From Peptococcaceae bacterium BICA1-7 (GTDB lineage: Bacteria; Bacillota; Desulfotomaculia; Desulfotomaculales; Desulfocucumaceae), in assembly GCA_000802095.1 (NCBI GenBank), contig JUEB01000011.1, positions 248,001 to 312,000 of the forward strand: a stretch of 64,000 bases of DNA. The letters run 5' to 3'. Positions 1-64,000 of this stretch are shown here, one piece after another. A program made the translations under genes and the position numbers. The stretch's first letter is position 1, and every line of letters starts with the position of its first letter. A model generated the notes under the pieces. That model was not told the origin of the DNA and searched no databases. It saw nothing but the letters and a program-made list of their open reading frames with translations.

Positions 1-86
1 CCTATGTGGACACCTCAATACTGGCAAAGATAATAAAAGAAGCGGTGCTGGTAAAAACACACAAAGACAACCGGAGCCAGTGGTGA
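1..86 (+). CDS. C-terminal end of a protein cut by the window edge (unknown function)
   Basis: An open frame (TAT at base 3 onward) runs in from the left edge for 28 codons and stops at TGA 84-86. The tail contains VDTSILAKIIKEAVLV and ends NRSQW. It is followed within ten bases by a good intrinsic terminator, which supports it being the true end of a gene. Too little remains to name a family. Confidence 0.5.
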   Translation, partial: YVDTSILAKIIKEAVLVKTHKDNRSQW

Positions 87-90
87 AACA

Positions 91-132
91 TTTAAAGGGG
101 GACGGCCATTTGGCCCTCCCCTTTTCTTTTAC
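91..132 (+). terminator. intrinsic terminator after the first gene
   Basis: AAAGGGG pairs with CCCCTTT across an inner GGCC/GGCC stem with an ATTT loop, followed by a T-rich tract (TTTTCTTTT). It ends the gene entering from the left and separates it from the hydrolase downstream. Confidence 0.75.
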
Positions 133-271
133 TCACCGGCAGCTTTTTAAAATCAGATGGGCTGCCTGATATGGAAATAAATACTTTCAAAAAGCCGGCC
201 CTTTAAAGGGGAATGAATTTGTACGGGGAATTTATATGTGTTTAGGATACACCAATGGAAAGGGTCACAAA

Positions 272-1081
272 ATGCAAATTCATGTGCTGGCCAGCGGAAG
301 CAGCGGAAATTCCATATATATAGCCGTCGGGGGCGTCAGGATATTGGTGGACGCAGGCATCAGCGCCAGGCGCATGGAGAGGTCCCTGGCCGGTATAGGT
401 GTGGGGGCGGGGGAATTGGATGCCCTCCTGATAACCCACGAGCACTCTGATCACATAAAGGGACTGGAGGTATTTTCCCGGAAGTTTAAGATACCTGTCT
501 ACGCCCGCCCTAAGGCCTGGGAGAAAATTGGATTCCGGGACGCCCTGCCGGCTGAGGTGCGCCGGGAACTGCCCGGCAGCCTTGACATAGGAACAGTCAG
601 GATTGAACCCTTCAAAATATCCCATGACGCTGCAGACCCGGTAGGATTCTGTTTTTATCACCGCCACCTGAAATGCGCCGTGGCTACGGATCTGGGAGTG
701 GTCACAAAGCCGGTGGAAGAAGCCCTGGCCTACACCGACGCAGTGGTGTTGGAGTCCAACCACGATATTGATATGTTAAACAACGGCCCCTATCCCTTTT
801 TTCTCAAGAAACGGATAAGAAGTGACGTGGGCCACCTGTCCAACCTTGATGCTGCAAGGCTGCTGGAAAGAGTCCCCCGGAAAGGCCCTATGCATGTCTT
901 CCTGGCCCATTTGAGCCAGCAGAACAACCACCCGGACCTGGCGGAAAACACTGTTTCAGGGCACCTGTCCTGCCGGGGCTGCGAGGTGGGCAGGGAAATA
1001 GTGCTGCAGCGCACTTACCGGGACGCTGTGGCAAGCTATGTCAGGGAGGGTAGTGAAGGCCGCCTTTTCTTTACCGGCTGA
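272..1081 (+). CDS. MBL-fold metallohydrolase, YycJ/WalJ type
   Basis: A 269-residue metallo-beta-lactamase-fold protein. It starts with the strand and SGSSGN turn (residues 8-13) seen at the N-terminus of YycJ/WalJ proteins and has the metal-binding THEHSDH at 55-61. Further features are the ISHD region (about residue 125), the LESNHD segment (about 155) and AHLSQQNNH near residue 215. YycJ-type proteins are thought to be exonucleases linked to DNA repair and cell-wall control; the substrate here is inferred. An upstream in-frame ATG at 236 would add 12 residues. I prefer 272 because family members begin at the first beta strand. A hairpin follows directly. Confidence 0.85.
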   Translation: MQIHVLASGSSGNSIYIAVGGVRILVDAGISARRMERSLAGIGVGAGELDALLITHEHSDHIKGLEVFSRKFKIPVYARPKAWEKIGFRDALPAEVRRELPGSLDIGTVRIEPFKISHDAADPVGFCFYHRHLKCAVATDLGVVTKPVEEALAYTDAVVLESNHDIDMLNNGPYPFFLKKRIRSDVGHLSNLDAARLLERVPRKGPMHVFLAHLSQQNNHPDLAENTVSGHLSCRGCEVGREIVLQRTYRDAVASYVREGSEGRLFFTG

Positions 1082-1086
1082 CACCA

Positions 1087-1111
1087 AAGCCCCGGCTTAT
1101 AACCGGGGCTT
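1087..1111. terminator. shared hairpin between convergent genes
   Basis: AAGCCCCGG and CCGGGGCTT form a 9-bp perfect stem with a 7-base loop. It lies between the convergent hydrolase and HicA-like genes. No long T tract is present on either side, so termination strength is uncertain. Confidence 0.5.
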
Positions 1112-1116
1112 AGATT

Positions 1117-1335
1117 CTATATTTTGCTATTGAAGTATTCCTTTGACACCATTAGCTGTTTTTTCAGTATATTCTCCCATAAATGGCCCTTAACCTGTCC
1201 GGAACCTCTGGATACCTTTGTTCTCTTCAATATGCCATCCGGCATCATCTTACGAAAAAAATAATGGTCCGATTCTTTATATAATTTCCAACCATCGTTT
1301 TCACAGAATCTTTTTATATCTTTCCAGCTAGGCAC
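1117..1335 (-). CDS. HicA-family mRNA interferase toxin
   Basis: A 72-residue protein with the YcfA/HicA pattern: GWKLYKESDHYFFRK (residues 15-29), a PDG turn and a C-terminal helix. HicA toxins are small double-stranded-RNA-binding-fold ribonucleases that cleave mRNA. The usual S-H pair is D-H here (residues 23-24), keeping the putative catalytic His24. The GTG start overlaps the end of the upstream antitoxin gene by 8 bp, with GGGG about seven bases upstream, so the two are translationally coupled. The order is antitoxin then toxin, reversed from the common hicAB order. Confidence 0.75.
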   Translation of the reverse strand: MPSWKDIKRFCENDGWKLYKESDHYFFRKMMPDGILKRTKVSRGSGQVKGHLWENILKKQLMVSKEYFNSKI

Positions 1336-1741
1336 TGATTAGCCCCAAAACACCGTCAAGGTTTTCCTGCAGGCTAACAGCCAGCATATAAGGAAAATGT
1401 GACTGACGGTTGGTGGAATTAAAATATAGGGGAAATTGCTCAAAGTATTCATTAGCGTATTCTATAAGCTCTTCTGCCAATGCCTTGCGTGCTGAATACC
1501 GATCCGAAGCGTTTACAGCCAGATCGAAATTCTCCAGCGTCGCTGTAATGGAGCCATCATCTTCCTGGATTAGCCGGGCCTTAAAATGGTAATTTTCCAG
1601 TAGAGCCTTGGCCTGCATGATTGATAAGGCCAAAAAATGATCCCTGTTGCGTTTCACAATTCCAGGTCTTTCGTGAATCACAGTATCTATAAATTTGCCC
1701 CATTCTTTTCGAACATCCGTGGCGTTAAGCACTCCCTGCAT
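1328..1741 (-). CDS. hybrid antitoxin: Phd/YefM-like N-terminus with HicB-like C-terminus
   Basis: A 137-residue partner of the HicA-like toxin. Residues 1-50 (NATDVRKEWGKFIDTVI, then RPGIVKRNRDHFLALS) look like the DNA-binding, prevent-host-death fold of Phd/YefM antitoxins. Residues 55-130 (a three-strand segment including GSITATLENFDLAVNA, then a helix rich in Glu and Tyr) look like the RNase-H-like HicB fold that covers HicA. ATG at 1741 is chosen over GTG/ATG codons up to 1765 because AAAGGAGG lies six bases before it. The N-terminal half probably provides operator binding and the C-terminal half neutralises the toxin; both roles are inferred. Confidence 0.65.
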   Translation of the reverse strand: MQGVLNATDVRKEWGKFIDTVIHERPGIVKRNRDHFLALSIMQAKALLENYHFKARLIQEDDGSITATLENFDLAVNASDRYSARKALAEELIEYANEYFEQFPLYFNSTNRQSHFPYMLAVSLQENLDGVLGLISA

Positions 1742-1888
1742 AAGCATGCCTCCTTTCACCTCCATTTTTATATATTATGCACATAGTGTACACAAAGTAC
1801 CATTGACTATTCATGTATAAGTGTGGGTGCCCTAATCCTTGCCGTAACATAAAAAATAAACCCTTAAAATCGAGGTTTTTCTATGGAG

Positions 1889-2182
1889 CTATTTTAAATA
1901 TTTTTTTAACGCTTCATAAAAATTTTCCCTGGTCCCGGCCATTATAATGACTACAACATCCCCCTGCTCATTAACTGATACGCGATAGGCCAGTTCATAA
2001 TTAACACCATTATGGCTAATATCATACCCACGTATTCCGGCAAGGTCACCTTTTTTAAACCGGCCAATCTCCGGATTTTTGCGTATTTCTGTTATTGCCT
2101 CCTGGTATTTTCTTTTCAACTGCTTGTCCTTCAGTTTTTTAAGGTATTGCTTTACCGGTGGACGAAAGATAACAGGTAACAT
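1889..2182 (-). CDS. RelE/ParE-family toxin
   Basis: A 97-residue basic protein: two N-terminal helices rich in Lys (residues 8-35), then beta strands YELAYRV and VVVIIMAGTRENFYEALKKYL. This is the RelE/ParE fold, whose members either cleave mRNA at the ribosome or poison gyrase; which applies here cannot be told. The ATG lies two bases after the stop of the antitoxin gene. Its Shine-Dalgarno GGAGGA overlaps the antitoxin's last codons, so expression is coupled. Confidence 0.75.
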   Translation of the reverse strand: MLPVIFRPPVKQYLKKLKDKQLKRKYQEAITEIRKNPEIGRFKKGDLAGIRGYDISHNGVNYELAYRVSVNEQGDVVVIIMAGTRENFYEALKKYLK

Positions 2183-2184
2183 TC

Positions 2185-2535
2185 TCAGTCCTCCAGGCCG
2201 TCAAATATTTCTCTCATTTCATCATTGCCGGTGCCTTTTAATTGGGCCGCTGCCCGATCAGCCTCTTCAATCATCCTCTCAACTGCTGGTCTTACCTTCC
2301 TCTTCATGCGCTTAAATTCGTTAAGAAGGTCAGTCCCGGTATATCCCTGGCTAATTAGATCTGCCAAAATAAATTCACTAAAATCATCTTCTCTGACACT
2401 GGGACGGATCAAAATAGCCCCTTTGTCTTTATCAAAGATGCATTCTACCTCTTCACCTAAATTTAGTTTTTCATAAAAACTTTTAGGAATAGTAATCTGT
2501 CTTTTTTCTGAAACTTTAATCCTTTTTGATTCCAT
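2185..2535 (-). CDS. AbrB/MazE-type antitoxin
   Basis: A 116-residue antitoxin for the RelE/ParE toxin downstream. Residues 1-45 carry a SpoVT/AbrB swapped-hairpin DNA-binding domain (VSEKRQITIPKSFYEKLNL, then EEVECIFDKDKGAILIRP). The charged C-terminal half (residues 55-116, helical, many Arg/Lys/Glu) probably wraps the toxin. ATG at 2535 is chosen over one at 2580 because AGGGAG precedes it at a suitable distance and the AbrB motif begins immediately after. Pairing of AbrB-type antitoxins with RelE-type toxins is known, though less usual than RelB-RelE. Confidence 0.75.
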   Translation of the reverse strand: MESKRIKVSEKRQITIPKSFYEKLNLGEEVECIFDKDKGAILIRPSVREDDFSEFILADLISQGYTGTDLLNEFKRMKRKVRPAVERMIEEADRAAAQLKGTGNDEMREIFDGLED

Positions 2536-2694
2536 AGGGCTCAACTCCCTATCAATACTTACTACCATTATTCTATCCACCCTTCCAAAAAATGATTCCT
2601 ATTTTCTTTGAATATTATTTCTTTGTTTATTGTTTTCTTTGTTACAATATATCATGAATTAAAGGTAATATCTAGATGATTTTTTGCAAATTGG

Positions 2695-2738
2695 CAAGGC
2701 CTCCGGGTAAAATAAACCCCGGAGGCCTTGGTTTTTTT
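2695..2738. terminator. strong hairpin next to tRNA-Thr
   Basis: CAAGGCCTCCGGG pairs with CCCGGAGGCCTTG over 13 bp with a short A/T loop. On the plus strand it is followed by a run of seven T; on the minus strand it sits just past the tRNA 3' end. It probably ends the tRNA transcript, although the T run suits the plus strand better. Confidence 0.6.
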
Positions 2739-2812
2739 GGAGCTGGTGGCCGGATTTGAACCGGCGGCCTGCGCATTACGAATGCGCTGCTCTACCACTG
2801 AGCCACACCAGC
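2738..2812 (-). tRNA. tRNA-Thr (anticodon CGU), CCA encoded
   Basis: Reading the minus strand, GCTGGTG pairs with CACCAGC as the acceptor stem. The D arm is GCTCAGTGGTAGAGC, the anticodon stem GCGCA/TGCGC encloses TTCGTAA with anticodon CGT (reads ACG, threonine), and the T arm contains GGTTCAAATCC. The discriminator is T and the CCA end is encoded at 2738-2740. It stands alone, not in a tRNA cluster. Confidence 0.95.
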
Positions 2813-2898
2813 ATAATATTAAACTTTCCTAAACGCACTATATATGATACCCTATGAGATTCCCAAAGTCAACGGGTATGGGCGCTGCCTGGGGTACC

Positions 2899-3102
2899 CT
2901 AGGTATACAATATCTCGTCTCTGCCCCTCCTGCCCTTGTTGGCGTTGGGGTTATATACCTCAAATTTCTGCCCGGTGCTTGAGCTCACTGAATAGACCGG
3001 CGATGTCCTGTTGCACCTTTCCATTTCTTTTATCCTCTGCTCTCCCAGGGCATTTCCAATCAGGTTTCTTCTCCTGTCCACATGATTCTTGTGCTTACTC
3101 AT
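2899..3102 (-). CDS. small basic protein of unknown function
   Basis: A 67-residue, highly basic, Cys-poor protein (MSKHKNHVDRRRN at the start, NKGRRGRDE near the end) with no family I recognise. ATG at 3102 is preferred over 3111 because GGAGG lies about a dozen bases upstream of it. The upstream ATG would sit directly on that site. The opposite strand is also open here, but that frame has no good ribosome binding site and codes for a Cys/Pro/Ser-rich stretch typical of an antisense shadow. Confidence 0.45.
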   Translation of the reverse strand: MSKHKNHVDRRRNLIGNALGEQRIKEMERCNRTSPVYSVSSSTGQKFEVYNPNANKGRRGRDEILYT

Positions 3103-3234
3103 AATCCTCATCTCCCTCCAGTATATTTTACTCAGCCCGGGTTGTTTAAATCATTTCTCCCGCCTTTTTGCAAATGGTAATTAATGTATCCAAAACAGGG
3201 TGACACTTTATTAACCTTTCATGAGTAAGATGTA

Positions 3235-3266
3235 TAAAAATAGAGCCCGTATGTGATTACGGGCTC
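3235..3266 (-). terminator. intrinsic terminator of the small gene ending at 3273
   Basis: On the minus strand GAGCCCGTA pairs with TACGGGCTC (9 bp, 6-base loop), followed by TATTTTTAT. Confidence 0.8.
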
Positions 3267-3272
3267 AGAATG

Positions 3273-3581
3273 TCATATTAAATTAGCGTAAAGGGCATTT
3301 TCCTCAGGCTCGTACCTAGCCTCATACTTTCCTTTTTTATTAATGCCGAAATGATTGAAAAAGCCCTTGCCGAAGACCTTGGTTTTTCTCATTTCCAGGC
3401 CGCCCTCGTCCACTGCCTTTATTCTTAGTATTTTGGTATCCCGGTCATAGGCAAGTTCAATTTTATTCTTGCCTATTTTTTGCCTTGCCACGTTGTTAAG
3501 CACTATAGAAGATTTGGAAAGTGAGACTATAGGCACTTTTTCGGTTCGTTCCCCGCGCGGTCTGTAAATTTCAAAAGCCAT
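3273..3581 (-). CDS. conserved-looking small protein of unknown function
   Basis: A 102-residue soluble protein beginning MAFEIYRPRGER and rich in short beta strands (KVPIVSLSKSSIVLNNVA, then KIELAYDRDTKILRIKAV). The alternating strand pattern resembles small beta-barrel or AbrB-like proteins, but no signature is clear and I do not assign a function. ATG at 3581 is preferred to an in-frame TTG nine bases earlier since AAAAGGGG precedes it by nine bases. It has its own terminator, so it is probably monocistronic. Confidence 0.6.
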   Translation of the reverse strand: MAFEIYRPRGERTEKVPIVSLSKSSIVLNNVARQKIGKNKIELAYDRDTKILRIKAVDEGGLEMRKTKVFGKGFFNHFGINKKGKYEARYEPEENALYANLI

Positions 3582-3693
3582 AACAACCAACCCCTTTTAT
3601 AGTTATTATTTCCATCAATTACAAGAATTAATACATAAACTATTAAAATGCTTAAAAATTGCCATTAATCCTTTACCCGGGAGTGATTTTTAA

Positions 3694-4263
3694 ATGTGGG
3701 GCCAGTATGGTGATATAATGCTTGTTCACGGGGATAATTTAATCTCCCAGACAATACAGGAACTCACCCACAGTTTTTTCTCTCACGCCGCCATTGTTAC
3801 TGAGCCGGGAAAAATAGCCGAAATGAACAGGTTTGGTTTTCAGCACTACGATAACCACTACAGACAAGGCCCCAGGCCCTTTGTGATATACAGACACCGG
3901 CTACTTTTGCCGGGAAGCTTTAAAACCCCCTATTATATCGGCAGGATGAGGGTATGCATTCAGGACTTTGTTAATAACCCGCCCGCCTATGATTTTTTTA
4001 AGATACTGGACCTGGCTTTAAAATTTATACTGACCAGAGATGATTTAATTAGGGACGGAGAGCCCCACATACCTGTCAGCCTTCTTATGGCGGCCGGTGA
4101 AAGACTTATCTGCTCGGCACTGGTGGACACCGTTTATTACCAGGCAGGCATTGATCTCTTTCCTGGCCGCGGGTCAAAAGATATAACCCCTGCCGAGTTG
4201 GCATCCCTGGCCGAAGGAAAAAACCCCCAGCTTTATATGGTGTACAAATCGCCGGGGGCATAA
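3694..4263 (+). CDS. NlpC/P60-like permuted papain-fold protein (YiiX/YebB type)
   Basis: A 189-residue protein with the permuted papain arrangement: an early GDIMLVHGDN segment (residues 6-15), a His in SHAAIVTEP (about residue 31) and a late Cys in ICSALVDTVYYQAG (about residue 140). YiiX/YebB-like proteins are thought to be amidases or peptidases acting on amide bonds in cell-wall or lipid substrates. No signal peptide or membrane segment is visible, so it is predicted to be cytoplasmic. GGAGTGATTTTTAA precedes the ATG. The next 350 bases hold no gene but a structured RNA. Confidence 0.65.
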   Translation: MWGQYGDIMLVHGDNLISQTIQELTHSFFSHAAIVTEPGKIAEMNRFGFQHYDNHYRQGPRPFVIYRHRLLLPGSFKTPYYIGRMRVCIQDFVNNPPAYDFFKILDLALKFILTRDDLIRDGEPHIPVSLLMAAGERLICSALVDTVYYQAGIDLFPGRGSKDITPAELASLAEGKNPQLYMVYKSPGA

Positions 4264-4318
4264 GCCGCCGTTTCCGGCAGTGTGGTCTTGTCACAGCCGT
4301 CAGCTATTCATAAACAAA

Positions 4319-4333
4319 TTCGCCCTTAGGGCG
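4319..4333 (+). repeat. small perfect palindrome upstream of the structured RNA
   Basis: TCGCCCT-T-AGGGCGA is a 7-bp inverted repeat about 30 bases before the structured RNA. IS200/IS605 elements carry such subterminal hairpins, so it may mark the left end of the element; this is inference. Confidence 0.4.
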
Positions 4334-4361
4334 ACCCAATAGCGACATTCATGGAGGCAGA

Positions 4362-4566
4362 GAAAAACAACCACGCTTGTTAACCTTTCGAAGGCTGCTA
4401 CCGGCTCTTAACGAAGCTGGCTTATGGAATACCGATCCGGCAGCAGGACGCTGCGGAAGCCCGAGAGGCCCAGGACGGGCCTTTCGAGGGCGGTCGGTAT
4501 TCCGTTAGCCACGAGTTGTAGAGCCGGTTCAGCCGGAGAACCCGTTGACATTTAGGGTTGTTTTTC
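4362..4566 (+). ncRNA. structured RNA resembling HEARO / IscB omega RNA, without a nuclease gene
   Basis: About 205 bases fold into a closed multi-branched structure. An 11-bp outer stem pairs 4362-4372 with 4556-4566. Inside, ACCGGCTCT (4400-4408) pairs with AGAGCCGGT (4520-4528) and GGAATACCGA (4426-4435) with TCGGTATTCC (4494-4503). Two apical hairpins, 4437-4456 and 4463-4485, each have an AGGAC loop. CCTT/AAGG and AACAA/TTGTT hairpins lie near the 5' end. The order of stems and single-stranded blocks (AAGGCTGCTACCGGCTCTTA, AGCCACGAGTTG) matches my recollection of the HEARO motif, now known as the guide-carrying omega RNA of IscB, an IS605-type nuclease. Normally IscB follows downstream; here only convergent ogt follows, so it looks like a solo element. 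The family name is from memory; the structure is read directly. Confidence 0.6.
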
Positions 4567-4618
4567 CAGGCCAGCCACACAGTTGACTTTTAAGGTATCC
4601 ACAAAGCATAATTTCTTG

Positions 4619-4654
4619 AAATAAAAATGCTGATGACCTTATATGATCATCAGC
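4619..4654 (-). terminator. intrinsic terminator of ogt
   Basis: On the minus strand GCTGATGA pairs with TCATCAGC, followed by ATTTTTATTTC. It lies 22 bases beyond the ogt stop codon. Confidence 0.75.
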
Positions 4655-4675
4655 CCTTTTCTATTGACTGGTCTG

Positions 4676-5179
4676 CTATATATTTATGCCCTCAAGGCCC
4701 AAAAGCATCCTTTTCCTCTCCAGTCCCCCGCCAAAGCCGCCTATCCCATTATGGGCCACAACCCTGTGGCAGGGAACTACCAGGACAACCCGGTTGGAAC
4801 CCACCGCCCCTCCCACGGCCCTGGCCCCCCGGGGACTTCCCACTTCCATACCCACCTGGCCGTAAGACAAAACCTCACCCCAGGGTATTGAATAAACCCT
4901 CTGGAGCACTCTCTTCTGAAAGTCTGTATAAAGACTCCAGTCCACCGGAAAGGAAAGGTCCACAGGCTTTCCCTCAAAGTATAATTTGAGCGCCCTTTCC
5001 AGACCATCAGGGCTAAGGCACTGCCCCGGCGCCTCCTTTTCTATAGCTCCCAGATAAGGCTTCATTTCCATTTCAGCCTCGTACAGGGTGGGCTCCGGAA
5101 GGTTTAAAAACGACAGCCCTGCCCCGGTCCACCCCAGTCCTATATACCCGGCCCTGGTCTCTATTACCATTTTTTCCAT
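4676..5179 (-). CDS. ogt: methylated-DNA--protein-cysteine S-methyltransferase
   Basis: A 167-residue suicide repair protein that moves the methyl group of O6-methylguanine onto its own cysteine. The active-site PCHRVV lies near residue 135, followed by GGFGGGLERKRMLLGLEG, the hallmark C-terminal segment. The helix-turn-helix with the RVYSIPWGEVLSYGQVG arginine-finger region precedes it. There is no Ada regulatory domain. ATG at 5179 is chosen because GGAGG lies five bases upstream; the GTG at 5191 would start inside that site. It is a single gene with its own terminator. Confidence 0.92.
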   Translation of the reverse strand: MEKMVIETRAGYIGLGWTGAGLSFLNLPEPTLYEAEMEMKPYLGAIEKEAPGQCLSPDGLERALKLYFEGKPVDLSFPVDWSLYTDFQKRVLQRVYSIPWGEVLSYGQVGMEVGSPRGARAVGGAVGSNRVVLVVPCHRVVAHNGIGGFGGGLERKRMLLGLEGINI

Positions 5180-5212
5180 AACCGCCTCCACATTGATGCA
5201 GGTCTTTTATTA

Positions 5213-5349
5213 GCCATAGAGGGCACAGAGATCACAGAGAATTTACTCTTAAAGTAATACTCTCAGGTTTTAAGCACAGTTAGAATTAGAGTTTTTTAAT
5301 TTTAAAATAACATTCATGCAAATCTTAAAACTCTGTGTCCTCTGTGGCT
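5213..5349. repeat. long imperfect inverted repeat between ogt and cysK
   Basis: GCCATAGAGGGCACAGAG (from 5213, running on to 5241) is an imperfect reverse complement of CTCTGTGTCCTCTGTGGC (5331-5348), with an AT-rich middle. Repeats of the form CTCTGTGTxCTCTGTGGC occur between genes in many bacterial genomes. It could be a small dispersed non-coding element. Confidence 0.55.
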
Positions 5350-5406
5350 TAAAGGGACCCGGTTTTATCATCCTATTAGTAAGCGCCACACTGGTGGCAT
5401 TAGTGT

Positions 5407-6327
5407 CTAGTCCACAAAAAGCGTGGTGGACAAATACCTTTCCCCGGTATCGGGGAAAAGGACAACTACCATCTTGCCGCTGTTTTCCTCCCTGCAGGCT
5501 ATCTGGAGAGCAGCGTGGGCCGCCGCCCCGGAGGACACTCCCACCAGCAGACCCTCTTCACTGGCCAGCCTCCTGGCGGCACTCCGGGCTTCCTCATAGG
5601 AAACCCGAACTATATCATCCAGTATCCCGGTGTCCAGCACCCCGGGCACAAACCCGGCCCCAATTCCCTGTATCCCGTGGGGACCCGGGGCTTCTCCGGA
5701 AAGCACACTGGATTCCCGGGGCTCCACGGCTATTATTTTTACCTGCCTTTTCTGTTTTAGAACACTTCCCACTCCGGTAACTGTCCCGCCGGTACCCACC
5801 CCGGCCACAAAAAAGTCCACCTTTCCCCCTGTGTCCCTCCATATCTCCTCCGCGGTGGCAATCCTGTGCGCTTCAGGGTTATCCGGGTTATCAAACTGGC
5901 CGGGTATAAAGGATCCGGGAGTTTTGGCGGCAATTTCCCCGGCAGCCCTGATAGCCCCCGGCATCCCCTCTCCCCCGGGTGTAAGCACTATTTCCACACC
6001 ATAGGCCCTTAAGAGGTCCTGCCTTTCCTTGCTCATAGTCTCGGGCATGGTTAATATAAGCCGGTATCCCCTTGAGGCGCAAACCATGGCCAGCCCTATG
6101 CCGGTATTGCCGCTGGTGGGCTCGATTATAACACTTTCACGTCCTATAATTCCTCTTTCCTCGGCCCTGCCAATCATGTTAAGGGCTATCCTGTCCTTTA
6201 CACTGCCCCCGGGGTTGAAATACTCCAACTTGGCCACCAGGTCGGCGTAAGCCCCCCGGGCAAAATTATTAAGCCTTAAAAGAGGGGTTCCCCCCACCAG
6301 GTCTGTAAGTCGGTCAGCTATCTTCAT
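5407..6327 (-). CDS. cysK: cysteine synthase (O-acetylserine sulfhydrylase)
   Basis: A 306-residue PLP enzyme that makes cysteine from O-acetylserine and sulfide. The PLP lysine is Lys44 in [23 protein letters not shown] at about 70-77 binds the substrate carboxylate, [10 protein letters not shown] near 178 binds the PLP phosphate, and [12 protein letters not shown] lies near 264. Length and motifs fit CysK rather than cystathionine beta-synthase. ATG at 6327 is preceded by GGAG. It is transcribed alone from a recognisable promoter and flanked by repeat-rich spacers. Confidence 0.93.
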
Positions 6328-6354
6328 GGCTCCATCTCCATCTTCATTTTTACC

Positions 6355-6383
6355 AATTTATCACCTGCGCATATAGAAGTCAA
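6355..6383 (-). promoter_or_regulatory. sigma-A-like promoter of cysK
   Basis: On the minus strand TTGACT (6378-6383) and TAAATT (6355-6360) are separated by 17 bases, about 28 bases before the cysK start. No T-box or S-box leader fits in the short 5' region. Confidence 0.55.
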
Positions 6384-6408
6384 ACATATGCTAACGGGTA
6401 TTACTTTC

Positions 6409-6577
6409 GGTCAGAATACAGAAGCCAGGAGTCAGAATTCAGAATAATTGGGGAGGATAAAACCAGGGTCCTTTAAAATCCCAGTGAACACAGGCTCAGC
6501 TATTCACTTTATATCACCTATAAGGAATGCCAAAACCATTCTGACTCCTGAATTCTGAATTCTGTATTCCGACCGGA
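6409..6577. repeat. inverted pair of heptamer-repeat blocks (cysK-groEL spacer)
   Basis: A block of CAGAATT/CAGGAGT-type 7-mers (6409-6446) faces its reverse complement (6537-6577), with about 90 unrelated bases between. The outer end carries TATTCCGACCGG. The same family occurs between other genes in this window. Confidence 0.75.
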
Positions 6578-6612
6578 AATAAGAAGAGACCCCTCGTTAA
6601 AAGGGGTCTCTC
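6578..6612 (-). terminator. intrinsic terminator of groESL
   Basis: On the minus strand AGAGACCCCT pairs with AGGGGTCTCT, followed by TCTTATTT, 14 bases past the groEL stop. Confidence 0.85.
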
Positions 6613-6625
6613 CAGTATAAGCTAC

Positions 6626-8272
<1,647 letters not shown>

Positions 8273-8305
8273 TCAAAAACCTCCTTTTATTGGAAATAAA
8301 TATTT

Positions 8306-8593
8306 TTATTTTTCAATTACTCCAAGTATGTCAGCCTCGCGCATGATAAGGTATTCAACATCACTGATCTTCACTTCATTGCCGGCGTATTTTGAGAAAA
8401 GAATTTTATCTCCCACTTTCAGGTCGATGGCCACTCTTGTCCCATTATCCAGTAAACGGCCTGAGCCAACTGCAACAACTTCGCCCTCCTGGGGCTTCTC
8501 CTTGGCAGTATCGGGAAGAACAATCCCTCCTTTGGTCACTTCCTCGAGGGGCAGGGGCTTTACAACTACCCTTTCTCCTAAAGGTCTAATCAC
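8306..8593 (-). CDS. groES: co-chaperonin GroES
   Basis: A 95-residue lid for GroEL. The start is a GTG at 8593 (reading [14 protein letters not shown]), preceded by AAAGGAGGG at ideal distance. The mobile loop [17 protein letters not shown] (about residues 25-41) and the C-terminal [18 protein letters not shown] are typical. The frame is open upstream towards the CIRCE element, but that stretch is leader, not protein. Confidence 0.97.
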
Positions 8594-8636
8594 AATAAAT
8601 ACCCTCCTTTTAAGTGGTGTAATTTTACTGTATTTG

Positions 8637-8663
8637 TTAGCACTCACTTCTGTTGAGTGCTAA
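8637..8663 (-). promoter_or_regulatory. CIRCE operator (HrcA site) of groESL
   Basis: TTAGCACTC-N9-GAGTGCTAA matches the CIRCE consensus perfectly. It lies in the 5' leader just after the promoter, the usual position for repression by HrcA, which is released on heat shock. Confidence 0.97.
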
Positions 8664-8675
8664 TACCCAAGTAAT

Positions 8676-8704
8676 ATAATATAGAATGAGAAATTCAAAA
8701 GCAA
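8676..8704 (-). promoter_or_regulatory. sigma-A-like promoter of groESL
   Basis: On the minus strand TTGCTT (8699-8704) and TATTAT (8676-8681) are 17 bases apart, ending 12 bases before CIRCE. Confidence 0.7.
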
Positions 8705-8871
8705 CTTTCTGTAACATGCAAAAATCCCCCTTCTCGGGCGATTTAACCACAATAGGTCCAGCTACCTTTATTTTTCTCTTTCTATACCAGCATTAAACAG
8801 TATTTTAAATATTGTCCTCCTACTAGAAATATTTTCCCCCTGCCGGTTTGGTTTTATACTAATTTTTTCTA

Positions 8872-9366
8872 TTATTTTGATGTCCCGCACTCCCCGCTCC
8901 GTCCGGTCAGTATATCCAGCCCGTGGGGCAAAGACTCCATAATGGCCTCCAGGCACTCCACCACAGCCTTTCTGCTTCCAGGAAGGTTTATGATCAGTGT
9001 TTTGTGCCTTATCCCGGCAGCAGCCCGGCTAAGCATGGCCCTGTGCGTTTTTTTAAAGCTTTCTGCCCTCATTACCTCGGGTATCCCGGGCACTTCCTTT
9101 TGTATAACCGCCCTGGTGGCCTCCGGAGTATTGTCCCGGGGAGAAAACCCGGTCCCCCCGGTAGTCAGTATAAGGTCCACACCGTCCCTGTCAGCCATGC
9201 CCACCAGGGCCTCCTTTATAGCCTCGGTGTCATCTGGAACAATACTGTAGATAACCACTTGCCAGCCCTGCCGGGATATTATCCCCCTTATGGCCTCAGC
9301 GCTCAGGTCCTCCCGCTCCCCGGCAGCCCCCTTGTCGCTGGCCGTGAGTATCCCAACCCTGTACAT
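8872..9366 (-). CDS. molybdopterin adenylyltransferase, MogA/MoaB family
   Basis: A 164-residue protein that adenylates molybdopterin before metal insertion. The MPT-binding motifs are LILTTGGTGFSPRDNTPEAT (about 66-85, with the TGGTG loop and Asp) and INLPGSRKAVVECLEAI near 130. The ATG has GGGAGG upstream. It is divergent from fdhD with 74 bp between them, so the two may share a control region; both serve formate dehydrogenase. MogA and MoaB are hard to separate by sequence alone. Confidence 0.88.
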   Translation of the reverse strand: MYRVGILTASDKGAAGEREDLSAEAIRGIISRQGWQVVIYSIVPDDTEAIKEALVGMADRDGVDLILTTGGTGFSPRDNTPEATRAVIQKEVPGIPEVMRAESFKKTHRAMLSRAAAGIRHKTLIINLPGSRKAVVECLEAIMESLPHGLDILTGRSGECGTSK

Positions 9367-9440
9367 ATTACCGCCTCCCGGTTAAAATAGACTTATGGGC
9401 GCCAAATACAACCTTAGAATAAGCCCGCTGGAGGGATTAG

Positions 9441-10226
9441 ATGAAGCTAACCCGCTCTGTCAGAGTAAAAAGGTATAACGGGCCCACCTCAGTTACCAGT
9501 GAAGATCTGGTGGTAAGGGAAGTCCCCTTTACCATCTTCGTAAACGATGAAGAGCTGGCCACCCTGGTGTGCACCCCGGAAGGACTGGAAGAGCTGGCAG
9601 CCGGCTTCCTGTGCTCCGAGGGAATTTTGCGCCAGCCTGAAGACCTGAAGAAAATAACCATAAATACCGGTGACGGCTTTATCTGGGTGGAAACCACCAG
9701 CCCGGTGCCGGCCACTGATAAATTTTTAAAGCGTTATATCACCACCTGCTGCGGGAAGGGGAGGGCCTCCTTTTATTTTGTGAACGATGCCAGAGACCTT
9801 AAGCCCCTTGCAATGGGAGACTACAATATAAAGGTGGAGTCAGTCACCGCCCTGGCCTCCCTGCTGGAGGAAAGGGCCGGCCTCTTCCGGTCAACCGGTG
9901 GGGCCCACGGGGCAGCCCTCTTCGACTCAGGCAAAATAATAGCCCACTATGAGGATATAGGCAGGCACAATGCCGTGGATAAAATACTGGGCCACTGCTA
10001 CCTGAACAGAATTCCCCCGGCTGATAAAACAATAGTCCTCAGCGGACGGATTTCCTCTGAAATACTGATCAAGGTGGCCCGGATGGGCCTTCCGGTTATA
10101 GTCTCCAGATCGGCTCCCACCGACCTGGCCATAGAAATGGCTGAAAGCCTGGGAGTAACAGTGGCCGGCTTTGCCAGGGGCAGCCGGGTTAACATTTACA
10201 CCCACCCCGAAAGGGTAGTCCCTTAG
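9441..10226 (+). CDS. fdhD: formate dehydrogenase accessory sulfurtransferase FdhD
   Basis: A 261-residue protein that passes sulfur from a cysteine desulfurase to the molybdenum (or tungsten) bis-MGD cofactor, which is needed for active formate dehydrogenase. The loop with paired cysteines is TTCCGKGRASF (about 110-120); GGAHGAALF and HYEDIGRHNAVDKILG follow at about 155-180, then LSGRISSEILIKVARMG and a SRSAPTDLA segment. These are the standard FdhD motifs. GGAGGGATTAG precedes the ATG. The two selenocysteine formate dehydrogenases in this window are its likely clients. Confidence 0.95.
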   Translation: MKLTRSVRVKRYNGPTSVTSEDLVVREVPFTIFVNDEELATLVCTPEGLEELAAGFLCSEGILRQPEDLKKITINTGDGFIWVETTSPVPATDKFLKRYITTCCGKGRASFYFVNDARDLKPLAMGDYNIKVESVTALASLLEERAGLFRSTGGAHGAALFDSGKIIAHYEDIGRHNAVDKILGHCYLNRIPPADKTIVLSGRISSEILIKVARMGLPVIVSRSAPTDLAIEMAESLGVTVAGFARGSRVNIYTHPERVVP

Positions 10227-10238
10227 GAGAATGATTCA

Positions 10239-10400
10239 CCGGTCAGGAGACAGGAGACAGAATACAGTAGACAGGAGTTTTGTTGCCCAGCTTTGATGTC
10301 AGTTAATAATCCCCACCATTACCTGCCCTAACAGGCAGGCCGACAAGGAATACCTCACCCAGCTTCTGTCTCCTGTCTACTGTCTCCTGTATTCCGACCG
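10239..10400. repeat. inverted heptamer-repeat blocks (fdhD spacer)
   Basis: CAGGAGA-CAGGAGA-CAGAATA-type 7-mers (10239-10277) face CTGTCTC-CTGTCTA-type copies ending in TATTCCGACCG (10363-10400). The arms could pair into a long hairpin between the convergent fdhD and MoeA genes. Confidence 0.75.
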
Positions 10401-10419
10401 CAAAGCCCGGCCCTTAAGC

Positions 10420-12342
10420 TTAAGACTCCCACATCACCTTGCCGCAGTCTCTCAGATCGTAGCCCCCCAGTTGGCGCACCGCCGACCTGAACTCTTCCAT
10501 TTCCATAACCTCAAAAAGCCTCTTTATGTAAGGGGTATTGATAAACTCAGCAGGTATGCAGAGATCATAGCGCTCTTCGGCCACGCTGACAAAGTCCAGC
10601 CCCAGGGCCGAGGCCGCCGCCCTGATGCCCATGCCTGCGTCTGCCGACCCGCTGGCCACGGCCGCCGCAACAGACATGTGGGTATACTCCTCCCTTTGGT
10701 AGCCGTTTATGCTGTCAGGGTCCAGGCCCAGCTCCTTAAGCCGGTAATCCAGAAGCACCCTGGTCCCTGCCCCCCTCTGGCGATTTATAAAGGAAACCCC
10801 CTCCCGGGGCAGGTCTCCTACTCCCTTTATCCCCTTTGGGTTGCCTTTGGCCACTATAAGCCCCTGCTCACGGTAGACCAGGTTGACCAGCACCATTTTC
10901 CGGTCTGGAAGCAGTCTTTTTATATATGAAACATTGTAATCTCCGGTGTCCTCGTCCAGCAGGTGGGTTCCGGCACAGTGGGCCTCTCCCCGCTTCAGGG
11001 CGGTGAGGCCTCCCATGCTGCCCACGTGGGCGGAGGAAAGGCTGGCCTCGGGGTGGATAAGTTTCAGGTAATTGGCCATAACATCGAGGGCAATGTCATG
11101 GCTTCCAATTATAACCGTGGTCTCCATCACCTCGTCCACGGGCCGAAGCAGCTCCACAGACACGCTTTCCCCGGCCTTAAACCCCTCAGAAAGCCTGGGC
11201 ACCCTCAGTATGCCATCGGCCCTGATCAGTGACATGATTACCCCGGCCCCCCTGGAAATGGGGGTGGCTATTACTTTGTGCCCCACCTGCCCCAGCTTTA
11301 CCCGGACAAATTCCTCAACCCCAAGGGAGGAGACAATCTTTCTTGAGGCCAGGGCCTCTATTTTGGGCCGGGATGGCTCAACGGACCCCAGCTTGCCGTA
11401 TATGACCGGCTTTACAAAAAGCTCCATGCCCAGTATGGCAGAGACCGGGTACCCCGGCACCCCCACCACCGGCTTTCCCCTGACTATGCCAAGTATTACC
11501 GGCTTACCCGGCTTTATGGCCACCCCGTGGGTATGCACCGAGCCCAGATCGCCTATAATGCCGGCGGTGAAGTCCTCCCTCCCGGCCGAGGATCCGGCGT
11601 TAACCAGCACTACATCGCACTGGTCCACCGCCTCCTCTATCTTTCTTTTGAGAAGATCATACTGGTCGGCCACTATTTCAAATCTCACCGGTTGTCCGCC
11701 CCACTCCTCAACCAGGGCGGCGAACATGCGGGTATTGTACTCTATTATGTCCCCGGACTTTAAACTGGCCCCCGGCTGCACCAGCTCGGTGCCTGTGGGC
11801 ACCAGCCCCACCACCGGCCTGGGGTGCACATAAAGCTCAGTAATTCCCCCGGCCAGCAGCCCTCCAATATCTATGGGCCGTATGCGGTGGTTGGCCGGAA
11901 CAATCATTTCGGTGGCCACTATATCCTCGCCGATCACCCTGACGTGCTGCCAGGGAGAGGCCGCTGAGATAATTTCAAAGGCCTCCTCCCCGGTAAAGTG
12001 TATATCCTCTATCATAATCACAGCGTCGCAGCCCTCGGGAAGAGGGTCCCCGGTATCAACCATGACGGCGCCCTCACCCAGGCGCAGTGCTTTGGGGGCC
12101 TTTTCCGAGGCCCCAAAGGTATCGGCCGAATTTACGGCCACGCCGTCCATGGCGCTGGCGTGGTAGTGGGGCGAGGAGTTGAGGGCATAAACCGGGGCTG
12201 CGGTAACTCTGCCGGACGATATCTCCGCCAGTATGCGCTCGGGCCTTCCCGGCTTAAGCAGCCCCTGCTCCCTTAAGGCTTCCAGATACCCCGAAACAGC
12301 CTCCTCCAGGGGGCGGTCGGAAAGATATACATCTCTTTTCAA
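10420..12342 (-). CDS. MoeA molybdenum transferase fused to a periplasmic-binding-like domain
   Basis: A 640-residue two-part protein. Residues 1-405 are MoeA-like: SPHYHASAMDGVAV near 58 (Asp-Gly loop), an EYNTRMFAAL segment near 198, the MPT-binding NAGSSAGREDFTAGII near 250, GKPVVGVPGYPVSA near 290 and a C-terminal beta-barrel (MoeA_C). Residues 415-640 resemble a PBP-like/LysR-substrate-binding domain (IGSHDIALDVMANYL near 410, GAHCAG-type loop, GADAGMGIRAAASALGLDFV near 570). MoeA inserts molybdate into adenylated molybdopterin; the extra domain may bind an oxyanion, but that is inferred. Downstream moeA is separate, separated by heptamer repeats. Confidence 0.9.
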   Translation of the reverse strand: MKRDVYLSDRPLEEAVSGYLEALREQGLLKPGRPERILAEISSGRVTAAPVYALNSSPHYHASAMDGVAVNSADTFGASEKAPKALRLGEGAVMVDTGDPLPEGCDAVIMIEDIHFTGEEAFEIISAASPWQHVRVIGEDIVATEMIVPANHRIRPIDIGGLLAGGITELYVHPRPVVGLVPTGTELVQPGASLKSGDIIEYNTRMFAALVEEWGGQPVRFEIVADQYDLLKRKIEEAVDQCDVVLVNAGSSAGREDFTAGIIGDLGSVHTHGVAIKPGKPVILGIVRGKPVVGVPGYPVSAILGMELFVKPVIYGKLGSVEPSRPKIEALASRKIVSSLGVEEFVRVKLGQVGHKVIATPISRGAGVIMSLIRADGILRVPRLSEGFKAGESVSVELLRPVDEVMETTVIIGSHDIALDVMANYLKLIHPEASLSSAHVGSMGGLTALKRGEAHCAGTHLLDEDTGDYNVSYIKRLLPDRKMVLVNLVYREQGLIVAKGNPKGIKGVGDLPREGVSFINRQRGAGTRVLLDYRLKELGLDPDSINGYQREEYTHMSVAAAVASGSADAGMGIRAAASALGLDFVSVAEERYDLCIPAEFINTPYIKRLFEVMEMEEFRSAVRQLGGYDLRDCGKVMWES

Positions 12343-12377
12343 AAAATCACCTCTTTGCTAATACTGCATTTCCTATC

Positions 12378-12450
12378 CTGTCAGAATCCAGAATCCAGAA
12401 TGTTTGCCTTCTTTTGGCAACCCGGAATTCTGAGTTCTGTATTCCGACCG
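12378..12450. repeat. short inverted heptamer-repeat pair between two moeA genes
   Basis: TCAGAAT/CCAGAAT copies (12378-12402) face GGAATTCTGAGTTCTG ending with TATTCCGACCG (12423-12450), the same family as elsewhere. Confidence 0.7.
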
Positions 12451-12473
12451 AAAATAATTACAGTATGAGCATT

Positions 12474-13721
12474 TCAAATTATCTTCACCCTGACCATGTC
12501 CCCGGCCTCCACACCCTCCATCTCGGCAGGTATTCTGGCCAGCCCGTCGGCCCTGGACATGGTGGATATGAGCCCTGACTTACCCAGCACAGGGTCGGCC
12601 ATAAGGCTTCCCCCCTGCTGCCGGAGTCCAACCCTTATAAAATCCTCCCTGCCTGCGGCAGACCTCAGGTTGCGTGTTATAACGGCGGTAACCGGGAATC
12701 CCATAAGGAACTGGTCCTCATCCGCCGGGTATTTACCCCTGCTCAAAAGAGGCTCCACCATGAGCATAAAGACCACCATGGCCGAAACCGGGTGGCCCGG
12801 CAGCCCGAAGACAGGCTTCCCGTTCACCACCGCTCCTATGGTTGGCTTTCCCGGCTTTATGGATATACCGTGAAAAAGAATTCCCGGCTTGCCAAGGTCT
12901 TCCATTACCCGGGCCGAAACATCCCTGGCCCCCACCGAGCTGCCCCCTGAAAGAAGTATTATATCGGCCCGGGCCAGCTCTTTTTCCATTACATCACGGA
13001 GGAGGCGGTAATCATCCCCCACTATGCCGCACAGCCTGGGCACCCCTCCCGCCCGGTCAGCCAGGCCGTACAGGGCATAGCTGTTCACGTCCCTTACCTG
13101 TCCTGGCCCCGGTGTGATCTGCGGTTCCACCACCTCGTCGCCGGTGGATATAACAGACACCCTTAAAGGGTCCTCCACATCAACCGAGGTAATCCCTGCG
13201 GCCGAAAGAGTCCCCAGTTCCTGGGGGCGGATAACTCTGCCCCCCCGGTATATGATCTCCCCTCCGGACAGGTCTTCCCCGGCGGCCACAATATTCTCAC
13301 CAGGCGCCACCGGCCTGGTGACACCAATGGTCCTACCGTCCAGTTCCTCGGTGTACTCCACCATCACCACGGAGTCGCAGCCCTCCGGCAGCATGCCTCC
13401 GGTAGGAATGCGCCATGCCTGGCCAGGCCGGACAGCAATATCAACCCCTTTTCCCATAAAGACCTCTCCGGCAATGTCAAGATAGGCCGGCAGGCTCTCG
13501 GAGGCCCCAAAGGTGTCCCTGGCCCTGACCGCAAAGCCGTCCATGGTGGAGCGGCCAAAGCCCGGCACATCTTCAGGGGCCTGCACATCTTCATAAAGCC
13601 GGCAGCCTATGGCCTTATTAAGGGGAACAGTGATCCTCCTGCGGGGAAGTCTCATGTGCCTCTCCAGCACCCGGCAGGCCTCTGCTACAGATAGGGCGTT
13701 AAACAGTTCCAATATTACCAT
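12474..13721 (-). CDS. moeA: molybdopterin molybdenumtransferase MoeA
   Basis: A 415-residue MoeA without extra domains. GFGRSTMDGFAVRA (about 55-68), PTGGMLPEGCDSVVMVEYTE (about 110-130), the MPT-binding LSGGSSVGARDVSARVM (about 258-275), KPGKPTIGAVVNGKPVFGLPGHPVSA (about 287-312) and a C-terminal barrel domain are all present. It ligates molybdate (or tungstate) into the dithiolene of molybdopterin. It follows the small HTH-like gene by six bases and precedes the MoeA-PBP fusion, so the three are probably one transcript. Confidence 0.93.
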   Translation of the reverse strand: MVILELFNALSVAEACRVLERHMRLPRRRITVPLNKAIGCRLYEDVQAPEDVPGFGRSTMDGFAVRARDTFGASESLPAYLDIAGEVFMGKGVDIAVRPGQAWRIPTGGMLPEGCDSVVMVEYTEELDGRTIGVTRPVAPGENIVAAGEDLSGGEIIYRGGRVIRPQELGTLSAAGITSVDVEDPLRVSVISTGDEVVEPQITPGPGQVRDVNSYALYGLADRAGGVPRLCGIVGDDYRLLRDVMEKELARADIILLSGGSSVGARDVSARVMEDLGKPGILFHGISIKPGKPTIGAVVNGKPVFGLPGHPVSAMVVFMLMVEPLLSRGKYPADEDQFLMGFPVTAVITRNLRSAAGREDFIRVGLRQQGGSLMADPVLGKSGLISTMSRADGLARIPAEMEGVEAGDMVRVKII

Positions 13722-13727
13722 TACCTT

Positions 13728-13913
13728 TCATTTAAAGCATCCCAGCTCACAGGAATGAATTTTTATTTTAAGCAGGTCGCAGGCTTCCCCTATTTTTCCG
13801 GGGCTAACCTGCAGATCGGCAGCCAATTTTCTGGCCGCCGTGCAGGAAAGCCGGCCATCCTTTGCCGTCATCAATACCGCTTGGGTAACTTTTTCATCCA
13901 CCGGACCAGACAT
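13728..13913 (-). CDS. small helix-turn-helix-like protein upstream of moeA
   Basis: A 61-residue protein (MSGPVDEKVTQAVLMTAKDG at the start) with a probable HTH segment, CTAARKLAADLQVSPGKIGEACDLL, and a C-terminal CELGCFK with two Cys. I recognise no named family. ATG at 13913 has GGAGGGA at the right distance. The longer upstream frame runs through a transcription terminator and is rejected. Its position six bases before moeA suggests a regulatory or accessory role in cofactor synthesis; inference. Confidence 0.6.
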   Translation of the reverse strand: MSGPVDEKVTQAVLMTAKDGRLSCTAARKLAADLQVSPGKIGEACDLLKIKIHSCELGCFK

Positions 13914-14093
13914 GCATATCCCTCCAAACCAACCGGCTCTAATTAAATATTTTGATATTAGCTCAAATATAGCATTTATTTCCTTCGCTGGGAATGCCGA
14001 ATATCCTTTTAAAAGGAAAACGGTAATCCTCCTGCAGACACTTTTAGGATTCCCCTGAAATACGGCAGCCATTTGAAATACATAAAAATAACT

Positions 14094-14146
14094 CAGAAAA
14101 AAACCCGGCAAGTGTGTCCCCATACACATGAGGGGCACACGCCGGG
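14094..14146 (-). terminator. strong terminator of the SRPBCC/DUF3995 cluster
   Basis: On the minus strand CCCGGC and GTGTGCCCC pair with GGGGACACAC and GCCGGG around a short loop, followed by a run of seven T. It closes the transcript coming from 15713. Confidence 0.88.
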
Positions 14147-14176
14147 TCGCCTGTTAGCTATAAACAATCTGAGGCA

Positions 14177-14733
14177 CTACAATTCTTCGGCCTGATACTT
14201 TATGCTCCTCAGCATTATAATCCTGATCAGCCCGCTGAAAGGCCTTATTACCAGCCAGTACAGACCGAACTTTATTTTTGCCCGGTACCCCAGGCAGGAA
14301 ACCCTTGTCTCTGTCGATAAAACTATTCCGCCTCCGGGATTTTCATCTAACAGAAAGTTGGCTGCAACCTTACAGTAGTCAGGTTGATCAAATTTTATGA
14401 AATGGCTTGCACTTAAACAATTGACCTTTTCTAAAGAGGGAGTCCAGAATTTACCTATCGACCCAATTACTATTTCCCTATTTTCAACTTTTTCTAGAGT
14501 AACAAATTCATTTTTTATAAAATCATTAATTGATAGTCTTACCGGCTGTTTATTTTGCTTTCCGGGGCTAAAAATGGCGTAAATACCCCTTATTTTAAAA
14601 AGAAGTCTGACAATTCCGGATTTACCCAGATTTAAATTGCATGCGGCATTATATACCTTTTCGCCGTTGCATTAATAGTAATATTGTGTTTTTCGGAAAA
14701 ATGACATTCAGGTATATAGTAATCCAGTCTCAT
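14177..14733 (-). pseudogene. frameshifted SRPBCC-type protein gene
   Basis: Joining two frames gives one protein of about 185 residues. ATG at 14733 opens MRLDYYIPECHFSEKHNITI. Near a run of A at about 14657-14666 the frame must shift by one base to continue as EKVYNAACNLNLGKSGIVRLLFK. The rest stays open to TAG at 14177-14179 and ends STETRVSCLGYRAKIKFGLY, then WLVIRPFSGLIRIIMLRSIK. This C-terminal pattern is typical of SRPBCC/START-like proteins. Without the shift there is no start codon for the long downstream frame. It may be a real pseudogene, a programmed shift or a base-calling error at the homopolymer. It lies downstream of DUF3995 and another SRPBCC gene. Confidence 0.75.
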
Positions 14734-14765
14734 AACAGATACCCCCAGGAATAAATAATAGGTGT

Positions 14766-15179
14766 TCAGTATTTTTTTGCCGGAAGTCTTAGTAAAAACA
14801 CACAGCCCGCCGATATTAAAAGGCATAGAGGGGAAAACAGCCAGGTGTCCCAGAATTCATAGACCGGCCTCGGGGTAACCACCATAGGCCACCCCAGGTA
14901 CCCGGCCACGCCCCTGGAAAGGAAAACAGCCGATAAAACACCGGTCCCCCACCGGAATATCCACTGGGGAATGGCGCCGCCCCAGACCCCCATCCTGCCT
15001 AAAACAACCAGCATGGCGGCAAAAAGCGCCAGTGCTACCAACCAGCATTCCAAAATGGTAGGATTCGCTACACCCTCGAAAATATACATGGCCCACCGTC
15101 CACCCAATCCCCAGTACGCATGGATCCCGCCCAGCAAAAAGAAAACTGCCGCCAATAACCAGCCTGCCGGCTTATACAA
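14766..15179 (-). CDS. DUF3995 family membrane protein
   Basis: A 137-residue protein with four probable transmembrane helices (about residues 5-25, 42-62, 72-95, 112-132) and the GGIHAYWGLGGRWAM motif that marks DUF3995 proteins. Function is unknown. The start is a TTG with GAGGTGA upstream. It sits between two SRPBCC-type genes, an arrangement I have seen associated with DUF3995; all three share the terminator at 14094-14146. Confidence 0.8.
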   Translation of the reverse strand: MYKPAGWLLAAVFFLLGGIHAYWGLGGRWAMYIFEGVANPTILECWLVALALFAAMLVVLGRMGVWGGAIPQWIFRWGTGVLSAVFLSRGVAGYLGWPMVVTPRPVYEFWDTWLFSPLCLLISAGCVFLLRLPAKKY

Positions 15180-15218
15180 AGTTCTTCACCTCTTTTACTA
15201 GATTATGTAATACCAATA

Positions 15219-15713
15219 TCATCTTTTCCGGGCGGACATAAGCCACCTGAGCAGCAGCACCAGCCAAGACCATTTGCGCTGCCTTGCAGGGCGGGACTCC
15301 AGATATTCCTCAGCCCGGTCAAAGGCATCTTCAATGAGCGCATCGTGCAGCCAGCGGACAGCAAAACACCAGGTAAACCACCCGGCCCCTTTAACCTCCA
15401 TATCTATCACATGCCTAATCCTGACCCTGGCCGGGCTAAGCTCTTCCATAGCAAAAGCGTGGATTCCCATAAACTCAGGGGGCCGGGTAAAACGGAACCG
15501 CAGGTAAGTGCCCGGGCGGTATTCCTCCACCACGTAGCCAATAGGCCCATGACCCCCGGATGCCCCAACCCCCAGCGGGCGATCCAACTTCATAGGGGGC
15601 CAGTATTGGACGGGCCATAGAATTTCATCCTTTGAGGCCAGGCGGTCAATCAGGCAGGAGGCTTGAGATATAGAGCAGTTCAATTCCCTGGTATGAATAT
15701 TTTTTATCACCAT
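15219..15713 (-). CDS. SRPBCC-family protein
   Basis: A 164-residue protein with the START/polyketide-cyclase-like pattern: an N-terminal strand (IHTRELNCSISQASCLIDRL), a central glycine-rich GASGGHGPIGYVVEEYRPGTYLRFRF, and a C-terminal helix ending in basic residues. Such proteins form a hydrophobic cavity and bind lipids or small ligands. The C-terminal segment WSWLVLLLRWLMSARKR could touch the membrane. ATG with AGGAGGG upstream; first gene of the cluster. Confidence 0.75.
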   Translation of the reverse strand: MVIKNIHTRELNCSISQASCLIDRLASKDEILWPVQYWPPMKLDRPLGVGASGGHGPIGYVVEEYRPGTYLRFRFTRPPEFMGIHAFAMEELSPARVRIRHVIDMEVKGAGWFTWCFAVRWLHDALIEDAFDRAEEYLESRPARQRKWSWLVLLLRWLMSARKR

Positions 15714-15931
15714 TGCGTTCCCTCCTCAGCTACACATGGAAATTATATAAATACTTCTCAACTCAAACTTTTCGCGTGACGTAATAAATAGACAAAAAAA
15801 CCGCCTGTCTGCCCTGAATCACAAATAACTATATCCATTTCTTAATGGTTCCCACACTGCTCCGGCAGTTTTTTAAATAACAACGGTTTACAAGGGACGC
15901 AGCCGTACAGGCCTGGACTCTTTATTTGGGG

Positions 15932-16162
15932 TTATTCCAGTTTTATCGGGCGGGAAATGCCCTGCTGCTTTTCATTACAGGACGGCTCCTCCTCCAGCAG
16001 GTGCGTGATAAAACCACGCAATGCCAGGCGCATTTGCTTCTTTGCTTCAAAAAGCGGTTTAATTACCTCCTCCGGCAGTTTGCCGGTCATTCTTTTTTCC
16101 ACCAGCTGATGAAACTTGTGCAAATCCTTTAATAAGCAGCTTTCGCATTGTTGATCGGCCAT
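15932..16162 (-). CDS. small Cys-containing helical protein, unknown function
   Basis: A 76-residue, mostly helical protein starting MADQQCESCLLKDLHKFHQL, with a CxxC pair at residues 6-9 and another Cys near residue 62. AGGGGGTGTGAAAA precedes the ATG. It is immediately downstream of the ArsA-type ATPase (44 bases) on the same strand and may be co-transcribed. No function is assigned. Confidence 0.6.
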   Translation of the reverse strand: MADQQCESCLLKDLHKFHQLVEKRMTGKLPEEVIKPLFEAKKQMRLALRGFITHLLEEEPSCNEKQQGISRPIKLE

Positions 16163-16206
16163 TTTTCACACCCCCTGAATTAAAAACATTATGAATTCAT
16201 ACCGTT

Positions 16207-17379
16207 TTACTTTCTGACTTCCCCAAATAATATTCTCAGCACACTGCCTTCAAGCTTGGCCCCAACGGCATCTCTCCCCAGGAGCCTGCGGGGAAGAAAA
16301 ATATTGCGCTTGTACTCTCCGAGCCTGACAGTAAGCTCATCTCCTTTCTGGGACAGTGAAACATCACTTTTTTTCACGAAGGGAAGGGCCAATTCCATTA
16401 TGTATCCGTCACCGTCCCGTTTAATTTTCTGTGACTGCCCCCGGTAGAAGAATTTTTCCGGTGGATTTTCCCCAAAACACTCACTACCCATCTTTTTCAG
16501 CTCTTCCACGCCGATTACTTCCTGCATAAATAGCGGAACTGTAAAAACAGGCACCGGGGCAAATTGATCTTTTATATATCTTAGATACTGGTGGTGGACC
16601 CCGGCCCATTTTTCGAAATACGGCCCCAGGCCGGCAGAGGGAAGAATCCTGTTCACAATTAGGGCATCCGTGCTAAAACCATACAGATTAAGATACATGA
16701 AACTTCTTTCAGCCTCCCTGATCACCATCTTTTCAGGGTTAACCACTATTCTTACCGAAGTAACTTCCTGATCACACAGCACATCATGCATTTCGGTAAG
16801 TTTGCGGAAAAGATCGGCTATGCTGTCCATGGTGTCATTACTGGGAAGGGGCACACCCAGGAGTTTTTTAGACACAGGCCGGGCAACCTTTAATAACAAT
16901 TTTTCCATCGGAAATATCTTCTCCAGCCACCATTTAAGCACATCAGGAAAACTCAGCAGCCGCAGGGTTTCACCGGTGGGGGCACAGTCAACTATAACAA
17001 TGTCGTATTTTCCTCCCCTGCAGTGGTCAAGTATTTCCATAAGGCTGAACATTTCTTCCAGCCCGGGAAAAACCACCAGCTCCTCGGAGGTTATATCGGT
17101 AATATTCTGCGACGCAAGAAGCGCCGAGAGGTACTCCTGGACCCTGCCCCAGCTTTTTTCAGCGCTGTTCAGAGAGCTTATTTCCTGGGCCCAAAGGTTT
17201 TCCAGTATTTCCACCGGATCATGAGAAAGCCTGACATCAAAGGAATCTCCCAGGCTGTGGGCTACATCGGTACTCACAACAATTGTCTTTTTCCCCGCTG
17301 CAGCCGCTGCTGCGGCAGTGGCTGCGGCCAGGCTGGTCTTACCAACTCCGCCTTTTCCGGTATAAAGAATTATCCTCAC
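16207..17379 (-). CDS. ArsA/Get3-family ATPase with C-terminal HSP20-like domain
   Basis: A 390-residue P-loop ATPase. Walker A is GKGGVGKTS (8-16), the switch DCAPTGETLRLLSFPD is near 138-153, and VVNPEKMVIREAERS near 215 matches ArsA-type proteins. Residues about 310-390 form a small heat-shock-like beta sandwich (MELALPFVKKSDVSLSQKGD), as in many bacterial ArsA-like ATPases. It is a single-copy ATPase domain, unlike arsenite-pump ArsA with two. No arsenic genes lie nearby, so a chaperone or targeting role like Get3 is equally possible. GTG start with GGAGGGG upstream. The MarR-type site at 17424-17444 lies over its promoter region. Confidence 0.88.
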   Translation of the reverse strand: MRIILYTGKGGVGKTSLAAATAAAAAAAGKKTIVVSTDVAHSLGDSFDVRLSHDPVEILENLWAQEISSLNSAEKSWGRVQEYLSALLASQNITDITSEELVVFPGLEEMFSLMEILDHCRGGKYDIVIVDCAPTGETLRLLSFPDVLKWWLEKIFPMEKLLLKVARPVSKKLLGVPLPSNDTMDSIADLFRKLTEMHDVLCDQEVTSVRIVVNPEKMVIREAERSFMYLNLYGFSTDALIVNRILPSAGLGPYFEKWAGVHHQYLRYIKDQFAPVPVFTVPLFMQEVIGVEELKKMGSECFGENPPEKFFYRGQSQKIKRDGDGYIMELALPFVKKSDVSLSQKGDELTVRLGEYKRNIFLPRRLLGRDAVGAKLEGSVLRILFGEVRK

Positions 17380-17423
17380 TCTGACCCCTCCAGTTGACTA
17401 AATAACCATATTACGCATTGCGC

Positions 17424-17444
17424 ATATTTCGCTATACGAACTAT
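17424..17444. promoter_or_regulatory. MarR-type operator upstream of the ArsA-like gene
   Basis: ATATTTCG-CTATA-CGAACTAT: TTCG-N5-CGAA inverted repeat, identical in its conserved positions to the site in front of the adjacent marR gene. Confidence 0.65.
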
Positions 17445-17462
17445 TAGACAAAAAAATAATTG

Positions 17463-17939
17463 CTATTCTATTTTAATAGCCCTTCTGGATAAAACCGGTC
17501 GATCGCCCGAAACGGTTTGGTCCTGACGAAGTCCGAGAGCTATTTTCCGTATCAGATTAATGCCTGTTTCAAATTCTTCTTCTGTAAGCAAGCTTTTTAC
17601 CCGGTCAAAGAAAAGCCGGAGATGCTTTTTTACCTTTTCCAGCAGTTCGCTTCCCTCTTCGGTAAGGGCAACAGTAACGATCCTGCGGTCTTCTTCACTG
17701 CGGTCCCTCTTCAACAACTTTTTTCTCACCAGCCGGTCAACCACCCCGGTAGCTGTGCTCATAGGCACAGACATACCCTGGGCCAGGGCGCTCATGGTAA
17801 TGTTATCATGCCTTTCTGCCAGCATCAGGGCGGCCAGCTCAAATCTGGACACCGACAGCTCTATTTTAATCAGCTCTTCGGGCATCACAATCTTCTGAAT
17901 GTTGTCAAGCATAAACTGATATAAATCATTATAGTCCAA
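17463..17939 (-). CDS. MarR-family transcriptional regulator
   Basis: A 158-residue winged-helix regulator. The HTH (MSALAQGMSVPMSTATGVVDRLV) lies at about 48-70 and the wing DRSEEDRRIVTVALTEEGSELL at about 77-98, both typical of MarR. The start is TTG with GAGGTAG upstream. Two copies of the same TTCG-N5-CGAA repeat, one before this gene and one before the ArsA-like gene downstream, suggest it represses itself and that ATPase. The ligand is unknown. Confidence 0.9.
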   Translation of the reverse strand: MDYNDLYQFMLDNIQKIVMPEELIKIELSVSRFELAALMLAERHDNITMSALAQGMSVPMSTATGVVDRLVRKKLLKRDRSEEDRRIVTVALTEEGSELLEKVKKHLRLFFDRVKSLLTEEEFETGINLIRKIALGLRQDQTVSGDRPVLSRRAIKIE

Positions 17940-17958
17940 GTGTCTACCTCAGTATGAT

Positions 17959-17979
17959 ATATTTCGTAAAGCGAACTAT
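17959..17979. promoter_or_regulatory. MarR-type operator upstream of marR
   Basis: ATATTTCG-TAAAG-CGAACTATT: TTCG-N5-CGAA inverted repeat with the same flanks as the site at 17424-17444; probably the autoregulatory site. Confidence 0.65.
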
Positions 17980-18032
17980 TACAAAGATAAAATATCATGC
18001 CGACTATTATTTGTCAATATTTATAAACCTCA

Positions 18033-18067
18033 ATAAAAAGGATCGCAGGCCCGAAAGCCTGCGATCC
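18033..18067 (-). terminator. intrinsic terminator of the acyl-CoA ligase gene
   Basis: On the minus strand GGATCGCAGGC pairs with GCCTGCGATCC (11 bp) followed by TTTTTATT. Confidence 0.88.
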
Positions 18068-18089
18068 GATGGTCAATTTTTCGGGGTGA

Positions 18090-19721
18090 TTATTCACCCT
18101 TTTGCTTTTTTATTTCTTCTTCCCTGAGGAACCTTCTCAGCACCTTACCCACTGCGGTCTTGGGCAGTTCCTTCCTAAACTCGATGGCCTTGGGCACCTT
18201 GTAGGCAGCCAGCTTGCTCTTGCAGTAGCTGATCATCTCCTCCTCGGTGCCCGACTGGCCTTCCTTGAGCACCACAAAGGCCTTTACGGTCTCGCCCCGG
18301 TACGGGTCGGGCACCCCGGCCACCACGGCCTCCTGCACCTTGGGATGCTCAAAGAGCACCTCCTCAACATCTCTGGGATAGATGTTGAAGCCTCCAGCTA
18401 TGATCATATCCTTCTTGCGGTCCACTATGAAGAAGTAGCCGTCCTCATCCATTTTGGCTATATCCCCGGTGTAGACCCAGCCATCCTTCAGAGTTTTGCC
18501 GGTCTCCTCGGGCATGTTCCAGTAACCCTTCATCACCTGGGGCCCGGTTATGCAAAGCTCCCCTATCTCTCCCGGGGTCACCTCTTTTTCCCCTGTTTCC
18601 AGGTCCACTATCTTACAAATGGTATCGGGCACCGGCAGTCCTATGCTGCCTACTTTCCTCTTGCCAATCATGGGGTTGCAGTGGGTAACAGGCGATGTCT
18701 CAGACAGCCCGAAGCCTTCCACCAGAAAGCCCCCGGTCAGCTCCTCGAACTTTTGGGACACTTCCACAGGCAGGGGAGCCGACCCGCTGATGCAGTACTT
18801 GATTGACCTTACATTGATATTGGCAATCCCGGGGTAGTTTATAACCCCTATGTACATGGTGGGAACACCCGGGAAGAGGGTGGGCTGGTACTTATCTATG
18901 GCCTGCATCACCGATTCAATCTCAAACCTGGGCACCACTATCAGGGTGGCGGCATTGGCTATGCCAAAGTTTATGCAGGTGGTCATACCGTAGGAGTGGA
19001 AGAAGGGCAGCACCGACAGAACCCTCTCCTCACCGTACTTGCACCCCTGGAACCACTCGGACACCTGCAGGGCATTGGCCACTATATTGCGGTGGGTCAG
19101 CATGGCTCCCTTGGAGACACCGGTGGTCCCCCCGGTATACTGAAGGATGGCCAGGTCGTTGGCGGCATCTATCTCTACCCTGGGGGGCTGGGCCGGGGTG
19201 GAGGCCAGCAGGGCCTCAATTTTAAGTACGTCCTCCCCTTCTACATCCAGGGGCGGCCCCAGGCTGAAAAGCAGCACCTTCTCCACCGGAGTGAGGTCAC
19301 GAACATTTTTAATGCGGGGATAAAACTGGTCATAGGCTATAAATACCTTGGCCCCTGAATCTTTCAGTATGTGCTCCAGCTCTCTCTCCACGTACATGGG
19401 GTTGACCTGCACCACCACTCCGCCAATCTTCTGGATGGCGTAAAAGGCCACGATGTACTGGGGACAGTTGGGAGTCATGAGGGCCACCCGGTCCCCTTTT
19501 TTAACTCCAAGCTCAAACAGCGCAGTGGCGGCCTTGTCCACCATGCCCTTGAGCATCTGGTAAGACAGCTCCAGGCCTGCGAAGGCTATGGCAATGCGGT
19601 CAGGCAACTGGCTAACAGCCTTTTCCAGCAAATCCGGCATGGTCAGCCCGGGATACTCCAGAGAGGGACGCATACCTTCAGGGTAACTTTTGAGCCACTG
19701 CTTTTGATTGGACGGTGTCAT
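18090..19721 (-). CDS. long-chain fatty-acid--CoA ligase (AMP-forming)
   Basis: A 543-residue adenylate-forming enzyme. The P-loop-like ILQYTGGTTGVSKGAMLTHRN is at about 180-200, VEGFGLSETSPVTH near 330, YTGDIAKMDEDGYFFIVDRKKDMI near 420-445 and the C-terminal catalytic Lys region (YKVPKAIEFRKELPKTAVGKV) near 510. It makes acyl-CoA from a fatty acid, ATP and CoA in the cytoplasm. ATG at 19721 is preferred (GGGGG upstream) over TTG at 19751. The inverted repeat at 19740-19755 lies just upstream, a probable repressor site. Confidence 0.92.
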   Translation of the reverse strand: MTPSNQKQWLKSYPEGMRPSLEYPGLTMPDLLEKAVSQLPDRIAIAFAGLELSYQMLKGMVDKAATALFELGVKKGDRVALMTPNCPQYIVAFYAIQKIGGVVVQVNPMYVERELEHILKDSGAKVFIAYDQFYPRIKNVRDLTPVEKVLLFSLGPPLDVEGEDVLKIEALLASTPAQPPRVEIDAANDLAILQYTGGTTGVSKGAMLTHRNIVANALQVSEWFQGCKYGEERVLSVLPFFHSYGMTTCINFGIANAATLIVVPRFEIESVMQAIDKYQPTLFPGVPTMYIGVINYPGIANINVRSIKYCISGSAPLPVEVSQKFEELTGGFLVEGFGLSETSPVTHCNPMIGKRKVGSIGLPVPDTICKIVDLETGEKEVTPGEIGELCITGPQVMKGYWNMPEETGKTLKDGWVYTGDIAKMDEDGYFFIVDRKKDMIIAGGFNIYPRDVEEVLFEHPKVQEAVVAGVPDPYRGETVKAFVVLKEGQSGTEEEMISYCKSKLAAYKVPKAIEFRKELPKTAVGKVLRRFLREEEIKKQKGE

Positions 19722-19739
19722 TACAATACCCCCTTTATT

Positions 19740-19755
19740 ATGATTGAGCAATCAT
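19740..19755. promoter_or_regulatory. inverted repeat upstream of acyl-CoA ligase
   Basis: ATGATTG-AG-CAATCAT is a perfect 7-bp dyad, followed by TCATTAAT. TetR-type fatty-acid regulators bind similar TGAnTGA-type dyads; the regulator itself is not in this window. Confidence 0.45.
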
Positions 19756-19892
19756 TCATTAATATGTAATAATAGCCAATTATACAAAGTATTTAAATAT
19801 GTATAACTTTCTGTTAATTAGAGTTAACACTTTTTAATTTCTACGCTTTTAAGCAAATCCCTTTTCAATTATTGAAAAAAAATGAAGAAGAA

Positions 19893-20345
19893 TCAGACAG
19901 ATTGGCAAAAAAAGTTGAAGGCCCTGGTAATGGCTGCAATTTCAGTAGCGTTGTCGTAAAAGCCCCTAAAGCCTCTGATAAGCCTGTTAAACCGGACCCA
20001 ATATGCCTTTTTAACAGCCTTGCCCAGCTCTTTTTCCGGTAAGGACATTTTTTCCAGTGGTAATTCCAATATCTCAAACACTTTTTGCATGCTGTCAATC
20101 TCTATATCATCAAAGATTGACAGCATTCTTAAAAGGGCCTGGCAATATAGCAGTTCCCCGTTATTTAAGGGGGGCTCCAAAAAAGATGAGTGCCAGAGCA
20201 ACATGTCCAGGACCTCATCTTCGGTACGGCTTTCCACCAATAATTCACCTAAAATATTAATAATAACTTTCCGGCGGCACTCATTTTCAAAAATTTGCCA
20301 CCACAGGCAGGACACTAATTTTTCGATGCTGTGATAGCTTTTCAA
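19893..20345 (-). CDS. helical protein of unknown function next to MoeA-like genes
   Basis: A 150-residue all-helical, Leu/Glu-rich protein (starting MKSYHSIEKLVSCLWWQIFE). TTG at 20345 is chosen because GGAAGAGGT precedes it and it lies five bases after the stop of the MoeA-like gene; the frame upstream only mirrors that gene. The size and helix content recall TorD/NarJ-type chaperones of molybdoenzymes, but I see no diagnostic motif, so that is speculative. It is the last gene of the fdhA-moeA-like operon. Confidence 0.5.
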   Translation of the reverse strand: MKSYHSIEKLVSCLWWQIFENECRRKVIINILGELLVESRTEDEVLDMLLWHSSFLEPPLNNGELLYCQALLRMLSIFDDIEIDSMQKVFEILELPLEKMSLPEKELGKAVKKAYWVRFNRLIRGFRGFYDNATEIAAITRAFNFFCQSV

Positions 20346-20350
20346 ATTGT

Positions 20351-21571
20351 TTACCTCTTCCCTACGGCAAGGCCAACCGGGATTACCGTCACCCTGGAGC
20401 CCCGATCTACCGGGCTGTGCCCCGCCGGCAGGTCCACCAGGGCATTGTAGCCCAGTAGTGAGCGAATCATGCTGGACTTCTGGCCCGGCAGAAGGCTTAC
20501 CACCCATCCACCAGGGCTGCAGTGAGCATACCCGCGCAGAAACCTGCGGGGGCCGCCCTTCCTGGGAAAGGCATCCAGGCTTTGGGCCTCAAATGCTCCG
20601 GGGAAGGGGTCAATACCCTGAAAGGACCTGATCACCGGGGCTGCCAGCAGGTGATAGCCCACCGCGCAGGCCGCCGGGTTTCCGGAAAGGGAAATAACCG
20701 GTACTGAATCGCAAAAGGCTACCCCGCTGTGACTGCCCGGCTTTATTTTTACTCCCCAGAATGCTACCCCGCCCCCGGACTCCCTGATCAGTCTCAGGGC
20801 GCAGTCACAGGCCCCCGAGGCCGTTCCACCGATGGTAATGACCAGGTCGGAGCTCTGTATAAGACTTTTTAGTCTGCTTTTCAAGCAGTTATAATCCTCT
20901 CCCCCGGCAGTGTCCAAAGATATCACCGTGCCTCCGTCAACAGTAGACAGAGACGCCAGAAGAGGCCCGTTGCAGTCCCGAACCTGCCCCGGCCCGGGGA
21001 CTAAGCGGGCTGGGATTACTTCACTCCCCAGGCTTAGTATAGATATCCTGGGACTGCGGTACACCGGCGCCTCATTGATGCCATAAGCGGACAAAGCTCC
21101 CACCAGTCCCGGGCCAACCCGGTCACCACGCCGGGCCAGCAGCTCTCCGGCCCCGAAGTCCTCTCCGGGAAGCTTTATATTTAAACCTTCCACGATATCA
21201 GCCTTTATGATCACCCTGTCTCCGTCAGTGACAGCCAGTTCCTGGGGCACAACCGCCCCTGTCAGGCCAGGGACCGGACCACCTGTTAATACTCCCGCTG
21301 TCTCGCCGGAAACCAAACTGCCACCCGGCATTTCCCCGCTACCGAGACGTTCCCTGACGGTAAACACATTGGTAAGGCCCACATCCTCCCGGTGGACCGC
21401 ATAGCCGTCCACCGCAGCCTGGGGATACCGCGGCAAATTCTCAGGAGCCCGGAGGTCGGCCGATAATATTCTTCCCAGGGCTTTTACCGGTGTAAGCAAT
21501 TCACCGGGGAGGGGTATCACTTTGCTTAATATAAGTTCCCGGGCTTCCTCCAACACTACATTGCTTTGCAC
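20351..21571 (-). CDS. divergent MoeA-family protein
   Basis: A 406-residue MoeA-like protein: PRYPQAAVDGYAVHRED near 48-64, LTGGPVPGLTGAVVPQE near 95, LSLGSEVIPARLVPGPGQVRDCNGPLL near 180-207, the MPT-binding motif as ITIGGTASGACDCALRLI (about 245-262) and SLSGNPAACAVGYHLL near 293. The usual GGxSxGxxD is GGTASGACD here, so the Asp is kept. It follows a second MoeA-like gene and a formate dehydrogenase. A specialised role (for example tungsten or a particular enzyme) is possible but unproven. Confidence 0.82.
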   Translation of the reverse strand: MQSNVVLEEARELILSKVIPLPGELLTPVKALGRILSADLRAPENLPRYPQAAVDGYAVHREDVGLTNVFTVRERLGSGEMPGGSLVSGETAGVLTGGPVPGLTGAVVPQELAVTDGDRVIIKADIVEGLNIKLPGEDFGAGELLARRGDRVGPGLVGALSAYGINEAPVYRSPRISILSLGSEVIPARLVPGPGQVRDCNGPLLASLSTVDGGTVISLDTAGGEDYNCLKSRLKSLIQSSDLVITIGGTASGACDCALRLIRESGGGVAFWGVKIKPGSHSGVAFCDSVPVISLSGNPAACAVGYHLLAAPVIRSFQGIDPFPGAFEAQSLDAFPRKGGPRRFLRGYAHCSPGGWVVSLLPGQKSSMIRSLLGYNALVDLPAGHSPVDRGSRVTVIPVGLAVGKR

Positions 21572-21595
21572 CTGATTACATACCTCCGGAGTCAG

Positions 21596-22621
21596 TTATA
21601 TTGTTTTGCCAAAGGAGCAGGCCGGGTACCTGCAGACCTGGCACTCCTCGCACAGCCCTCCCTGCCCGAAAGCCGCTGCCTCGTCTTTCGAGACCCGCTC
21701 CCCGGCGAATATCCGGGGTAAAATAAGGTCTAAAACAGTGGTCCGGTTAAACATTACGCAGCCGGGCAGGCCGCAAACAGGAACGTTTCCCAGGTAGGCC
21801 ATCATGAACATGGATCCCGGCAGCACCGGGGCGCCGTAAAATACCACCTCGGCCCCGGAGGCCCTGATCCCGGCAGGGGTCACATCATCAGGGTCAACAG
21901 ACATGCCTCCGGTGACCATGATCAGTTCCGCCCCCTCAGCCACCAGCCTCCTTATCTCCATGGCTATCAGGTCCGGGTCGTCGGGAACGATCACCTGCCC
22001 CAAAAGCCTCCCCCCCAGGGGTACCAGCTTTTTCTTGAGAACACTGCAGAAGCCGTCCGATATTCTGCCCTCGTATACCTCGCTGCCGGTGGTGACTATT
22101 CCGGTCCACCGGGGATGAAAGGGCTTGACGGAAATAAGGGGGCCGTGCTTGAGACAGATACCCTCGGCTTTTTCCAGCACATCCCTGGCAATAGCCAGGG
22201 GAATTACCCGGGTGCCGGCCACCACCTGCCCCCGGGTCACCACCCTGTTGCCGTGGAGGGTGGAAAAGACAACCCCCTCCAGGCTATTGACCATCTTCAA
22301 GATATCTCCATTTACTTTGAGCAGCCCGTCACAGTCCGCCTTTAAGCTTACCTTGCCCTGGTTGGGGTCATCCCGCAAAAGGCCGGGACCGGCAGCGTGG
22401 CCGGACAGCCTTAAGGCCGCCTCATCCTCATGCACCAGATCCTGGTCGGGCTCCCAGACATAGACATTCTTTTTCCCCATATCCAGCAGCCGGGGCACAT
22501 CCTCATTGCGGATAACATGCCCCTTGCGGAAGGCCCGGCCCTTTTCCAGGCCGGGCACAATTTTGGTTATGTCGTGGCAGAGCACCAGGCCCACTGCCTC
22601 TTTGACTGGAACCTCCCGCAT
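21596..22621 (-). CDS. molybdopterin-binding protein with C-terminal Cys cluster
   Basis: A 341-residue MoeA/MoCF-type protein. The MPT-binding region is GIVTTGSEVYEGRI (about 173-186) and IMVTGGMSVDPDDVTPAGIRASG (about 233-255), with GLPGCVMFNRTTVLDLILPRI near 284-304. The N-terminal 100 residues are not the usual MoeA domain. The end carries CEECQVCRYPACSFGK, four Cys that could bind a metal or Fe-S cluster. It starts one codon after the FdhA stop, so it belongs to the fdhA operon and probably serves that enzyme. Confidence 0.8.
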   Translation of the reverse strand: MREVPVKEAVGLVLCHDITKIVPGLEKGRAFRKGHVIRNEDVPRLLDMGKKNVYVWEPDQDLVHEDEAALRLSGHAAGPGLLRDDPNQGKVSLKADCDGLLKVNGDILKMVNSLEGVVFSTLHGNRVVTRGQVVAGTRVIPLAIARDVLEKAEGICLKHGPLISVKPFHPRWTGIVTTGSEVYEGRISDGFCSVLKKKLVPLGGRLLGQVIVPDDPDLIAMEIRRLVAEGAELIMVTGGMSVDPDDVTPAGIRASGAEVVFYGAPVLPGSMFMMAYLGNVPVCGLPGCVMFNRTTVLDLILPRIFAGERVSKDEAAAFGQGGLCEECQVCRYPACSFGKTI

Positions 22622-22624
22622 GAT

Positions 22625-25309
22625 CTATTCCCCCGCAACTTTTTGCATTTTAACGGCACAGACCTTGTATTCACCGGTCTTGGTCACCGGGTCCACGGCA
22701 TTGCTGGTCAGGGCGTTGGTGGGGCTGTCCTTGTAGTGGAAGGACATCCAAATCATGCCAGGAGGAACCCGGTCGGTAACACCAATTCTGGTGGTCAGCT
22801 CTCCGCGCCGGGAGGCCACCATCACCCTGTCGCCGCTTTCAACTCCCAGCCTTTCAGCATCGTAGGGATTAACCTCGGCAAACTCCTTGGACCAGATGCT
22901 CTGGATGCCGGCAGAATAAGGAGTGGTGACATTATAGTGGTACAGTATGCGGCCTGTGGACAGTAGGAACGGATATTCCCTGTCCGGCAGCTCAGCCGGA
23001 GGTATGTGATCGATGCTCTGGAACAGCCCCTTGCCCCTGGTAAAACTGGAAGCGTGCAGATAGGGGGTTCCGGGGTGATCTGCAGACGGGCAGGGCCACT
23101 GAAGCCCCTTATCCTCTATCCTTGCATAGCTGATTCCAGCGTAAGAAGGAGTGAGGGAAGCCATTTCGTTGAATATCTCTTCCGCGCTCCGGTAGTTCAT
23201 GGGATAGCCCATCCTGTCCCCTAAGGCCATAATAGACTGCCAGTTGGCCATGCCCGGAAGGGGATCTATGGCCTGGCGCACTCTCTGCACCCTGCGCTCG
23301 GTATTGGTAAAGGTCCCGTCGGTCTCGGCGAAGCTGGCGGCCGGAAGCACCACATCGGCGTATTCCGCAGTTTCGGTCATGAAGAGCTCCTGCACCACCA
23401 AAAATTCCAGCTTTTCCAATCCGGCCCGTATGTGATTGCTGTCGGGGTCGGTGAGCACCGGGTTCTCACCCAGTATATACATGGCCTTCAGCTCACCGTG
23501 ATGGGCCGCTTCAAACATCTCCGGAATCATCAGCCCGGCCTCGCCTGGCAGGGGAACGCCCCAGGCTTTCTCAAACTTGGCCCGGGAGGCCGGATCGGTT
23601 ACCTTCTGGTATCCGGTGTAAACATTGGGCAGCGCCCCCATGTCACAGGCCCCCTGCACGTTATTCTGACCCCGGATGGGATTAACCCCGGTGCCCGGGC
23701 GCCCCAGGTGGCCGGTCAGCATGGCCAGGTTGGCGACGCTCATCACATTGTTGGTGCCGCATATATGCTCGGTAATACCCAGGGTGTAGAAAAGCATGGC
23801 CCTGTCGGTGGTGGCGTACAGCCGGGCCACGGTATACAGGTCCTCCACCGGCACCCCGGTCAGGCGGGACACGTAGTCGGGGGTATACTTTTCCACTGTT
23901 TCCCTGAGAGCCTCGAAGTTTTCGGTTCTCTCCTCAATAAATGACTGGTTGTGCAGTCCTTCCTTTATAATTATGTGCATCAGCCCGTTTAAGAGGGGTA
24001 TGTCGGTTCCCGGCTGAATGCGCAGCCAGTGGTCGGCCTCCTCTGCCAGCTCGATGCGGCGCGGGTCCGCCACTATGAGCTTGGCCCCCCGCCTGGCCGC
24101 CTTCCTCATTTTATACCCTGCCACAGGGTGAGCCTCGGTGGTGTTTGTCCCGATAAGGAACATAAGCTCCACTTGCTCTAAATCGGAAAAAGAATTGGTC
24201 ATTGCGCCGCTGCCGAAAGAAGTGGCCAGACCGGCCACCGTCGGAGCGTGTCAGGTACGGGCACAATGATCAACGTTGTTAGTGCCCATCACCACCCTTA
24301 CTAATTTTTGAACCAGGTAGTTCTCCTCGTTGGTGCACCTGGCCGAGCTAAGGGCGGCAAAGGCCCCGGGGCCATACTTCTGCTTAATTTCTCCCAGTCT
24401 CCCGGCGATCACATTAAGGGCCTCATCCCAGGTGGCAGGCTCCATTTTGCCGTTTTTCTTAATATAGGGGGTATCGAGCCTCTTTTCACTGTACACAAAG
24501 TCCCAGCCGAACCGGCCCTTAATGCACAGGGAGCGCCCGTTTACCGCGCCACCGCTCTTGGTGGTGACACCCATTATCTTTCCTTCCTTGACACAGAGTT
24601 CGAAGTTACAGCCTGTGCCGCAGAAGGGGCAGGTGGTCTTTACCCTTTTCAGCTCATAGCGGCGGGCGCGCCCCTGCATCTGCTTTTCCATAAGGGCTCC
24701 GGTGGGGCATACAGCAACGCAGCTGCCGCAGAAAACGCAGTCAGACTCCAAAAGCGGAGAGTCCCCGAAGGTGGCCACCTTGGTGTCAAATCCCCGGTAG
24801 GCAAAATCAAGATTGTCTTTGCCGGTGATTTCGGCGCAGGCCCTGACGCACTTGCCGCACAGTATGCACTTGTCGGCGTCCCGCACAATGAAGGGGTTGT
24901 CTTCCTCCACCCCGTAGGCGTGGGTTTTCCCCTTATAGGGGATTTCCTTCACACCGTACCGGTAGCAGTAGTCGGCCAGGCGGCAGTCCCCCATTTTTTC
25001 GCAGGTAAGGCAGTCCTGGGGGTGGTTGGCCATTAATAGCTCCAGTATTGTCTTCCTGGCCTCGGTCACCGGTGGCGACTCAGTCCACACCACCATGCCG
25101 GAAGCTACCGCCGTCACGCAGGAGGCCGGAAGATTGCGCATCCCCTCAATTTCCACCACGCACAGCCGGCAGGCCCCGAAACGGCTCAGCTCCGGGTCGT
25201 GGCAGAGGCGTGGAATATGTATTCCCGCCTGCTCAGCAGCCTCCAGCACTGTAGTCCCCGCCGGGACCTCCACATCCCTTCCGTCGATTTTAATTCTTAT
25301 CAGGTCCAA
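22625..25309 (-). CDS. fdhA: selenocysteine formate dehydrogenase catalytic subunit (copy 1)
   Basis: One 894-residue protein read through an in-frame UGA at 24251-24253, giving Sec at residue 353 in NNVDHCART-U-HAPTVAGL, the FdhF/FdhA active-site motif. Order: [2Fe-2S] domain (CHDPELSRFGACRLC, about 36-50), His/Cys [4Fe-4S] region (CLTCEKMGDC), two ferredoxin clusters (CILCGKCVRAC, CVFCGSCVAVC), the [4Fe-4S] of the Mo/W domain (CPFCGTGC), then the bis-MGD catalytic domains. It oxidises formate or reduces CO2. A SECIS-like hairpin follows the UGA. TTG start with GGGGGAG upstream. It heads an operon with two MoeA-like genes and is preceded by riboswitch-like leaders. Confidence 0.95.
24222..24253 (-). 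promoter_or_regulatory. SECIS element of fdhA copy 1
   Basis: Twelve bases after the UGA, GTGGCC pairs with GGCCAC around the loop GGTCT. The loop and stem match the bacterial SECIS pattern (GGUCU apical loop) recognised by SelB. Confidence 0.85.
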
Positions 25310-25347
25310 TAATCATCACTCCCCCGTCAAATAATCAGCATTACAAC

Positions 25348-25373
25348 TAAAAAACCTCCAGCCCGGCTGGAGG
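25348..25373 (-). terminator. leader terminator between the second riboswitch-like RNA and fdhA
   Basis: On the minus strand CCTCCAGC pairs with GCTGGAGG (loop CGG) followed by six T. It lies about 40 bases upstream of the fdhA start, so it is an attenuator-like expression platform, not a gene end. Confidence 0.85.
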
Positions 25374-25410
25374 TAAAAACGCGACAGCAAAGGAAACCGG
25401 CATAACTCTA

Positions 25411-25490
25411 TAGCAAACCCGGCCCCCGGTGCTCTCCTTTCCAACCACGGGAGGCAAGCCCGTTTCCAGGCTTACCCAATGGCCCGCCCC
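25411..25490 (-). ncRNA. Moco-riboswitch-like RNA, copy 2 (proximal to fdhA)
   Basis: Read on the minus strand, the core (25426-25477) has GGGTAAGCC, loop GGAAAC, GGGCTTGCCTCCC, then GGTTGGAAAGGAGAGCACC. AAGCC pairs with GGCTT. The blocks GGAAAC, TGCCTCCC and GGAAAGGAGA are shared with the copy at 25640-25690. The GCCTCCC and GGAAAG blocks agree with my memory of the Moco RNA motif, which senses molybdenum or tungsten cofactor upstream of Mo-enzyme and Moco genes. A terminator follows, then fdhA. Control of formate dehydrogenase by cofactor is the likely role. Confidence 0.65.
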
Positions 25491-25542
25491 CTTGACACAG
25501 TGTTTTAGGAGGCTAAGCTCGGAGAATTTTAAATTTAAATAT

Positions 25543-25581
25543 AAAAAAGCTTTTGCCCTATGCAAAAAAGGACAAAGCTTT
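25543..25581 (-). terminator. terminator between the two riboswitch-like RNAs
   Basis: On the minus strand AAAGCTTT (plus two C) pairs with (GG plus) AAAGCTTT through two mismatches and is followed by TTTTTTAT. It places a stop point behind copy 1, so each copy has its own hairpin. Confidence 0.65.
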
Positions 25582-25629
25582 AATCAATGCAAAAATTTAA
25601 GTAAGCCCTTAGGGCAAACTTAGTTTTTA

Positions 25630-25705
25630 GCTTTTTAAAGCAGTGTTCTCCTTTCCGCAATGGGAGGCATGTCAGTTTCCCGGCATACCCTGCAGGCCCG
25701 GTAGC
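25630..25705 (-). ncRNA. Moco-riboswitch-like RNA, copy 1 (distal)
   Basis: Minus-strand core 25640-25690: GGGTATGCC, GGGAAACT, GACATGCCTCCC, then CGGAAAGGAGAACACTGC. It keeps all the conserved blocks of the downstream copy while the paired bases differ (ATGCC/GACAT versus AAGCC/GGCTT, including an A-T to T-A swap). GCAG upstream pairs with the final CTGC. Conservation of unpaired blocks with changed stems is what a functional RNA shows. Confidence 0.65.
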
Positions 25706-25817
25706 CATACCACTTAAAGCTTAGGCCATCCGGACTCGGAGATTGTATAGTTTATATTTCTGTAAATAAACCCATTTTCCTTCCCCCATTGTTTACAGCT
25801 CTAAAAAATTAATGTGC

Positions 25818-26318
25818 TTATGTGTAGTCCCGTCCGCACCTTGACCATAAAAAATCCGCCACCCCGCTGAAATCTTCCAGGCCAAATACAGGAACCCCCA
25901 CCTCCCAATTGGTGTCGCTGACTATGGCGATAAGCTCCCGGGGGTCGGTTATCAGGCTTCTGGTATGGGCTGACCGGTTTATTTCAATTTTAGGCTTATT
26001 TCCTCTTTTATAGCCCTCGGTAAGAACTATGTCCATATCCCCCATAGCCCGGGCCAGATGGTCCAGGTCCATCTCAGCCTCCACCCTGCGGAACACCGCC
26101 ACCTTTTTGGCGGTGGAAATGGCCACGGCGTCGGCCCCGGCCCGGGAGTGCCTCCAGGTGTCCTTGCCGGGGGTGTCAATCTCTATGTCATGACCATGGT
26201 GCTTTATAATCCCCACCTTTATATTCCTGGCTTTCAGCTCCGGTATAAGCTTTTCCAGAAAAGTGGTTTTTCCGGAACCGGAATAGCCCACAAAGGAAAC
26301 TACCGGTATTTTTTTCAA
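25818..26318 (-). CDS. mobB: molybdopterin-guanine dinucleotide biosynthesis adaptor MobB
   Basis: A 166-residue GTP-binding protein with Walker A GYSGSGKTTFLEKLI near 10-25, GIIKHHGHDIEIDTPGKDTWRHSRAGAD (about 36-63) and VLTEGYKRGNKPKIEI near 105-120, all typical of MobB. It helps attach GMP to molybdopterin with MobA. TTG at 26318 has GGGAGGA about ten bases upstream; an overlapping GTG at 26327 is possible. It follows the RND transporter gene by only a few bases although the functions differ. Confidence 0.9.
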   Translation of the reverse strand: MKKIPVVSFVGYSGSGKTTFLEKLIPELKARNIKVGIIKHHGHDIEIDTPGKDTWRHSRAGADAVAISTAKKVAVFRRVEAEMDLDHLARAMGDMDIVLTEGYKRGNKPKIEINRSAHTRSLITDPRELIAIVSDTNWEVGVPVFGLEDFSGVADFLWSRCGRDYT

Positions 26319-26323
26319 TGCCG

Positions 26324-29300
26324 TCACTCCTCCCCGCTCTCGCCGGCGCTTAATATATTATAACCTTTATTTTGGCGCCTGTTCTTCCCTAAAAGCCTTT
26401 CCGCCAGAAGAAACACATTGGGCACCACCAGCAGGGTGAGCACGGTAGAAAAGAAAAGGCCGCTGATTATACTTATGGCTATGGGGCGGGTCAGGCTGCT
26501 GCCCATGACAGCCATAGGGGCCAGCCCCAGTATAGCTGTGAACGAGGTCAGCAGTATGGGGCGAAGCCTTACTTTGCCGGCCCTCCGGATGGCCCCTTCC
26601 AGTGTCATGCCCTCTCTCAGCCCCACTTCAATAAAATCAACCAGAACTATGCCATTGCGCACCACTATGCCGGACAGGCTGACTATGCCCAATAAAGCCA
26701 TAAAGCCCAGAGGGTTGCCGGTAATGAAGAGGCCCAGAACAGCCCCCGAAACGGCCAGGAAAATAGACAGGAAAACTATGGCCGGCTTGGTCAGGGAATA
26801 AAACTGCATGGCAATAATGATATAAATAAGAAGTCCCACCACCAGCGAAAGCTTTCCGATGCTGGCAAAGGCCGTTTTACGCTCCTCATCCTCCCCACCG
26901 TACTCAATGCGGTAGCCCGGCGGTCTGGGCACATTCTCAATCTCCCCTGAGGCCTCCCGCAGTATATCGTCGGCCAGGGTACCGTCAGTATAGGCTCTGA
27001 CCGTTATCACTCTCTCCATATTTCGCCGGTTGATGGTTCCCGAATTCCATCCGGCGTCAAGGGATGCCACCTGGCTTAAGGGCAGAACCGACCCGCTCTT
27101 CCAGGAAGGCACCCATACCCTGGAAAGACCCTCCAGACTTGCTTCATTGGCCTTCCCGGTGCGCAAAACCACAGGATAAAGATCGTTCCCCTCACGGTAG
27201 TCGCTTACCTTTAATCCGTCCACCGCCATGCGGACCGAGTAGGCTATATCCTCTTCGGCCACCCCGTAGCGGTAAGTCAGCTCGGGGGAAGAGTTTACCT
27301 TTATGGTGTATGTGTCCAGGCCCATATCATCATGTACGTTGACTGTGCCCGGAGTCTTTTTTAAAATATAGGACACTTCGTCGGCCATTTCCTTTAGCCT
27401 GGACAGATCATCGCCGCAAATCCTTACAGCGATTGGGGCTCCCACCAGGGGCCCCTGCTCCAGCTCCCGGACGTCCACAGTGGTTCCCGGAAAAGCTCCC
27501 GAAAGCTCCTTCCGAAGCTCATCCACCAGGTGGCCCGTGGTATGGGGACTCCCTTTTTCCACCACCACTACCAGCTGGGCCACGGTTTCACCACGGGCGA
27601 AGGACACCTCGTTATAATAAAATTTGGGAGCCCCCCGCCCCACATAGGTGTGCACCGCCTCCACACCCGGCTTTTGGGCTGCTTTCCCGGCCGCCTCCCG
27701 GGCCACCTCTGCTGTCTGGTACAGGCTGTAGCCCCTGGGGGTGGTGATGTCCACTATAAACTGGTCCCTTTCGGCATAGGGGAAAAACTGAACACCTACC
27801 AGAGGCAGGAGCCCCAGGGCGCCGACACTTATCAAAACAGCAGCCGCCACTGTAAGTCCCGGGCGCTTCAAAGAGTATGCCAGCCTGGCCTCGTACCATA
27901 CACTGAGCCTTTCCAGAAGGGGAGCTAAAAAACCATCCCTGAATGGGCTCCGGCCCGTACTCCCACGCTTACCCCCCCTGACCACCCAGAGGCGCAGGGT
28001 GGGGGTAAGCCAGAGGGAGACAATCATTGAGGCCAGCATTGTCACCGAAACCACCAACGGCAGAGCATAGATGAAATTGCCTATATCACCGGGAATAAAC
28101 ATAAGCGGGGCAAAGGCCGACACCGTGGCCACAGTGGCAGTAAGAATAGGCACAGCCACCTCCCTGGTGCCAGTTACGGAAGCGGCATAACCTCCCTTTC
28201 CCAGGGCCAGGTGCCGCTCAATGTTGTCGTTTACCACGATGGCATCGTCCACCAGTATACCCAGGGCTATGATAAGTGCCCCGATGGTTACCTGGTGAAG
28301 GCTTATGCCCATCCAGGACAGGGGACCAAAGCCAATGGCGGCCGATACCGGAATGGAAAGGGACACTATCACAGCAGTACGCCAGTTCAGGCCGGCAAGG
28401 CATACCAGAAGAACCATCACCATACCTATGATTAGTTCCCGCCACAATTGTGAAAAATTACTGTCCACGCTGGCGGACTGATTAAAAACTATGGCTGTCT
28501 CCACCCCGGGGGGAAGGTTCCTTTTTAAGCCGGCCATCAGGGACTGCAGATCTTTTTCCAAGTCAGACACTGAGTATTCATCTTTTATAAAAATCGCCAG
28601 GGCCACACCGGGCCTGCCGTTTGTTTCCACCAGCACATCGGTCCGGGCCGGAGCCCTTTCCACGGTGGCCACGTCCCTTACCCTGACCGGAGCGCCGCCG
28701 GACTGGGAGTAGATAATAGTGTCCGCTATCTCCTCCACTGATCTGTATTCACCGGAAGACTCCACCAGTAAGCCCATCTGGCCTTCTCTCAGTATTCCTC
28801 CAGGAATATTGACATTTCTTTTTTGGAGGGCGTCCGCCAGCTGGGCCCAGCTGAGCCCACGGGCAGCCAGGGCGGCCGGGTCGGTAATGACCTGCACCTG
28901 ATTGTCGGGAATGCCGGCCGTTTCAATCCTTTCCACACCCGGCAGCTGTTTAATTTCATCTTCCCAGCTTTCCGCCGTTTCCCTCAGTGAGGCCGGTGAC
29001 ACCCCCGGAGGGGCTAAAAGGTGCACGATCAATAAAGAGGTCTTATTGAGCTCATCCTGGACCTCAGGCACATCAGCCCCCGGGGGAAGCCTGGCCCCGG
29101 CCTCGTTTACCTTTTGGCGCAGCTTGTCCCAATTCTCTTCCGGGCCGGCGGTATCTTTAAGCTTTACGATTATGCTGGAAACTCCATTGTAAGAGCTCGA
29201 TTCGATCACCGACACGTCTTCCAGCTCATTAATGCTCTCTTCCAGGGGCTTGGTAACCAGCGCCTCCACCTGGTCGGGGGCGGCCCCGGGGTATAGGGTC

Positions 29301-29443
29301 AATACTCTGGCCGTCAGAATTTTAAAGGGAGGGTCTTCATACCTGGGCATGGCTATAAAGCTGGTCACTCCCGCAACAATAAGCACCATAAAAAGCATTA
29401 CGGTAATTTTGCGGTATTTCAGCCCGGCCTCAATGATCCTCAT
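26324..29443 (-). CDS. RND efflux transporter, AcrB/HAE-1-like
   Basis: A 1039-residue inner-membrane proton-driven pump. The N-terminal helix (ITVMLFMVLIVAGVTSFIAM), two large periplasm-type loops (about 35-330 and 560-860) and twelve predicted membrane helices are in the standard order; GILVDDAIVVNDNIERH near 400-416 carries the Asp pair used in proton relay. In a monoderm-type Firmicute there is no TolC partner in view, so substrates may be moved across the single membrane or to an atypical envelope. It starts at the stop of the membrane-fusion gene and probably overlaps mobB's early frame. Confidence 0.92.
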   Translation of the reverse strand: MRIIEAGLKYRKITVMLFMVLIVAGVTSFIAMPRYEDPPFKILTARVLTLYPGAAPDQVEALVTKPLEESINELEDVSVIESSSYNGVSSIIVKLKDTAGPEENWDKLRQKVNEAGARLPPGADVPEVQDELNKTSLLIVHLLAPPGVSPASLRETAESWEDEIKQLPGVERIETAGIPDNQVQVITDPAALAARGLSWAQLADALQKRNVNIPGGILREGQMGLLVESSGEYRSVEEIADTIIYSQSGGAPVRVRDVATVERAPARTDVLVETNGRPGVALAIFIKDEYSVSDLEKDLQSLMAGLKRNLPPGVETAIVFNQSASVDSNFSQLWRELIIGMVMVLLVCLAGLNWRTAVIVSLSIPVSAAIGFGPLSWMGISLHQVTIGALIIALGILVDDAIVVNDNIERHLALGKGGYAASVTGTREVAVPILTATVATVSAFAPLMFIPGDIGNFIYALPLVVSVTMLASMIVSLWLTPTLRLWVVRGGKRGSTGRSPFRDGFLAPLLERLSVWYEARLAYSLKRPGLTVAAAVLISVGALGLLPLVGVQFFPYAERDQFIVDITTPRGYSLYQTAEVAREAAGKAAQKPGVEAVHTYVGRGAPKFYYNEVSFARGETVAQLVVVVEKGSPHTTGHLVDELRKELSGAFPGTTVDVRELEQGPLVGAPIAVRICGDDLSRLKEMADEVSYILKKTPGTVNVHDDMGLDTYTIKVNSSPELTYRYGVAEEDIAYSVRMAVDGLKVSDYREGNDLYPVVLRTGKANEASLEGLSRVWVPSWKSGSVLPLSQVASLDAGWNSGTINRRNMERVITVRAYTDGTLADDILREASGEIENVPRPPGYRIEYGGEDEERKTAFASIGKLSLVVGLLIYIIIAMQFYSLTKPAIVFLSIFLAVSGAVLGLFITGNPLGFMALLGIVSLSGIVVRNGIVLVDFIEVGLREGMTLEGAIRRAGKVRLRPILLTSFTAILGLAPMAVMGSSLTRPIAISIISGLFFSTVLTLLVVPNVFLLAERLLGKNRRQNKGYNILSAGESGEE

Positions 29444-30556
29444 TTACTTCACCTCCACCCGGTCACCGTCCCTCAAATCCTCAGCCATAAGCACGATAAT
29501 CCGTGATCCGGGCTCCAGGCCGGACACCACCTCTACCCGGTCTTCCACCACCGGGCCCAGCTTAACCTCCCTCTGACGCACCAGAGGCCCGGAGGGATCC
29601 AGCACAAAAACATATTTAAGCTCCTGGCCGCGGCTTACCACCGATTTGAGAGGAATCCACAGCCCGGTCTTTGTTTTAACCTGCCGGTCCACCTTGACAA
29701 CCTGTCCCGGGCGCATCTCCAAATTTTTATTCTCCACCTTAAGCTCAACCCTGAAGGTCCCGGTCATTCCTTCCGCCCCGGGACTTACCTTATGTACCAC
29801 GGCCTCTATCTTCTCTTCGCTGCCGGACCCGGCGGCCGCAGGAATTCCCCCGGCATCCACCCATGCCCCGGCCCCTTCATCCCACATATCAATTTCATTT
29901 GCCGGCGCCGCCAGGGATATTTTTACAGGATTGAGCTGCGCCAGCACCAGTACAGGGGTTCCTGCCGACACCATCTCACCCCGGTTGGCCAATTTATTGA
30001 TCACCTTGCCGGAAAAGGGAGCTGCCAGAATACTGTGCTCCACCGTCAATTCAGCCTGCCGCAAACCGCTGGCGGCCTGTTTGGCCCGTGCATCGGCGGC
30101 CCGGAAAGCAAACCTGGCATCGTCAAGAGACTTTTGTGATATAGCCCCGGAAGAAAATAACTTTTCGTACCGCTCCAGGTCAGCCCCGGTCCGGTCCACT
30201 TCCACCCCGGCCATTTCCAGCTCACTGCGGGCGGCATTCTCCTGGGCCCGGTAGTCAGCGTCATCCAGGCGGGCCATCACCTCTCCGGCGGCTGCCACGG
30301 CACCCTCCTCCAGCGGCCCCCACTGAATTTTTCCGGGCACCTGGAAGGAAAGCCTGGCCTCTTCCCAGGGCTCCACCACACCGGTAGTTTGCAGGGAATA
30401 AGCATTTTCGGTCAGAAGGACTTCCTGGGCGGTCACCACCGGGAGAGGTTTATCAATCTCGGCCGCCTGCCTGCCGCAGCCCGGGAGCAGCACTATAATT
30501 ATAAACAAGGCCAAAAACAGGACTTTAGGCAATCCCGGCCGACCCTTATTAAACAT
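29444..30556 (-). CDS. RND membrane-fusion lipoprotein
   Basis: A 370-residue periplasmic-adaptor-type protein. Lys/Arg-rich N-terminus and the hydrophobic VLFLALFIIIVLLPGCGRQ end in a lipobox (LPGC), so it is a lipoprotein. Then come a biotinyl-lipoyl half motif (FQVPGKIQWGPLEEGAVAAAGEVMARLDD, about 65-95), a helical hairpin, the second half motif (VEHSILAAPFSGKVINKLANRGEMV, about 175-200) and beta-barrel domains. ATG at 30556 with AAGGAGGAG upstream overlaps the tetR stop by 8 bp. Confidence 0.9.
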   Translation of the reverse strand: MFNKGRPGLPKVLFLALFIIIVLLPGCGRQAAEIDKPLPVVTAQEVLLTENAYSLQTTGVVEPWEEARLSFQVPGKIQWGPLEEGAVAAAGEVMARLDDADYRAQENAARSELEMAGVEVDRTGADLERYEKLFSSGAISQKSLDDARFAFRAADARAKQAASGLRQAELTVEHSILAAPFSGKVINKLANRGEMVSAGTPVLVLAQLNPVKISLAAPANEIDMWDEGAGAWVDAGGIPAAAGSGSEEKIEAVVHKVSPGAEGMTGTFRVELKVENKNLEMRPGQVVKVDRQVKTKTGLWIPLKSVVSRGQELKYVFVLDPSGPLVRQREVKLGPVVEDRVEVVSGLEPGSRIIVLMAEDLRDGDRVEVK

Positions 30557-31157
30557 CTTCAATCTCCTCCTTCCCACCGGCTTTATTGTCGACCGCATTT
30601 TGAAGTATTTTGCTGAAAGATCCGTAAACAGCATCTATGTCAATTTCTTTAAGAAACATTGACTGCAGTGCCAGCCCTGTAACAACGGCTGTAAGTATAC
30701 TGGCCATGTGGTTAAAGGGTATTGTCTGTTCCTCATATACTTTTTGGCACATGCTCTCGATAATGCTTATTGTTTTCCTTCCCAAAAGGGTGAATTCTTC
30801 AGAAGCCCTCTCATTATGCAGGGCCAGGGCCGCCAGATTAAAGAAAAGCTTTCTAAACTCTTCATTGCGCCCGTACACCTCCCTGGTAACATCCATCACC
30901 GTGCCTATTTTGGAGTGCACATCCACCGATCTGTCCATTACCGTTTCTATTGCCGCCAGGTTTTCACTATTGGTTAAATCCATCACAGCAGCAATAAGCT
31001 CCTCTTTGGTTTTAAAGTGGTAGTATACCGTGCCCTGGGTTACTCCGGCCCGGGCCGCCACATCCCTCAGAGTGGTGGCGGAAAAGCCATTTTCCTGGAT
31101 ACATATCCTGGCTGCCCTGACAATATCCCCCGGGCTTATATTTACTTTTTTCGCCAA
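30549..31157 (-). CDS. TetR/AcrR-family regulator of the RND operon
   Basis: A 202-residue repressor with an N-terminal HTH (TTLRDVAARAGVTQGTVYYHFKTKEELIAAVMD, about 27-60) and a helical ligand domain. It heads the operon tetR - fusion protein - RND pump and overlaps the next gene. The inverted repeat 16 bases upstream is its likely operator. TTG start with AAAGG upstream. Confidence 0.92.
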   Translation of the reverse strand: MAKKVNISPGDIVRAARICIQENGFSATTLRDVAARAGVTQGTVYYHFKTKEELIAAVMDLTNSENLAAIETVMDRSVDVHSKIGTVMDVTREVYGRNEEFRKLFFNLAALALHNERASEEFTLLGRKTISIIESMCQKVYEEQTIPFNHMASILTAVVTGLALQSMFLKEIDIDAVYGSFSKILQNAVDNKAGGKEEIEDV

Positions 31158-31173
31158 TAATATCAGACCTTTC

Positions 31174-31189
31174 TTAGTTATTCAACTAA
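31174..31189. promoter_or_regulatory. probable TetR operator
   Basis: TTAGTT-ATTC-AACTAA is a perfect 6-bp inverted repeat 16 bases upstream of tetR, followed by a further CTAAC copy. Confidence 0.55.
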
Positions 31190-31314
31190 CTAACATAAAT
31201 TATATTCAAATTATTTTTTTTGGCAATACCCATTTTTATATCAGTTACCTTTCATTTCCTCCCGTGTTATTATAATAATGTTGTGGCATAACAACAAAAA
31301 AGGGGATTAAGCAA

Positions 31315-31896
31315 TTGGATATAACCGGGATCATACTGGCCGGCGGTAAAAGCAGAAGAATGGGAAAGGACAAGGCGCTGCTTGAAATAGGCGGAGTCAC
31401 CATGATTGAAAGGGTGGCCGGGGTGGTGGCCTCGGTCTGCACTGAGGTTATTATTGCCGGGGGCAGCAACCAGCTGAACATCCCGGGCTGCCGCACTGTC
31501 CCGGATATTTTTCCAGGCTGCGGCCCCCTCTGCGGCCTCCACGCCGGGCTTACAGCGGCCGGCAGCCGGTACAGCTTCGCGGCGGCCTGCGATATCCCCT
31601 TTCTGGATGCCGGGCTGATGAGAAGGATAATAGCTGAAATAGAGGAGGGCTACGATGCTGTAATGCTAAAAACAGGCCAGTTTTTTGAGCCCCTTTTTTC
31701 GGTATACAGCAGGGACTATGCCAGGGCAGCCGAAGAGTGCATAAAAAAAGGCATTTACAAGGTCACCGCCCCCCTGGAGCTGGTGTCCTGGAAAGAGGTG
31801 GCCGTCTCGCCTGAGGAATTGGCCGGGCTGGAAAGGGCATTGATGAATGTAAACACTCCGGAAGAATACCGGAAAGCCAGAGAAATTTTAAGATAA
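31315..31896 (+). CDS. mobA: molybdenum cofactor guanylyltransferase MobA
   Basis: A 193-residue nucleotidyltransferase that attaches GMP to Mo-molybdopterin. The signature is GIILAGGKSRRMGKDKALLEIGG (5-27), followed by PDIFPGCGPLCGLHAGL near 62-78 and ACDIPFLDAGLM near 91-102 (metal-binding Asp). Start is TTG with AAAAGGGG upstream. Directly followed by an ECF sigma factor on the same strand, 27 bases later. Confidence 0.92.
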   Translation: MDITGIILAGGKSRRMGKDKALLEIGGVTMIERVAGVVASVCTEVIIAGGSNQLNIPGCRTVPDIFPGCGPLCGLHAGLTAAGSRYSFAAACDIPFLDAGLMRRIIAEIEEGYDAVMLKTGQFFEPLFSVYSRDYARAAEECIKKGIYKVTAPLELVSWKEVAVSPEELAGLERALMNVNTPEEYRKAREILR

Positions 31897-31923
31897 GGCC
31901 GGTAAGCCCTGATGGAGGTGAAA

Positions 31924-32463
31924 ATGTTCATGGAAAAAAGTTTTGCAGAAATATACAGGGAAAACTACCAGAAGATTTTGCTGTTCATATACAGCCTTTC
32001 CACCGACCGGGGGCAGGCCGAAGACATTGCCCAGGAGACCTTTATAAAGGCGTACCGGAGCATAAGCTCTCTTAGGGAAAGTTCAAAAATATCGGTGTGG
32101 CTCAATAGAATAGCTTATAATCTATTCCTTGACTTAAAGAGAAAAAAAAGCCCCCCACTGCTGCCCATTGATGATACACTGCTGACGGAAAAGCTTGCCG
32201 ATCTGAGAAAAAGCATAACCCTGGAAGCCGACCAGCAAATAATGTCTGAGTGCGTTCAAAACAAGCTGCTGCTGCTGCCGGAAAGCTACCGCACAGCGTT
32301 GCTTCTGGATGCGCAGGGCTACAGCAACCGGCAAAAGGCCGAAATAATGGGCTGCTCTCTGGAAAACGCCAAAATACGCCTGCACAGGTCCCGTAAAAAA
32401 TTAAAGGAAATACTGGGCCGGGACTGCACCTTCTATTACGATGAGAGAAATGTGCTGTGCTGA
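31924..32463 (+). CDS. ECF-type RNA polymerase sigma factor
   Basis: A 179-residue sigma factor. Region 2 (AEDIAQETFIKAYRSISSL, about 33-52) and region 4 (LPESYRTALLLDAQGYSNRQKAEIMGCSLENAKIRLHRSRKKLKEIL, about 118-166) are both intact. ATG at 31924 is preferred: GGAGGTGAAA sits immediately upstream, and the earlier ATG at 31912 is part of that site. No anti-sigma gene is adjacent; the next gene is an Fe-S protein. The trigger is unknown. It is possibly co-transcribed with mobA. Confidence 0.9.
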   Translation: MFMEKSFAEIYRENYQKILLFIYSLSTDRGQAEDIAQETFIKAYRSISSLRESSKISVWLNRIAYNLFLDLKRKKSPPLLPIDDTLLTEKLADLRKSITLEADQQIMSECVQNKLLLLPESYRTALLLDAQGYSNRQKAEIMGCSLENAKIRLHRSRKKLKEILGRDCTFYYDERNVLC

Positions 32464-32479
32464 GCAGACAAACAATAAA

Positions 32480-32498
32480 CCCCGGTGCGGGGTTTTTT
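32480..32498 (+). terminator. intrinsic terminator after the sigma factor
   Basis: CCCCG-GTG-CGGGG followed by six T, 17 bases past the stop codon. Confidence 0.85.
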
Positions 32499-32530
32499 AA
32501 ATTTTCCTGTTAACCATGTTTTTTCACCTT

Positions 32531-32558
32531 GAGCCTATGATGTCCCATCCATAGGCTC
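32531..32558. promoter_or_regulatory. perfect inverted repeat between sigma factor and Fe-S protein
   Basis: GAGCCTATG and CATAGGCTC form a 9-bp dyad with a 10-base loop, upstream of the 32665 gene. It has no T tract, so an operator or leader hairpin is more likely than a terminator. Confidence 0.5.
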
Positions 32559-32664
32559 AAACTTTTCGGATTATGGTAAAAATATGCGAACAAGTGTGTA
32601 TCTATTTGTGGCCTCAATCCGTCTTTATAACATCTGTAATTATGAAGAAAGGCGGGGATGTGTC

Positions 32665-33189
32665 ATGTTTCTTGAGGAAATTTACATCACTCACACCGAG
32701 CAGTGCATTGCGGAGAGGGATAAAATAAGGCTGAAGGCAGAGCTGACCAGTGACGTTACCGAGGTAATGCCGTATCTTAATACTGTTATAAAGAACGCCA
32801 TATTCAACAGGTATGCCCCTCTGCTCTCCTTTACCAGGGAATTCAGGCTGATGGTTCTCTATCCCCAAAGCCTGACCATGGCCAAGGCGGTGGACCGGGC
32901 CGACGCCCGGCAGATTTTGGAATGGCTTAAGGACTTGATTAACGACACCTGGGAGAACAGGAGCTCTATAACTCCAAACTTTGAAAAGAAAATAAAGCCC
33001 TCCGTCCCCCAGTTTTACAGCTGGCTGCCCCGGACAAACTGCCGTCAGTGCGGCGAGGCCAGCTGCTTGGCCTTTGCCGCCCTGCTGCTGACAGGCAGGC
33101 AGAGCATTGAAAACTGCAGGCCTCTTTTCACCCCGGAATATGTAAAAGAAAGAGAAGCCCTCACCGGGGTGCTGAACGCCATACTGTAA
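32665..33189 (+). CDS. protein with C-terminal [4Fe-4S] (Fe-S domain) motif
   Basis: A 174-residue protein. Residues 1-125 have no recognised domain (helical, starting MFLEEIYITHTEQCIAERDK). The end, LPRTNCRQCGEASCLAFAALL with a further Cys at ENCRPLF, matches the short 4Fe-4S-binding domain found in RnfB/corrinoid Fe-S proteins (C-x2-C-x4-C-x16-C). Start taken at ATG 32665 with GGCGGGGA upstream; an in-frame ATG at 32584 lacks one. It may carry electrons for anaerobic enzymes; the partner is not visible. Confidence 0.65.
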   Translation: MFLEEIYITHTEQCIAERDKIRLKAELTSDVTEVMPYLNTVIKNAIFNRYAPLLSFTREFRLMVLYPQSLTMAKAVDRADARQILEWLKDLINDTWENRSSITPNFEKKIKPSVPQFYSWLPRTNCRQCGEASCLAFAALLLTGRQSIENCRPLFTPEYVKEREALTGVLNAIL

Positions 33190-33204
33190 GACCTCCCTGC
33201 GGGT

Positions 33205-33320
33205 GGTAGCAGTCAGCAGTCAGTAAAAGACTCCTGTTTGCCAATGGACGGCTACCTAAGAGAAATGCTTTAAAACTTTACTGATATGCTGATAGCTGAT
33301 GGCTGATAGCTAATAGCTCA
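33205..33320. repeat. heptamer repeats before the fdhA-2 terminator
   Basis: AGCAGTC-type units (33207-33225) and GCTGATA-GCTGATG-GCTGATA-GCTAATA units (about 33290-33319). The period of 7 bases links them to the repeat family elsewhere although the base sequence differs. Confidence 0.6.
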
Positions 33321-33358
33321 AAAAAAAAGCGCCTCCGGCATAATCCGGAGGCGCTTTT
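33320..33358 (-). terminator. intrinsic terminator of the nuoEF-fdhA operon
   Basis: On the minus strand GCGCCTCCGG pairs with CCGGAGGCGC (loop ATTATG) followed by nine T. Confidence 0.92.
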
Positions 33359-33363
33359 CATTG

Positions 33364-36054
33364 CTAAGCTATCTTCTCAACTTTAACGGAGCAGACCTTG
33401 AACTCAGGTATCTTTGATATGGAGTCCCGGGCCGGGTTGGTCAGCTTGTTGATGGCCACCTCGGGGAAGTGGAAGGAGGTGAACACCAGCCCTTCGGAAA
33501 CAATGTCGGTCAGGCGTGCCATAACCTCCACACTGCCCCGGCGGGAGGTCACCCTCACCATGTCCCCGTCCTGGACGTTTAGCCTCGCGGCGTCGGCAGG
33601 GTTGATTTCCAGATACTCCTTGCTATAGTGCACTTCCAGGGCGCCGGTGCGCATGGTCATGGTTCCGGTGTGATAGTGGGCGCGCCTGCGTCCGGTGCTG
33701 AGCACCAGCGGATACTGCTCGTCAGGTGTTTCAGCCGGCGGCACGTGTTCCACCGGGTGGAACTTGCCCAGGCCCCGGGAGAATTTGCCCGCATGCAGCA
33801 CCGGGGTTCCCGGGTGGTCGGCGGTGGGACAGGGCCACTGTATGCCGCCCTTTTCCAGCCGCTCATAGGATATTCCGGCGTAAGAGGGTGTCACCGAGGC
33901 AATCTCCTTCATTATATCGGCCGGGGAATCATATTTCATTGTATAGCCCAGGGCACAGGCCAGATCACAGATAATCCGCCAGTCGGGCCTGGAGTTACCC
34001 ACCGGCTCAACGGCCTTGCGGATAAGCTGCACCCTGCGCTCGGTATTGCTGAAGGTACCGTCCTTCTCGGCAAAGCTGGTGGCAGGCAGCACCACATCGG
34101 CCAGCCGGGCAGTCTCGGTGAGGAAAATATCCTGGACTACCAAAAACTCCAGCTTTTTAAGGGAGTGGGCGGCGTGATCAGCATCGGGGTCCGAAAGCAC
34201 CGGGTTTTCACCCATAATATACATGCCCTTTATGGCGCCCTTGTCGGCTCCCTCAAGAAGCTCGCCCACCGTAAGGCCCGGCTTGGCGGGAATAGGGCCG
34301 CAGCCCCAGGCCGCCTCGAACTTGGCCCTGGCCTCATCGGAAGCAACAGGCTGGTAGCCTGTTAAAACGTTGGGCAGTGCGCCCACATCGCAGGCCCCCT
34401 GGACGTTGTTCTGACCCCTTAGGGGGTTTACCCCGCTGTGGGGCTTGCCTATCTGACCGCACAGCATGGCCAGGTTGGCTATGGCAAACACGTTGTGGGT
34501 GCCGCAGATATGCTGAGTAATGCCCATGGTATACAGTATGGTGGCGTTTTTAGCCCCGGCGTACTGCCTGGCCACTTCCCTGATGGCGGCGGCGGGAACA
34601 CCGGTGATACCCTCGGTATATTCCGGGGTATACCTGGCCACAACACTCTTTAGGGCCTCGAAGTCCTCGGTTCTTTCAGCCACAAACTCTTTATTATAAA
34701 GGTCCTCGCTAATTATTACATTGGCCAGCCCGTTTAACAGGGCAATGTCGGAGCCTGATTTAATCTGCAGGTGGCTCTTGGCCAGTTCGGCCACCTCTGT
34801 TTTTCTGGGGTCGGCCACCACCAGTATAGAGCCCTGCCGGACCGCCTTTTTAACCTGCAGCCCGATAATTGGGTGGGACTCAGTGGTGTTGGTGCCTATG
34901 GCCAGTATAAAGTCAGCCCCGGCGATGTCCCCGATGGGGTTGGTCATCGCCCCGCTCCCAAAAGCTGCCGCCAGACCGGCGACGGTGGGAGCGTGTCAGA
35001 GACGGGCGCAGTGGTCGATATTGTTGGTACCGATCACCGCGCGGGCAAATTTGCTCAGCAAATAGTTTTCTTCATTGGTGCAGCGGGCCGAGGACAGTAT
35101 CCCGATAGAATCAGGACCTGAATTGTCCCGGAGGGAGCCCAGCTTTTCAGCCACCAGGCTTAAGGCCTCATCCCAGCCGGCCTCGACGAACTGCCCGTTC
35201 TTTTTGATGAGCGGTGTTGTAAGGCGGTCCTGGTGGTGTATAAACCCAAAGCCAAAGCGGCCCTTTATACATAGTGCCCTCCCGTTGACATCCCCGTCGC
35301 AGGAGGTTACTCCCACCACTTTGCCGTCCTTTACATTCAGGTCGAAGCTACAGCCGGTGCCGCAGTAGGGGCAGGTTGTGTTAACCTTTTTAACCTCCCA
35401 GGACCGGGCTTTTGCCCGCAGGGCCTTCTCCTGAAGCGCCCCGGTGGGGCAGACCGCCACGCAGTTGCCGCAAAAAACGCAGCTGGATTCGTCCAGGGCG
35501 GTATCCATGGCCGGGGCCACCTTGGTGTTAAAGCCCCGGTAGGTAAAGTCCACCACGTTATTGCCCTGTATTTCTGCACAGGCCCTTATGCACTTGCCGC
35601 ACAGTATACATTTGTTCATATCCCTTGTTATAAAGGGATTGTTCTCCTCTAAGGGATATTGGTGCACCGCGCCCTGGAAGACGCCGCCGTCCTTTACACC
35701 GTACATATAGGCGTAGTCCTGCAGCCGGCAGTCCCCGTTTTTGCCGCATGTAAGGCAATCCATGGGGTGATTGGCCAGCAACAGCTCAATTATTGTTTTC
35801 CTGGCCTCCATTACAGCGGGGGACTCGGTTTCCACCACCATGCCCTCCGCAGCGGCGGTTGCGCAGGATATAACGAGGCTACGGGCCCCCTTGACATCTA
35901 CCACGCACATGCGGCAGGATCCCACACTGGTAAGCTCAGGGTCATGGCACAGGGTAGGTATAAAGACACCCAGCTGCCTGGCCGCGTCCAGTATAGTGCT
36001 GCCCTGGGGAACAGTCACCTGCAGGCCGTTTATTAATAGAGTGACATCAGCCAC
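33364..36054 (-). CDS. fdhA: selenocysteine formate dehydrogenase catalytic subunit (copy 2)
   Basis: An 896-residue protein with Sec at residue 353 (UGA at 34996-34998) in NNIDHCARL-U-HAPTVAGL. Domains: [2Fe-2S] (CHDPELTSVGSCRMC), CLTCGKNGDC, CILCGKCIRAC and CVFCGNCVAVC ferredoxin clusters, CPYCGTGCSFDL at the Mo/W domain, then the catalytic and C-terminal cofactor domains. It is closely similar to copy 1. GTG start with AAAGGAGG upstream. It is last in an operon after nuoE, nuoF and a truncated FdhA-like gene, so it probably couples formate to NAD(H), and perhaps ferredoxin by electron bifurcation (inference). Confidence 0.95.
34967..34998 (-). promoter_or_regulatory. SECIS element of fdhA copy 2
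   Basis: Twelve bases after the UGA, GTCGCC pairs with GGCGGC (one G-U) around GGTCT. Stem bases differ from copy 1 while the loop is identical, supporting a conserved SECIS. Confidence 0.85.
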
Positions 36055-36089
36055 CGTTTAAGCCTCCTTTCGGCAAGATATCAATGGAG

Positions 36090-37022
36090 CTACTTGCCCT
36101 CTAACTTCTTCATTTTATCAAGCACACCCTCCAGGCCCAGGGCGTCAGCCCAGGACACTTTGACGAACTCCCCGTCTTTTTTAAGCTCCGGAGCCTGGGG
36201 ATCATCACAGTACAGGAGCTCCAGCCCCAGCCTGCCCTTCAGGCAAAGTGGCCTGCCCGGGCCGGGTGAGGCGGCGGTTACTCCCACTATCTTGCCGTCC
36301 TTAACATTAAGGTTAAACTGGCAGCCGCTGTCACAGAAGGTGCAGGTGACCGGCTTCTTGTCATATTCCCATGACCTGCCTTTACCTGCCATGCGCTTGT
36401 AGGTCAGCGCCCCCACCGGGCATACCGCCAGGCAGCGCCCGCAGTATACGCAGTCGGACTCTCCCAGGGGGGTGTCCATGGGAGGAGCAATTTTTGTATC
36501 AAAACCCCTATAGGCGAAATCTATAACGGCCCTTCCCTCAACCTGTGCGCAGGTCCTTACACACCTGCCGCAGAGTATGCACTTGTTCAGGTCCCTGACA
36601 ATATAGGGGTTGCTGTCGTCCAGGGGATAGGAGTGCTGCCTTCCCTCAAATCCCGACCCCTTCACGCCATAACGGAAGCAGTAATCCTGCAGGCGGCAGT
36701 CCCCGTTTTTCTCACAGGTCAGGCAGTCCATGGGGTGGTTGGCCAGTAAAAGCTCCAGTATGGTACTGCGGGCCTCAACCACGGCCGGGGACTCGGTCTC
36801 CACCACCATCCCCTCGGTGGCCTCAGTGACACAGGAGGCCGGCAGGTTGCGCATCCCCGGTATTTCCACCACGCAGATCCGGCAGGCCCCAAAGCGGGGT
36901 ATTTCCGGGTCATGGCAGAAGGTGGGAATGAATATGCCGGCTTGGGCCGCAGCGTCCAGCACCGTGGTTCCCCTGGGCACGGTTACCTTTTTACCGTTTA
37001 TGGTCAGTGTAACACTTGCCAT
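36090..37022 (-). CDS. FdhA-like iron-sulfur subunit lacking the catalytic domain
   Basis: A 310-residue protein matching the N-terminal third of the neighbouring FdhA: [2Fe-2S] (CHDPEIPRFGACRIC), CLTCEKNGDC, CILCGRCVRTC, CVYCGRCLAVC and the CTFCDSGC cluster of the Mo domain, then RPLCLKGRLGLELL. It ends with a short non-homologous tail (EGVLDKMKKLEGK) and has no Sec or bis-MGD domain. It resembles the electron-input/HydA- or NuoG-like subunit of NAD-linked complexes. Likely it bridges NuoF and FdhA. ATG with GGGGAG upstream; 18 bases after nuoF. Confidence 0.88.
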   Translation of the reverse strand: MASVTLTINGKKVTVPRGTTVLDAAAQAGIFIPTFCHDPEIPRFGACRICVVEIPGMRNLPASCVTEATEGMVVETESPAVVEARSTILELLLANHPMDCLTCEKNGDCRLQDYCFRYGVKGSGFEGRQHSYPLDDSNPYIVRDLNKCILCGRCVRTCAQVEGRAVIDFAYRGFDTKIAPPMDTPLGESDCVYCGRCLAVCPVGALTYKRMAGKGRSWEYDKKPVTCTFCDSGCQFNLNVKDGKIVGVTAASPGPGRPLCLKGRLGLELLYCDDPQAPELKKDGEFVKVSWADALGLEGVLDKMKKLEGK

Positions 37023-37040
37023 TTATATCACTCCCCTCAC

Positions 37041-38993
37041 CTAAGCCCGGATTATGGCTTCGAATTTGCAGCCGCCCACACAGCTTCCGCATTTAATGCA
37101 CTTGGCCGGGTCAATAACATGAGGCAGCTTTTTCTCACCGGTGATGGCCTCAGCGGGGCAGTTCTTGAGGCACTTGCCGCAGCCCTTGCACTTTTCGGGG
37201 TCAATAACATAGGTTAATAGGGCTGCGCAGGCCCCGGCAGGGCATTTCTTATCCTGAATGTGAGCAATGTATTCATCCTTGAAATAGCGGAGAGTTGAAA
37301 GAATAGGATTGGGACAGGTCTGCCCAAGGCCGCACAGGGCGGTGTTCTTAACCACCCGGGCCAGGCGCTCCAGACTGTCGATATCCTCCATTTTTCCTTC
37401 TCCGGCGCAAATGCGGGTTAATATCTCCAGCATCCTGGTGGTGCCTTCCCGGCAGGGAGTGCACTTACCGCAGGACTCAGACTGGGTGAAGGTCAAAAAA
37501 TACCGGGCTATATCCACCATGCAGGTGGTTTCGTCCATTACCACCAGCCCTCCGGAGCCCATCATGGCCCCGGCCGAGGTGAGTGAGTCGTAATCCACCG
37601 GCAGGTCAAGCAGTTCATCGGGCAGGCAGCCTCCGGAGGGACCGCCTATCTGCACGGCCTTAAACTTCTTGCCTCCTGGAATGCCTCCGCCTATGGCGAA
37701 TAAAATGTCTCTCATGCTGATGCCCATGGGAACTTCCACCAGCCCGGTATTGTTCACCTTACCGGTAAGGGCAAATATCTTGGTGCCCTTGCTCTTCTCG
37801 GTGCCCATGGAGGCATACCAGGTCCCGCCGTTCCGTAGTATCTGCGGCACGTTGGCAAAGGTTTCCACATTATTAAGACAGGTGGGCTTGCCCCACAGGC
37901 CGCTGTTGGCCGGGAAGGGAGGCCTTACCCTGGGCATCCCCCGGTTGCCCTCTATGGATGTTAAAAGGGCGGTTTCCTCGCCGCACACAAAGGCGCCGGC
38001 CCCAGCCTTTATTTTAAGGTGGAAGTTAAAGCCGGTGTTCAGTATATTGTCACCCAGCACTCCGTATTCCTCGGCCTGGGCAATGGCTATCTTAAGCCGC
38101 TCAATAGCCAGGGGATACTCTGCCCGGACGTATATATAGCCCTCATCGGCGCCCACAGCATAGCCGCAGGTCATCATTCCCTCCAGCACCGCATGGGGGT
38201 CTCCCTCCAGCACGCTGCGGTCCATAAAAGCCCCGGGGTCGCCCTCGTCAGCGTTGCAGACCACGTACTTTTTATCTCCCTGAGCCTGGCGGACAAAGCC
38301 CCACTTCATGCCTGTGGGGAATCCACCGCCGCCCCTGCCGCGCAGCCCGGAGGTCTTGACCTCCTCCACCACCTGGTCGGGGGTTAATTCAAAGAGGGCC
38401 CTGACAAAGCCTGCGTAACCGTCATTGGCTATATAGTCGGATATTTCCTCGGCGTTGATGTGCCCGCAGTTATGCAGCACCAGGCGCTTCTGCAGGGCGT
38501 AGAAGGGAACATTCTCATAGGTTTTGGCCGGCTCACCGGTATTGGGGTCTTTATAGAGCAGCCGTTCCACAATCTCGGACCCGACCAGGTCCTTCGCCAC
38601 TATTTCGGCCACATCCTCTTCCTGAACCTGGGTGTAGAAAGTTTTTAAGGGCTCAATGATCATCAGCGGCCCCTGCTCGCAAAAGCCGTGGCAGCCGGTT
38701 ATTTTTACAGCTACCTTGTCAGTTAGCCCGTTGGCCGCCAGTTCCTCTTCCAGCTTGTTGACCAGCTTGCCGGACCCTGAGGAGGTGCAGCCGGTTCCGG
38801 CGCAGATAAGTACCTGGCGTTTGGGTGATCCGGCCGGGAGATTAATGTCCGCCAGTATCTCCGCCCTTTTCTGTTTGCAAGCCTCATCCTGGTGGCAGAT
38901 GGGCCCTTCCTTACGGCACTTGATATAATCCTTGCAAGGAGAGGCCGGTGTATGCTTACACTTATCACAACACTTGTCCATCAAGTTTTTCAT
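37041..38993 (-). CDS. NuoF/HydB-like NAD(H)-binding subunit
   Basis: A 650-residue flavoprotein. A Cys-rich N-terminus (CCDKCKHTPASPCKDYIKC, residues 8-26) precedes a thioredoxin-like [2Fe-2S] domain (ICAGTGCTSSG near 62; TGCHGFCEQGP near 100). Then come the FMN/NAD site (GLRGRGGGGFPTGMKWG, about 213-229), the SLBB domain, the N3-type [4Fe-4S] (SCGKCTPCREGT, about 515) and two C-terminal [4Fe-4S] motifs (CKGCGKCLKNCP, CIKCGSCVGGC). This architecture is that of the diaphorase subunit of NAD-linked hydrogenases and formate dehydrogenases. It is 15 bases after nuoE. Confidence 0.92.
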   Translation of the reverse strand: MKNLMDKCCDKCKHTPASPCKDYIKCRKEGPICHQDEACKQKRAEILADINLPAGSPKRQVLICAGTGCTSSGSGKLVNKLEEELAANGLTDKVAVKITGCHGFCEQGPLMIIEPLKTFYTQVQEEDVAEIVAKDLVGSEIVERLLYKDPNTGEPAKTYENVPFYALQKRLVLHNCGHINAEEISDYIANDGYAGFVRALFELTPDQVVEEVKTSGLRGRGGGGFPTGMKWGFVRQAQGDKKYVVCNADEGDPGAFMDRSVLEGDPHAVLEGMMTCGYAVGADEGYIYVRAEYPLAIERLKIAIAQAEEYGVLGDNILNTGFNFHLKIKAGAGAFVCGEETALLTSIEGNRGMPRVRPPFPANSGLWGKPTCLNNVETFANVPQILRNGGTWYASMGTEKSKGTKIFALTGKVNNTGLVEVPMGISMRDILFAIGGGIPGGKKFKAVQIGGPSGGCLPDELLDLPVDYDSLTSAGAMMGSGGLVVMDETTCMVDIARYFLTFTQSESCGKCTPCREGTTRMLEILTRICAGEGKMEDIDSLERLARVVKNTALCGLGQTCPNPILSTLRYFKDEYIAHIQDKKCPAGACAALLTYVIDPEKCKGCGKCLKNCPAEAITGEKKLPHVIDPAKCIKCGSCVGGCKFEAIIRA

Positions 38994-39008
38994 TCCACGT
39001 CCTCCTCC

Positions 39009-39494
39009 CTACTCGTATTTTTCAATGGTTGCTACCGCTTTGTCCGGGGTCAGCTTTCCGTGAGTATTGTCGTTTACCATCATAACCGGAGCCAGACCGC
39101 AGGCCCCCAGGCAGGCCACCGTCTCCAGGGTGTAGCGCAAATCTTCGGTGGTGCCGTTTTTGGCTACTCCCAGCTTTTTGGAGACCCCGTCAAACACCTT
39201 GGACGCCCCCCGCACGTGGCAGGCAGTTCCCTGGCAGACGCGGATAATGTTGCGTCCTCTGGGCTTTAAGTGAAACTGGGAGTAAAAGGTAACCACTCCG
39301 AAGGTCTTACTGAAGGGTATGCCCATCCCGCCGGAAATCTGCTGCATTACCTCCTTGGGCAGGTAGCCGTATATGTCCTGGGCCTCCTGCAGCAAAGGTA
39401 TCAGCCCTCCCTTTACCGCCATGTACTTTGAGATGGCAGCCTGAAGGGCTTCCTGCTTTGTACTCTCGTCAACGTGTCCACATTTGCAAGTCAA
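39009..39494 (-). CDS. NuoE/HydC-like [2Fe-2S] subunit
   Basis: A 161-residue thioredoxin-fold protein with CQGTACHVRGA (about 88-98) and CLGACGLAPVMMVND (about 128-142), the four Cys ligands of the [2Fe-2S] cluster. It carries electrons beside NuoF. The start is TTG at 39494 (MTCKCGHVDES) with AGAGGGGG upstream; the extra CxC at its N-terminus is unusual. First gene of the formate dehydrogenase operon. Confidence 0.9.
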   Translation of the reverse strand: MTCKCGHVDESTKQEALQAAISKYMAVKGGLIPLLQEAQDIYGYLPKEVMQQISGGMGIPFSKTFGVVTFYSQFHLKPRGRNIIRVCQGTACHVRGASKVFDGVSKKLGVAKNGTTEDLRYTLETVACLGACGLAPVMMVNDNTHGKLTPDKAVATIEKYE

Positions 39495-39595
39495 AACTAT
39501 TAACCCCCTCTCAAATTCTCTCCCTACAACTTTATTAACTAAACAACCCCCAAAAGGAAGCTTTCCCGGATTTTTCACGGGCGCCCCCTTTAAAA

Positions 39596-40171
39596 TTATC
39601 GTGCTCCGGTTATTACCCTTTTCTCGGTAACTATTACATGGACCGGGACGTCCAGCGGTCCCGGCAGGACATTGTCAACCATCTGAACCTCGAAAGCAGG
39701 GGCCAGGTACACGGTTCCCTGTCTAGTGCCGGGCAAAAAACGGTCGTAGAAGCCGCCCCCGTAGCCCAGTCTGTTCCCGCCGGCATCAAAGGCCACCCCC
39801 GGCACCACCACCATGTCCAGCTCTTCCTGGCCCACCGGGCGAACCAAAGACTTTTTGGGCTCCAGAATACCCCAGGCCCCTGGCTCCAGGTCCCCTGGGT
39901 AGTCCAGCAGCTCGGATGGCGTCAGCCTTTTCCCTTTTATATCAGTTATTGGCACCGATACTCTTTTTCCATGAGCCAGAGCGTGGGCAATCAGCCTCCC
40001 GGTCCGGACCTCGTTCCTGAAATCCACGTAAACCATGATATGGTGTGATTTCAGGTATGCATCGGAAGCAATTATTTTTTCCATTATGGTTTTGCTTATA
40101 TCCTCTACCCAGTCAGGAGACAAGGACATCCTGGACCTCAGCGCAGATTGTCTAATTTCATTTCTGTTCAA
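39596..40171 (-). CDS. 5-formyltetrahydrofolate cyclo-ligase
   Basis: A 191-residue enzyme that converts 5-formyl-THF to 5,10-methenyl-THF with ATP. The fingerprint LGYGGGFYDRFL (about 135-146) and VVPGVAFDAGGNRLG just before it are diagnostic. TTG at 40171 follows GGAGGGG; codons upstream to 40321 are judged leader. A role beside formate dehydrogenase in one-carbon metabolism is natural. Confidence 0.9.
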   Translation of the reverse strand: MNRNEIRQSALRSRMSLSPDWVEDISKTIMEKIIASDAYLKSHHIMVYVDFRNEVRTGRLIAHALAHGKRVSVPITDIKGKRLTPSELLDYPGDLEPGAWGILEPKKSLVRPVGQEELDMVVVPGVAFDAGGNRLGYGGGFYDRFLPGTRQGTVYLAPAFEVQMVDNVLPGPLDVPVHVIVTEKRVITGAR

Positions 40172-40330
40172 AAAGACCCCTCCACACAAAAACACAATTC
40201 GCAGCCTATAAATATTCTCCAATATCAATACGTTCTCCTGCTTATAATTGACAGCGCTTAAATACATTAATTCTACCGATGCGCCAAAAACCACATATTT
40301 CACAGTACCTGCGCCGGGCAAAGCAATTTA

Positions 40331-40359
40331 TTGACAGATAAAAATATTCATGCTAATAT
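40331..40359 (+). promoter_or_regulatory. near-consensus promoter of the arsR gene
   Basis: TTGACA (40331-40336), 17 bases, TAATAT (40354-40359): an almost perfect sigma-A promoter. The TTG of the -35 box is in frame with the gene and must not be taken as its start. Confidence 0.85.
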
Positions 40360-40379
40360 ATGCAATATGCAGCATATGA
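40358..40379. promoter_or_regulatory. operator-like dyad at the arsR start site
   Basis: ATATGC-A-GCATAT (40366-40378) is a perfect dyad, with another ATATGC copy just before it (40358-40363). It overlaps the predicted transcription and translation start, as expected for autoregulation by an ArsR/SmtB protein. Confidence 0.55.
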
Positions 40380-40777
40380 CACATGAATCCCTTAAAAATG
40401 TGGAAAATATTTTTCGGGCTCTGGCTGATCAGAGCCGCCTGCGCATCGCCAGGCTTTTATATGTAGGCGGTGAGGCTACTGTTTGCGAGTTGACTGACGC
40501 GCTCTGCCTGCCGCAGTATTCTGTCTCGCGCAACCTTTCCATACTAAGACATGCCGGGATAGTAGGCGAAAAGCGCGAGGGGGCCTGGCGGTATTATTCA
40601 ATCTCGGCAAAGCCTGACACCTTTTCAGAAAAACTGCTTTTACTGATCAAAACAGATCTCCTTGAACAACAGTATGAGAAAGATCTGGCTCTGCTTAAAA
40701 AGCGGCTGGCGTTGAGGGTCGAAGGTAAGTGCGTGGCAGGTACCGTATGCCTGGAATACGGAAAAAATAATTTTTAG
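40367..40777 (+). CDS. ArsR/SmtB-family regulator
   Basis: A protein of about 136 residues with a winged helix: NIFRALADQSRLRIARLLYVGGEATVCELTDALCLPQYSVSRNLSILRHAGIVGEKREGAWRYY in pieces from residue 12 on. A Cys in the recognition region (VCEL, CLPQ) and two C-terminal Cys (KCVAGTVC) could sense metal, arsenite or redox state. Start is uncertain: ATG 40367 lies right at the predicted transcription start (a leaderless message), ATG 40376 is the next choice; neither has a Shine-Dalgarno. It heads the plus-strand selenoprotein/CoA-transferase region. Confidence 0.85.
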   Translation: MQHMTHESLKNVENIFRALADQSRLRIARLLYVGGEATVCELTDALCLPQYSVSRNLSILRHAGIVGEKREGAWRYYSISAKPDTFSEKLLLLIKTDLLEQQYEKDLALLKKRLALRVEGKCVAGTVCLEYGKNNF

Positions 40778-40790
40778 GGGAGAACCCAAA

Positions 40791-41060
40791 TTGAATAAAC
40801 TTGATCCTAAAATCAAAGAGCTGATCGCTATCAGCGCCAGTATAGCAGCCAACTGCCAGCCGTGACTGGAAGTTCATTACACGGCCGCCCGTGTGGCGGG
40901 CGCAGATGAAGATGAAATAGGCGAGGCCATTGATATCGCGGAAATGGTTAAAGAGACGGCCATTATGAATTCCAGAATTACAATTGACCTGCTTTTAAGT
41001 GAGCTGTCCGAAAAAAAGTTGGAAAAGGCTGACATCCCCTCTGATCAGGGTAACAGATGA
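40791..41060 (+). CDS. small CxxU selenoprotein of the AhpD/CMD family
   Basis: An 89-residue protein read through UGA at 40863-40865 (residue 25). The region ISASIAANCQP-U-LEVHYTAARVAGADEDEIGEAI matches AhpD-like carboxymuconolactone-decarboxylase-fold proteins, whose redox motif is C-x-x-C; here the second Cys is the UGA codon, giving C-Q-P-U. The frame continues open on both sides and ends at TGA 41058-41060 before a terminator. TTG start with AGGGGAG upstream, 13 bases after arsR. A peroxidase or thiol-disulfide role is likely. If UGA were a stop only a 24-residue peptide would result. Confidence 0.85.
40866..40905 (+). promoter_or_regulatory. candidate SECIS hairpin of the CMD selenoprotein
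   Basis: About 15 bases after the UGA, ACACGG pairs with CCGTGT (loop CCGC); an alternative stem CGCCCG/CGGGCG has loop TGTGG. Neither has the GGTCT loop of the formate dehydrogenase elements, so assignment is tentative. Confidence 0.45.
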
Positions 41061-41065
41061 AAGCT

Positions 41066-41092
41066 TTACACCCAAAGGTGTGCGTTTTTTTT
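41066..41092 (+). terminator. weak terminator after the CMD selenoprotein
   Basis: ACACC-CAAA-GGTGT with GCG and eight T. Short stem, good T tract. Confidence 0.6.
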
Positions 41093-41100
41093 GGAAATAC

Positions 41101-41124
41101 ATATGCACTTATGCACATATGCGC
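41101..41124. promoter_or_regulatory. repeated ATATGC/ATGCAC dyads upstream of the DGC gene
   Basis: ATATGCACTT then ATGCACATATGCGC: several copies of the ATATGC half-site seen at the arsR operator, 70 bases before the next start codon. Possible second binding site of the ArsR protein. Confidence 0.4.
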
Positions 41125-41191
41125 AAGTCAAAAATTATTGCCGTGGCTCATTACGTAACGGCTAATAGAAATAAAAAGAGGAGGAACTACA

Positions 41192-41767
41192 ATGTGTGAT
41201 CAACCCACCAAAGGCTGTCAGCCCGAGAGCGGATCATGCAGCATAGGAGAGGCCCGGGACAAAGGCTGTTGTCCTGCTGCGGGAAAATCAAGAATATGCG
41301 CCGACGGTGAAAGGTATGTTAAGAAGCAAATGGACTGCCCTCCCAAAAAAGCTGTTCTGTCCTGTGAAGGGTCCTGCATTAAAGGAGAGGTAACCAGGGT
41401 GGCCGCCAATATACTGGCCTACCGTTTACAGAGGGACAGCGCTGTCAGGATCTGCCTTGGTGACGCTTCCACCGGCAATTCAGGAATGTTTGACCTGATC
41501 AGGCAGGCGCCCGAAATTATAGCCCTGGAGGGCTGCAATCTGCATTGTGGAACTGAAATAATGAAAATGAGGGATCCCAACTTCCGGGCAACAATTGTTG
41601 AGACAGGCCAGTTCTACAGTTTTGACAGAGAAAAGTACTTTGAAATATTTGACCTTCCCCGCAGTGAAATTGATGAATTTGCCGGCAAGGTGGCCGAAGA
41701 GGTTCAGAATCGATTCTTTAAAGACCGGCAGAGCTGCGGGTGCAAGCTCCCTACCTGTGGTTCTTAA
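41192..41767 (+). CDS. DGC-domain putative zinc-binding protein
   Basis: A 191-residue Cys-rich protein. A variable Cys-rich N-terminus (CSIGEARDKGCCPAAGK) precedes the DGC-type region, LSCEGSCIKGEVTRVAANILAY (about 56-77), ICLGDASTGNSGMFDLI and ALEGCNLHCGTEIMK (about 112-126), and a tail with CGCKLPTCG. DGC proteins are thought to bind zinc; partners are often redox or detoxification genes. ATG with GAGGAGGAA upstream. It follows the selenoprotein and is probably under the same regulator. Confidence 0.7.
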   Translation: MCDQPTKGCQPESGSCSIGEARDKGCCPAAGKSRICADGERYVKKQMDCPPKKAVLSCEGSCIKGEVTRVAANILAYRLQRDSAVRICLGDASTGNSGMFDLIRQAPEIIALEGCNLHCGTEIMKMRDPNFRATIVETGQFYSFDREKYFEIFDLPRSEIDEFAGKVAEEVQNRFFKDRQSCGCKLPTCGS

Positions 41768-42345
41768 AGGAGTCCGGCGCCCCCGTCCACTGTAGCGCCA
41801 AGCAGCCGGGCTTCTTACAGTCGAAAATTGAAACCGGCTGTTCCCTATTTTTCATATAAACATATTGATTTAATAGCCGTTTCAGACACGCATTTATCAT
41901 TTTCAGACATGCTATACATCTTTATGGTCCATATATTGCCTTTTTTTGTTTTTTATGGTTGCATTTCTCTGGACTATGTAGTAATTTTATATCATCTATT
42001 ATCAACTCTTCTCATCGACAGCATGGGTATTATTCAGATATGATTTTTCATTTTATAAGGAAAAGAATTAGCTAACACATGCCATATGGTACATATTGCA
42101 TATATTTCGTTTTTACCAGTAGCTTTCTAAGGCACCCCCTCCTGTTAAAAGTCAGAATTTTCTCACATATTTTTATTTGGCTCCATACAAATAATTCCCA
42201 TGGCCAATTCTGGAACTCCCCAAAAATGCTCTGTTCCTCTGGTTAATATAGAACATACAGCATTTATTGCATTTCCTCTGCAATTTACCAGCTCTAAATC
42301 TATATGGAGGAGCAGGGGGAAAAATAAAAAAGGAGAGTTGGCCAT
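41768..42345 (+). other. AT-rich spacer upstream of the polyferredoxin gene
   Basis: No convincing gene is seen in these 578 bases; short frames lack ribosome binding sites. The stretch is AT-rich and contains ATGCCATATGGTACAT and ATATTGCATATAT (42078-42106), dyads related to the ATATGC half-sites of the arsR operator. AAAAGGAGAG just before 42346 is the ribosome binding site of the next gene. A promoter is probably in here, but I cannot fix it. Confidence 0.5.
42078..42106. promoter_or_regulatory. third ATATGC-type dyad cluster
   Basis: ACATGCCATATGGTACAT followed by ATTGCATATAT, related to the half-sites at 40358-40379 and 41101-41124; possible ArsR-family operator for the genes from 42346 on. 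Confidence 0.35.
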
Positions 42346-43458
42346 ATGAAAAAGTTCATTTTTGTTCTGGGTGTGTTCTTGTTGGTTTTTGGCATCTCCT
42401 GTGCCACCGAAGAGATGGTGGGCTGTATTCTGATGCCAATATCAGGCGTGCTGTATTTCTTTGGCACAACATCAAAAGAGTTTTTCGCAGTTTTCACCAT
42501 GGCGCTGGGAAAGTATTTTATTATGGCGGGGGGATTCATACTAGCGACTGCATTGATCTTTCTTATCCCCACAAAAAGAAAAGAAATCAGTGACGATGTC
42601 AAAAATTTTAAGTGGAAAAAATTCGGCATATGGAAAAAAAGGAGAACTCTGTTCCAGATCTTTATCCTGTCATTGATAACTTTTCATATCTGCCTGGTGC
42701 ACTTTGGACATTTGAACATACCTTCAATGTGCCCCAGATCCTCCACTGACCTGGCAACTGTCGGGACCTTCGGGCTATCGGCTGTTTATTGGGGCACAAT
42801 GTACCTTTTGGTGTTTATCTGGGGGAGGTTTATCTGTTCCTGGTTCTGTGTCTATTCATTTGTTCAGGAACAGTCAAACAACCTGCTGCGTTCATTTAAT
42901 AAGAAAGTGAAAACAACAGTAAAACACAACAAAATTATTTATGTAGTTACATCAATATTTTGGGGAAGCGTAATTTACAATTTTCTTGTATTTTATATGA
43001 ATAATGATACGGTTTACTTCCAGATCACTAACGGATACAAGGTTGCCGACCTATGGGTCTTCCTCGGCGGCATGGCTACCATGCTCCCTCTCACCATGTT
43101 TTTAAGCCATTATTTCGGAAACAGATTTTTTTGCAAATATGTCTGTCCGGTTGGTGGATTAATCAGTATTTATTCCAGGGTCGGCCTGCTGAAGATTAAA
43201 ATTGACTATGACAAGTGCAAGCAATGCAAGTTATGTTCACGGGATTGTCAAATGGGAGTATCCATCAATAAATTGATTGAAAAGAAAAGCCCCGCTATTC
43301 TTGACGGTAATTGCATAGCCTGCGGAGACTGCATCGACAGGTGCAAATTCTCCGCGCTGAGCTTTGGCATAAACTTCCCCGATGTGACGGGCACAATCAA
43401 AAGAATGGCTGAGAGAATAAAGGGTCATAAGAAAGAAGAGCTTGGGGGTGTGCAATGA
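42346..43458 (+). CDS. NapH/MauN-like polyferredoxin membrane protein
   Basis: A 370-residue membrane protein with about six transmembrane helices (first at 4-22). It carries WGRFICSWFCVYSF (about 157-170) and RFFCKYVCPVGGL (about 263-275), the paired CxxxC motifs of NapH/NosR/RdxA membranes, then two [4Fe-4S] sites (CKQCKLCSRDC near 290, CIACGDCIDRC near 320). It moves electrons between quinone or membrane carriers and soluble proteins. Its stop overlaps the next start in ATGA, so translation is coupled to the PNPOx-like gene. Confidence 0.88.
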   Translation: MKKFIFVLGVFLLVFGISCATEEMVGCILMPISGVLYFFGTTSKEFFAVFTMALGKYFIMAGGFILATALIFLIPTKRKEISDDVKNFKWKKFGIWKKRRTLFQIFILSLITFHICLVHFGHLNIPSMCPRSSTDLATVGTFGLSAVYWGTMYLLVFIWGRFICSWFCVYSFVQEQSNNLLRSFNKKVKTTVKHNKIIYVVTSIFWGSVIYNFLVFYMNNDTVYFQITNGYKVADLWVFLGGMATMLPLTMFLSHYFGNRFFCKYVCPVGGLISIYSRVGLLKIKIDYDKCKQCKLCSRDCQMGVSINKLIEKKSPAILDGNCIACGDCIDRCKFSALSFGINFPDVTGTIKRMAERIKGHKKEELGGVQ

Positions 43459-43958
43459 TTAACAGCGCTTTACCCGGATACAGGAAGGATTATCAGCGTG
43501 ATCAGCTTGCATTTCCCGGCCAGGCGCAAATGAAGCCCGGGACTTTGTCCCGGGAGGAGTGTGCCGCCCTCCTGTCCGCTGGCAGGTATGGCAGGCTCGG
43601 ACTGTCCATCTGTAATCTTCCGTATGTCATTCCTATATCTTATGTATATTTTGAAAACAGTATCTATTTTCACTCAAGCGGCAGAGGAAAGAAAGTCCAA
43701 ATGGTCAACAAAAATCCACATATCTGCTTCGAAGTGGACTTTCTTGACAAGGGCTGCTGGTCCAGCGTGGTGGTCTATGGTTTGGCCCGGCTGTCCACAC
43801 AACTGGACGCCAAGCGCAGGATGTTCGACGCCTTTACCAGGAAAGGGCTGAGCGGACATGGAGGCAAGCATTTCATGAGAGAGGACCTTGAGAATATGGA
43901 TATGACCATCTGGGAGATAGCCATCAAGGAGATGACCGGCAGAGTGGGCATCTGGTAA
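43455..43958 (+). CDS. pyridoxamine 5'-phosphate oxidase-like flavoprotein
   Basis: A 167-residue split-barrel protein: GRYGRLGLSICNLPYVIPISYVYF (about 43-66) then SIYFHSSGRGKKVQMVNKNPHICFEVDF. These are flavin- or F420-binding folds with oxidoreductase roles; a metal-reducing or nitroreductase role is possible. It overlaps the polyferredoxin gene by four bases, so the two likely act together. Confidence 0.8.
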   Translation: MINSALPGYRKDYQRDQLAFPGQAQMKPGTLSREECAALLSAGRYGRLGLSICNLPYVIPISYVYFENSIYFHSSGRGKKVQMVNKNPHICFEVDFLDKGCWSSVVVYGLARLSTQLDAKRRMFDAFTRKGLSGHGGKHFMREDLENMDMTIWEIAIKEMTGRVGIW

Positions 43959-44055
43959 GCGTAGAGGGCAACATTACTTTACCTTTTGCAAGGGGCAAGG
44001 TTAAAAGAGCATGGCTTACTTTTTATAAGAATAAGTTAAAGGGAGGTTTTTATGG

Positions 44056-44871
44056 GTGCAGCGGAAATTGATGCCTATGAGTTCGGCAGTAAGCTTGATT
44101 GAGGATGGGCAGCTGCTGGCTGTTGGCGGTAGTGCCCTACATCGTAACCCTGCCGTGTTTTGTCACCAGCTGGCAAAACTGAATAGGACCAGACTAAGGC
44201 TCGTTGGCGTCGCCCAGGGATATGCATCAGATGTGCTGTGTGCGGGAAATTGTGTAGACACGGTGTATTTCAGCTTTTTTGGCTTTGAAAATGAATTCGG
44301 CCTTGCCCCCGGATTCCGTAAGGGCTGCCAGGAAGGAAAAATAAAAGCGGTTGAAGGTTCCTGTATTTCCATCATTGCCGCCCTTCGCGCAGGGGGATAC
44401 GGAATCCCCTTTATGCCTGTCGGCGGCATGTGGGAAAGTGAGTTGCTGGATGTCAGGCCCGACTTCTTCCAGGTAATGACCTCACCATTTAACGGTGAAA
44501 AAGTTGTGGTGGTCAGGGCTCTAGTTCCGGACTGGGCTATAATCCACGTTCACGAGGCAGATGAATATGGCAATGCCCGTATTATTGGCTCACTATTTCA
44601 GGACCAGCTTCTTACCAGGGCAGCCAGGAAAACTATTATCACTGCCGAGAGGATTGTTGATACTGAGAGCTTTCAAATAAATCCGGCCTTAACCACCGTA
44701 CCTCATTTTCAGGTAGAAGCTGTGGTATTAGCCCCTCAGGGGGCCAAACCCGGCATTTGCTTTGGAGAATATGAAACCGTGGAGGCAGGCTGTATGAAAG
44801 CATATTCCCGGGCCATTAAAGAAGGTGCTTTGGACCATTTTCTGGCCATCACCACGGAAGGGAGGGCGTAA
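44056..44871 (+). CDS. CoA-transferase family I, alpha subunit
   Basis: A 271-residue subunit: SLIEDGQLLAVGGSALHRNP near 12-31, GSCISIIAALRAGGYGIPFMPVGG (about 97-120) and FNGEKVVVVRALVPDWAIIHVHEADEYGN (about 150-178), the pattern of glutaconate/acyl-CoA transferases. The start is GTG, with GGGAGG nine bases upstream. With the beta subunit it moves CoA from one acyl-CoA to a free acid; the substrate is unknown. Confidence 0.85.
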   Translation: MQRKLMPMSSAVSLIEDGQLLAVGGSALHRNPAVFCHQLAKLNRTRLRLVGVAQGYASDVLCAGNCVDTVYFSFFGFENEFGLAPGFRKGCQEGKIKAVEGSCISIIAALRAGGYGIPFMPVGGMWESELLDVRPDFFQVMTSPFNGEKVVVVRALVPDWAIIHVHEADEYGNARIIGSLFQDQLLTRAARKTIITAERIVDTESFQINPALTTVPHFQVEAVVLAPQGAKPGICFGEYETVEAGCMKAYSRAIKEGALDHFLAITTEGRA

Positions 44872-44872
44872 C

Positions 44873-45601
44873 ATGGGATACGGACCAGCTGAGATGATGT
44901 GTGTAGCACTTTCCCGTGAGATTAAAGACGGTGATATGGTTTTTCACGGCCTGGCCTCACCTGTCCCCATGACGGCTGTTAAACTGGCCAAATCAATGGG
45001 CAGGAATTTCACCTATGTTAACATAGCCGGCGGGGTTGATCCCAAATGGGAAAGCCCGGCGGTTACCGGCTCAACCCTGTCCTCCAACCTGTACCATGGA
45101 TCGGCAGCCACGTATGGCCTGGATGAAATAATGGACCTGGCCTGCTCAGGAAAGCTGGATATCTCCTTCCTCAGTTTCGTGCAAATGAACCAAAAAGGGG
45201 AAATAAATATGTCATATATAGGAGGTGATTACGATAAACCCAAGCTAAGGCTTCCCGGCGGCGCGGGAAGCGCTACTCTTGCCCCGGTAACCAGGCGGAC
45301 AACGGTATGGAAGACCAAGCAGGACAAGAATTCCCTGGTGGAAAAGGTGCAATTTGTTACTGCTGCGCCAGACCCTGCCAAAGAGTTTTCTGTAATAACA
45401 AATCTGTGCATTTTTCGCTTAAAAAACGGCCTTCTGGAATTGGAAAGCATTTTCCCCTATACAACACTGCAAGAAGTTAAGGAAAACACCGGCTGGCCAA
45501 TCAACCAGACAGACGTCCAGGTGTACCCGGCTCCTACTGCTGAAGAGCTTTCAGCCCTGGCAGAAGTAGACCCCAACGGTATCCGCAACATAGAGTTTTA
45601 A
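44873..45601 (+). CDS. CoA-transferase family I, beta subunit
   Basis: A 242-residue subunit beginning MGYGPAEMMCVALSREIKDG, with FHGLASPVPMTAVKLAKSMG (about 23-42), YVNIAGGVDP near 50, and YDKPKLRLPGGAGSATLAP (about 123-141). The usual catalytic Glu position is not obvious. The start lies one base after the alpha stop (GGGAGGG upstream). It is one unit with the alpha gene. Confidence 0.85.
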   Translation: MGYGPAEMMCVALSREIKDGDMVFHGLASPVPMTAVKLAKSMGRNFTYVNIAGGVDPKWESPAVTGSTLSSNLYHGSAATYGLDEIMDLACSGKLDISFLSFVQMNQKGEINMSYIGGDYDKPKLRLPGGAGSATLAPVTRRTTVWKTKQDKNSLVEKVQFVTAAPDPAKEFSVITNLCIFRLKNGLLELESIFPYTTLQEVKENTGWPINQTDVQVYPAPTAEELSALAEVDPNGIRNIEF

Positions 45602-45628
45602 TTATAAAAACAATGGAAGGATGAACTG

Positions 45629-46009
45629 ATGATGAGCGTAAAGGAAGAGGCTATTAAAACTGAATCCACTGCAGGTCAGGTGTATCTTATTACCACGGCA
45701 ACCCTGGGCCAGGGCTCCCCGGATTTAGGGGCGGCACTTATGAAAGGCCTCATGGTCACCCTGGCGGGACAGCAGGTGGCCCCGGCAGCCCTGATCTTTC
45801 TTAATACAGGCGTGCAACTGGTGGTGGAAGGCTCCTCAGTCCTGGAGCAGCTGCAAATAATGGCCGGCGCCGGTGCAGAGGTACTGGTCTGCGGGGTCTG
45901 CCTGGAATACTATAAGATTAAAGAAAAACTGGCGGTTGGATCCATTGCCAACATGCACGATGTACAGAGCCGGCTGACCGGTCCCCATAAGGTTATCACC
46001 GTGGCCTGA
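45629..46009 (+). CDS. YedF C-terminal (DsrE-like) selenium-metabolism protein
   Basis: A 126-residue DsrE-fold protein: VYLITTATLGQGSPDLGAALMKGLMVTLA (about 18-46), ALIFLNTGVQLVVEGSSVLEQL (about 54-75), and VLVCGVCLEYYKIKEKLAVG (about 86-105) with its CxxC. This fits the C-terminal domain of YedF-type proteins of selenium metabolism; the usual N-terminal TusA/SirA domain is absent. Its presence near three UGA-read selenoproteins fits a selenium role. GGAAGGA precedes the ATG. Confidence 0.78.
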   Translation: MMSVKEEAIKTESTAGQVYLITTATLGQGSPDLGAALMKGLMVTLAGQQVAPAALIFLNTGVQLVVEGSSVLEQLQIMAGAGAEVLVCGVCLEYYKIKEKLAVGSIANMHDVQSRLTGPHKVITVA

Positions 46010-46065
46010 GGAATACCTTAAAATATCGCATTTATATAGTCTTTAAAGCCAATGTGGAAAAATTT

Positions 46066-46088
46066 AACCCCCGTCAGGGGGTTATTTT
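46066..46088 (+). terminator. intrinsic terminator of the plus-strand cluster
   Basis: AACCCCC-GTCA-GGGGGTT followed by ATTTT, about 55 bases after the YedF-like gene. Confidence 0.8.
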
Positions 46089-46124
46089 CATGCTGCTAGA
46101 TTCGTGATTACATGCTTTTCTAAA

Positions 46125-46146
46125 TAGCTGATAGCTGACAGCTATG
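46125..46146. repeat. short GCTGATA heptamer repeat
   Basis: TAGCTGATAGCTGACAGCTATG has the same 7-base unit as 33290-33319 and 59643-59657. Confidence 0.5.
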
Positions 46147-46165
46147 AAACCACCTGATCAGCTCT

Positions 46166-46600
46166 CTACAACATCTCGTAAACGTCTTTTCCTCCCAGTA
46201 TCTTGATGCCTTTTTCCTGCAGAACCCTGATGGCCTCATCAATCTGCTCCACCCTGAAAACCACCAGGGCGGCCTGGGAGGCTCTGGTCAAAAAGGCATA
46301 CAGATATTCTATGTTGATGGAAGCTTCTTTCAAATACGCCAGGGGGTCGGCCAGACCACCCGGGGAGTCGGTAATTTCCACTGCTATAACGTCGGTGACA
46401 TTAACTGAAAAGCCATTTTCCTTAAGAATACCATGGGCGGTATCGGGGTCATTGACTATAAGGCGAAGTATCCCAAAATCGGTGGTATCCGCAATGGAAA
46501 GAGCTCTTATATTAATTTTGTTCTCTGCCAGCACCCTGGTTACCCTGGCCAGGCGTCCCGACTTGTTTTCAAGAAAAACGGAAATCTGCTTAATTTTCAA
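46166..46600 (-). CDS. tandem ACT-domain protein
   Basis: A 144-residue protein of two ACT domains: ISVFLENKSGRLARVTRVLAENKINIRALSIADT (about 4-37) and a second in residues 70-140 (ending IKILGGKDVYEML). ACT domains bind amino acids or related small ligands. TTG at 46600 has GAGGAGG upstream. It lies directly downstream of phenylacetate-CoA ligase, the usual arrangement, and may regulate it. Confidence 0.88.
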   Translation of the reverse strand: MKIKQISVFLENKSGRLARVTRVLAENKINIRALSIADTTDFGILRLIVNDPDTAHGILKENGFSVNVTDVIAVEITDSPGGLADPLAYLKEASINIEYLYAFLTRASQAALVVFRVEQIDEAIRVLQEKGIKILGGKDVYEML

Positions 46601-46656
46601 TGGGCACAACCTCCTCAACTAATTTTTAAAAAGCCCCCTGTGGAATACCCAAACCT

Positions 46657-46692
46657 TCTGGCTCCTGAATTCTGAATTCTGTATTCCGACCG
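46657..46692. repeat. heptamer repeat block between ACT and ligase genes
   Basis: CTCCTGAATTCTGAATTCTG then TATTCCGACCG; the same family as the cysK-groEL spacer, here a single arm. Confidence 0.7.
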
Positions 46693-46715
46693 TATCTCCT
46701 ATCAGAATTAGCGAG

Positions 46716-48014
46716 TTAAAGTTCCCTCTTGTCCACCACCCGCTTGGCCTTTCCCTCGCTGCGGGGTATGGTCCTGGGCTCCACCAGCTTAATCCTGGCT
46801 GATATTCCCAGTACACTGGCAATGCGGCCCTTAAGCCTGCCCTCCACCTCTTCCAACTGTCGCACTTTGTCGCTAAACCACTTTTCCGAAAGCTCCACCC
46901 ATATTTCCAGATCGTCAAGATTGCCCTTGCGGTCCACCACCAGGAGGTAATGAGGCTCAGTTTCGCCGAATTCCAGCAGAATGCTCTCCACCTGGGATGG
47001 AAATACATTAACGCCCCGTATAATAAGCATGTCGTCGGTGCGCCCGGTGACCCTTCTCATCCTTACGTGGGTGCGCCCACAGGAACAGGGCTCTTCGTTA
47101 AGCACGGTTATATCCCGGGTACGGTATCTAATGATGGGGAAGGCCTCCTTGGTCAGGGAGGTGAATACCAACTCCCCCTGCTGTCCGAAAGGAAGGGGTT
47201 CACCTGACTCCGGATCGATTATCTCGGCCAGGAAATGGTCCTCGAAAATGTGCATGCCCTGCTGGGCCGGGCACTCCATAGACACTCCTGGTCCCAGCAC
47301 CTCGCTCAGCCCGTAAATATCGTAAGCCTTTATAGCCAGCTTTTCCTCCAACTGGTGGCGCATCCTTTCCGACCAGGGCTCTGCTCCGAAAACCCCAACC
47401 TTCAAGGGTAGCTTTTTAAAATCCAGTCCGGCGTTTTCGCCCTCCTCGGCAAGGTAAAGCGCATAGGAAGGGGTGCAGGTCAGCACGGTGGAGCTGAAGT
47501 CCTGCATAAGCATCAGCTGTCTGCCGGTATTCCCCCCGGATATGGGAACAACAGTGGCCCCTATCCTTTCGGCCCCGTAGTGCACTCCCATGCCCCCGGT
47601 AAAAAGGCCGTAACCGTAGCCATTCTGCACCACATCGCTCTTCCCGGCCCCTACCATGGTAAGAGCCCTGGCCATAAGGCCTGCCCAGGTATTTATGTCA
47701 TTTAGGGTATAGCCCACCACAGTGGGCTTTCCGGTGGTTCCGGAGGAGGCGTGCACCCGCACCACATCATCCATGGGCACCGCAAAGAGCCCGAAGGGAT
47801 AGTTGTCCCGCAGGTCCTGCTTAACGGTGAAAGGAAGCTTCCTGACATCGTCAAGGGACTTCATATCCGATGGCTTTATACCCCTTTCATCCATGGCCTT
47901 TTTATAAAAAGGAACATTATTATATACCCTGTCAAGTGTCGCTTTAAGCCTTTCCAGCTGCAGCTCCCCTATTTTCTCCCTGGGCATTGTCTCAAATTCC
48001 CGGTCCCAGTACAT
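46716..48014 (-). CDS. phenylacetate-CoA ligase
   Basis: A 432-residue adenylate-forming ligase. [19 protein letters not shown] (about 86-104) binds [23 protein letters not shown] (about 234-253) and the C-terminal [25 protein letters not shown] are as in PaaK. It makes aryl-CoA from phenylacetate or a similar acid. It is followed by the ACT protein, and no other aromatic degradation genes are in view. In anaerobes this ligase often serves 2-oxoacid or aromatic amino acid metabolism. Confidence 0.9.
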
Positions 48015-48125
48015 AACTTACTCCTTTCAAAATGACTATATGTTTAAAATATAAAATTTCAACAACATCTTCCAGAATCCTTCAAGGACCCTAAAAGTAT
48101 TACCCCAAGGCTGTAGACTTCTCTC

Positions 48126-48171
48126 ATTCTAAATTCTGAATTCTGTATTCTGACTCCTGTCTCCCGACCGG
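48126..48171. repeat. heptamer repeat block
   Basis: ATTCTAAATTCTGAATTCTG, TATTCTGACTCCTGTCTC, CCGACCGG; single-arm copy of the family. Confidence 0.7.
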
Positions 48172-48191
48172 AAAGCAGTACCTGTAAGCCG

Positions 48192-49556
48192 TCAAACAAC
48201 CTCAATCTCCGGCCCCTTTTCAATCTCCAGTTCCAGGTAACTCCTGCCGGTTATATCCCTTCCCCGTCTGTCAAAGGCTATACCCGGAACTAGACATAGG
48301 TCGGCCTTCCCCACGTTATCCCTGACCGCTTCCAGCAGGTCGCCCACCGTCAATAGTCCTGCGCAGCCAATAGATCCGCCAAAATAATGGTTTTTCACCA
48401 TTACCGGCCTGATCACTTCTGCCCCGCCATCCCACATTTCCTCCAGGGCCAGCCTCATTGCTCCAAAGCCCAGCTCAGAGGCCATAAGAACTACCTTTCC
48501 GGCCCTCTTTCGCCTGACGGCGGCCTCTATTTCCCGTATGGCGCAGGGATCAACGTCATAGTCGAAAACCAGTCCCGATGATTCTCCCCTTTCCTTTATA
48601 ACCTTCACGGAATAGTTATTCCCGGACCTGGTTAAATCCAGGGCCGGGCTTTCCCCCTCCAATACTTTTCTGAAGGCGTCAACCCTTGATTTTACCCTGC
48701 TGCCATTTACTTTTTCTATATGATCCCCGGGCCGCAGCCCTGCCTTTTGGGCTGGAGACCCGGCCACCACTCCGGACACAGAGGCCCTGAGGTTTTTTAT
48801 CTGCGGAGGTTCCAGTGTTACCGGCACGGAAGTCTCCACCCTCACCTCTTCCAGGAAAAGGTCCAGATGCTCTCTCAGGTTGCCCGGGATCCTCAAAGCA
48901 GGAGGGGCCAGACGGGTGTCCCCGGGCACAAAAACCCTTACAGTTTCAGCCCCACACTGATCAAAATATTTTATGGTCCCGGCCAGATCGTCCCAGCCTG
49001 TCAGATGAGGCATGGCCACTATGCTGCCGTGGTAGGGCACCGACTGCTCTCTCAGCAGCAGCGCCGATTTTACTGCTGTTTCCGCCCTGGAGTCCTTCAT
49101 AATATACTGCCGGACATCAGTATTTGAGCTATTCAGAGAAAGATTAGCCGTAACCCCTCCCAGGGAGGCCAGGAATGACACCATTTCCATATCCAGCAGG
49201 GTGCCATTGGTGGTGATACGTATGGGGGTACCAGGCATTCTTTCCCTTATACTCAGCAATATCTTTTTTATTTCGGGATGAATAAAGGGCTCTCCCTCTA
49301 TAACCCTGGTCACCGACTCCCCTATAACAACCGGTTTACGCGGGTCCAAAAGGGTTATGGCCTGCTCCAAGAAATCCAGTGCTAAAGCGGGAATACGGAA
49401 AGATTCCACTTCTGGAGGATTCTGTCTGTGGCTGCAAAACTTGCACCATACGTTGCAGGTCGAATTAAGGGACAAAATGTTTGATTGGGCTGCGTTTTCA
49501 TGAACAAGACTATATATTACATTTTTATATAATTTTACAGAAGAGAATTCACCCAC
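48192..49556 (-). CDS. radical SAM protein with PDZ and DUF512-like regions
   Basis: A 454-residue protein. The radical SAM Cys cluster is NVWCKFC in STCNVWCKFCSHRQ (C-x3-C-x2-C, about 32-43). EPFIHPEI, RITTNGTLLD (about 110) and the TIM-barrel follow to about 235. Residues 255-315 form a PDZ-like domain (SGVVAGSPAQKAGLRPGDHIEKVNG); the rest (VDPCAIREIEAAVRRKRAG, NHYFGGSIGCAGLLTVGD) resembles DUF512. The substrate is unknown. Start is GTG with AGGGGA upstream. Confidence 0.82.
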   Translation of the reverse strand: MGEFSSVKLYKNVIYSLVHENAAQSNILSLNSTCNVWCKFCSHRQNPPEVESFRIPALALDFLEQAITLLDPRKPVVIGESVTRVIEGEPFIHPEIKKILLSIRERMPGTPIRITTNGTLLDMEMVSFLASLGGVTANLSLNSSNTDVRQYIMKDSRAETAVKSALLLREQSVPYHGSIVAMPHLTGWDDLAGTIKYFDQCGAETVRVFVPGDTRLAPPALRIPGNLREHLDLFLEEVRVETSVPVTLEPPQIKNLRASVSGVVAGSPAQKAGLRPGDHIEKVNGSRVKSRVDAFRKVLEGESPALDLTRSGNNYSVKVIKERGESSGLVFDYDVDPCAIREIEAAVRRKRAGKVVLMASELGFGAMRLALEEMWDGGAEVIRPVMVKNHYFGGSIGCAGLLTVGDLLEAVRDNVGKADLCLVPGIAFDRRGRDITGRSYLELEIEKGPEIEVV

Positions 49557-49591
49557 AGATTTAATCCCCTTAAGTCAAGTTATTAACAGAC

Positions 49592-49609
49592 TTATCCACA
49601 TTATCCACA
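49592..49609. promoter_or_regulatory. two adjacent DnaA-box-like nonamers
   Basis: TTATCCACA occurs twice head to tail without a gap (49592-49600, 49601-49609; second ends TTATCCACA then G). This is the strict DnaA-box consensus, in the spacer between the radical SAM gene and tsaD. Confidence 0.7.
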
Positions 49610-49660
49610 GTATTTTTGCTTTTTCACCTGTTATAATTGGGGTTAACCAAGAGGACGGAT

Positions 49661-49697
49661 ATGGGTAAAACCCTTTAAAAACAAGGGTTTTACCCAT
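49661..49697. terminator. 15-bp perfect hairpin between radical SAM gene and tsaD
   Basis: ATGGGTAAAACCCTT pairs with AAGGGTTTTACCCAT around TAAAAAC. On the plus strand TTTTCC follows. It could end a small plus-strand transcript from the TATAAT at 49632-49637, or be tsaD's terminator (minus strand has no T tract). Confidence 0.6.
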
Positions 49698-49773
49698 TTT
49701 CCAACCTTCCCTGACCCCGGTAGTGAAACTAAGACACTGTTAGTTTTGTTGAATATTCATTCATAATATTATT

Positions 49774-50805
49774 TTACAAATTATTTAATTCTTCTCCTTT
49801 TACCAGATCCAGACCGGGCACTGCATTAAGTGTAAGATCTGAGAAATCTCCCCGCAGGTACCTGTAATAGGCTGCACAGGCAATCATGGCGGCATTGTCG
49901 GTGCAGAGCACCCCCGGTGGGTATAACATTTTAAGGTCCCGCTTATTGGCGGACTCGGCCATACTTTCCCGCAGCAAGCGGTTGGCCGCTACCCCCCCAG
50001 CCAGAATAACTGTCCTGGCCCGGTATTTTTCTGCTGCCTCAAAGGTTTTGTCCACGAGGACATCCACAACAGCCTGCTGGAAACTGGCGGCAATATCTGC
50101 CGCGTTAACCTCCTCGCCTCTCTGGCGGGCCCGGTGCAGGTAATTGATAACTGCCGATTTCAGCCCGCTGAAACTGAAATCAAAGCTGCCTTCCTCCAGA
50201 TAGGCCCTGGGAAAGTGTATGGCGAAAGGGTCTCCCCCGGCCGCCAGACGGTCCACCAGGGGACCGCCGGGATACCCCAGGCCCAGTGTCCTGGCCACCT
50301 TGTCAAAGGCCTCTCCGGCTGCGTCATCCCTGGTTCGGCCCACCACACTGTAATTTCCGTGGCCTTTCATGATCACCAGATCGGTGTGCCCTCCACTGAC
50401 CACCAGGCAGATCAAAGGGAATTCCAGGCCGGGGTCCGCCAGAAAATTGGCGTAGATATGTCCCTCCAGGTGATTTACAGCAATGAGGGGTATGTCCCGG
50501 GCATAGGAAATAGCCTTGGCCGCCGAAACCCCCACCAGAAGAGCTCCTACCAGTCCCGGGCCGCTGGTTACCGCCACGGCGTCCAGTGAACTGAAATCGG
50601 CCCCAGCACCGTCCAAAGCCTCTCTGATAACTCCGTTGATTAACTCAAGGTGCTTGCGGGAGGCCACCTCGGGGACCACGCCGCCGAATTTTTTATGTAC
50701 CTCTATCTGTGAGGATATTATGTTGGATAGTATCTCCACACCATCTCTGACCACAGCCGCCGAAGTCTCGTCGCAGGAAGTCTCAATTGCCAGTATAAGA
50801 GCCAT
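49774..50805 (-). CDS. tsaD: tRNA N6-threonylcarbamoyladenosine synthase TsaD
   Basis: A 343-residue ASKHA-fold protein of the TsaBDE complex that installs t6A at A37 of ANN-decoding tRNAs. [19 protein letters not shown] (1-19), [14 protein letters not shown] and [13 protein letters not shown] near 112-124 (metal-binding His) and [15 protein letters not shown] near 270-284 are typical. ATG at 50805 is preferred to GTG at 50814. Confidence 0.95.
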
Positions 50806-50933
50806 AAATCCCACCCATTATGGTTTTTTTCACAATAAAATATCATTATTATACCACAATCTGGAGCCGGGATACCCGGCAGGTACTATATGTGAGCTTT
50901 GGTTCAGAAGAGGTCATTCCCCTACCGGACATT

Positions 50934-52052
50934 TTACGGGAGCCTGTCCGGGTCATTTTGGATACAGCAGATTGGCTTTCCTTTGTACATATGGTCAACG
51001 CATTTGTTACACGAGATGCATTTTGCCTTCTTGTGCTCATTGTTTTTCCATTCATTAATCAGGCCTGGCTCACATATAAGGGGACGGCATAGAGACACCA
51101 GATCCGCCTCTCCATTTTGAATGATCTTCTCCATAAGATATAAGGTTCTTAACCCGCCAACCATCATTATCGGAATATCTATACGGCTTTTAATATCCCG
51201 GCACCAGTCACGGTAGTAAGCCTCTTTGTTTGGACTATTGATATGGGCCCTGTATTCAGTGCCTTCATATCGCTCACCTCTTAAACCCTGGCTGATCTCC
51301 AGAGCATCATATCCCAGCTGTGCCATTTGCAAGGCGGCCTGTTTCCCTTCATTAAATTCAAGCCCGCCAATAAACCCATCCTGAACACCGATTTTAATAA
51401 ATAACGGGTAATCCCGGCCAACTTTCTTCCTGATGTCTTTATATATTTCGCTATGAAAACGAAGTCGGTTTTCAAGACTCCCTCCCCACTGATCCTGTCT
51501 GCGGTTTGTATAAGGTGAAAGAAACTGACTTAAAAGGTACGCATGGGCTCCGTGAACCTGGATGGCGTCAAACCCGGCTTCTTTTGCCCTTTTTGCTCCA
51601 TCTCCAAAGGCCTTAATGATCTCCCAGATTTCTGCTTCAGTGATTTCCCGGTGTTCACCCCTGTAAAAAGGATCATTTTCAATAATTGATGGAGCTAAAG
51701 GAATAATACTTTTTGTTCTGACGTATTTTGCTTCTCTGCCGCCATGAAAAAGCTGCAGGGCAATTTTAGCTCCTCTTTCATGCACTGCATTTGTTAATTC
51801 TTTAAAGCCTGGGATAAATCTGTCTTCCGCTATTGAATTTTGAAATGGGGATATCTGACCGGTATAGTGAACATAAGCTATACCGGATACTATTAAACCC
51901 ACACCGCCACCGGCAAGTTCAGTCAAAAGTTTTCTTTGCCCTGCGGAAACATAACCGCCTTCATCAGCAAAACCGTCATAGGTAGCCGAGCGGACAAACC
52001 TGTTTCTTATCTTTATATTTTTTAAACTAGCAGGTTCAAATAGAATACTCAT
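50934..52052 (-). CDS. Old Yellow Enzyme family NADH:flavin oxidoreductase
   Basis: A 372-residue FMN-dependent enzyme. RNRFVRSATYDGFADEGG (about 16-33), ALQLFHGGREA (about 98-108), IQVHGAHAYLLSQFLSPYTNRRQDQWGGSLENR (about 163-195), PIMMVGGLRT near 300 and a Cys cluster at the end, CISCNKCVDHMYKGKPICC (about 343-361). That cluster resembles the [4Fe-4S] of dienoyl-CoA reductases, although no C-terminal NAD-binding half is present. It is a short OYE of unknown substrate, possibly an enoate reductase. Confidence 0.85.
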   Translation of the reverse strand: MSILFEPASLKNIKIRNRFVRSATYDGFADEGGYVSAGQRKLLTELAGGGVGLIVSGIAYVHYTGQISPFQNSIAEDRFIPGFKELTNAVHERGAKIALQLFHGGREAKYVRTKSIIPLAPSIIENDPFYRGEHREITEAEIWEIIKAFGDGAKRAKEAGFDAIQVHGAHAYLLSQFLSPYTNRRQDQWGGSLENRLRFHSEIYKDIRKKVGRDYPLFIKIGVQDGFIGGLEFNEGKQAALQMAQLGYDALEISQGLRGERYEGTEYRAHINSPNKEAYYRDWCRDIKSRIDIPIMMVGGLRTLYLMEKIIQNGEADLVSLCRPLICEPGLINEWKNNEHKKAKCISCNKCVDHMYKGKPICCIQNDPDRLP

Positions 52053-52110
52053 AGAGAACCTCCACCTATTAACATTAAAACCTGTCTCCTAAAGCCACCA
52101 ATCTATGTTG

Positions 52111-52869
52111 CTAGACCGGCGCCACCCCCAATTCCACCAGCAGGTCACTGAACACCCTGCCCAGGGACTGCTTTATGACCAGTTCAGCCCTGTCATCCCA
52201 GGGAGTGGGGTCCCGGTTTATGATCACCAGCCTTCTGGCATATTGGGGCAGTCCGGCCACAGGGAGCACCTGGAGGCTGCTGCCGGCCACTATCAAAAGC
52301 TGGCAGCCGGTCAATGCCTTTTCAGCCTTATAATAGTCCCTGCTCATGGGGTCCTCGAAAAGCACCAGATCGGGGCGCAGAGTCTCCCCGCACTCTACGC
52401 AGCGAGGAGGGTTTTCCCCTTTGTCATACAATTGGTAAAGAAATTCCACCGGGTAACTTTCCCCGCACTCTACGCAGCGGCAGGTGCGCAGGTGCCCGTG
52501 CACCTCCCACACCCTGCGGCTTCCTGCCTTCTGGTGCAGGCTGTCTATATTCTGGGTAATGGTGCCCACGATGAGCCCTTCCCTTTCCAGGGCGGCCACA
52601 GCCCGGTGGGCGTCGTTGGGATCAGCCTGGGCAATAGCCCTCCACCTTTTCAGGTTTAAGTCATAAAATGCTGCCGGATCCCTGCGAAAAGCGCTGAGAC
52701 TGGCAGCCTTTACCGGGTCCAACTGAGCCCACAGGCCAGTGCCCGGACTTCTGAAATCAGGTATGCCGCTTTCAGTGCTGATACCCGCGCCGCTCAAAAC
52801 AAAGCACGGGCTGTGTCCCTTTATCAGCCCGGCCAGGGCGGCTATCTTTTCATGATAGTCTCGCGTAAT
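52111..52869 (-). CDS. sirtuin-type NAD-dependent protein deacylase
   Basis: A 252-residue Sir2-fold enzyme that removes acyl groups from lysine with NAD. Residues 23-45 LSGAGISTESGIPDFRSPGTGLW form the NAD loop, TITQNIDSLHQKAGSRRVWEVHG near 100-122 gives the catalytic His, and zinc Cys pairs are CRCVECGE and PRCVECGE. There is no ATG, GTG or TTG in frame before the Rossmann strand. The best candidate start is ATT at 52867-52869, with GGGAGG six bases upstream, giving ITRDYHEKIAALAGLIKGHS. A start at TTG 52797 would delete the first strand. Confidence 0.82.
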   Translation of the reverse strand: MTRDYHEKIAALAGLIKGHSPCFVLSGAGISTESGIPDFRSPGTGLWAQLDPVKAASLSAFRRDPAAFYDLNLKRWRAIAQADPNDAHRAVAALEREGLIVGTITQNIDSLHQKAGSRRVWEVHGHLRTCRCVECGESYPVEFLYQLYDKGENPPRCVECGETLRPDLVLFEDPMSRDYYKAEKALTGCQLLIVAGSSLQVLPVAGLPQYARRLVIINRDPTPWDDRAELVIKQSLGRVFSDLLVELGVAPV

Positions 52870-52888
52870 GACGCACCTCCCTAAATTC

Positions 52889-52918
52889 CGGAATTGGGAA
52901 TTGGGGATTGGGAATGAC
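52889..52918. repeat. GGAATTG heptamer repeat
   Basis: GGAATTG-GGAATTG-GGGATTG-GGAATGA, four imperfect 7-base units directly before the 18-bp repeats. Confidence 0.7.
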
Positions 52919-52928
52919 CAATAACCAC

Positions 52929-53000
52929 CCCGATCGGGGACATTATCCCGATCGGGGACATTATCCCGATCGGGGACATTATCCCGATCGGGGACATTCC
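52929..53000. repeat. four 18-bp tandem repeats, each with a palindrome
   Basis: The unit CCCGATCGGGGACATTAT is repeated at 52929, 52947, 52965 and 52983 (last copy ends CATTCC). Each contains the palindrome CCCGATCGGG. No spacer or cas gene is present. Confidence 0.9.
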
Positions 53001-53022
53001 TGTCCCCAAAGGAATACCCTAA

Positions 53023-53084
53023 CTTCAGCAGGTGTGTCCCCTTTCCTTGTGGAGGAATGCATCATCTTCAGCAGGTGTGTCCCC
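53023..53084. repeat. two 19-bp direct repeats (CTTCAGCAGGTGTGTCCCC)
   Basis: The copies start at 53023 and 53066, 43 bases apart, identical over 19 bases, and each is followed by a pyrimidine stretch with TTCC. Confidence 0.85.
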
Positions 53085-53093
53085 ATTCCTTAT

Positions 53094-53118
53094 TAAAAAA
53101 ACCGCAGTCCTGCTGCGG
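53094..53118 (-). terminator. intrinsic terminator of the zinc-ribbon gene
   Basis: On the minus strand CCGCAG-CAGGA-CTGCGG followed by seven T. Confidence 0.88.
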
Positions 53119-53130
53119 CTTTCTAAACTG

Positions 53131-53535
53131 TTAGTCAGTTTCCGTTGTCATACTTTTACCGCAATAAGGGCAAAATTTCCCTCCGGAGGGGAGTTCCATA
53201 TTGCAATCCTGGCACGTAAGTGTCTTTGGCTGCATCTTCTCAATCTGTTTTTCCAGTGCATTCATTTCTTCTTCCAGCCTGGCGGTACTCTGGCACAGGC
53301 GGTCGATTTCCTCGTCCATGTCGGCAGCACCTTTAAATTTCTGGTATACTACCGCCCCCAGGCCGGACAGATTGTTCTCCAGTTCCTTTTCCAGCTTGTT
53401 CAACTCAAATTTTAGTTTTGTCACCTCCAGGATTTCGCCCGATTTGCGTGATACCTCCTTGGCCATATCACCCAACTCCCTGGCCTTACCCTGCAGCCCC
53501 TTGGCCTTTTCTCCCACCTTTTGGAAAAAATCCAT
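53131..53535 (-). CDS. coiled-coil protein with C-terminal zinc ribbon
   Basis: A 134-residue protein: a long helical/coiled-coil region (about residues 20-105, many Glu/Lys/Leu) and a C-terminal zinc ribbon CQDCNMELPSGGKFCPYCG (about 109-127). It has no signal peptide or membrane segment. ATG at 53535 follows GGGAGG better than one at 53565. Function unknown; the ribbon suggests binding of a metal or protein partner. Confidence 0.7.
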   Translation of the reverse strand: MDFFQKVGEKAKGLQGKARELGDMAKEVSRKSGEILEVTKLKFELNKLEKELENNLSGLGAVVYQKFKGAADMDEEIDRLCQSTARLEEEMNALEKQIEKMQPKTLTCQDCNMELPSGGKFCPYCGKSMTTETD

Positions 53536-53634
53536 TTTAAAAACCACCTCCCGGTACTTATCCATTTTTTATGGCGGCCGGCCTCCATTTGCCGGAAATA
53601 TTTTAAAGGTAAAAAACTTAGCAGCAAAGAATAA

Positions 53635-53928
53635 TTATACAGTCAGTCCTTCAATCTTTGCCCTGCCCGACGTAGATACTATAACCGGGAAAAAGGACAC
53701 GAAGCCAGGGCGCAGATAAAATTTGGGGATTATGTGGCCTGTGCTCAGCCAGCCCAGTCTGATAAGAGAATTTAAAAGCTCAATGGCCCCTTCTTCATCC
53801 AGTCCCAGTTTTTCCATGATCCTGGGCATTGCCTGATCAGGAAGACAGTTGGAAAGCTGCACTGCATAAATCTGGCAAAGGCTTTTTTTCAGCCTTTCTT
53901 CATCGAAGTCAACAATTTTAACACTCAT
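53635..53928 (-). CDS. small protein of unknown function
   Basis: A 97-residue protein starting MSVKIVDFDEERLKKSLCQI; predicted helical first half, then IRLGWLSTGHIIPKFYLRPGFVSFFPVIV. No family recognised. ATG at 53928 has GAGGTG upstream. It lies 100 bases before (upstream of) the zinc-ribbon gene on the same strand, so they may be one transcript. Confidence 0.55.
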   Translation of the reverse strand: MSVKIVDFDEERLKKSLCQIYAVQLSNCLPDQAMPRIMEKLGLDEEGAIELLNSLIRLGWLSTGHIIPKFYLRPGFVSFFPVIVSTSGRAKIEGLTV

Positions 53929-54056
53929 AAAAAGCACCTCGTCTGCTATTTCTATCTTACCACCATTTTACCCAATTTTTTATAGTAATTTAAGGTTAAG
54001 AGATAAACATTTTACCACGGCCCGGTACAATACTATATTGGAGAAGGTGATTTAAG

Positions 54057-54884
54057 ATGCTGGCCCTGCGCCACTGCCACTGGCATACATCGGTACAGGT
54101 TTCCGGACCTGAAAGCATTATCGGCGTCACCACTTGTGTTTCTACCGGAAAGGAGTGCTCAGCATCCCTTTTGGTAAACAAAAAATCCTTTTCTATTGAA
54201 AAAGCCCGCTGGGAAATATACCGCGGCCCTGACGGACCGGTAAGCATGGATATAGAGGGCCTCAAAGGGGTGGAGGCATATATGGGGTCCGGGGCCGCCC
54301 TGCGCAGCGCCCTGTCAGGCTGCAGCGCGGCTGAGGCACTACCCCTTATGACTGAGACGGTAAGGGGCATAATACAGGCAGAAACCTTTTTGTTCAGGGA
54401 AAGAGGCTTTAAAGACAGCCAGAGCTATGATGAGTACTGGAACTCCATGTATGCCGGCAGCTGCAGATATTACAGCAACCTGGACAGGGTCACCACCCGC
54501 TGGGAAGATTACATAGCGGGCCAGGAAAGATTCGGATCCCTGTACAACAAATTTAAGACAGTTTCTGTGTCCAGAGACGGGGGAGCCCTGCATGCAGCGG
54601 CCTCTATGTCTGACTCCTTCCACGAGGTGGGCATAGACGCCCGACTGGATTTAAAAACAGGAGTCCTTACCGAGGCGCGCTGCCGCCTTCTCAGGGGACC
54701 GGATCAAGTCTGCTGCGAAGCCGCGGAATTTTCCTCAAACCTGCTGGGTAAATGTATTGCCAGCCTTTCCAAAAAGGAGATGGCGGCAGCCCTGGCGGGA
54801 GGCAGCGGATGTGTCCACATAATCGACACATGGAACGACCTGGCCCTTGTTTTAGGAGAAATATTAAGGGAAACTGACTTTTAG
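54057..54884 (+). CDS. DUF2889-like protein
   Basis: A 275-residue protein. The last half (EVGIDARLDLKTGVLTEARCRLLRGPDQVC, then LLGKCIASLSKKEMAAALAGGSGCVHIIDTW) is like DUF2889 proteins, with Cys residues and a GSGC-H end motif. The N-terminus has many His and Cys (ALRHCHWH). Function unknown. GGAGAAGG precedes the ATG. It is divergent from the zinc-ribbon pair. Confidence 0.6.
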   Translation: MLALRHCHWHTSVQVSGPESIIGVTTCVSTGKECSASLLVNKKSFSIEKARWEIYRGPDGPVSMDIEGLKGVEAYMGSGAALRSALSGCSAAEALPLMTETVRGIIQAETFLFRERGFKDSQSYDEYWNSMYAGSCRYYSNLDRVTTRWEDYIAGQERFGSLYNKFKTVSVSRDGGALHAAASMSDSFHEVGIDARLDLKTGVLTEARCRLLRGPDQVCCEAAEFSSNLLGKCIASLSKKEMAAALAGGSGCVHIIDTWNDLALVLGEILRETDF

Positions 54885-55011
54885 TTGCAGCTACTATTAC
54901 TTCAATATGTTTTGAATATTTAAAACTTTACCACTTGATGCAGCACTATTGTAAAAGTAACCCAGTACCCATATAATAGGGTTAATTAACCCAAGGTAAA
55001 CATTAATTGAG

Positions 55012-55653
55012 ATGGTGATAAATTTGCACACCAACAGTTTTAATTTTGATACTCCGAAAGGACTGGCCCATATAGAGGGACCTGTCAGCGGGGAATATAT
55101 TGAGTCTCTTGTAATGAACCAGAGCCTCAGAAACTTCAGACCTCCGGACAAACAAAAGGAAGCTCTGGTCAGAATCACCGGCATGACTGACGCTATGGTC
55201 TATATAGCCCGGCATGAAAGTGAGCTTATAGGCTATGTCACCTTTCACAAGGCTGATGAGTACACCCGCTGGAGCAGGCATCCCAGGATCCTGGAGATGG
55301 GCGGCATAGAAATAAGCCCCGACTGGAGAAAGTGCGGCATCGGTGACAATCTAATGAGGGTGGCCTATGCAGACAAAAGCCTTGATAACTTTATAGTAAT
55401 TACCATGGAGTACTGCTGGCACTGGGATTTGAGAAACTCAAGCCTGGACGTCTGGGCATACCAGAAGATGCTCACCAAGCTCTTCGCCAGGGTAGGCCTA
55501 ATAAAAATATCCACCGATGACCCGGACATATTAGAGCACCCGGCAAATGTACTGATGGCCAAGATAGGCAGTAATGTTACCAGGGAAGACCGGCTTAGAT
55601 TCGAGGCCATGAAGTTTCTGGGCAAGCTTGGATCATCAGTGGAACTGATGTAA
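55012..55653 (+). CDS. AcuA-like GNAT acetyltransferase
   Basis: A 213-residue GNAT-fold enzyme like AcuA of acetoin/acetyl-CoA synthetase control. YIARHESELIGYVTFHKADEYTRWSRHPRILEMGGIEISPDWRKCGIGDNLMR (about 64-116) holds the acetyl-CoA-binding loop (WRKCGIGDNLM). AcuA acetylates acetyl-CoA synthetase; the target here is unknown. ATG at 55012 is given; TTG at 55024 with GGTGAT upstream is an equally good start. Confidence 0.75.
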   Translation: MVINLHTNSFNFDTPKGLAHIEGPVSGEYIESLVMNQSLRNFRPPDKQKEALVRITGMTDAMVYIARHESELIGYVTFHKADEYTRWSRHPRILEMGGIEISPDWRKCGIGDNLMRVAYADKSLDNFIVITMEYCWHWDLRNSSLDVWAYQKMLTKLFARVGLIKISTDDPDILEHPANVLMAKIGSNVTREDRLRFEAMKFLGKLGSSVELM

Positions 55654-55674
55654 AAAGGCTTATGGGTATTACTC

Positions 55675-55826
55675 CCGGTCGGAATACAGAATTCAGAAGT
55701 CAGAATTCAGAATATTAAAGTCTTCCCGGCAGACAAGTATTTAAAAAGCCCGCAGCGCTGCGGGCTTTTTGTTATTGTAAGAAATGCCTTCACCATTCTG
55801 AATTCTGGGTTCTGTATTCCTCCGCC
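55675..55826. repeat. inverted heptamer-repeat blocks around a bidirectional terminator
   Basis: CGGTCGGAATACAGAATTC, then AGAAGTCAGAATTCAG (55675-55713), face CATTCTGAATTCTG, then GGTTCTGTATTCC (55793-55820). A terminator lies in the middle. Confidence 0.75.
55743..55770. terminator. bidirectional terminator between convergent genes
   Basis: AAAAAGCCCGCAGC and GCTGCGGGCTTTTT form a perfect 14-bp palindrome, with T tracts on both strands. It ends the AcuA-like gene (plus) and the following minus-strand gene. Confidence 0.92.
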
Positions 55827-55843
55827 TTCAAGGCATTTTATTG

Positions 55844-56410
55844 TCAATTTATGGCCTTTACTCTTTCTTTCAGCTCGGCAAGCCCTGTTTCAAACCTTTC
55901 GTTCAGCTGTCTCAGCACATTGGACCACTCTTCCCTGAACTCCATTATTTCCTGATCCCTGCCCCGGGTGGGCCTGCCCCTGTTCATCTGGCTGCGATTT
56001 TCAAAATCCTGCTTAAATCTGTCTCTGGTCTGCTCTAAAGACTGACGATAGTAATTTAAAAGCTGATCCATTTCCCCAAGAATATCAGAGGCCTGCTTTT
56101 TATCTTTCTTAATGGCTATAATCCCTTCCATGGCTCTTCTGTTCAGGTCATCCGCAGACTCATCCGCAGAAAGGGCCAGGTTCAGCAAAAGCACCTCCTG
56201 GCAGCCCTCAATAACATATGTCCTGGATTCGCTGGAAACATCGTCCAGGGCTCCTTTTATATCGTAGCCCGCATTATTGATATAAGCTGCAGCAATGGCC
56301 CTTCCTCTGGGCATCTGCTCCATCCGTTCAATCTCATCCAGGGGTATTTCCCTGAAAGTGGCCGCTCTTTCCAGCGCCTTTTCCAGTGCTGTTTTTATCT
56401 TTCCTTCCAT
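55844..56410 (-). CDS. coiled-coil protein of unknown function
   Basis: A 188-residue helical protein (MEGKIKTALEKALERAATFR at the start), with a basic patch NRGRPTRGRDQ near 142-152 and a terminal coil NVLRQLNERFETGLAELKERVKAI. No signal peptide; no family recognised. It is the first gene before a shared terminator with the AcuA-like gene and follows a 300-base spacer. Confidence 0.55.
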   Translation of the reverse strand: MEGKIKTALEKALERAATFREIPLDEIERMEQMPRGRAIAAAYINNAGYDIKGALDDVSSESRTYVIEGCQEVLLLNLALSADESADDLNRRAMEGIIAIKKDKKQASDILGEMDQLLNYYRQSLEQTRDRFKQDFENRSQMNRGRPTRGRDQEIMEFREEWSNVLRQLNERFETGLAELKERVKAIN

Positions 56411-56709
56411 ATCAATCTCCTTCCATATATCAGGAATATACCAGGGCTTGACCGCCAGCTCCCGCCGGACGGGAATATGTATAGGCCCGTGATCAGCATT
56501 TCCTATAATAGTATACTATAATTGTACAATTAATCCCTTTAAAGCAATAAATATTCTGCTCTCCCGACAGCAGCACTGCCGTCTATCTTAAAAGAAGCCT
56601 GCAAAAATAAGAAGGTTTTTAAAGAAAAAATATAGAAATATAGATCCGTTAGCAAATAATATTTGTGGGCCGAGGGATAATCGGCCTCTATCATTGATGG
56701 AGGATAGCT
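56411..56709 (+). other. spacer with an AT-rich palindrome upstream of the SLH gene
   Basis: No gene is seen. ATAGTATACTAT (56509-56520) is a 12-bp palindrome next to two TATAAT-like boxes (56505, 56518); AATTGTACAATT follows at 56521. CCCGCCGGACGGG is a small hairpin near 56462. These may form a promoter and operator for the SLH-protein gene. Confidence 0.4.
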
Positions 56710-57855
56710 ATGAGTAAAAGAATTATGCAGGCCATGGCTCTTGTTATGATGCTGCTTTTTACGGCGCCGGCCCTTGCCGATGATATAAAAAAGGAATTTA
56801 CTGATCTCCCCGATGACCACTGGGCAGCCGGCATGATCTACAATCTGGTAGGAAGGCACTGGCTCACCGGGTACCCTGACAATACTATCCGCCCTGATCA
56901 AAAAGTTACCAGGGCTGAGCTGGCCGCCATGATAGCCAAGGCAGCGGGGATAAATGAACCCGCTCCGCAGAATCCCTCTTTAGCCGATGTTCCCGGGGAT
57001 AAATGGTATTTCACACCGGTGGAGGCTTCAAAGGCATTCTTTTCAAAAGACTCTTCCCTTTCAGCGGGGAATTTTCGCCCGGAGGATACCGCCACCAGGC
57101 AGGAGGCCATCTCGGCCATAGCCATGGCCAGCAGCCTCCCTGATTCAGACACCGGGCAGCTGGAAAAATACAGCGATTACCAGAGTATATTGCCGGAATA
57201 CAGGGGCATCATTTCCTCTGCAATCAATAAGGGAATTGTCAAAGGATATCCTGATGGGACTTTCAGCCCCGACGGCCAGCTGACCAGGGCCGAGGCAGCA
57301 GTTATGATCGATAACGCCTTCCTGGAAGAGGAGGTCCCCGCACCGGAACAGGACATTGAAAGAATACTAAATGCCATTCCGCTAAAGGCCTTTTCCAAAA
57401 CTCCGGAAGAATTTAAACCAATTCTGGATAAACTGGAAGAACTTAATAGCTTTGATTTAGTAAACCTTGAACTCTATATAGATGAGATCGCCCCCTCAGG
57501 TGATGAGAATAGTAAATCAATTGTTGTTTTCGCCAGGGTGGATCCGTTTAAATATGCCACTTTCTCAGATGGCATCTTCAAAGCCAATTCGGACAGGGTA
57601 AAGAACCACGCTGAGAAAATAGCGGCTGAGGCCTCCAGTGCGCTCCCCGGGAGAAAAGTTGCCGGGGTTATAGGCTATACCAACCTTAGTTTTAATGCTC
57701 AGGCGCCAAGTATATTCGACAGAGATGGCAATAAATACACCTTCTACTCCCAGGAAGAGGAAGGCTACAGGGTTAAGAGATTTTACGCCGCTTCATCAGC
57801 CCTTGACGGAAATGTTTTGGAAAGCTGGGTGGAAAAGGTGGACGGTAAGGAGTAA
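56710..57855 (+). CDS. S-layer homology (SLH) domain protein
   Basis: A 381-residue exported protein. A signal peptide (MSKRIMQAMALVMMLLFTAPALA) is followed by three SLH domains: about 30-80 (DHWAAGMIYNLVGRHWLTGYPDNTIRPDQKVTRAE), 87-140 and 155-205 (GIVKGYPDGTFSPDGQLTRAEAAVMI). The rest (about 215-381) is a beta-rich region of unknown fold. SLH domains anchor proteins to pyruvylated secondary cell-wall polymer. ATG with GATGGAGGA upstream. Confidence 0.92.
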   Translation: MSKRIMQAMALVMMLLFTAPALADDIKKEFTDLPDDHWAAGMIYNLVGRHWLTGYPDNTIRPDQKVTRAELAAMIAKAAGINEPAPQNPSLADVPGDKWYFTPVEASKAFFSKDSSLSAGNFRPEDTATRQEAISAIAMASSLPDSDTGQLEKYSDYQSILPEYRGIISSAINKGIVKGYPDGTFSPDGQLTRAEAAVMIDNAFLEEEVPAPEQDIERILNAIPLKAFSKTPEEFKPILDKLEELNSFDLVNLELYIDEIAPSGDENSKSIVVFARVDPFKYATFSDGIFKANSDRVKNHAEKIAAEASSALPGRKVAGVIGYTNLSFNAQAPSIFDRDGNKYTFYSQEEEGYRVKRFYAASSALDGNVLESWVEKVDGKE

Positions 57856-57887
57856 TGTTTTCAATAAGCTTTAAGGAAGGCTTACCC

Positions 57888-57930
57888 AAATTCTGAATTC
57901 TGTATTCTGACTCCTGTCTCCCGACCGGAA
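57888..57930. repeat. heptamer repeat block
   Basis: ATTCTGAATTCTG, TATTCTGACTCCTGTCTC, CCGACCGG; nearly identical to 48126-48171. Confidence 0.7.
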
Positions 57931-58422
57931 TTAACCATCCATTGAGGTCTTTTTAAGTTCTTCCCTGAAATTATACTCGGAATATACCTTAATCCCGGCC
58001 CTCCGGAGAATGGCCGCTGTCACACCGCTGCCGGCTATTTTCCTGCCGCTGAAGGTACCGTCGTAGACAAGGCTGCTGCCGCAGGAGGGGCTTCTTTCCT
58101 TCAGTATGGCTATTTTTATATTGTGATCCTCGGCAATTTTAAGCGTCTCTACTGCTCCCCTAATAAACATCTCAGTACAGTCAACTCCTGAGGGCGTCAT
58201 AACTCTGGCCTTCCCGTCAAGTACCCGGTGGCCGTCCCCGCCCAAAGTCTCATTGGGCTCCCTGGGCACTGTGCCGCCCCCCAAAATTTCGGGGCACACC
58301 GTTATGGCCCGGCCTTCCTCAACCATTTTAATAATCTCGGGAACATTGTTGTACGTGCCGTTGTACTTGCACAAAACCCCGGCCAGACAGCCGCTGACCA
58401 GTATAAGACCCTTATCATTCAT
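57931..58422 (-). CDS. DUF523 family protein
   Basis: A 163-residue protein of the DUF523 type: LVSGCLAGVLCKYNGTYN (about 8-25), CPEILGGGTVPREPNE (about 42-57) and ILKERSPSCGSSLVYDGTF (about 104-122), with the three conserved Cys positions. No biochemical role is established; Cys spacing suggests metal or Fe-S binding. Confidence 0.88.
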   Translation of the reverse strand: MNDKGLILVSGCLAGVLCKYNGTYNNVPEIIKMVEEGRAITVCPEILGGGTVPREPNETLGGDGHRVLDGKARVMTPSGVDCTEMFIRGAVETLKIAEDHNIKIAILKERSPSCGSSLVYDGTFSGRKIAGSGVTAAILRRAGIKVYSEYNFREELKKTSMDG

Positions 58423-58564
58423 AGCTCTCTACCCTCGATTTATTTTCTGCGCTTTCCGGTTAAACCTCAATTAATATACTAAATAATAATTCTTTATGAT
58501 TTAGCTGTCAACGCATGCAGTTTTCTATCTGTCTGCATCATGGATATCGCAACCTGCTATGTCA

Positions 58565-59539
58565 TTAAAATTTTTTCCCAGGCTTATTCCCGGCACTGCA
58601 GCTGTGTTGACCTACCATAAAGCCCCGGCTTGCATACTTCTCAAAATTAACCATAAGTATGGCCAGTAATGTGATCAAACCTCCTACCATTTGTATTGGA
58701 AGGACATTTTCGCTTAAGAATAAATGCCCGCTGACAACACCTATTACAGGCACCAGGTTTAAATAAACAGTGGTTATAGTAACATCAAGTTTTTTTAGGG
58801 CATGCATATATAATAGATAGCAAACAACAGAACAGAGAACAGAAAGAAAAAGAATATGACACAATACTGTTAAAGAAAACAGCCTCCATTCTGCATGTTC
58901 AAAAAAAGACAGGGGAATGAGACACAGGGTACCCATCATCATTTGGTAAGCTGTTAAGGCCAGTCCTGAATACTTATTATGGAAAGATTTATTGATCAGC
59001 GTATATAAAGACCAGGAAAACATGGCCAAAACCATAAAAATATTACCTCTGAAAGTTGCTGAGGTAAAATCAACCTCCCCGTTGGCAGTGGCCGCAAGAT
59101 ATGTCCCCAGTATAGCTATTCCAATACCCAACAGCTGAATGGCAGAAACTTTTGTGCGAAAAAATATTTTATCCATGGCTATGGCCAGAATAGGAATAAT
59201 GGTTACTATAAGAGAGGCATTGGATGCGGTTGTCAGTTTAACACCGGTGTTTTCAAAAAAGAAATACAGTGTTACGCCCAGACATCCCGCAAAAAGCATC
59301 CTTGGCACATCTTTCTTCTGGAGCTTAGCCGAAGGTTCAAATTTTCTTATGATCACCCAAAGAATGGCAGAAGCTACAGAAAACCTGACTAGTGCCATGG
59401 TAATGGGTGGAACTTCATTTACAGCTATCTTTATACTGACAAAGGAAACCCCCCATAGCGCAACCGTAATAATCATGGCTATGTTGGCCAGTAGCTGTTC
59501 CCGTGTAAACGCATTAACCCCTGTCTGATCCGTCAGCAT
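58565..59539 (-). CDS. EamA/DMT-family transporter
   Basis: A 324-residue membrane protein with ten predicted transmembrane helices in two EamA halves (about 14-150 and 165-300). RhaT/YdcZ-type carriers export amino acids or small metabolites. AGGAGGG precedes the ATG. It lies just downstream of an AraC regulator (both minus strand, regulator upstream with 120 bases and a terminator between), so a link between them is plausible. Confidence 0.88.
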   Translation of the reverse strand: MLTDQTGVNAFTREQLLANIAMIITVALWGVSFVSIKIAVNEVPPITMALVRFSVASAILWVIIRKFEPSAKLQKKDVPRMLFAGCLGVTLYFFFENTGVKLTTASNASLIVTIIPILAIAMDKIFFRTKVSAIQLLGIGIAILGTYLAATANGEVDFTSATFRGNIFMVLAMFSWSLYTLINKSFHNKYSGLALTAYQMMMGTLCLIPLSFFEHAEWRLFSLTVLCHILFLSVLCSVVCYLLYMHALKKLDVTITTVYLNLVPVIGVVSGHLFLSENVLPIQMVGGLITLLAILMVNFEKYASRGFMVGQHSCSAGNKPGKKF

Positions 59540-59612
59540 GACACCCTCCTGCTTTTTTAGATATAATAATTTTTTTAAGCAAAGGGTGTATTGTATAAAA
59601 TTGATGTAGCAT

Positions 59613-59635
59613 AAAAAAGCCGCCCTGCGGGCGAC
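59613..59635 (-). terminator. intrinsic terminator of the AraC gene
   Basis: On the minus strand GTCGCCC-GCA-GGGCGGC followed by six T. Confidence 0.82.
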
Positions 59636-59665
59636 TAGATGTCAGCTGATAGCTTTTTAAACTAG

Positions 59666-60496
59666 CTATAATAATTTCTGGTAATGGTCCGGCGTTGTGC
59701 CCACATAGCCTTTGAACACCTTGATAAAGTGGCTCTGGTCAAAAAAACCTGCTTCCAGGGCTATATCCACCGTCCGTCTGTTTTTGCGGAGCTCCCTCTT
59801 GGCATGGTTTATCCTCAGCAAGGTCTGATAGGCATGCGGGGGGACATTATAGGAGGCATTAAACAGCCGGACAATATAAAATTTATTAAGACCTGACAAC
59901 ATTTCCAGCTGGTCAAGGGTCACTTTTTCGTTAAAATGGCTGTGCAGGTAGTCACGGATGAGCTTCAGCCCGGGCCGTTCCTTAGCCGGATTTTCTTTCT
60001 TCCTTAAGGTTTTTACTCCACCAAGCAGCCTCAAAAAAACGCACATGATGCTTGTTTCCTTTTCCAGTGGGCTGATATCACTTTTCAAGTCATCAATAAG
60101 CCTGGCCATCATAAATCTGTCTCTGCCGCCGTCCATTTTTTCCACGATGGGAAACTCAACCTTATGTATCCCCTCGCCCTCCAGTAAAGCCTGCACCCAT
60201 TGGGAGTGCACAAAAAGCATTTTATAGATCCAGTTAGCAGCTTCCTGGGGATTACAGGCATGAAGCGTATTGGGCGGAATGAAAACAATATTTCCTGAAA
60301 AAACACCGGCCTTTTTTCCTTCATACCAAAAACTGCTTTCCCCTTGCTCCACTATCCCGAGCGAATACTCCTCATGTAAGTGCTTTTTGTAGGAAAGATC
60401 AGAAGTGTCGCATATTTTTAATTCAAAAAACGGCAGATCAGTATCACGATAAAAGTAAACACTTCCCAAAATACTTCCCCCTCTTCCATACTCCAA
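59666..60496 (-). CDS. AraC-family regulator with cupin sensor domain
   Basis: A 276-residue regulator. The N-terminal half (about 15-110) has a cupin pattern (HLHEEYSLGIVEQGESSFWY, then GNIVFIPPNTLHACNP); the C-terminal half (about 178-276) holds the two HTH motifs (KVTLDQLEMLSGLNKFYIVRLF; RTVDIALEAGFFDQSHFIKVFKGYVGTTPDHYQ). Related members often control the adjacent EamA exporter, activated by the exported compound. GTG/ATG choice is not certain; no strong Shine-Dalgarno. Confidence 0.88.
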   Translation of the reverse strand: MEYGRGGSILGSVYFYRDTDLPFFELKICDTSDLSYKKHLHEEYSLGIVEQGESSFWYEGKKAGVFSGNIVFIPPNTLHACNPQEAANWIYKMLFVHSQWVQALLEGEGIHKVEFPIVEKMDGGRDRFMMARLIDDLKSDISPLEKETSIMCVFLRLLGGVKTLRKKENPAKERPGLKLIRDYLHSHFNEKVTLDQLEMLSGLNKFYIVRLFNASYNVPPHAYQTLLRINHAKRELRKNRRTVDIALEAGFFDQSHFIKVFKGYVGTTPDHYQKLL

Positions 60497-60534
60497 AGCA
60501 CTATGCCAGAAAAAATCACCCTGTGATCACTAAA

Positions 60535-61131
60535 TTATCCTACTGCACCCGCCAGCTTTCTGTTTACACTATCCCAGTTCACTATGTTCCACCAGGCCTC
60601 CACCCAGGCTGCCCTTTTATTCTGGTACTTAAGATAATAGGCGTGCTCCCACAGGTCAAGGGCCAGCAGGGGCAAAACTCCCCACTGGGTAAGGTTCTGG
60701 TGTTTTTCAGCCGTCAGTGTTTCCAATTTTTTAAAGAATGGGTTCCAGCATAAAAGGGTCCAGCCTGATCCCTCAACGGCAACTGCAGCCGTGGAAAACT
60801 GCTTTTTAAAGGCCTCATAGCTGCCGAAGTCCTTTTTAATTCTCTCTGCCACAGCTCCTGTGGCCTCACCCCCGCCCCCGGGGGACATGCCTTCCCAGAA
60901 AAGGGTATGCAGTATGTGCCCGGACCCGTGAAAGGCCAGTTCCCTCTCCCAGTGCTTGATCAGGGCAAAATCTCCTTTTTCTCTGGCTTCGGCTATTTTG
61001 GCCTCGGCATTGTTCAGCCCGTCTACATACGCCTTATGGTGGGCATCGTGATGAATACGCAGGGTCTGCCCGTCATAATGGGGCTCCAGGGCATCGTAAT
61101 CATAGGGGAGTGGCGGAAGTACATGAGCCAT
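60535..61131 (-). CDS. Fe/Mn superoxide dismutase
   Basis: A 198-residue enzyme. HHDAHHKAYVDGLNNAE (about 28-44) and HGSGHILHTLFWEGM (about 69-83) hold metal-binding His, and LDLWEHAYYLKYQNKRAAWVEAWWNIVNW (about 158-186) holds the Asp and His ligands. The typical Asn before the second His (…N-H-x-x-H) is Gly-His-Ile-Leu-His here. Metal preference cannot be told. Removes superoxide, useful to an anaerobe under brief air exposure. AGGAGG precedes the ATG. Confidence 0.92.
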   Translation of the reverse strand: MAHVLPPLPYDYDALEPHYDGQTLRIHHDAHHKAYVDGLNNAEAKIAEAREKGDFALIKHWERELAFHGSGHILHTLFWEGMSPGGGGEATGAVAERIKKDFGSYEAFKKQFSTAAVAVEGSGWTLLCWNPFFKKLETLTAEKHQNLTQWGVLPLLALDLWEHAYYLKYQNKRAAWVEAWWNIVNWDSVNRKLAGAVG

Positions 61132-61221
61132 TCAATAACCTCCTAATTTTTTTCAGGTTAGTTTATATAATAATACGGCTAAACAGCTCTGCCGTAAACC
61201 GCCTGTTTTTTTAAAAGTCCT

Positions 61222-61253
61222 GGAAAAGAAACCCGGGGTTAGCTCCCGGGTTT
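61222..61253 (-). terminator. terminator of the CBM-like gene
   Basis: On the minus strand AAACCCGGG pairs with CCCGGGTTT (loop of seven bases), then CTTTTCC. Confidence 0.7.
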
Positions 61254-61259
61254 GCTCCT

Positions 61260-61562
61260 CTAGGTCCCTATCATCCAGTTGTAGCCGCTGTTGTTGTCCC
61301 AGTTGTTGGCCGAGTCCTTAAAGCAAAAGGTAGCTTTGTTTTCAGCCAGTCTAACAGTTTTTTCCCAGCCTCTTGGCGTTCTGTCCATCCTCTGGGTGGT
61401 CACATTCTGCCAATGGGTGGGATCGCCAAATCCACAGTGCAGGTACACCTGATCGGCGCCGGATTTGGCCAGAAGCCCGGTGTACAGCACGGTTGCCTCA
61501 TTTCCGTAAGCAGCCTGCTTTACCTCCACACCACGGGTACTGTCACTCCATCCCTGTACCAA
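61260..61562 (-). CDS. carbohydrate-binding module-like protein
   Basis: A 100-residue single-domain protein: GVEVKQAAYGNEATVLYTGLLAKSGADQVYLHCGFGD, then WEKTVRLAENKATFCFKDSANNWDNNSGYNW. The ANNWDNNSGxNW end is typical of starch/CBM25- or CBM53-like domains. No signal peptide is present, so cytoplasmic glycogen or a cell-surface role with an unknown exporter remain open. TTG at 61562 has GGGAGG upstream; the upstream frame reads antisense to the cwlD end. Confidence 0.7.
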   Translation of the reverse strand: MVQGWSDSTRGVEVKQAAYGNEATVLYTGLLAKSGADQVYLHCGFGDPTHWQNVTTQRMDRTPRGWEKTVRLAENKATFCFKDSANNWDNNSGYNWMIGT

Positions 61563-61641
61563 GTATAAAACACCTCCCGGTATTTTTATTGGGTTCACAT
61601 GAATTATGATGCCACCGGGACTTTTTATTATTACATGGAAA

Positions 61642-62400
61642 TTAATTAACTCCAGCACCGTTATTTTCTTGCGGCACGCCATTATAAGCCTTACCAGCAA
61701 AATATTTCACCAGCCCCCCATAAACTGCAAAGGCTACCTTACTCTGGTAGGCCGGATCAAGCAAAAGCTTTTCCTCGGAGGGATTGGAAAGAAAACCTAC
61801 CTCCACTATAATGGCCGGCACCTTTGAGCGCCTTATAAAATAGTCAATCTCCTTTGGCTTTCTTTTTGTATTTCCCAATATTCTGGACAATTCCTCCTGA
61901 ACAACCGAGCTTAAGAGCTTTCCATCCTCGGACCCCGGCTGGGAAAAGGTCTGCGCTCCCCGCTGCCCTCTGTCATGAATAAAGCTGTTGGCATGAATGC
62001 TGACAAAGGCGTCTGCGTTGTTGCTGTTGGCTATCTCTACACGCCTGGTCAGGTCTGAGCGCTTTTTATGAGGCGCCTCGGGGTCCGCCAGCCACATATC
62101 GCAGTCCCTGGTAAGTAAAACCGATGCCCCTGCCTGTCCAAGCATGTACGCAAGCTTTTTGGAAATCTCCAGGGTAATATCCTTTTCCTCTGCCCCTGAT
62201 GAGCCTCTGGAGCCCGGGTCCTTTCCGCCGTGGCCCGGGTCTATTACTATCACTTTACCCGCCATGGCCGTAGAAAGGGCTTCAACTGACCTTCTGTCCA
62301 GCTCAAAGGAAACCTTTATCCAGGACCCGTAGATCAGCCCTGCCAGCAGTACAGCCACAGCAGCATATCTGAATTTGAATCTAAAAACTTTTATCGGCAC
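61642..62400 (-). CDS. cwlD: N-acetylmuramoyl-L-alanine amidase CwlD
   Basis: A 252-residue amidase. An N-terminal membrane anchor (RYAAVAVLLAGLIYGSWIKV) is followed by the zinc domain: IDPGHGGKDPGSRG (about 52-65), SIHANSF near 129 and VEVGFLSNPSEE near 198-209. CwlD makes muramic delta-lactam in spore cortex, so the organism is inferred to form spores. GTG at 62400 has GGGGGG upstream. It follows rpsI, with a terminator between. Confidence 0.9.
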   Translation of the reverse strand: MPIKVFRFKFRYAAVAVLLAGLIYGSWIKVSFELDRRSVEALSTAMAGKVIVIDPGHGGKDPGSRGSSGAEEKDITLEISKKLAYMLGQAGASVLLTRDCDMWLADPEAPHKKRSDLTRRVEIANSNNADAFVSIHANSFIHDRGQRGAQTFSQPGSEDGKLLSSVVQEELSRILGNTKRKPKEIDYFIRRSKVPAIIVEVGFLSNPSEEKLLLDPAYQSKVAFAVYGGLVKYFAGKAYNGVPQENNGAGVN

Positions 62401-62507
62401 TTTTATCCCCCCGGCAGATCCATTCAGGCGAGTGGTGAATCCTATTTCCCTCTTCCAACTTCTCACCTCTCACATCTCAAATATATGTCCGGGCAGGAAT
62501 AAATATG

Positions 62508-62535
62508 TAAAAAAGGAAGGCATAGCCTTCCTTTT
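62508..62535 (-). terminator. terminator of rplM-rpsI
   Basis: On the minus strand AAAAGGAAGGC pairs with GCCTTCCTTTT (loop TAT), followed by TT. Confidence 0.88.
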
Positions 62536-62555
62536 CCGGTATTTGTATATATTCT

Positions 62556-62948
62556 CTAACGCTTGGAGTACTGCGGAGCCCTTCTGGCCTTTTTCAGTCC
62601 GTACTTTCTTCTTTCCTTCATACGTGGGTCTCTGGTCAGAAAACCGGCCTTTTTTAGGATGGGACGCAGATTGGGATCAGCCTGGATCAGGGCCCTGGCT
62701 ATACCGAGCCTTACAGCGCCCGCCTGGCCGCTTACTCCGCCGCCATGGGCTTTCACCATCACATCAAATTTGCCGGTGGTGCCGGTCAGCTCTAAAGGCT
62801 GGCGGATAATCATCTCCAGCACTCTCCGTCCGAAATACTCCAGCACTCCCTTATTGTTTATGGAAACCTTTCCCTCTCCGGGATTGATAAATACTCTGGC
62901 TACCGCGTTCTTTCTTCTGCCCGTGCCATAAAACTTTACCTGGGACAC
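62556..62948 (-). CDS. rpsI: 30S ribosomal protein S9
   Basis: A 130-residue ribosomal protein. [21 protein letters not shown] (about 6-26), [23 protein letters not shown] (about 69-91) and the basic tail [20 protein letters not shown] are diagnostic. The C-terminal arm contacts the P-site tRNA. It follows rplM by 26 bases. Confidence 0.98.
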
Positions 62949-62974
62949 TTATTCATTTCCCCCTTTCCAAATCC

Positions 62975-63403
62975 TTATATTGACCATGCTTCAGGCAACT
63001 GAGCCTGGTGCGGGTGATCCGGTCCACTGTATACCTTAAGCTTCCTGGCCATGGCCGCCCCCAGACGGTTATGGGGCAGCATGCCCACAATGGCCTTTCT
63101 CACAGCCAGCTCTGGCCTTGTGGCCATCAGGGTTGAATAATTAATTACCTTAAGTCCCCCCGGGTAGCCGCTGTGCCTGTATAATTTTTTATTCTGAAGC
63201 TTGTTGCCGGTCAAAACTATTTTGTCGGCGTTAATTATAATGACGTGGTCACCGGTATCAACATTTGGGGTATAGGTGGGACGGTGTTTTCCCCTCAGTA
63301 TACTGGCGGCTTCGGTAGCCAGTCTGCCCAGTACCTTACCCTCGGCGTCCAGGACGTACCACTTTTTTTCCAGTTCGCCCGGCTTTGCCATAAAAGACTT
63401 CAT
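62975..63403 (-). CDS. rplM: 50S ribosomal protein L13
   Basis: A 142-residue protein with [35 protein letters not shown] (about 13-47), [20 protein letters not shown] and [18 protein letters not shown] with AGGAGGG upstream. It has its own promoter and a leader of about 190 bases, which may be an L13 autoregulatory leader. Confidence 0.98.
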
Positions 63404-63594
63404 TTTCTTATCCCTCCTGAAAAAGCTAAAACAAAATTAAGTGGTCTATTTATACTAACCCGTTAAAAGTTCCTGCCAGTATTTGAATCCCGCTCTATCC
63501 GAGAAAGGCCGGGGCTCAACCGCCCTACCGGTTAGAGGGGTAAATCAGTTACCAAAAGAACGCCCCATCCTGGACAAGGCTTTGGCGATCTCAC
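63404..63594 (-). promoter_or_regulatory. rplM 5' leader, possibly an L13-leader RNA
   Basis: About 190 bases lie between the predicted transcription start and the L13 start codon, with AACCG/CGGTT and CCGG-rich hairpin potential at 63500-63540. L13 leaders that bind L13 are known in Firmicutes; no match could be run here. Confidence 0.4.
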
Positions 63595-63600
63595 ACAAGT

Positions 63601-63629
63601 ATTTTAATACTACCGACTACCCGTGTCAA
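63601..63629 (-). promoter_or_regulatory. sigma-A promoter of rplM-rpsI
   Basis: On the minus strand TTGACA (63624-63629), 17 bases, TAAAAT (63601-63606): near-perfect. Confidence 0.85.
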
Positions 63630-63677
63630 GAAATCTCAAAAACGGGACCCTTTGCTTAAAAAATTTCACGGCTTATA

Positions 63678-64000
63678 TTAATAGAAAACTTTCATCAGGC
63701 ACAGTCCCTGGGGAGGAGCCGTAGGTCCCGCCCTGGTCCTGTCTTTGGAGTCCAGTATACCGCTAATAGCTCCCGGTGGATGTTTGTGCAAACCTATATT
63801 AAGCAGCGTGCCCACCATAATACGGACCATATTATAGAGAAATCCGTCCCCCCGGAAGAAAAGCTGAATATTGTCTCCCCTATGCTCTATCCTTATGTCA
63901 TACAGCGTCCTTACCGTGGTCTTTACCGGGGATCCCTCGGCCTTGAAGGCCAAAAAATCATGTTTGCCCAAAAGAAGTCGAGACTCCCGGCGGATAGCCT
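63678..64000 (-). CDS. truA: tRNA pseudouridine synthase TruA, C-terminal part (cut by window edge)
   Basis: The frame continues from the right edge: AIRRESRLLLGKHDFLAFKAEG leads into the body VRTLYDIRIEHRGDNIQLFFRGDGFLYNMVRIMVGTLLNIG and the end PPQGLCLMKVFY. GKHDFxAF and FLYNMVRIMVG are TruA signatures. It modifies U38-40 in the anticodon arm of tRNA. The N-terminus lies outside. Confidence 0.92.
   Translation of the reverse strand, partial: AIRRESRLLLGKHDFLAFKAEGSPVKTTVRTLYDIRIEHRGDNIQLFFRGDGFLYNMVRIMVGTLLNIGLHKHPPGAISGILDSKDRTRAGPTAPPQGLCLMKVFY

Follow-up and report, generated by a model that had tools for sequence, protein, structure and literature searches.

The 64,000-nucleotide stretch of DNA from Peptococcaceae bacterium BICA1-7 analysed here (the window) carries two RNA elements of the same family in front of a single gene, the formate dehydrogenase gene fdhA, and thereby raises the question of what two sensors in series would do that one would not. 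A preliminary description of the locus had offered a steeper response and the sensing of two related ligands, both of which are possible. Overall, the leader of the fdhA-moeA-like-moeA operon very probably consists of two complete, independent terminating Moco-family riboswitches in series, both acting as OFF switches, for which we infer ligand binding, the OFF direction and the series logic. Regarding the predicted ligands, a tungsten cofactor for the distal unit with a molybdenum cofactor for the proximal unit, and the same ligand sensed twice, are about equally likely.

Two Moco RNA aptamers ahead of fdhA

A cmscan search of the whole window against all Rfam families yielded three matches, namely one tRNA and two to RF01055 (Moco RNA). 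The distal aptamer (unit 1; 25632-25753, minus strand) scored 72.3 bits (E 1.6e-15) and the proximal aptamer (unit 2; 25418-25536, minus strand) 73.6 bits (E 7e-16), i.e. about twice the RF01055 gathering score of 36 bits, which excludes a chance match. Both matches spanned model positions 1-135 with the exception of P3, and unit 1 reached 100 bits with the model R1, a covariance model built in this analysis. The tandem Moco-riboswitch-like RNAs of the preliminary description, which had suggested this Rfam scan, are thus two full-length members of the family.

In the cmscan alignments, both copies possessed P1, P2, P4 and P5, together with the core motifs CUCCGAG, GGAAAC, GCCUCCC and GGAAAGGAG and a GAAA tetraloop. 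The sequence blocks that had been seen to occur twice (25426-25477 and 25640-25690, minus strand) correspond to P4, P5 and the 3' strand of P1, and the stem bases do differ between the two copies, as had been remarked, with pairing preserved. Among 32 relatives, two-sided changes were found at 15 of the 20 predicted pairs. Neither window copy has a P3 between P2 and P4, the absence that characterizes the tungsten-cofactor subclass. The two copies are distinguished by their P5 loop, which is CAUUGC in unit 1 ('-UGY' type, with a loop ending in UGC or UGU) and CGUGGUU in unit 2 (class B, with a U-ending loop, mostly CGUGGUU). A recent local duplication was not retained as the origin of the window copies, which the tree keeps apart, although such an origin survives the AU test (p = 0.27); in G014 the corresponding duplication was rejected (p = 0.043).

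The fdhA operon and its genomic context

The fdhA gene (22625-25309, minus strand; TIGR01591, 859 bits for a cut-off of 666) encodes a formate dehydrogenase alpha subunit of 894 aa that is read through one in-frame UGA, at residue 353 (Sec353; 24251-24253, minus strand), and its orthologues also have a single UGA. A SECIS-like hairpin lies at this codon (24198-24256, minus strand; RF01989, SECIS_3, 54.4 bits, E 2.7e-12, the gathering score being higher at 63), and selA is present elsewhere in the genome. Ordinary annotation would split fdhA at the UGA. The operon continues with a moeA-like gene harbouring a MoCF_biosynth domain (21596-22621, minus strand), which also lies 3' of fdhA in relatives, and with a moeA/glp-like gene (20351-21571, minus strand) assigned from domain matches and relatives; the order fdhA, moeA-like, moeA was found again in relatives. 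On its upstream side, the leader adjoins mobB (25818-26327, minus strand; PF03205, 158 bits; TIGR00176, 148.7 bits).

The genome contains one modA, five AFOR_N genes and one tupA-like gene (scoring under the curated TupA cut-off), which makes the use of both metals probable. Either tungsten or molybdenum can serve in the formate dehydrogenases of anaerobes of this kind. One further Moco RNA pair was found in the source genome, ahead of the tupA-like gene (L005:10712-11306, minus strand), with both copies P3-less and bearing CAUUGC loops; the 352 nt separating them include an inverted-repeat-like stretch (ttttagg...cacagagg / cctctgtg...aaaaagg).

Several other genes of the window belong to the same functions. 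A second fdhA-like gene (33364-36054, minus strand), 58% identical to the first and also read through a UGA, neighbours NuoF/NuoE-like genes (36090-40321, minus strand) and a 5-FTHF cyclo-ligase gene. Its leader is devoid of Moco RNA, so that one of the two formate dehydrogenases lies under the tandem switch. Two more MoeA homologues, one of them fused to a PBP-like domain (PF12727), are encoded at 10420-13721 (minus strand), so that the window has three genes of the MoeA type in addition to the moeA-like gene.

Terminators and predicted switching mechanism

Terminator 1 (25543-25581, minus strand), identified in the sequence, consists of the hairpin AAAGCUUUGUCC...GGGCAAAAGCUUU (25581-25546; -12.9 kcal/mol) and a T run (25548-25543). 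Terminator 2 (25348-25374, minus strand), identified from the sequence, a consensus terminator scan and folding, consists of ACCUCCAGCCGGGCUGGAGGU (hairpin at 25374-25354) and a T run (25353-25348). These coordinates agree with the hairpins and T runs first reported after each copy, and fdhA indeed starts directly behind terminator 2. The consensus scanner listed terminator 2 alone, since the loop of terminator 1 (~9-11 nt) is above the scanner limit. A CCUCC...GGAGG terminator was found again ahead of fdhA in relatives. The promoter search 5' of unit 1 returned nothing convincing, and a candidate second promoter ahead of unit 2 (TTTGCA-17-TATATT, 25566-25538) was discarded as one match against a chance expectation of 1.6.

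The alternative antiterminator pairing that the preliminary description had proposed to look for was predicted by folding in each unit, and proved unit-specific. In unit 1, the switching segment comprises P5 and the 3' strand of P1 (CCUCCCAUUGCGGAAAGGAG; 25648-25667, minus strand) and is predicted, from folding, platform swap and comparative complementarity, to pair with terminator 1, in its 5' strand and loop, as an antiterminator. The switching segment of unit 2 (CCUCCCGUGGUUGGAAAGGAG; 25434-25454, minus strand), predicted from folding and platform swap, would form a duplex of -22.9 kcal/mol, with its GGUUGG complementary to the CCAGCC of terminator 2. In equilibrium folding, which differs from co-transcriptional folding, terminator probability rose from 0.28 in the free RNA to 0.99 with the aptamer held in the Rfam fold for unit 1, and from 0.13 to 0.99 for unit 2. 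When the platforms were swapped, the free fold gave a terminator probability of 0.98 for aptamer 2 with platform 1 and of 0.74 for aptamer 1 with platform 2. As antitermination was lost (unit 1) or weakened (unit 2) by the swap, each antiterminator fits its own platform, a match predicted to be strict for unit 1 and partial for unit 2. The claim that each copy has its own terminator holds, and by prediction extends to the fit between each aptamer and its terminator. When both units were folded as one strand, terminator 2 paired with unit 1, ~370 nt upstream; this long-range pairing, seen in one fold, is probably an artefact, and was not retained as a cross-unit antiterminator.

The same fit was found beyond the window. 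Among the Moco RNAs with a strong terminator (n = 182), switching segments paired better with their own terminator (-17.3 kcal/mol) than with others (-14.8 kcal/mol; 0/2000 permutations). As kinship inflates this result, the test was redone on a non-redundant set of 35 dissimilar sequences from relatives, giving -16.0 kcal/mol for own and -14.0 kcal/mol for other terminators (0/5000 shuffles as good). Across 71 relatives, holding the aptamer increased terminator probability by over 0.3 in 27 cases, and a decrease of that size was never seen; the probability changed little in the other 44, mostly as their free fold already prefers the terminator, and for these the folding model does not show switching.

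Aptamer sequence is thus predicted, with support from comparison, to be shared with an antiterminator that excludes the terminator, as expected of a riboswitch, and both units are predicted to be independent OFF switches, as a NOR gate demands. In the unliganded RNA, P5 and the 3' strand of P1 would pair with part of the terminator, resulting in antitermination, while cofactor binding would lock P5 and P1 in the aptamer, allowing the terminator to form and transcription to stop. With two such units in series, RNA polymerase would get to fdhA only after passing both terminators, and the operon would be made only when none of the sensed cofactors is in excess. End-product repression of this kind makes sense given the moeA metal-insertion genes in the operon.

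Moco RNAs in the fdhA leaders of relatives

Tandem Moco RNA pairs were common in the relatives searched first. The comparison was based on 42 orthologous fdhA leaders with at least one Moco RNA (62 aptamers in total), selected at ~70% or more fdhA identity, plus L036 at 67%. The '-UGY' type (29 aptamers) lay 158-1340 nt 5' of fdhA and class B (24 aptamers) 67-375 nt 5' of it, these leader counts not being independent events. In the first broad set, all P3-less aptamers with a CGUGGUU loop (9/9) were found ahead of fdhA. A P3-bearing aptamer occupied the proximal slot in six genomes, and P3 stems of proximal aptamers showed two-sided changes (e.g. CGGUU/AACCG, CGGUU/AGCCG and UGG/CCA); beyond the aligned examples, P3 status was assigned from length and from the alignment to the model.

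Fourteen leaders contained both types. Nine of them, including the window, had a '-UGY' aptamer followed by class B, two had two '-UGY' aptamers followed by a U-type, and three (G172, G296, G431) had a P3-less aptamer followed by a P3-bearing one. The '-UGY' or plain P3-less aptamer was thus distal and the second type proximal in 14/14, and the reversed order was not found among these 14 mixed leaders. Out of the 53 neighbouring Moco RNA pairs collected, only three mixed P3-less and P3-bearing aptamers, all of them in fdhA leaders.

Other arrangements were also observed. In L035 (660-880), a CCUCCAGCC...GGCUGGAG terminator, preceded only by P1-like arms, lies 3' of the second Moco RNA and ahead of fdhA. 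The candidate third aptamer at this place (5 bits, E 0.11) is at most a remnant, and the terminator is perhaps the trace of a decayed third riboswitch. A third type of aptamer (GCCUUCC...GAAAAGG or GAGAAGG), in whose P5 a C-G pair is replaced by U-A in a compensatory manner, occurs in L126, L128, L131, L136 and L143, mostly as the later tandem copy. Within the class of the window, 22-27 Moco RNAs were counted per genome in G032, G055, G056, G096 and G097, more than the 15 reported in 2008 for S. wolfei (PMC2408646).

One cofactor or two

Discrimination between molybdenum and tungsten cofactors by Moco RNAs has since 2008 been based largely on the correlation between P3 and gene context, the presence of P3 correlating with molybdenum and its lack with tungsten in the original description of the motif by Regulski et al. 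(2008; PMC2408646). This published rule would make both copies in the window tungsten-cofactor RNAs. Only one of the 110 Moco RNAs from the class of the window in the first broad set has a P3, so the rule must be incomplete for this class. It is also loose on the side of gene context, as in this clade a P3-less '-UGY' aptamer lies ahead of a xanthine-dehydrogenase/aldehyde-oxidase family gene (L124), members of which are usually molybdenum enzymes, and P3-less RNAs with other loops also precede a molybdenum hydroxylase family gene (L134).

The reading that comes nearest to an even chance, while falling short of it, is that both units sense the same ligand, which would be the tungsten cofactor by the published rule, the series giving a tighter, steeper and more digital repression. 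It is consistent with the lack of P3 in both window copies, with the proposal made by Regulski et al. for a P3-less triple (PMC2408646), with the same-ligand classification of Moco and Wco tandems in a 2022 census (PMC9481103), and with the tandem of like units ahead of the tupA-like gene in the source genome. However, duplication for steepness would yield like copies, whereas the fdhA copies differ in type and keep a fixed order, and three fdhA leaders combine P3-less and P3-bearing aptamers.

Slightly less likely, the second reading is a two-input NOR gate, in which the distal unit would sense the tungsten cofactor and the proximal unit the molybdenum cofactor, either being enough to shut the operon. 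The two lineages in fixed order and the P3-bearing proximal aptamers of six genomes, three of which have a P3-less distal unit, indirectly favour the involvement of two ligands. Loops of the '-UGY' type, as in the distal unit, were found in 0/70 P3-bearing and 74/151 P3-less RNAs, and this type lies ahead of tupA-like genes in five genomes and of an AFOR-family gene (L133), both tungsten-related. As a marker of molybdenum versus tungsten ligands, the P5 loop was nonetheless rejected and kept as a type label only, because '-UGY' is mostly limited to the class of the window, most P3-less RNAs outside it having U-rich loops like P3-bearing ones. Concerning the proximal unit, P4 identity between class B and the P3-bearing proximal aptamers (mean = 0.78) was as high as within class B (0.76), compared to 0.62 with the distal '-UGY' fdhA aptamers and 0.58 and 0.61 with background P3-bearing and P3-less aptamers, respectively, and random sets of six matched 0.78 in 0/1000 draws. 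Judged from these sequences, the simplest reading is a single proximal lineage with both P3-bearing and P3-less members. In the aptamer tree (91 columns), the labels clustered far above chance, but the deep forks stayed unresolved (AU test for class B and P3-bearing aptamers as one clade, p = 0.46), and the proximal-lineage reading thus rests on P4, slot and order. Against a NOR gate speak the lack of P3 in the window's own proximal unit, the P3-less aptamers ahead of molybdenum hydroxylase family genes, and the fact that the P5 differences may merely reflect the fit to different terminators. It is somewhat doubtful that the gate operates with a proximal aptamer without P3, whether lost or never gained, that is still molybdenum-specific; if it does, G172, G296 and G431 would show the same gate directly.

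A historical origin of the series is unlikely as the whole explanation. The distal unit would once have governed both fdhD and fdhA, with the proximal unit acting on fdhA alone, and the loss of the intervening fdhD would have left a series not selected for any special logic. The fdhD gene does lie between the distal and proximal Moco RNAs in G014 and G053, and G081 and G489 have a similar unit spacing of ~1 kb, but short, gene-free spacings also occur (the window, G002, G140, G398 and the G172 group). At L319:2237-3022 (plus strand) and L143:1643-2347 (plus strand), fdhD between the two Moco RNAs amounts to two control points in one operon. The historical and logical readings are compatible, and the pair may represent two control points of one operon that became joined.

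That one copy has lost sensing and only the other regulates fdhA is highly improbable, as both copies score twice the gathering score, conserve the core and have working predicted alternative pairings, in spite of the long tree branch of the proximal copy (0.41) and of the third aptamer that L035 seems to have lost while keeping its terminator.

With two sensors on one RNA ahead of one gene, the fdhA leaders offer an internal comparison. If the two units answer to different metals, they would form a molybdenum/tungsten logic gate missing from the 2022 table of tandem gates, and a response of both to one metal would weaken the P3 rule. Either way, the answer bears on the choice of metal by cells whose formate dehydrogenases can use tungsten or molybdenum.

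Comparison with known systems

Both window copies resemble the described RF01055 riboswitches in sequence and structure, intrinsic terminators and association with molybdenum- or tungsten-cofactor genes, as well as in the OFF direction, which is predicted here and was reported for the E. coli Moco RNA (PMC2408646). They differ in that two types stand in fixed order before an operon for a selenocysteine-containing formate dehydrogenase. Both terminator-linked Moco RNAs in series and the idea of a steeper response were already published in 2008, when tandems were described in Syntrophomonas wolfei and Geobacter metallireducens, along with a terminator-bearing P3-less triple that was interpreted as more digital control (PMC2408646). 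The S. wolfei triple, which has terminators after its first two aptamers, shares serial P3-less aptamers with their own terminators, but precedes an operon for MPT synthesis and transport and was described as one kind, whereas the window combines two lineages ahead of fdhA.

The 2022 census reported 13 doublets and two triplets of Moco tandems, with separate expression platforms as in the window. It classed the tandems of Moco and of Wco riboswitches as same-ligand, and no Moco/Wco pair figures among its tabulated two-input gates (PMC9481103), while the window units differ in type and constitute a candidate two-input pair. Relative to the open-licence literature compared, the fixed order of the two lineages, the fdhA leaders that pair P3-less with P3-bearing aptamers and the unit-specific antiterminators are new, and a tungsten/molybdenum-cofactor NOR gate is plausible from the sequences. 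The closest logical counterpart is the SAM-I/AdoCbl NOR gate ahead of metE in Bacillus clausii (cited in PMC9481103), where two serial OFF switches likewise make either ligand sufficient; its ligands are proven and chemically dissimilar, whereas the two candidate ligands of the window differ only in their metal.
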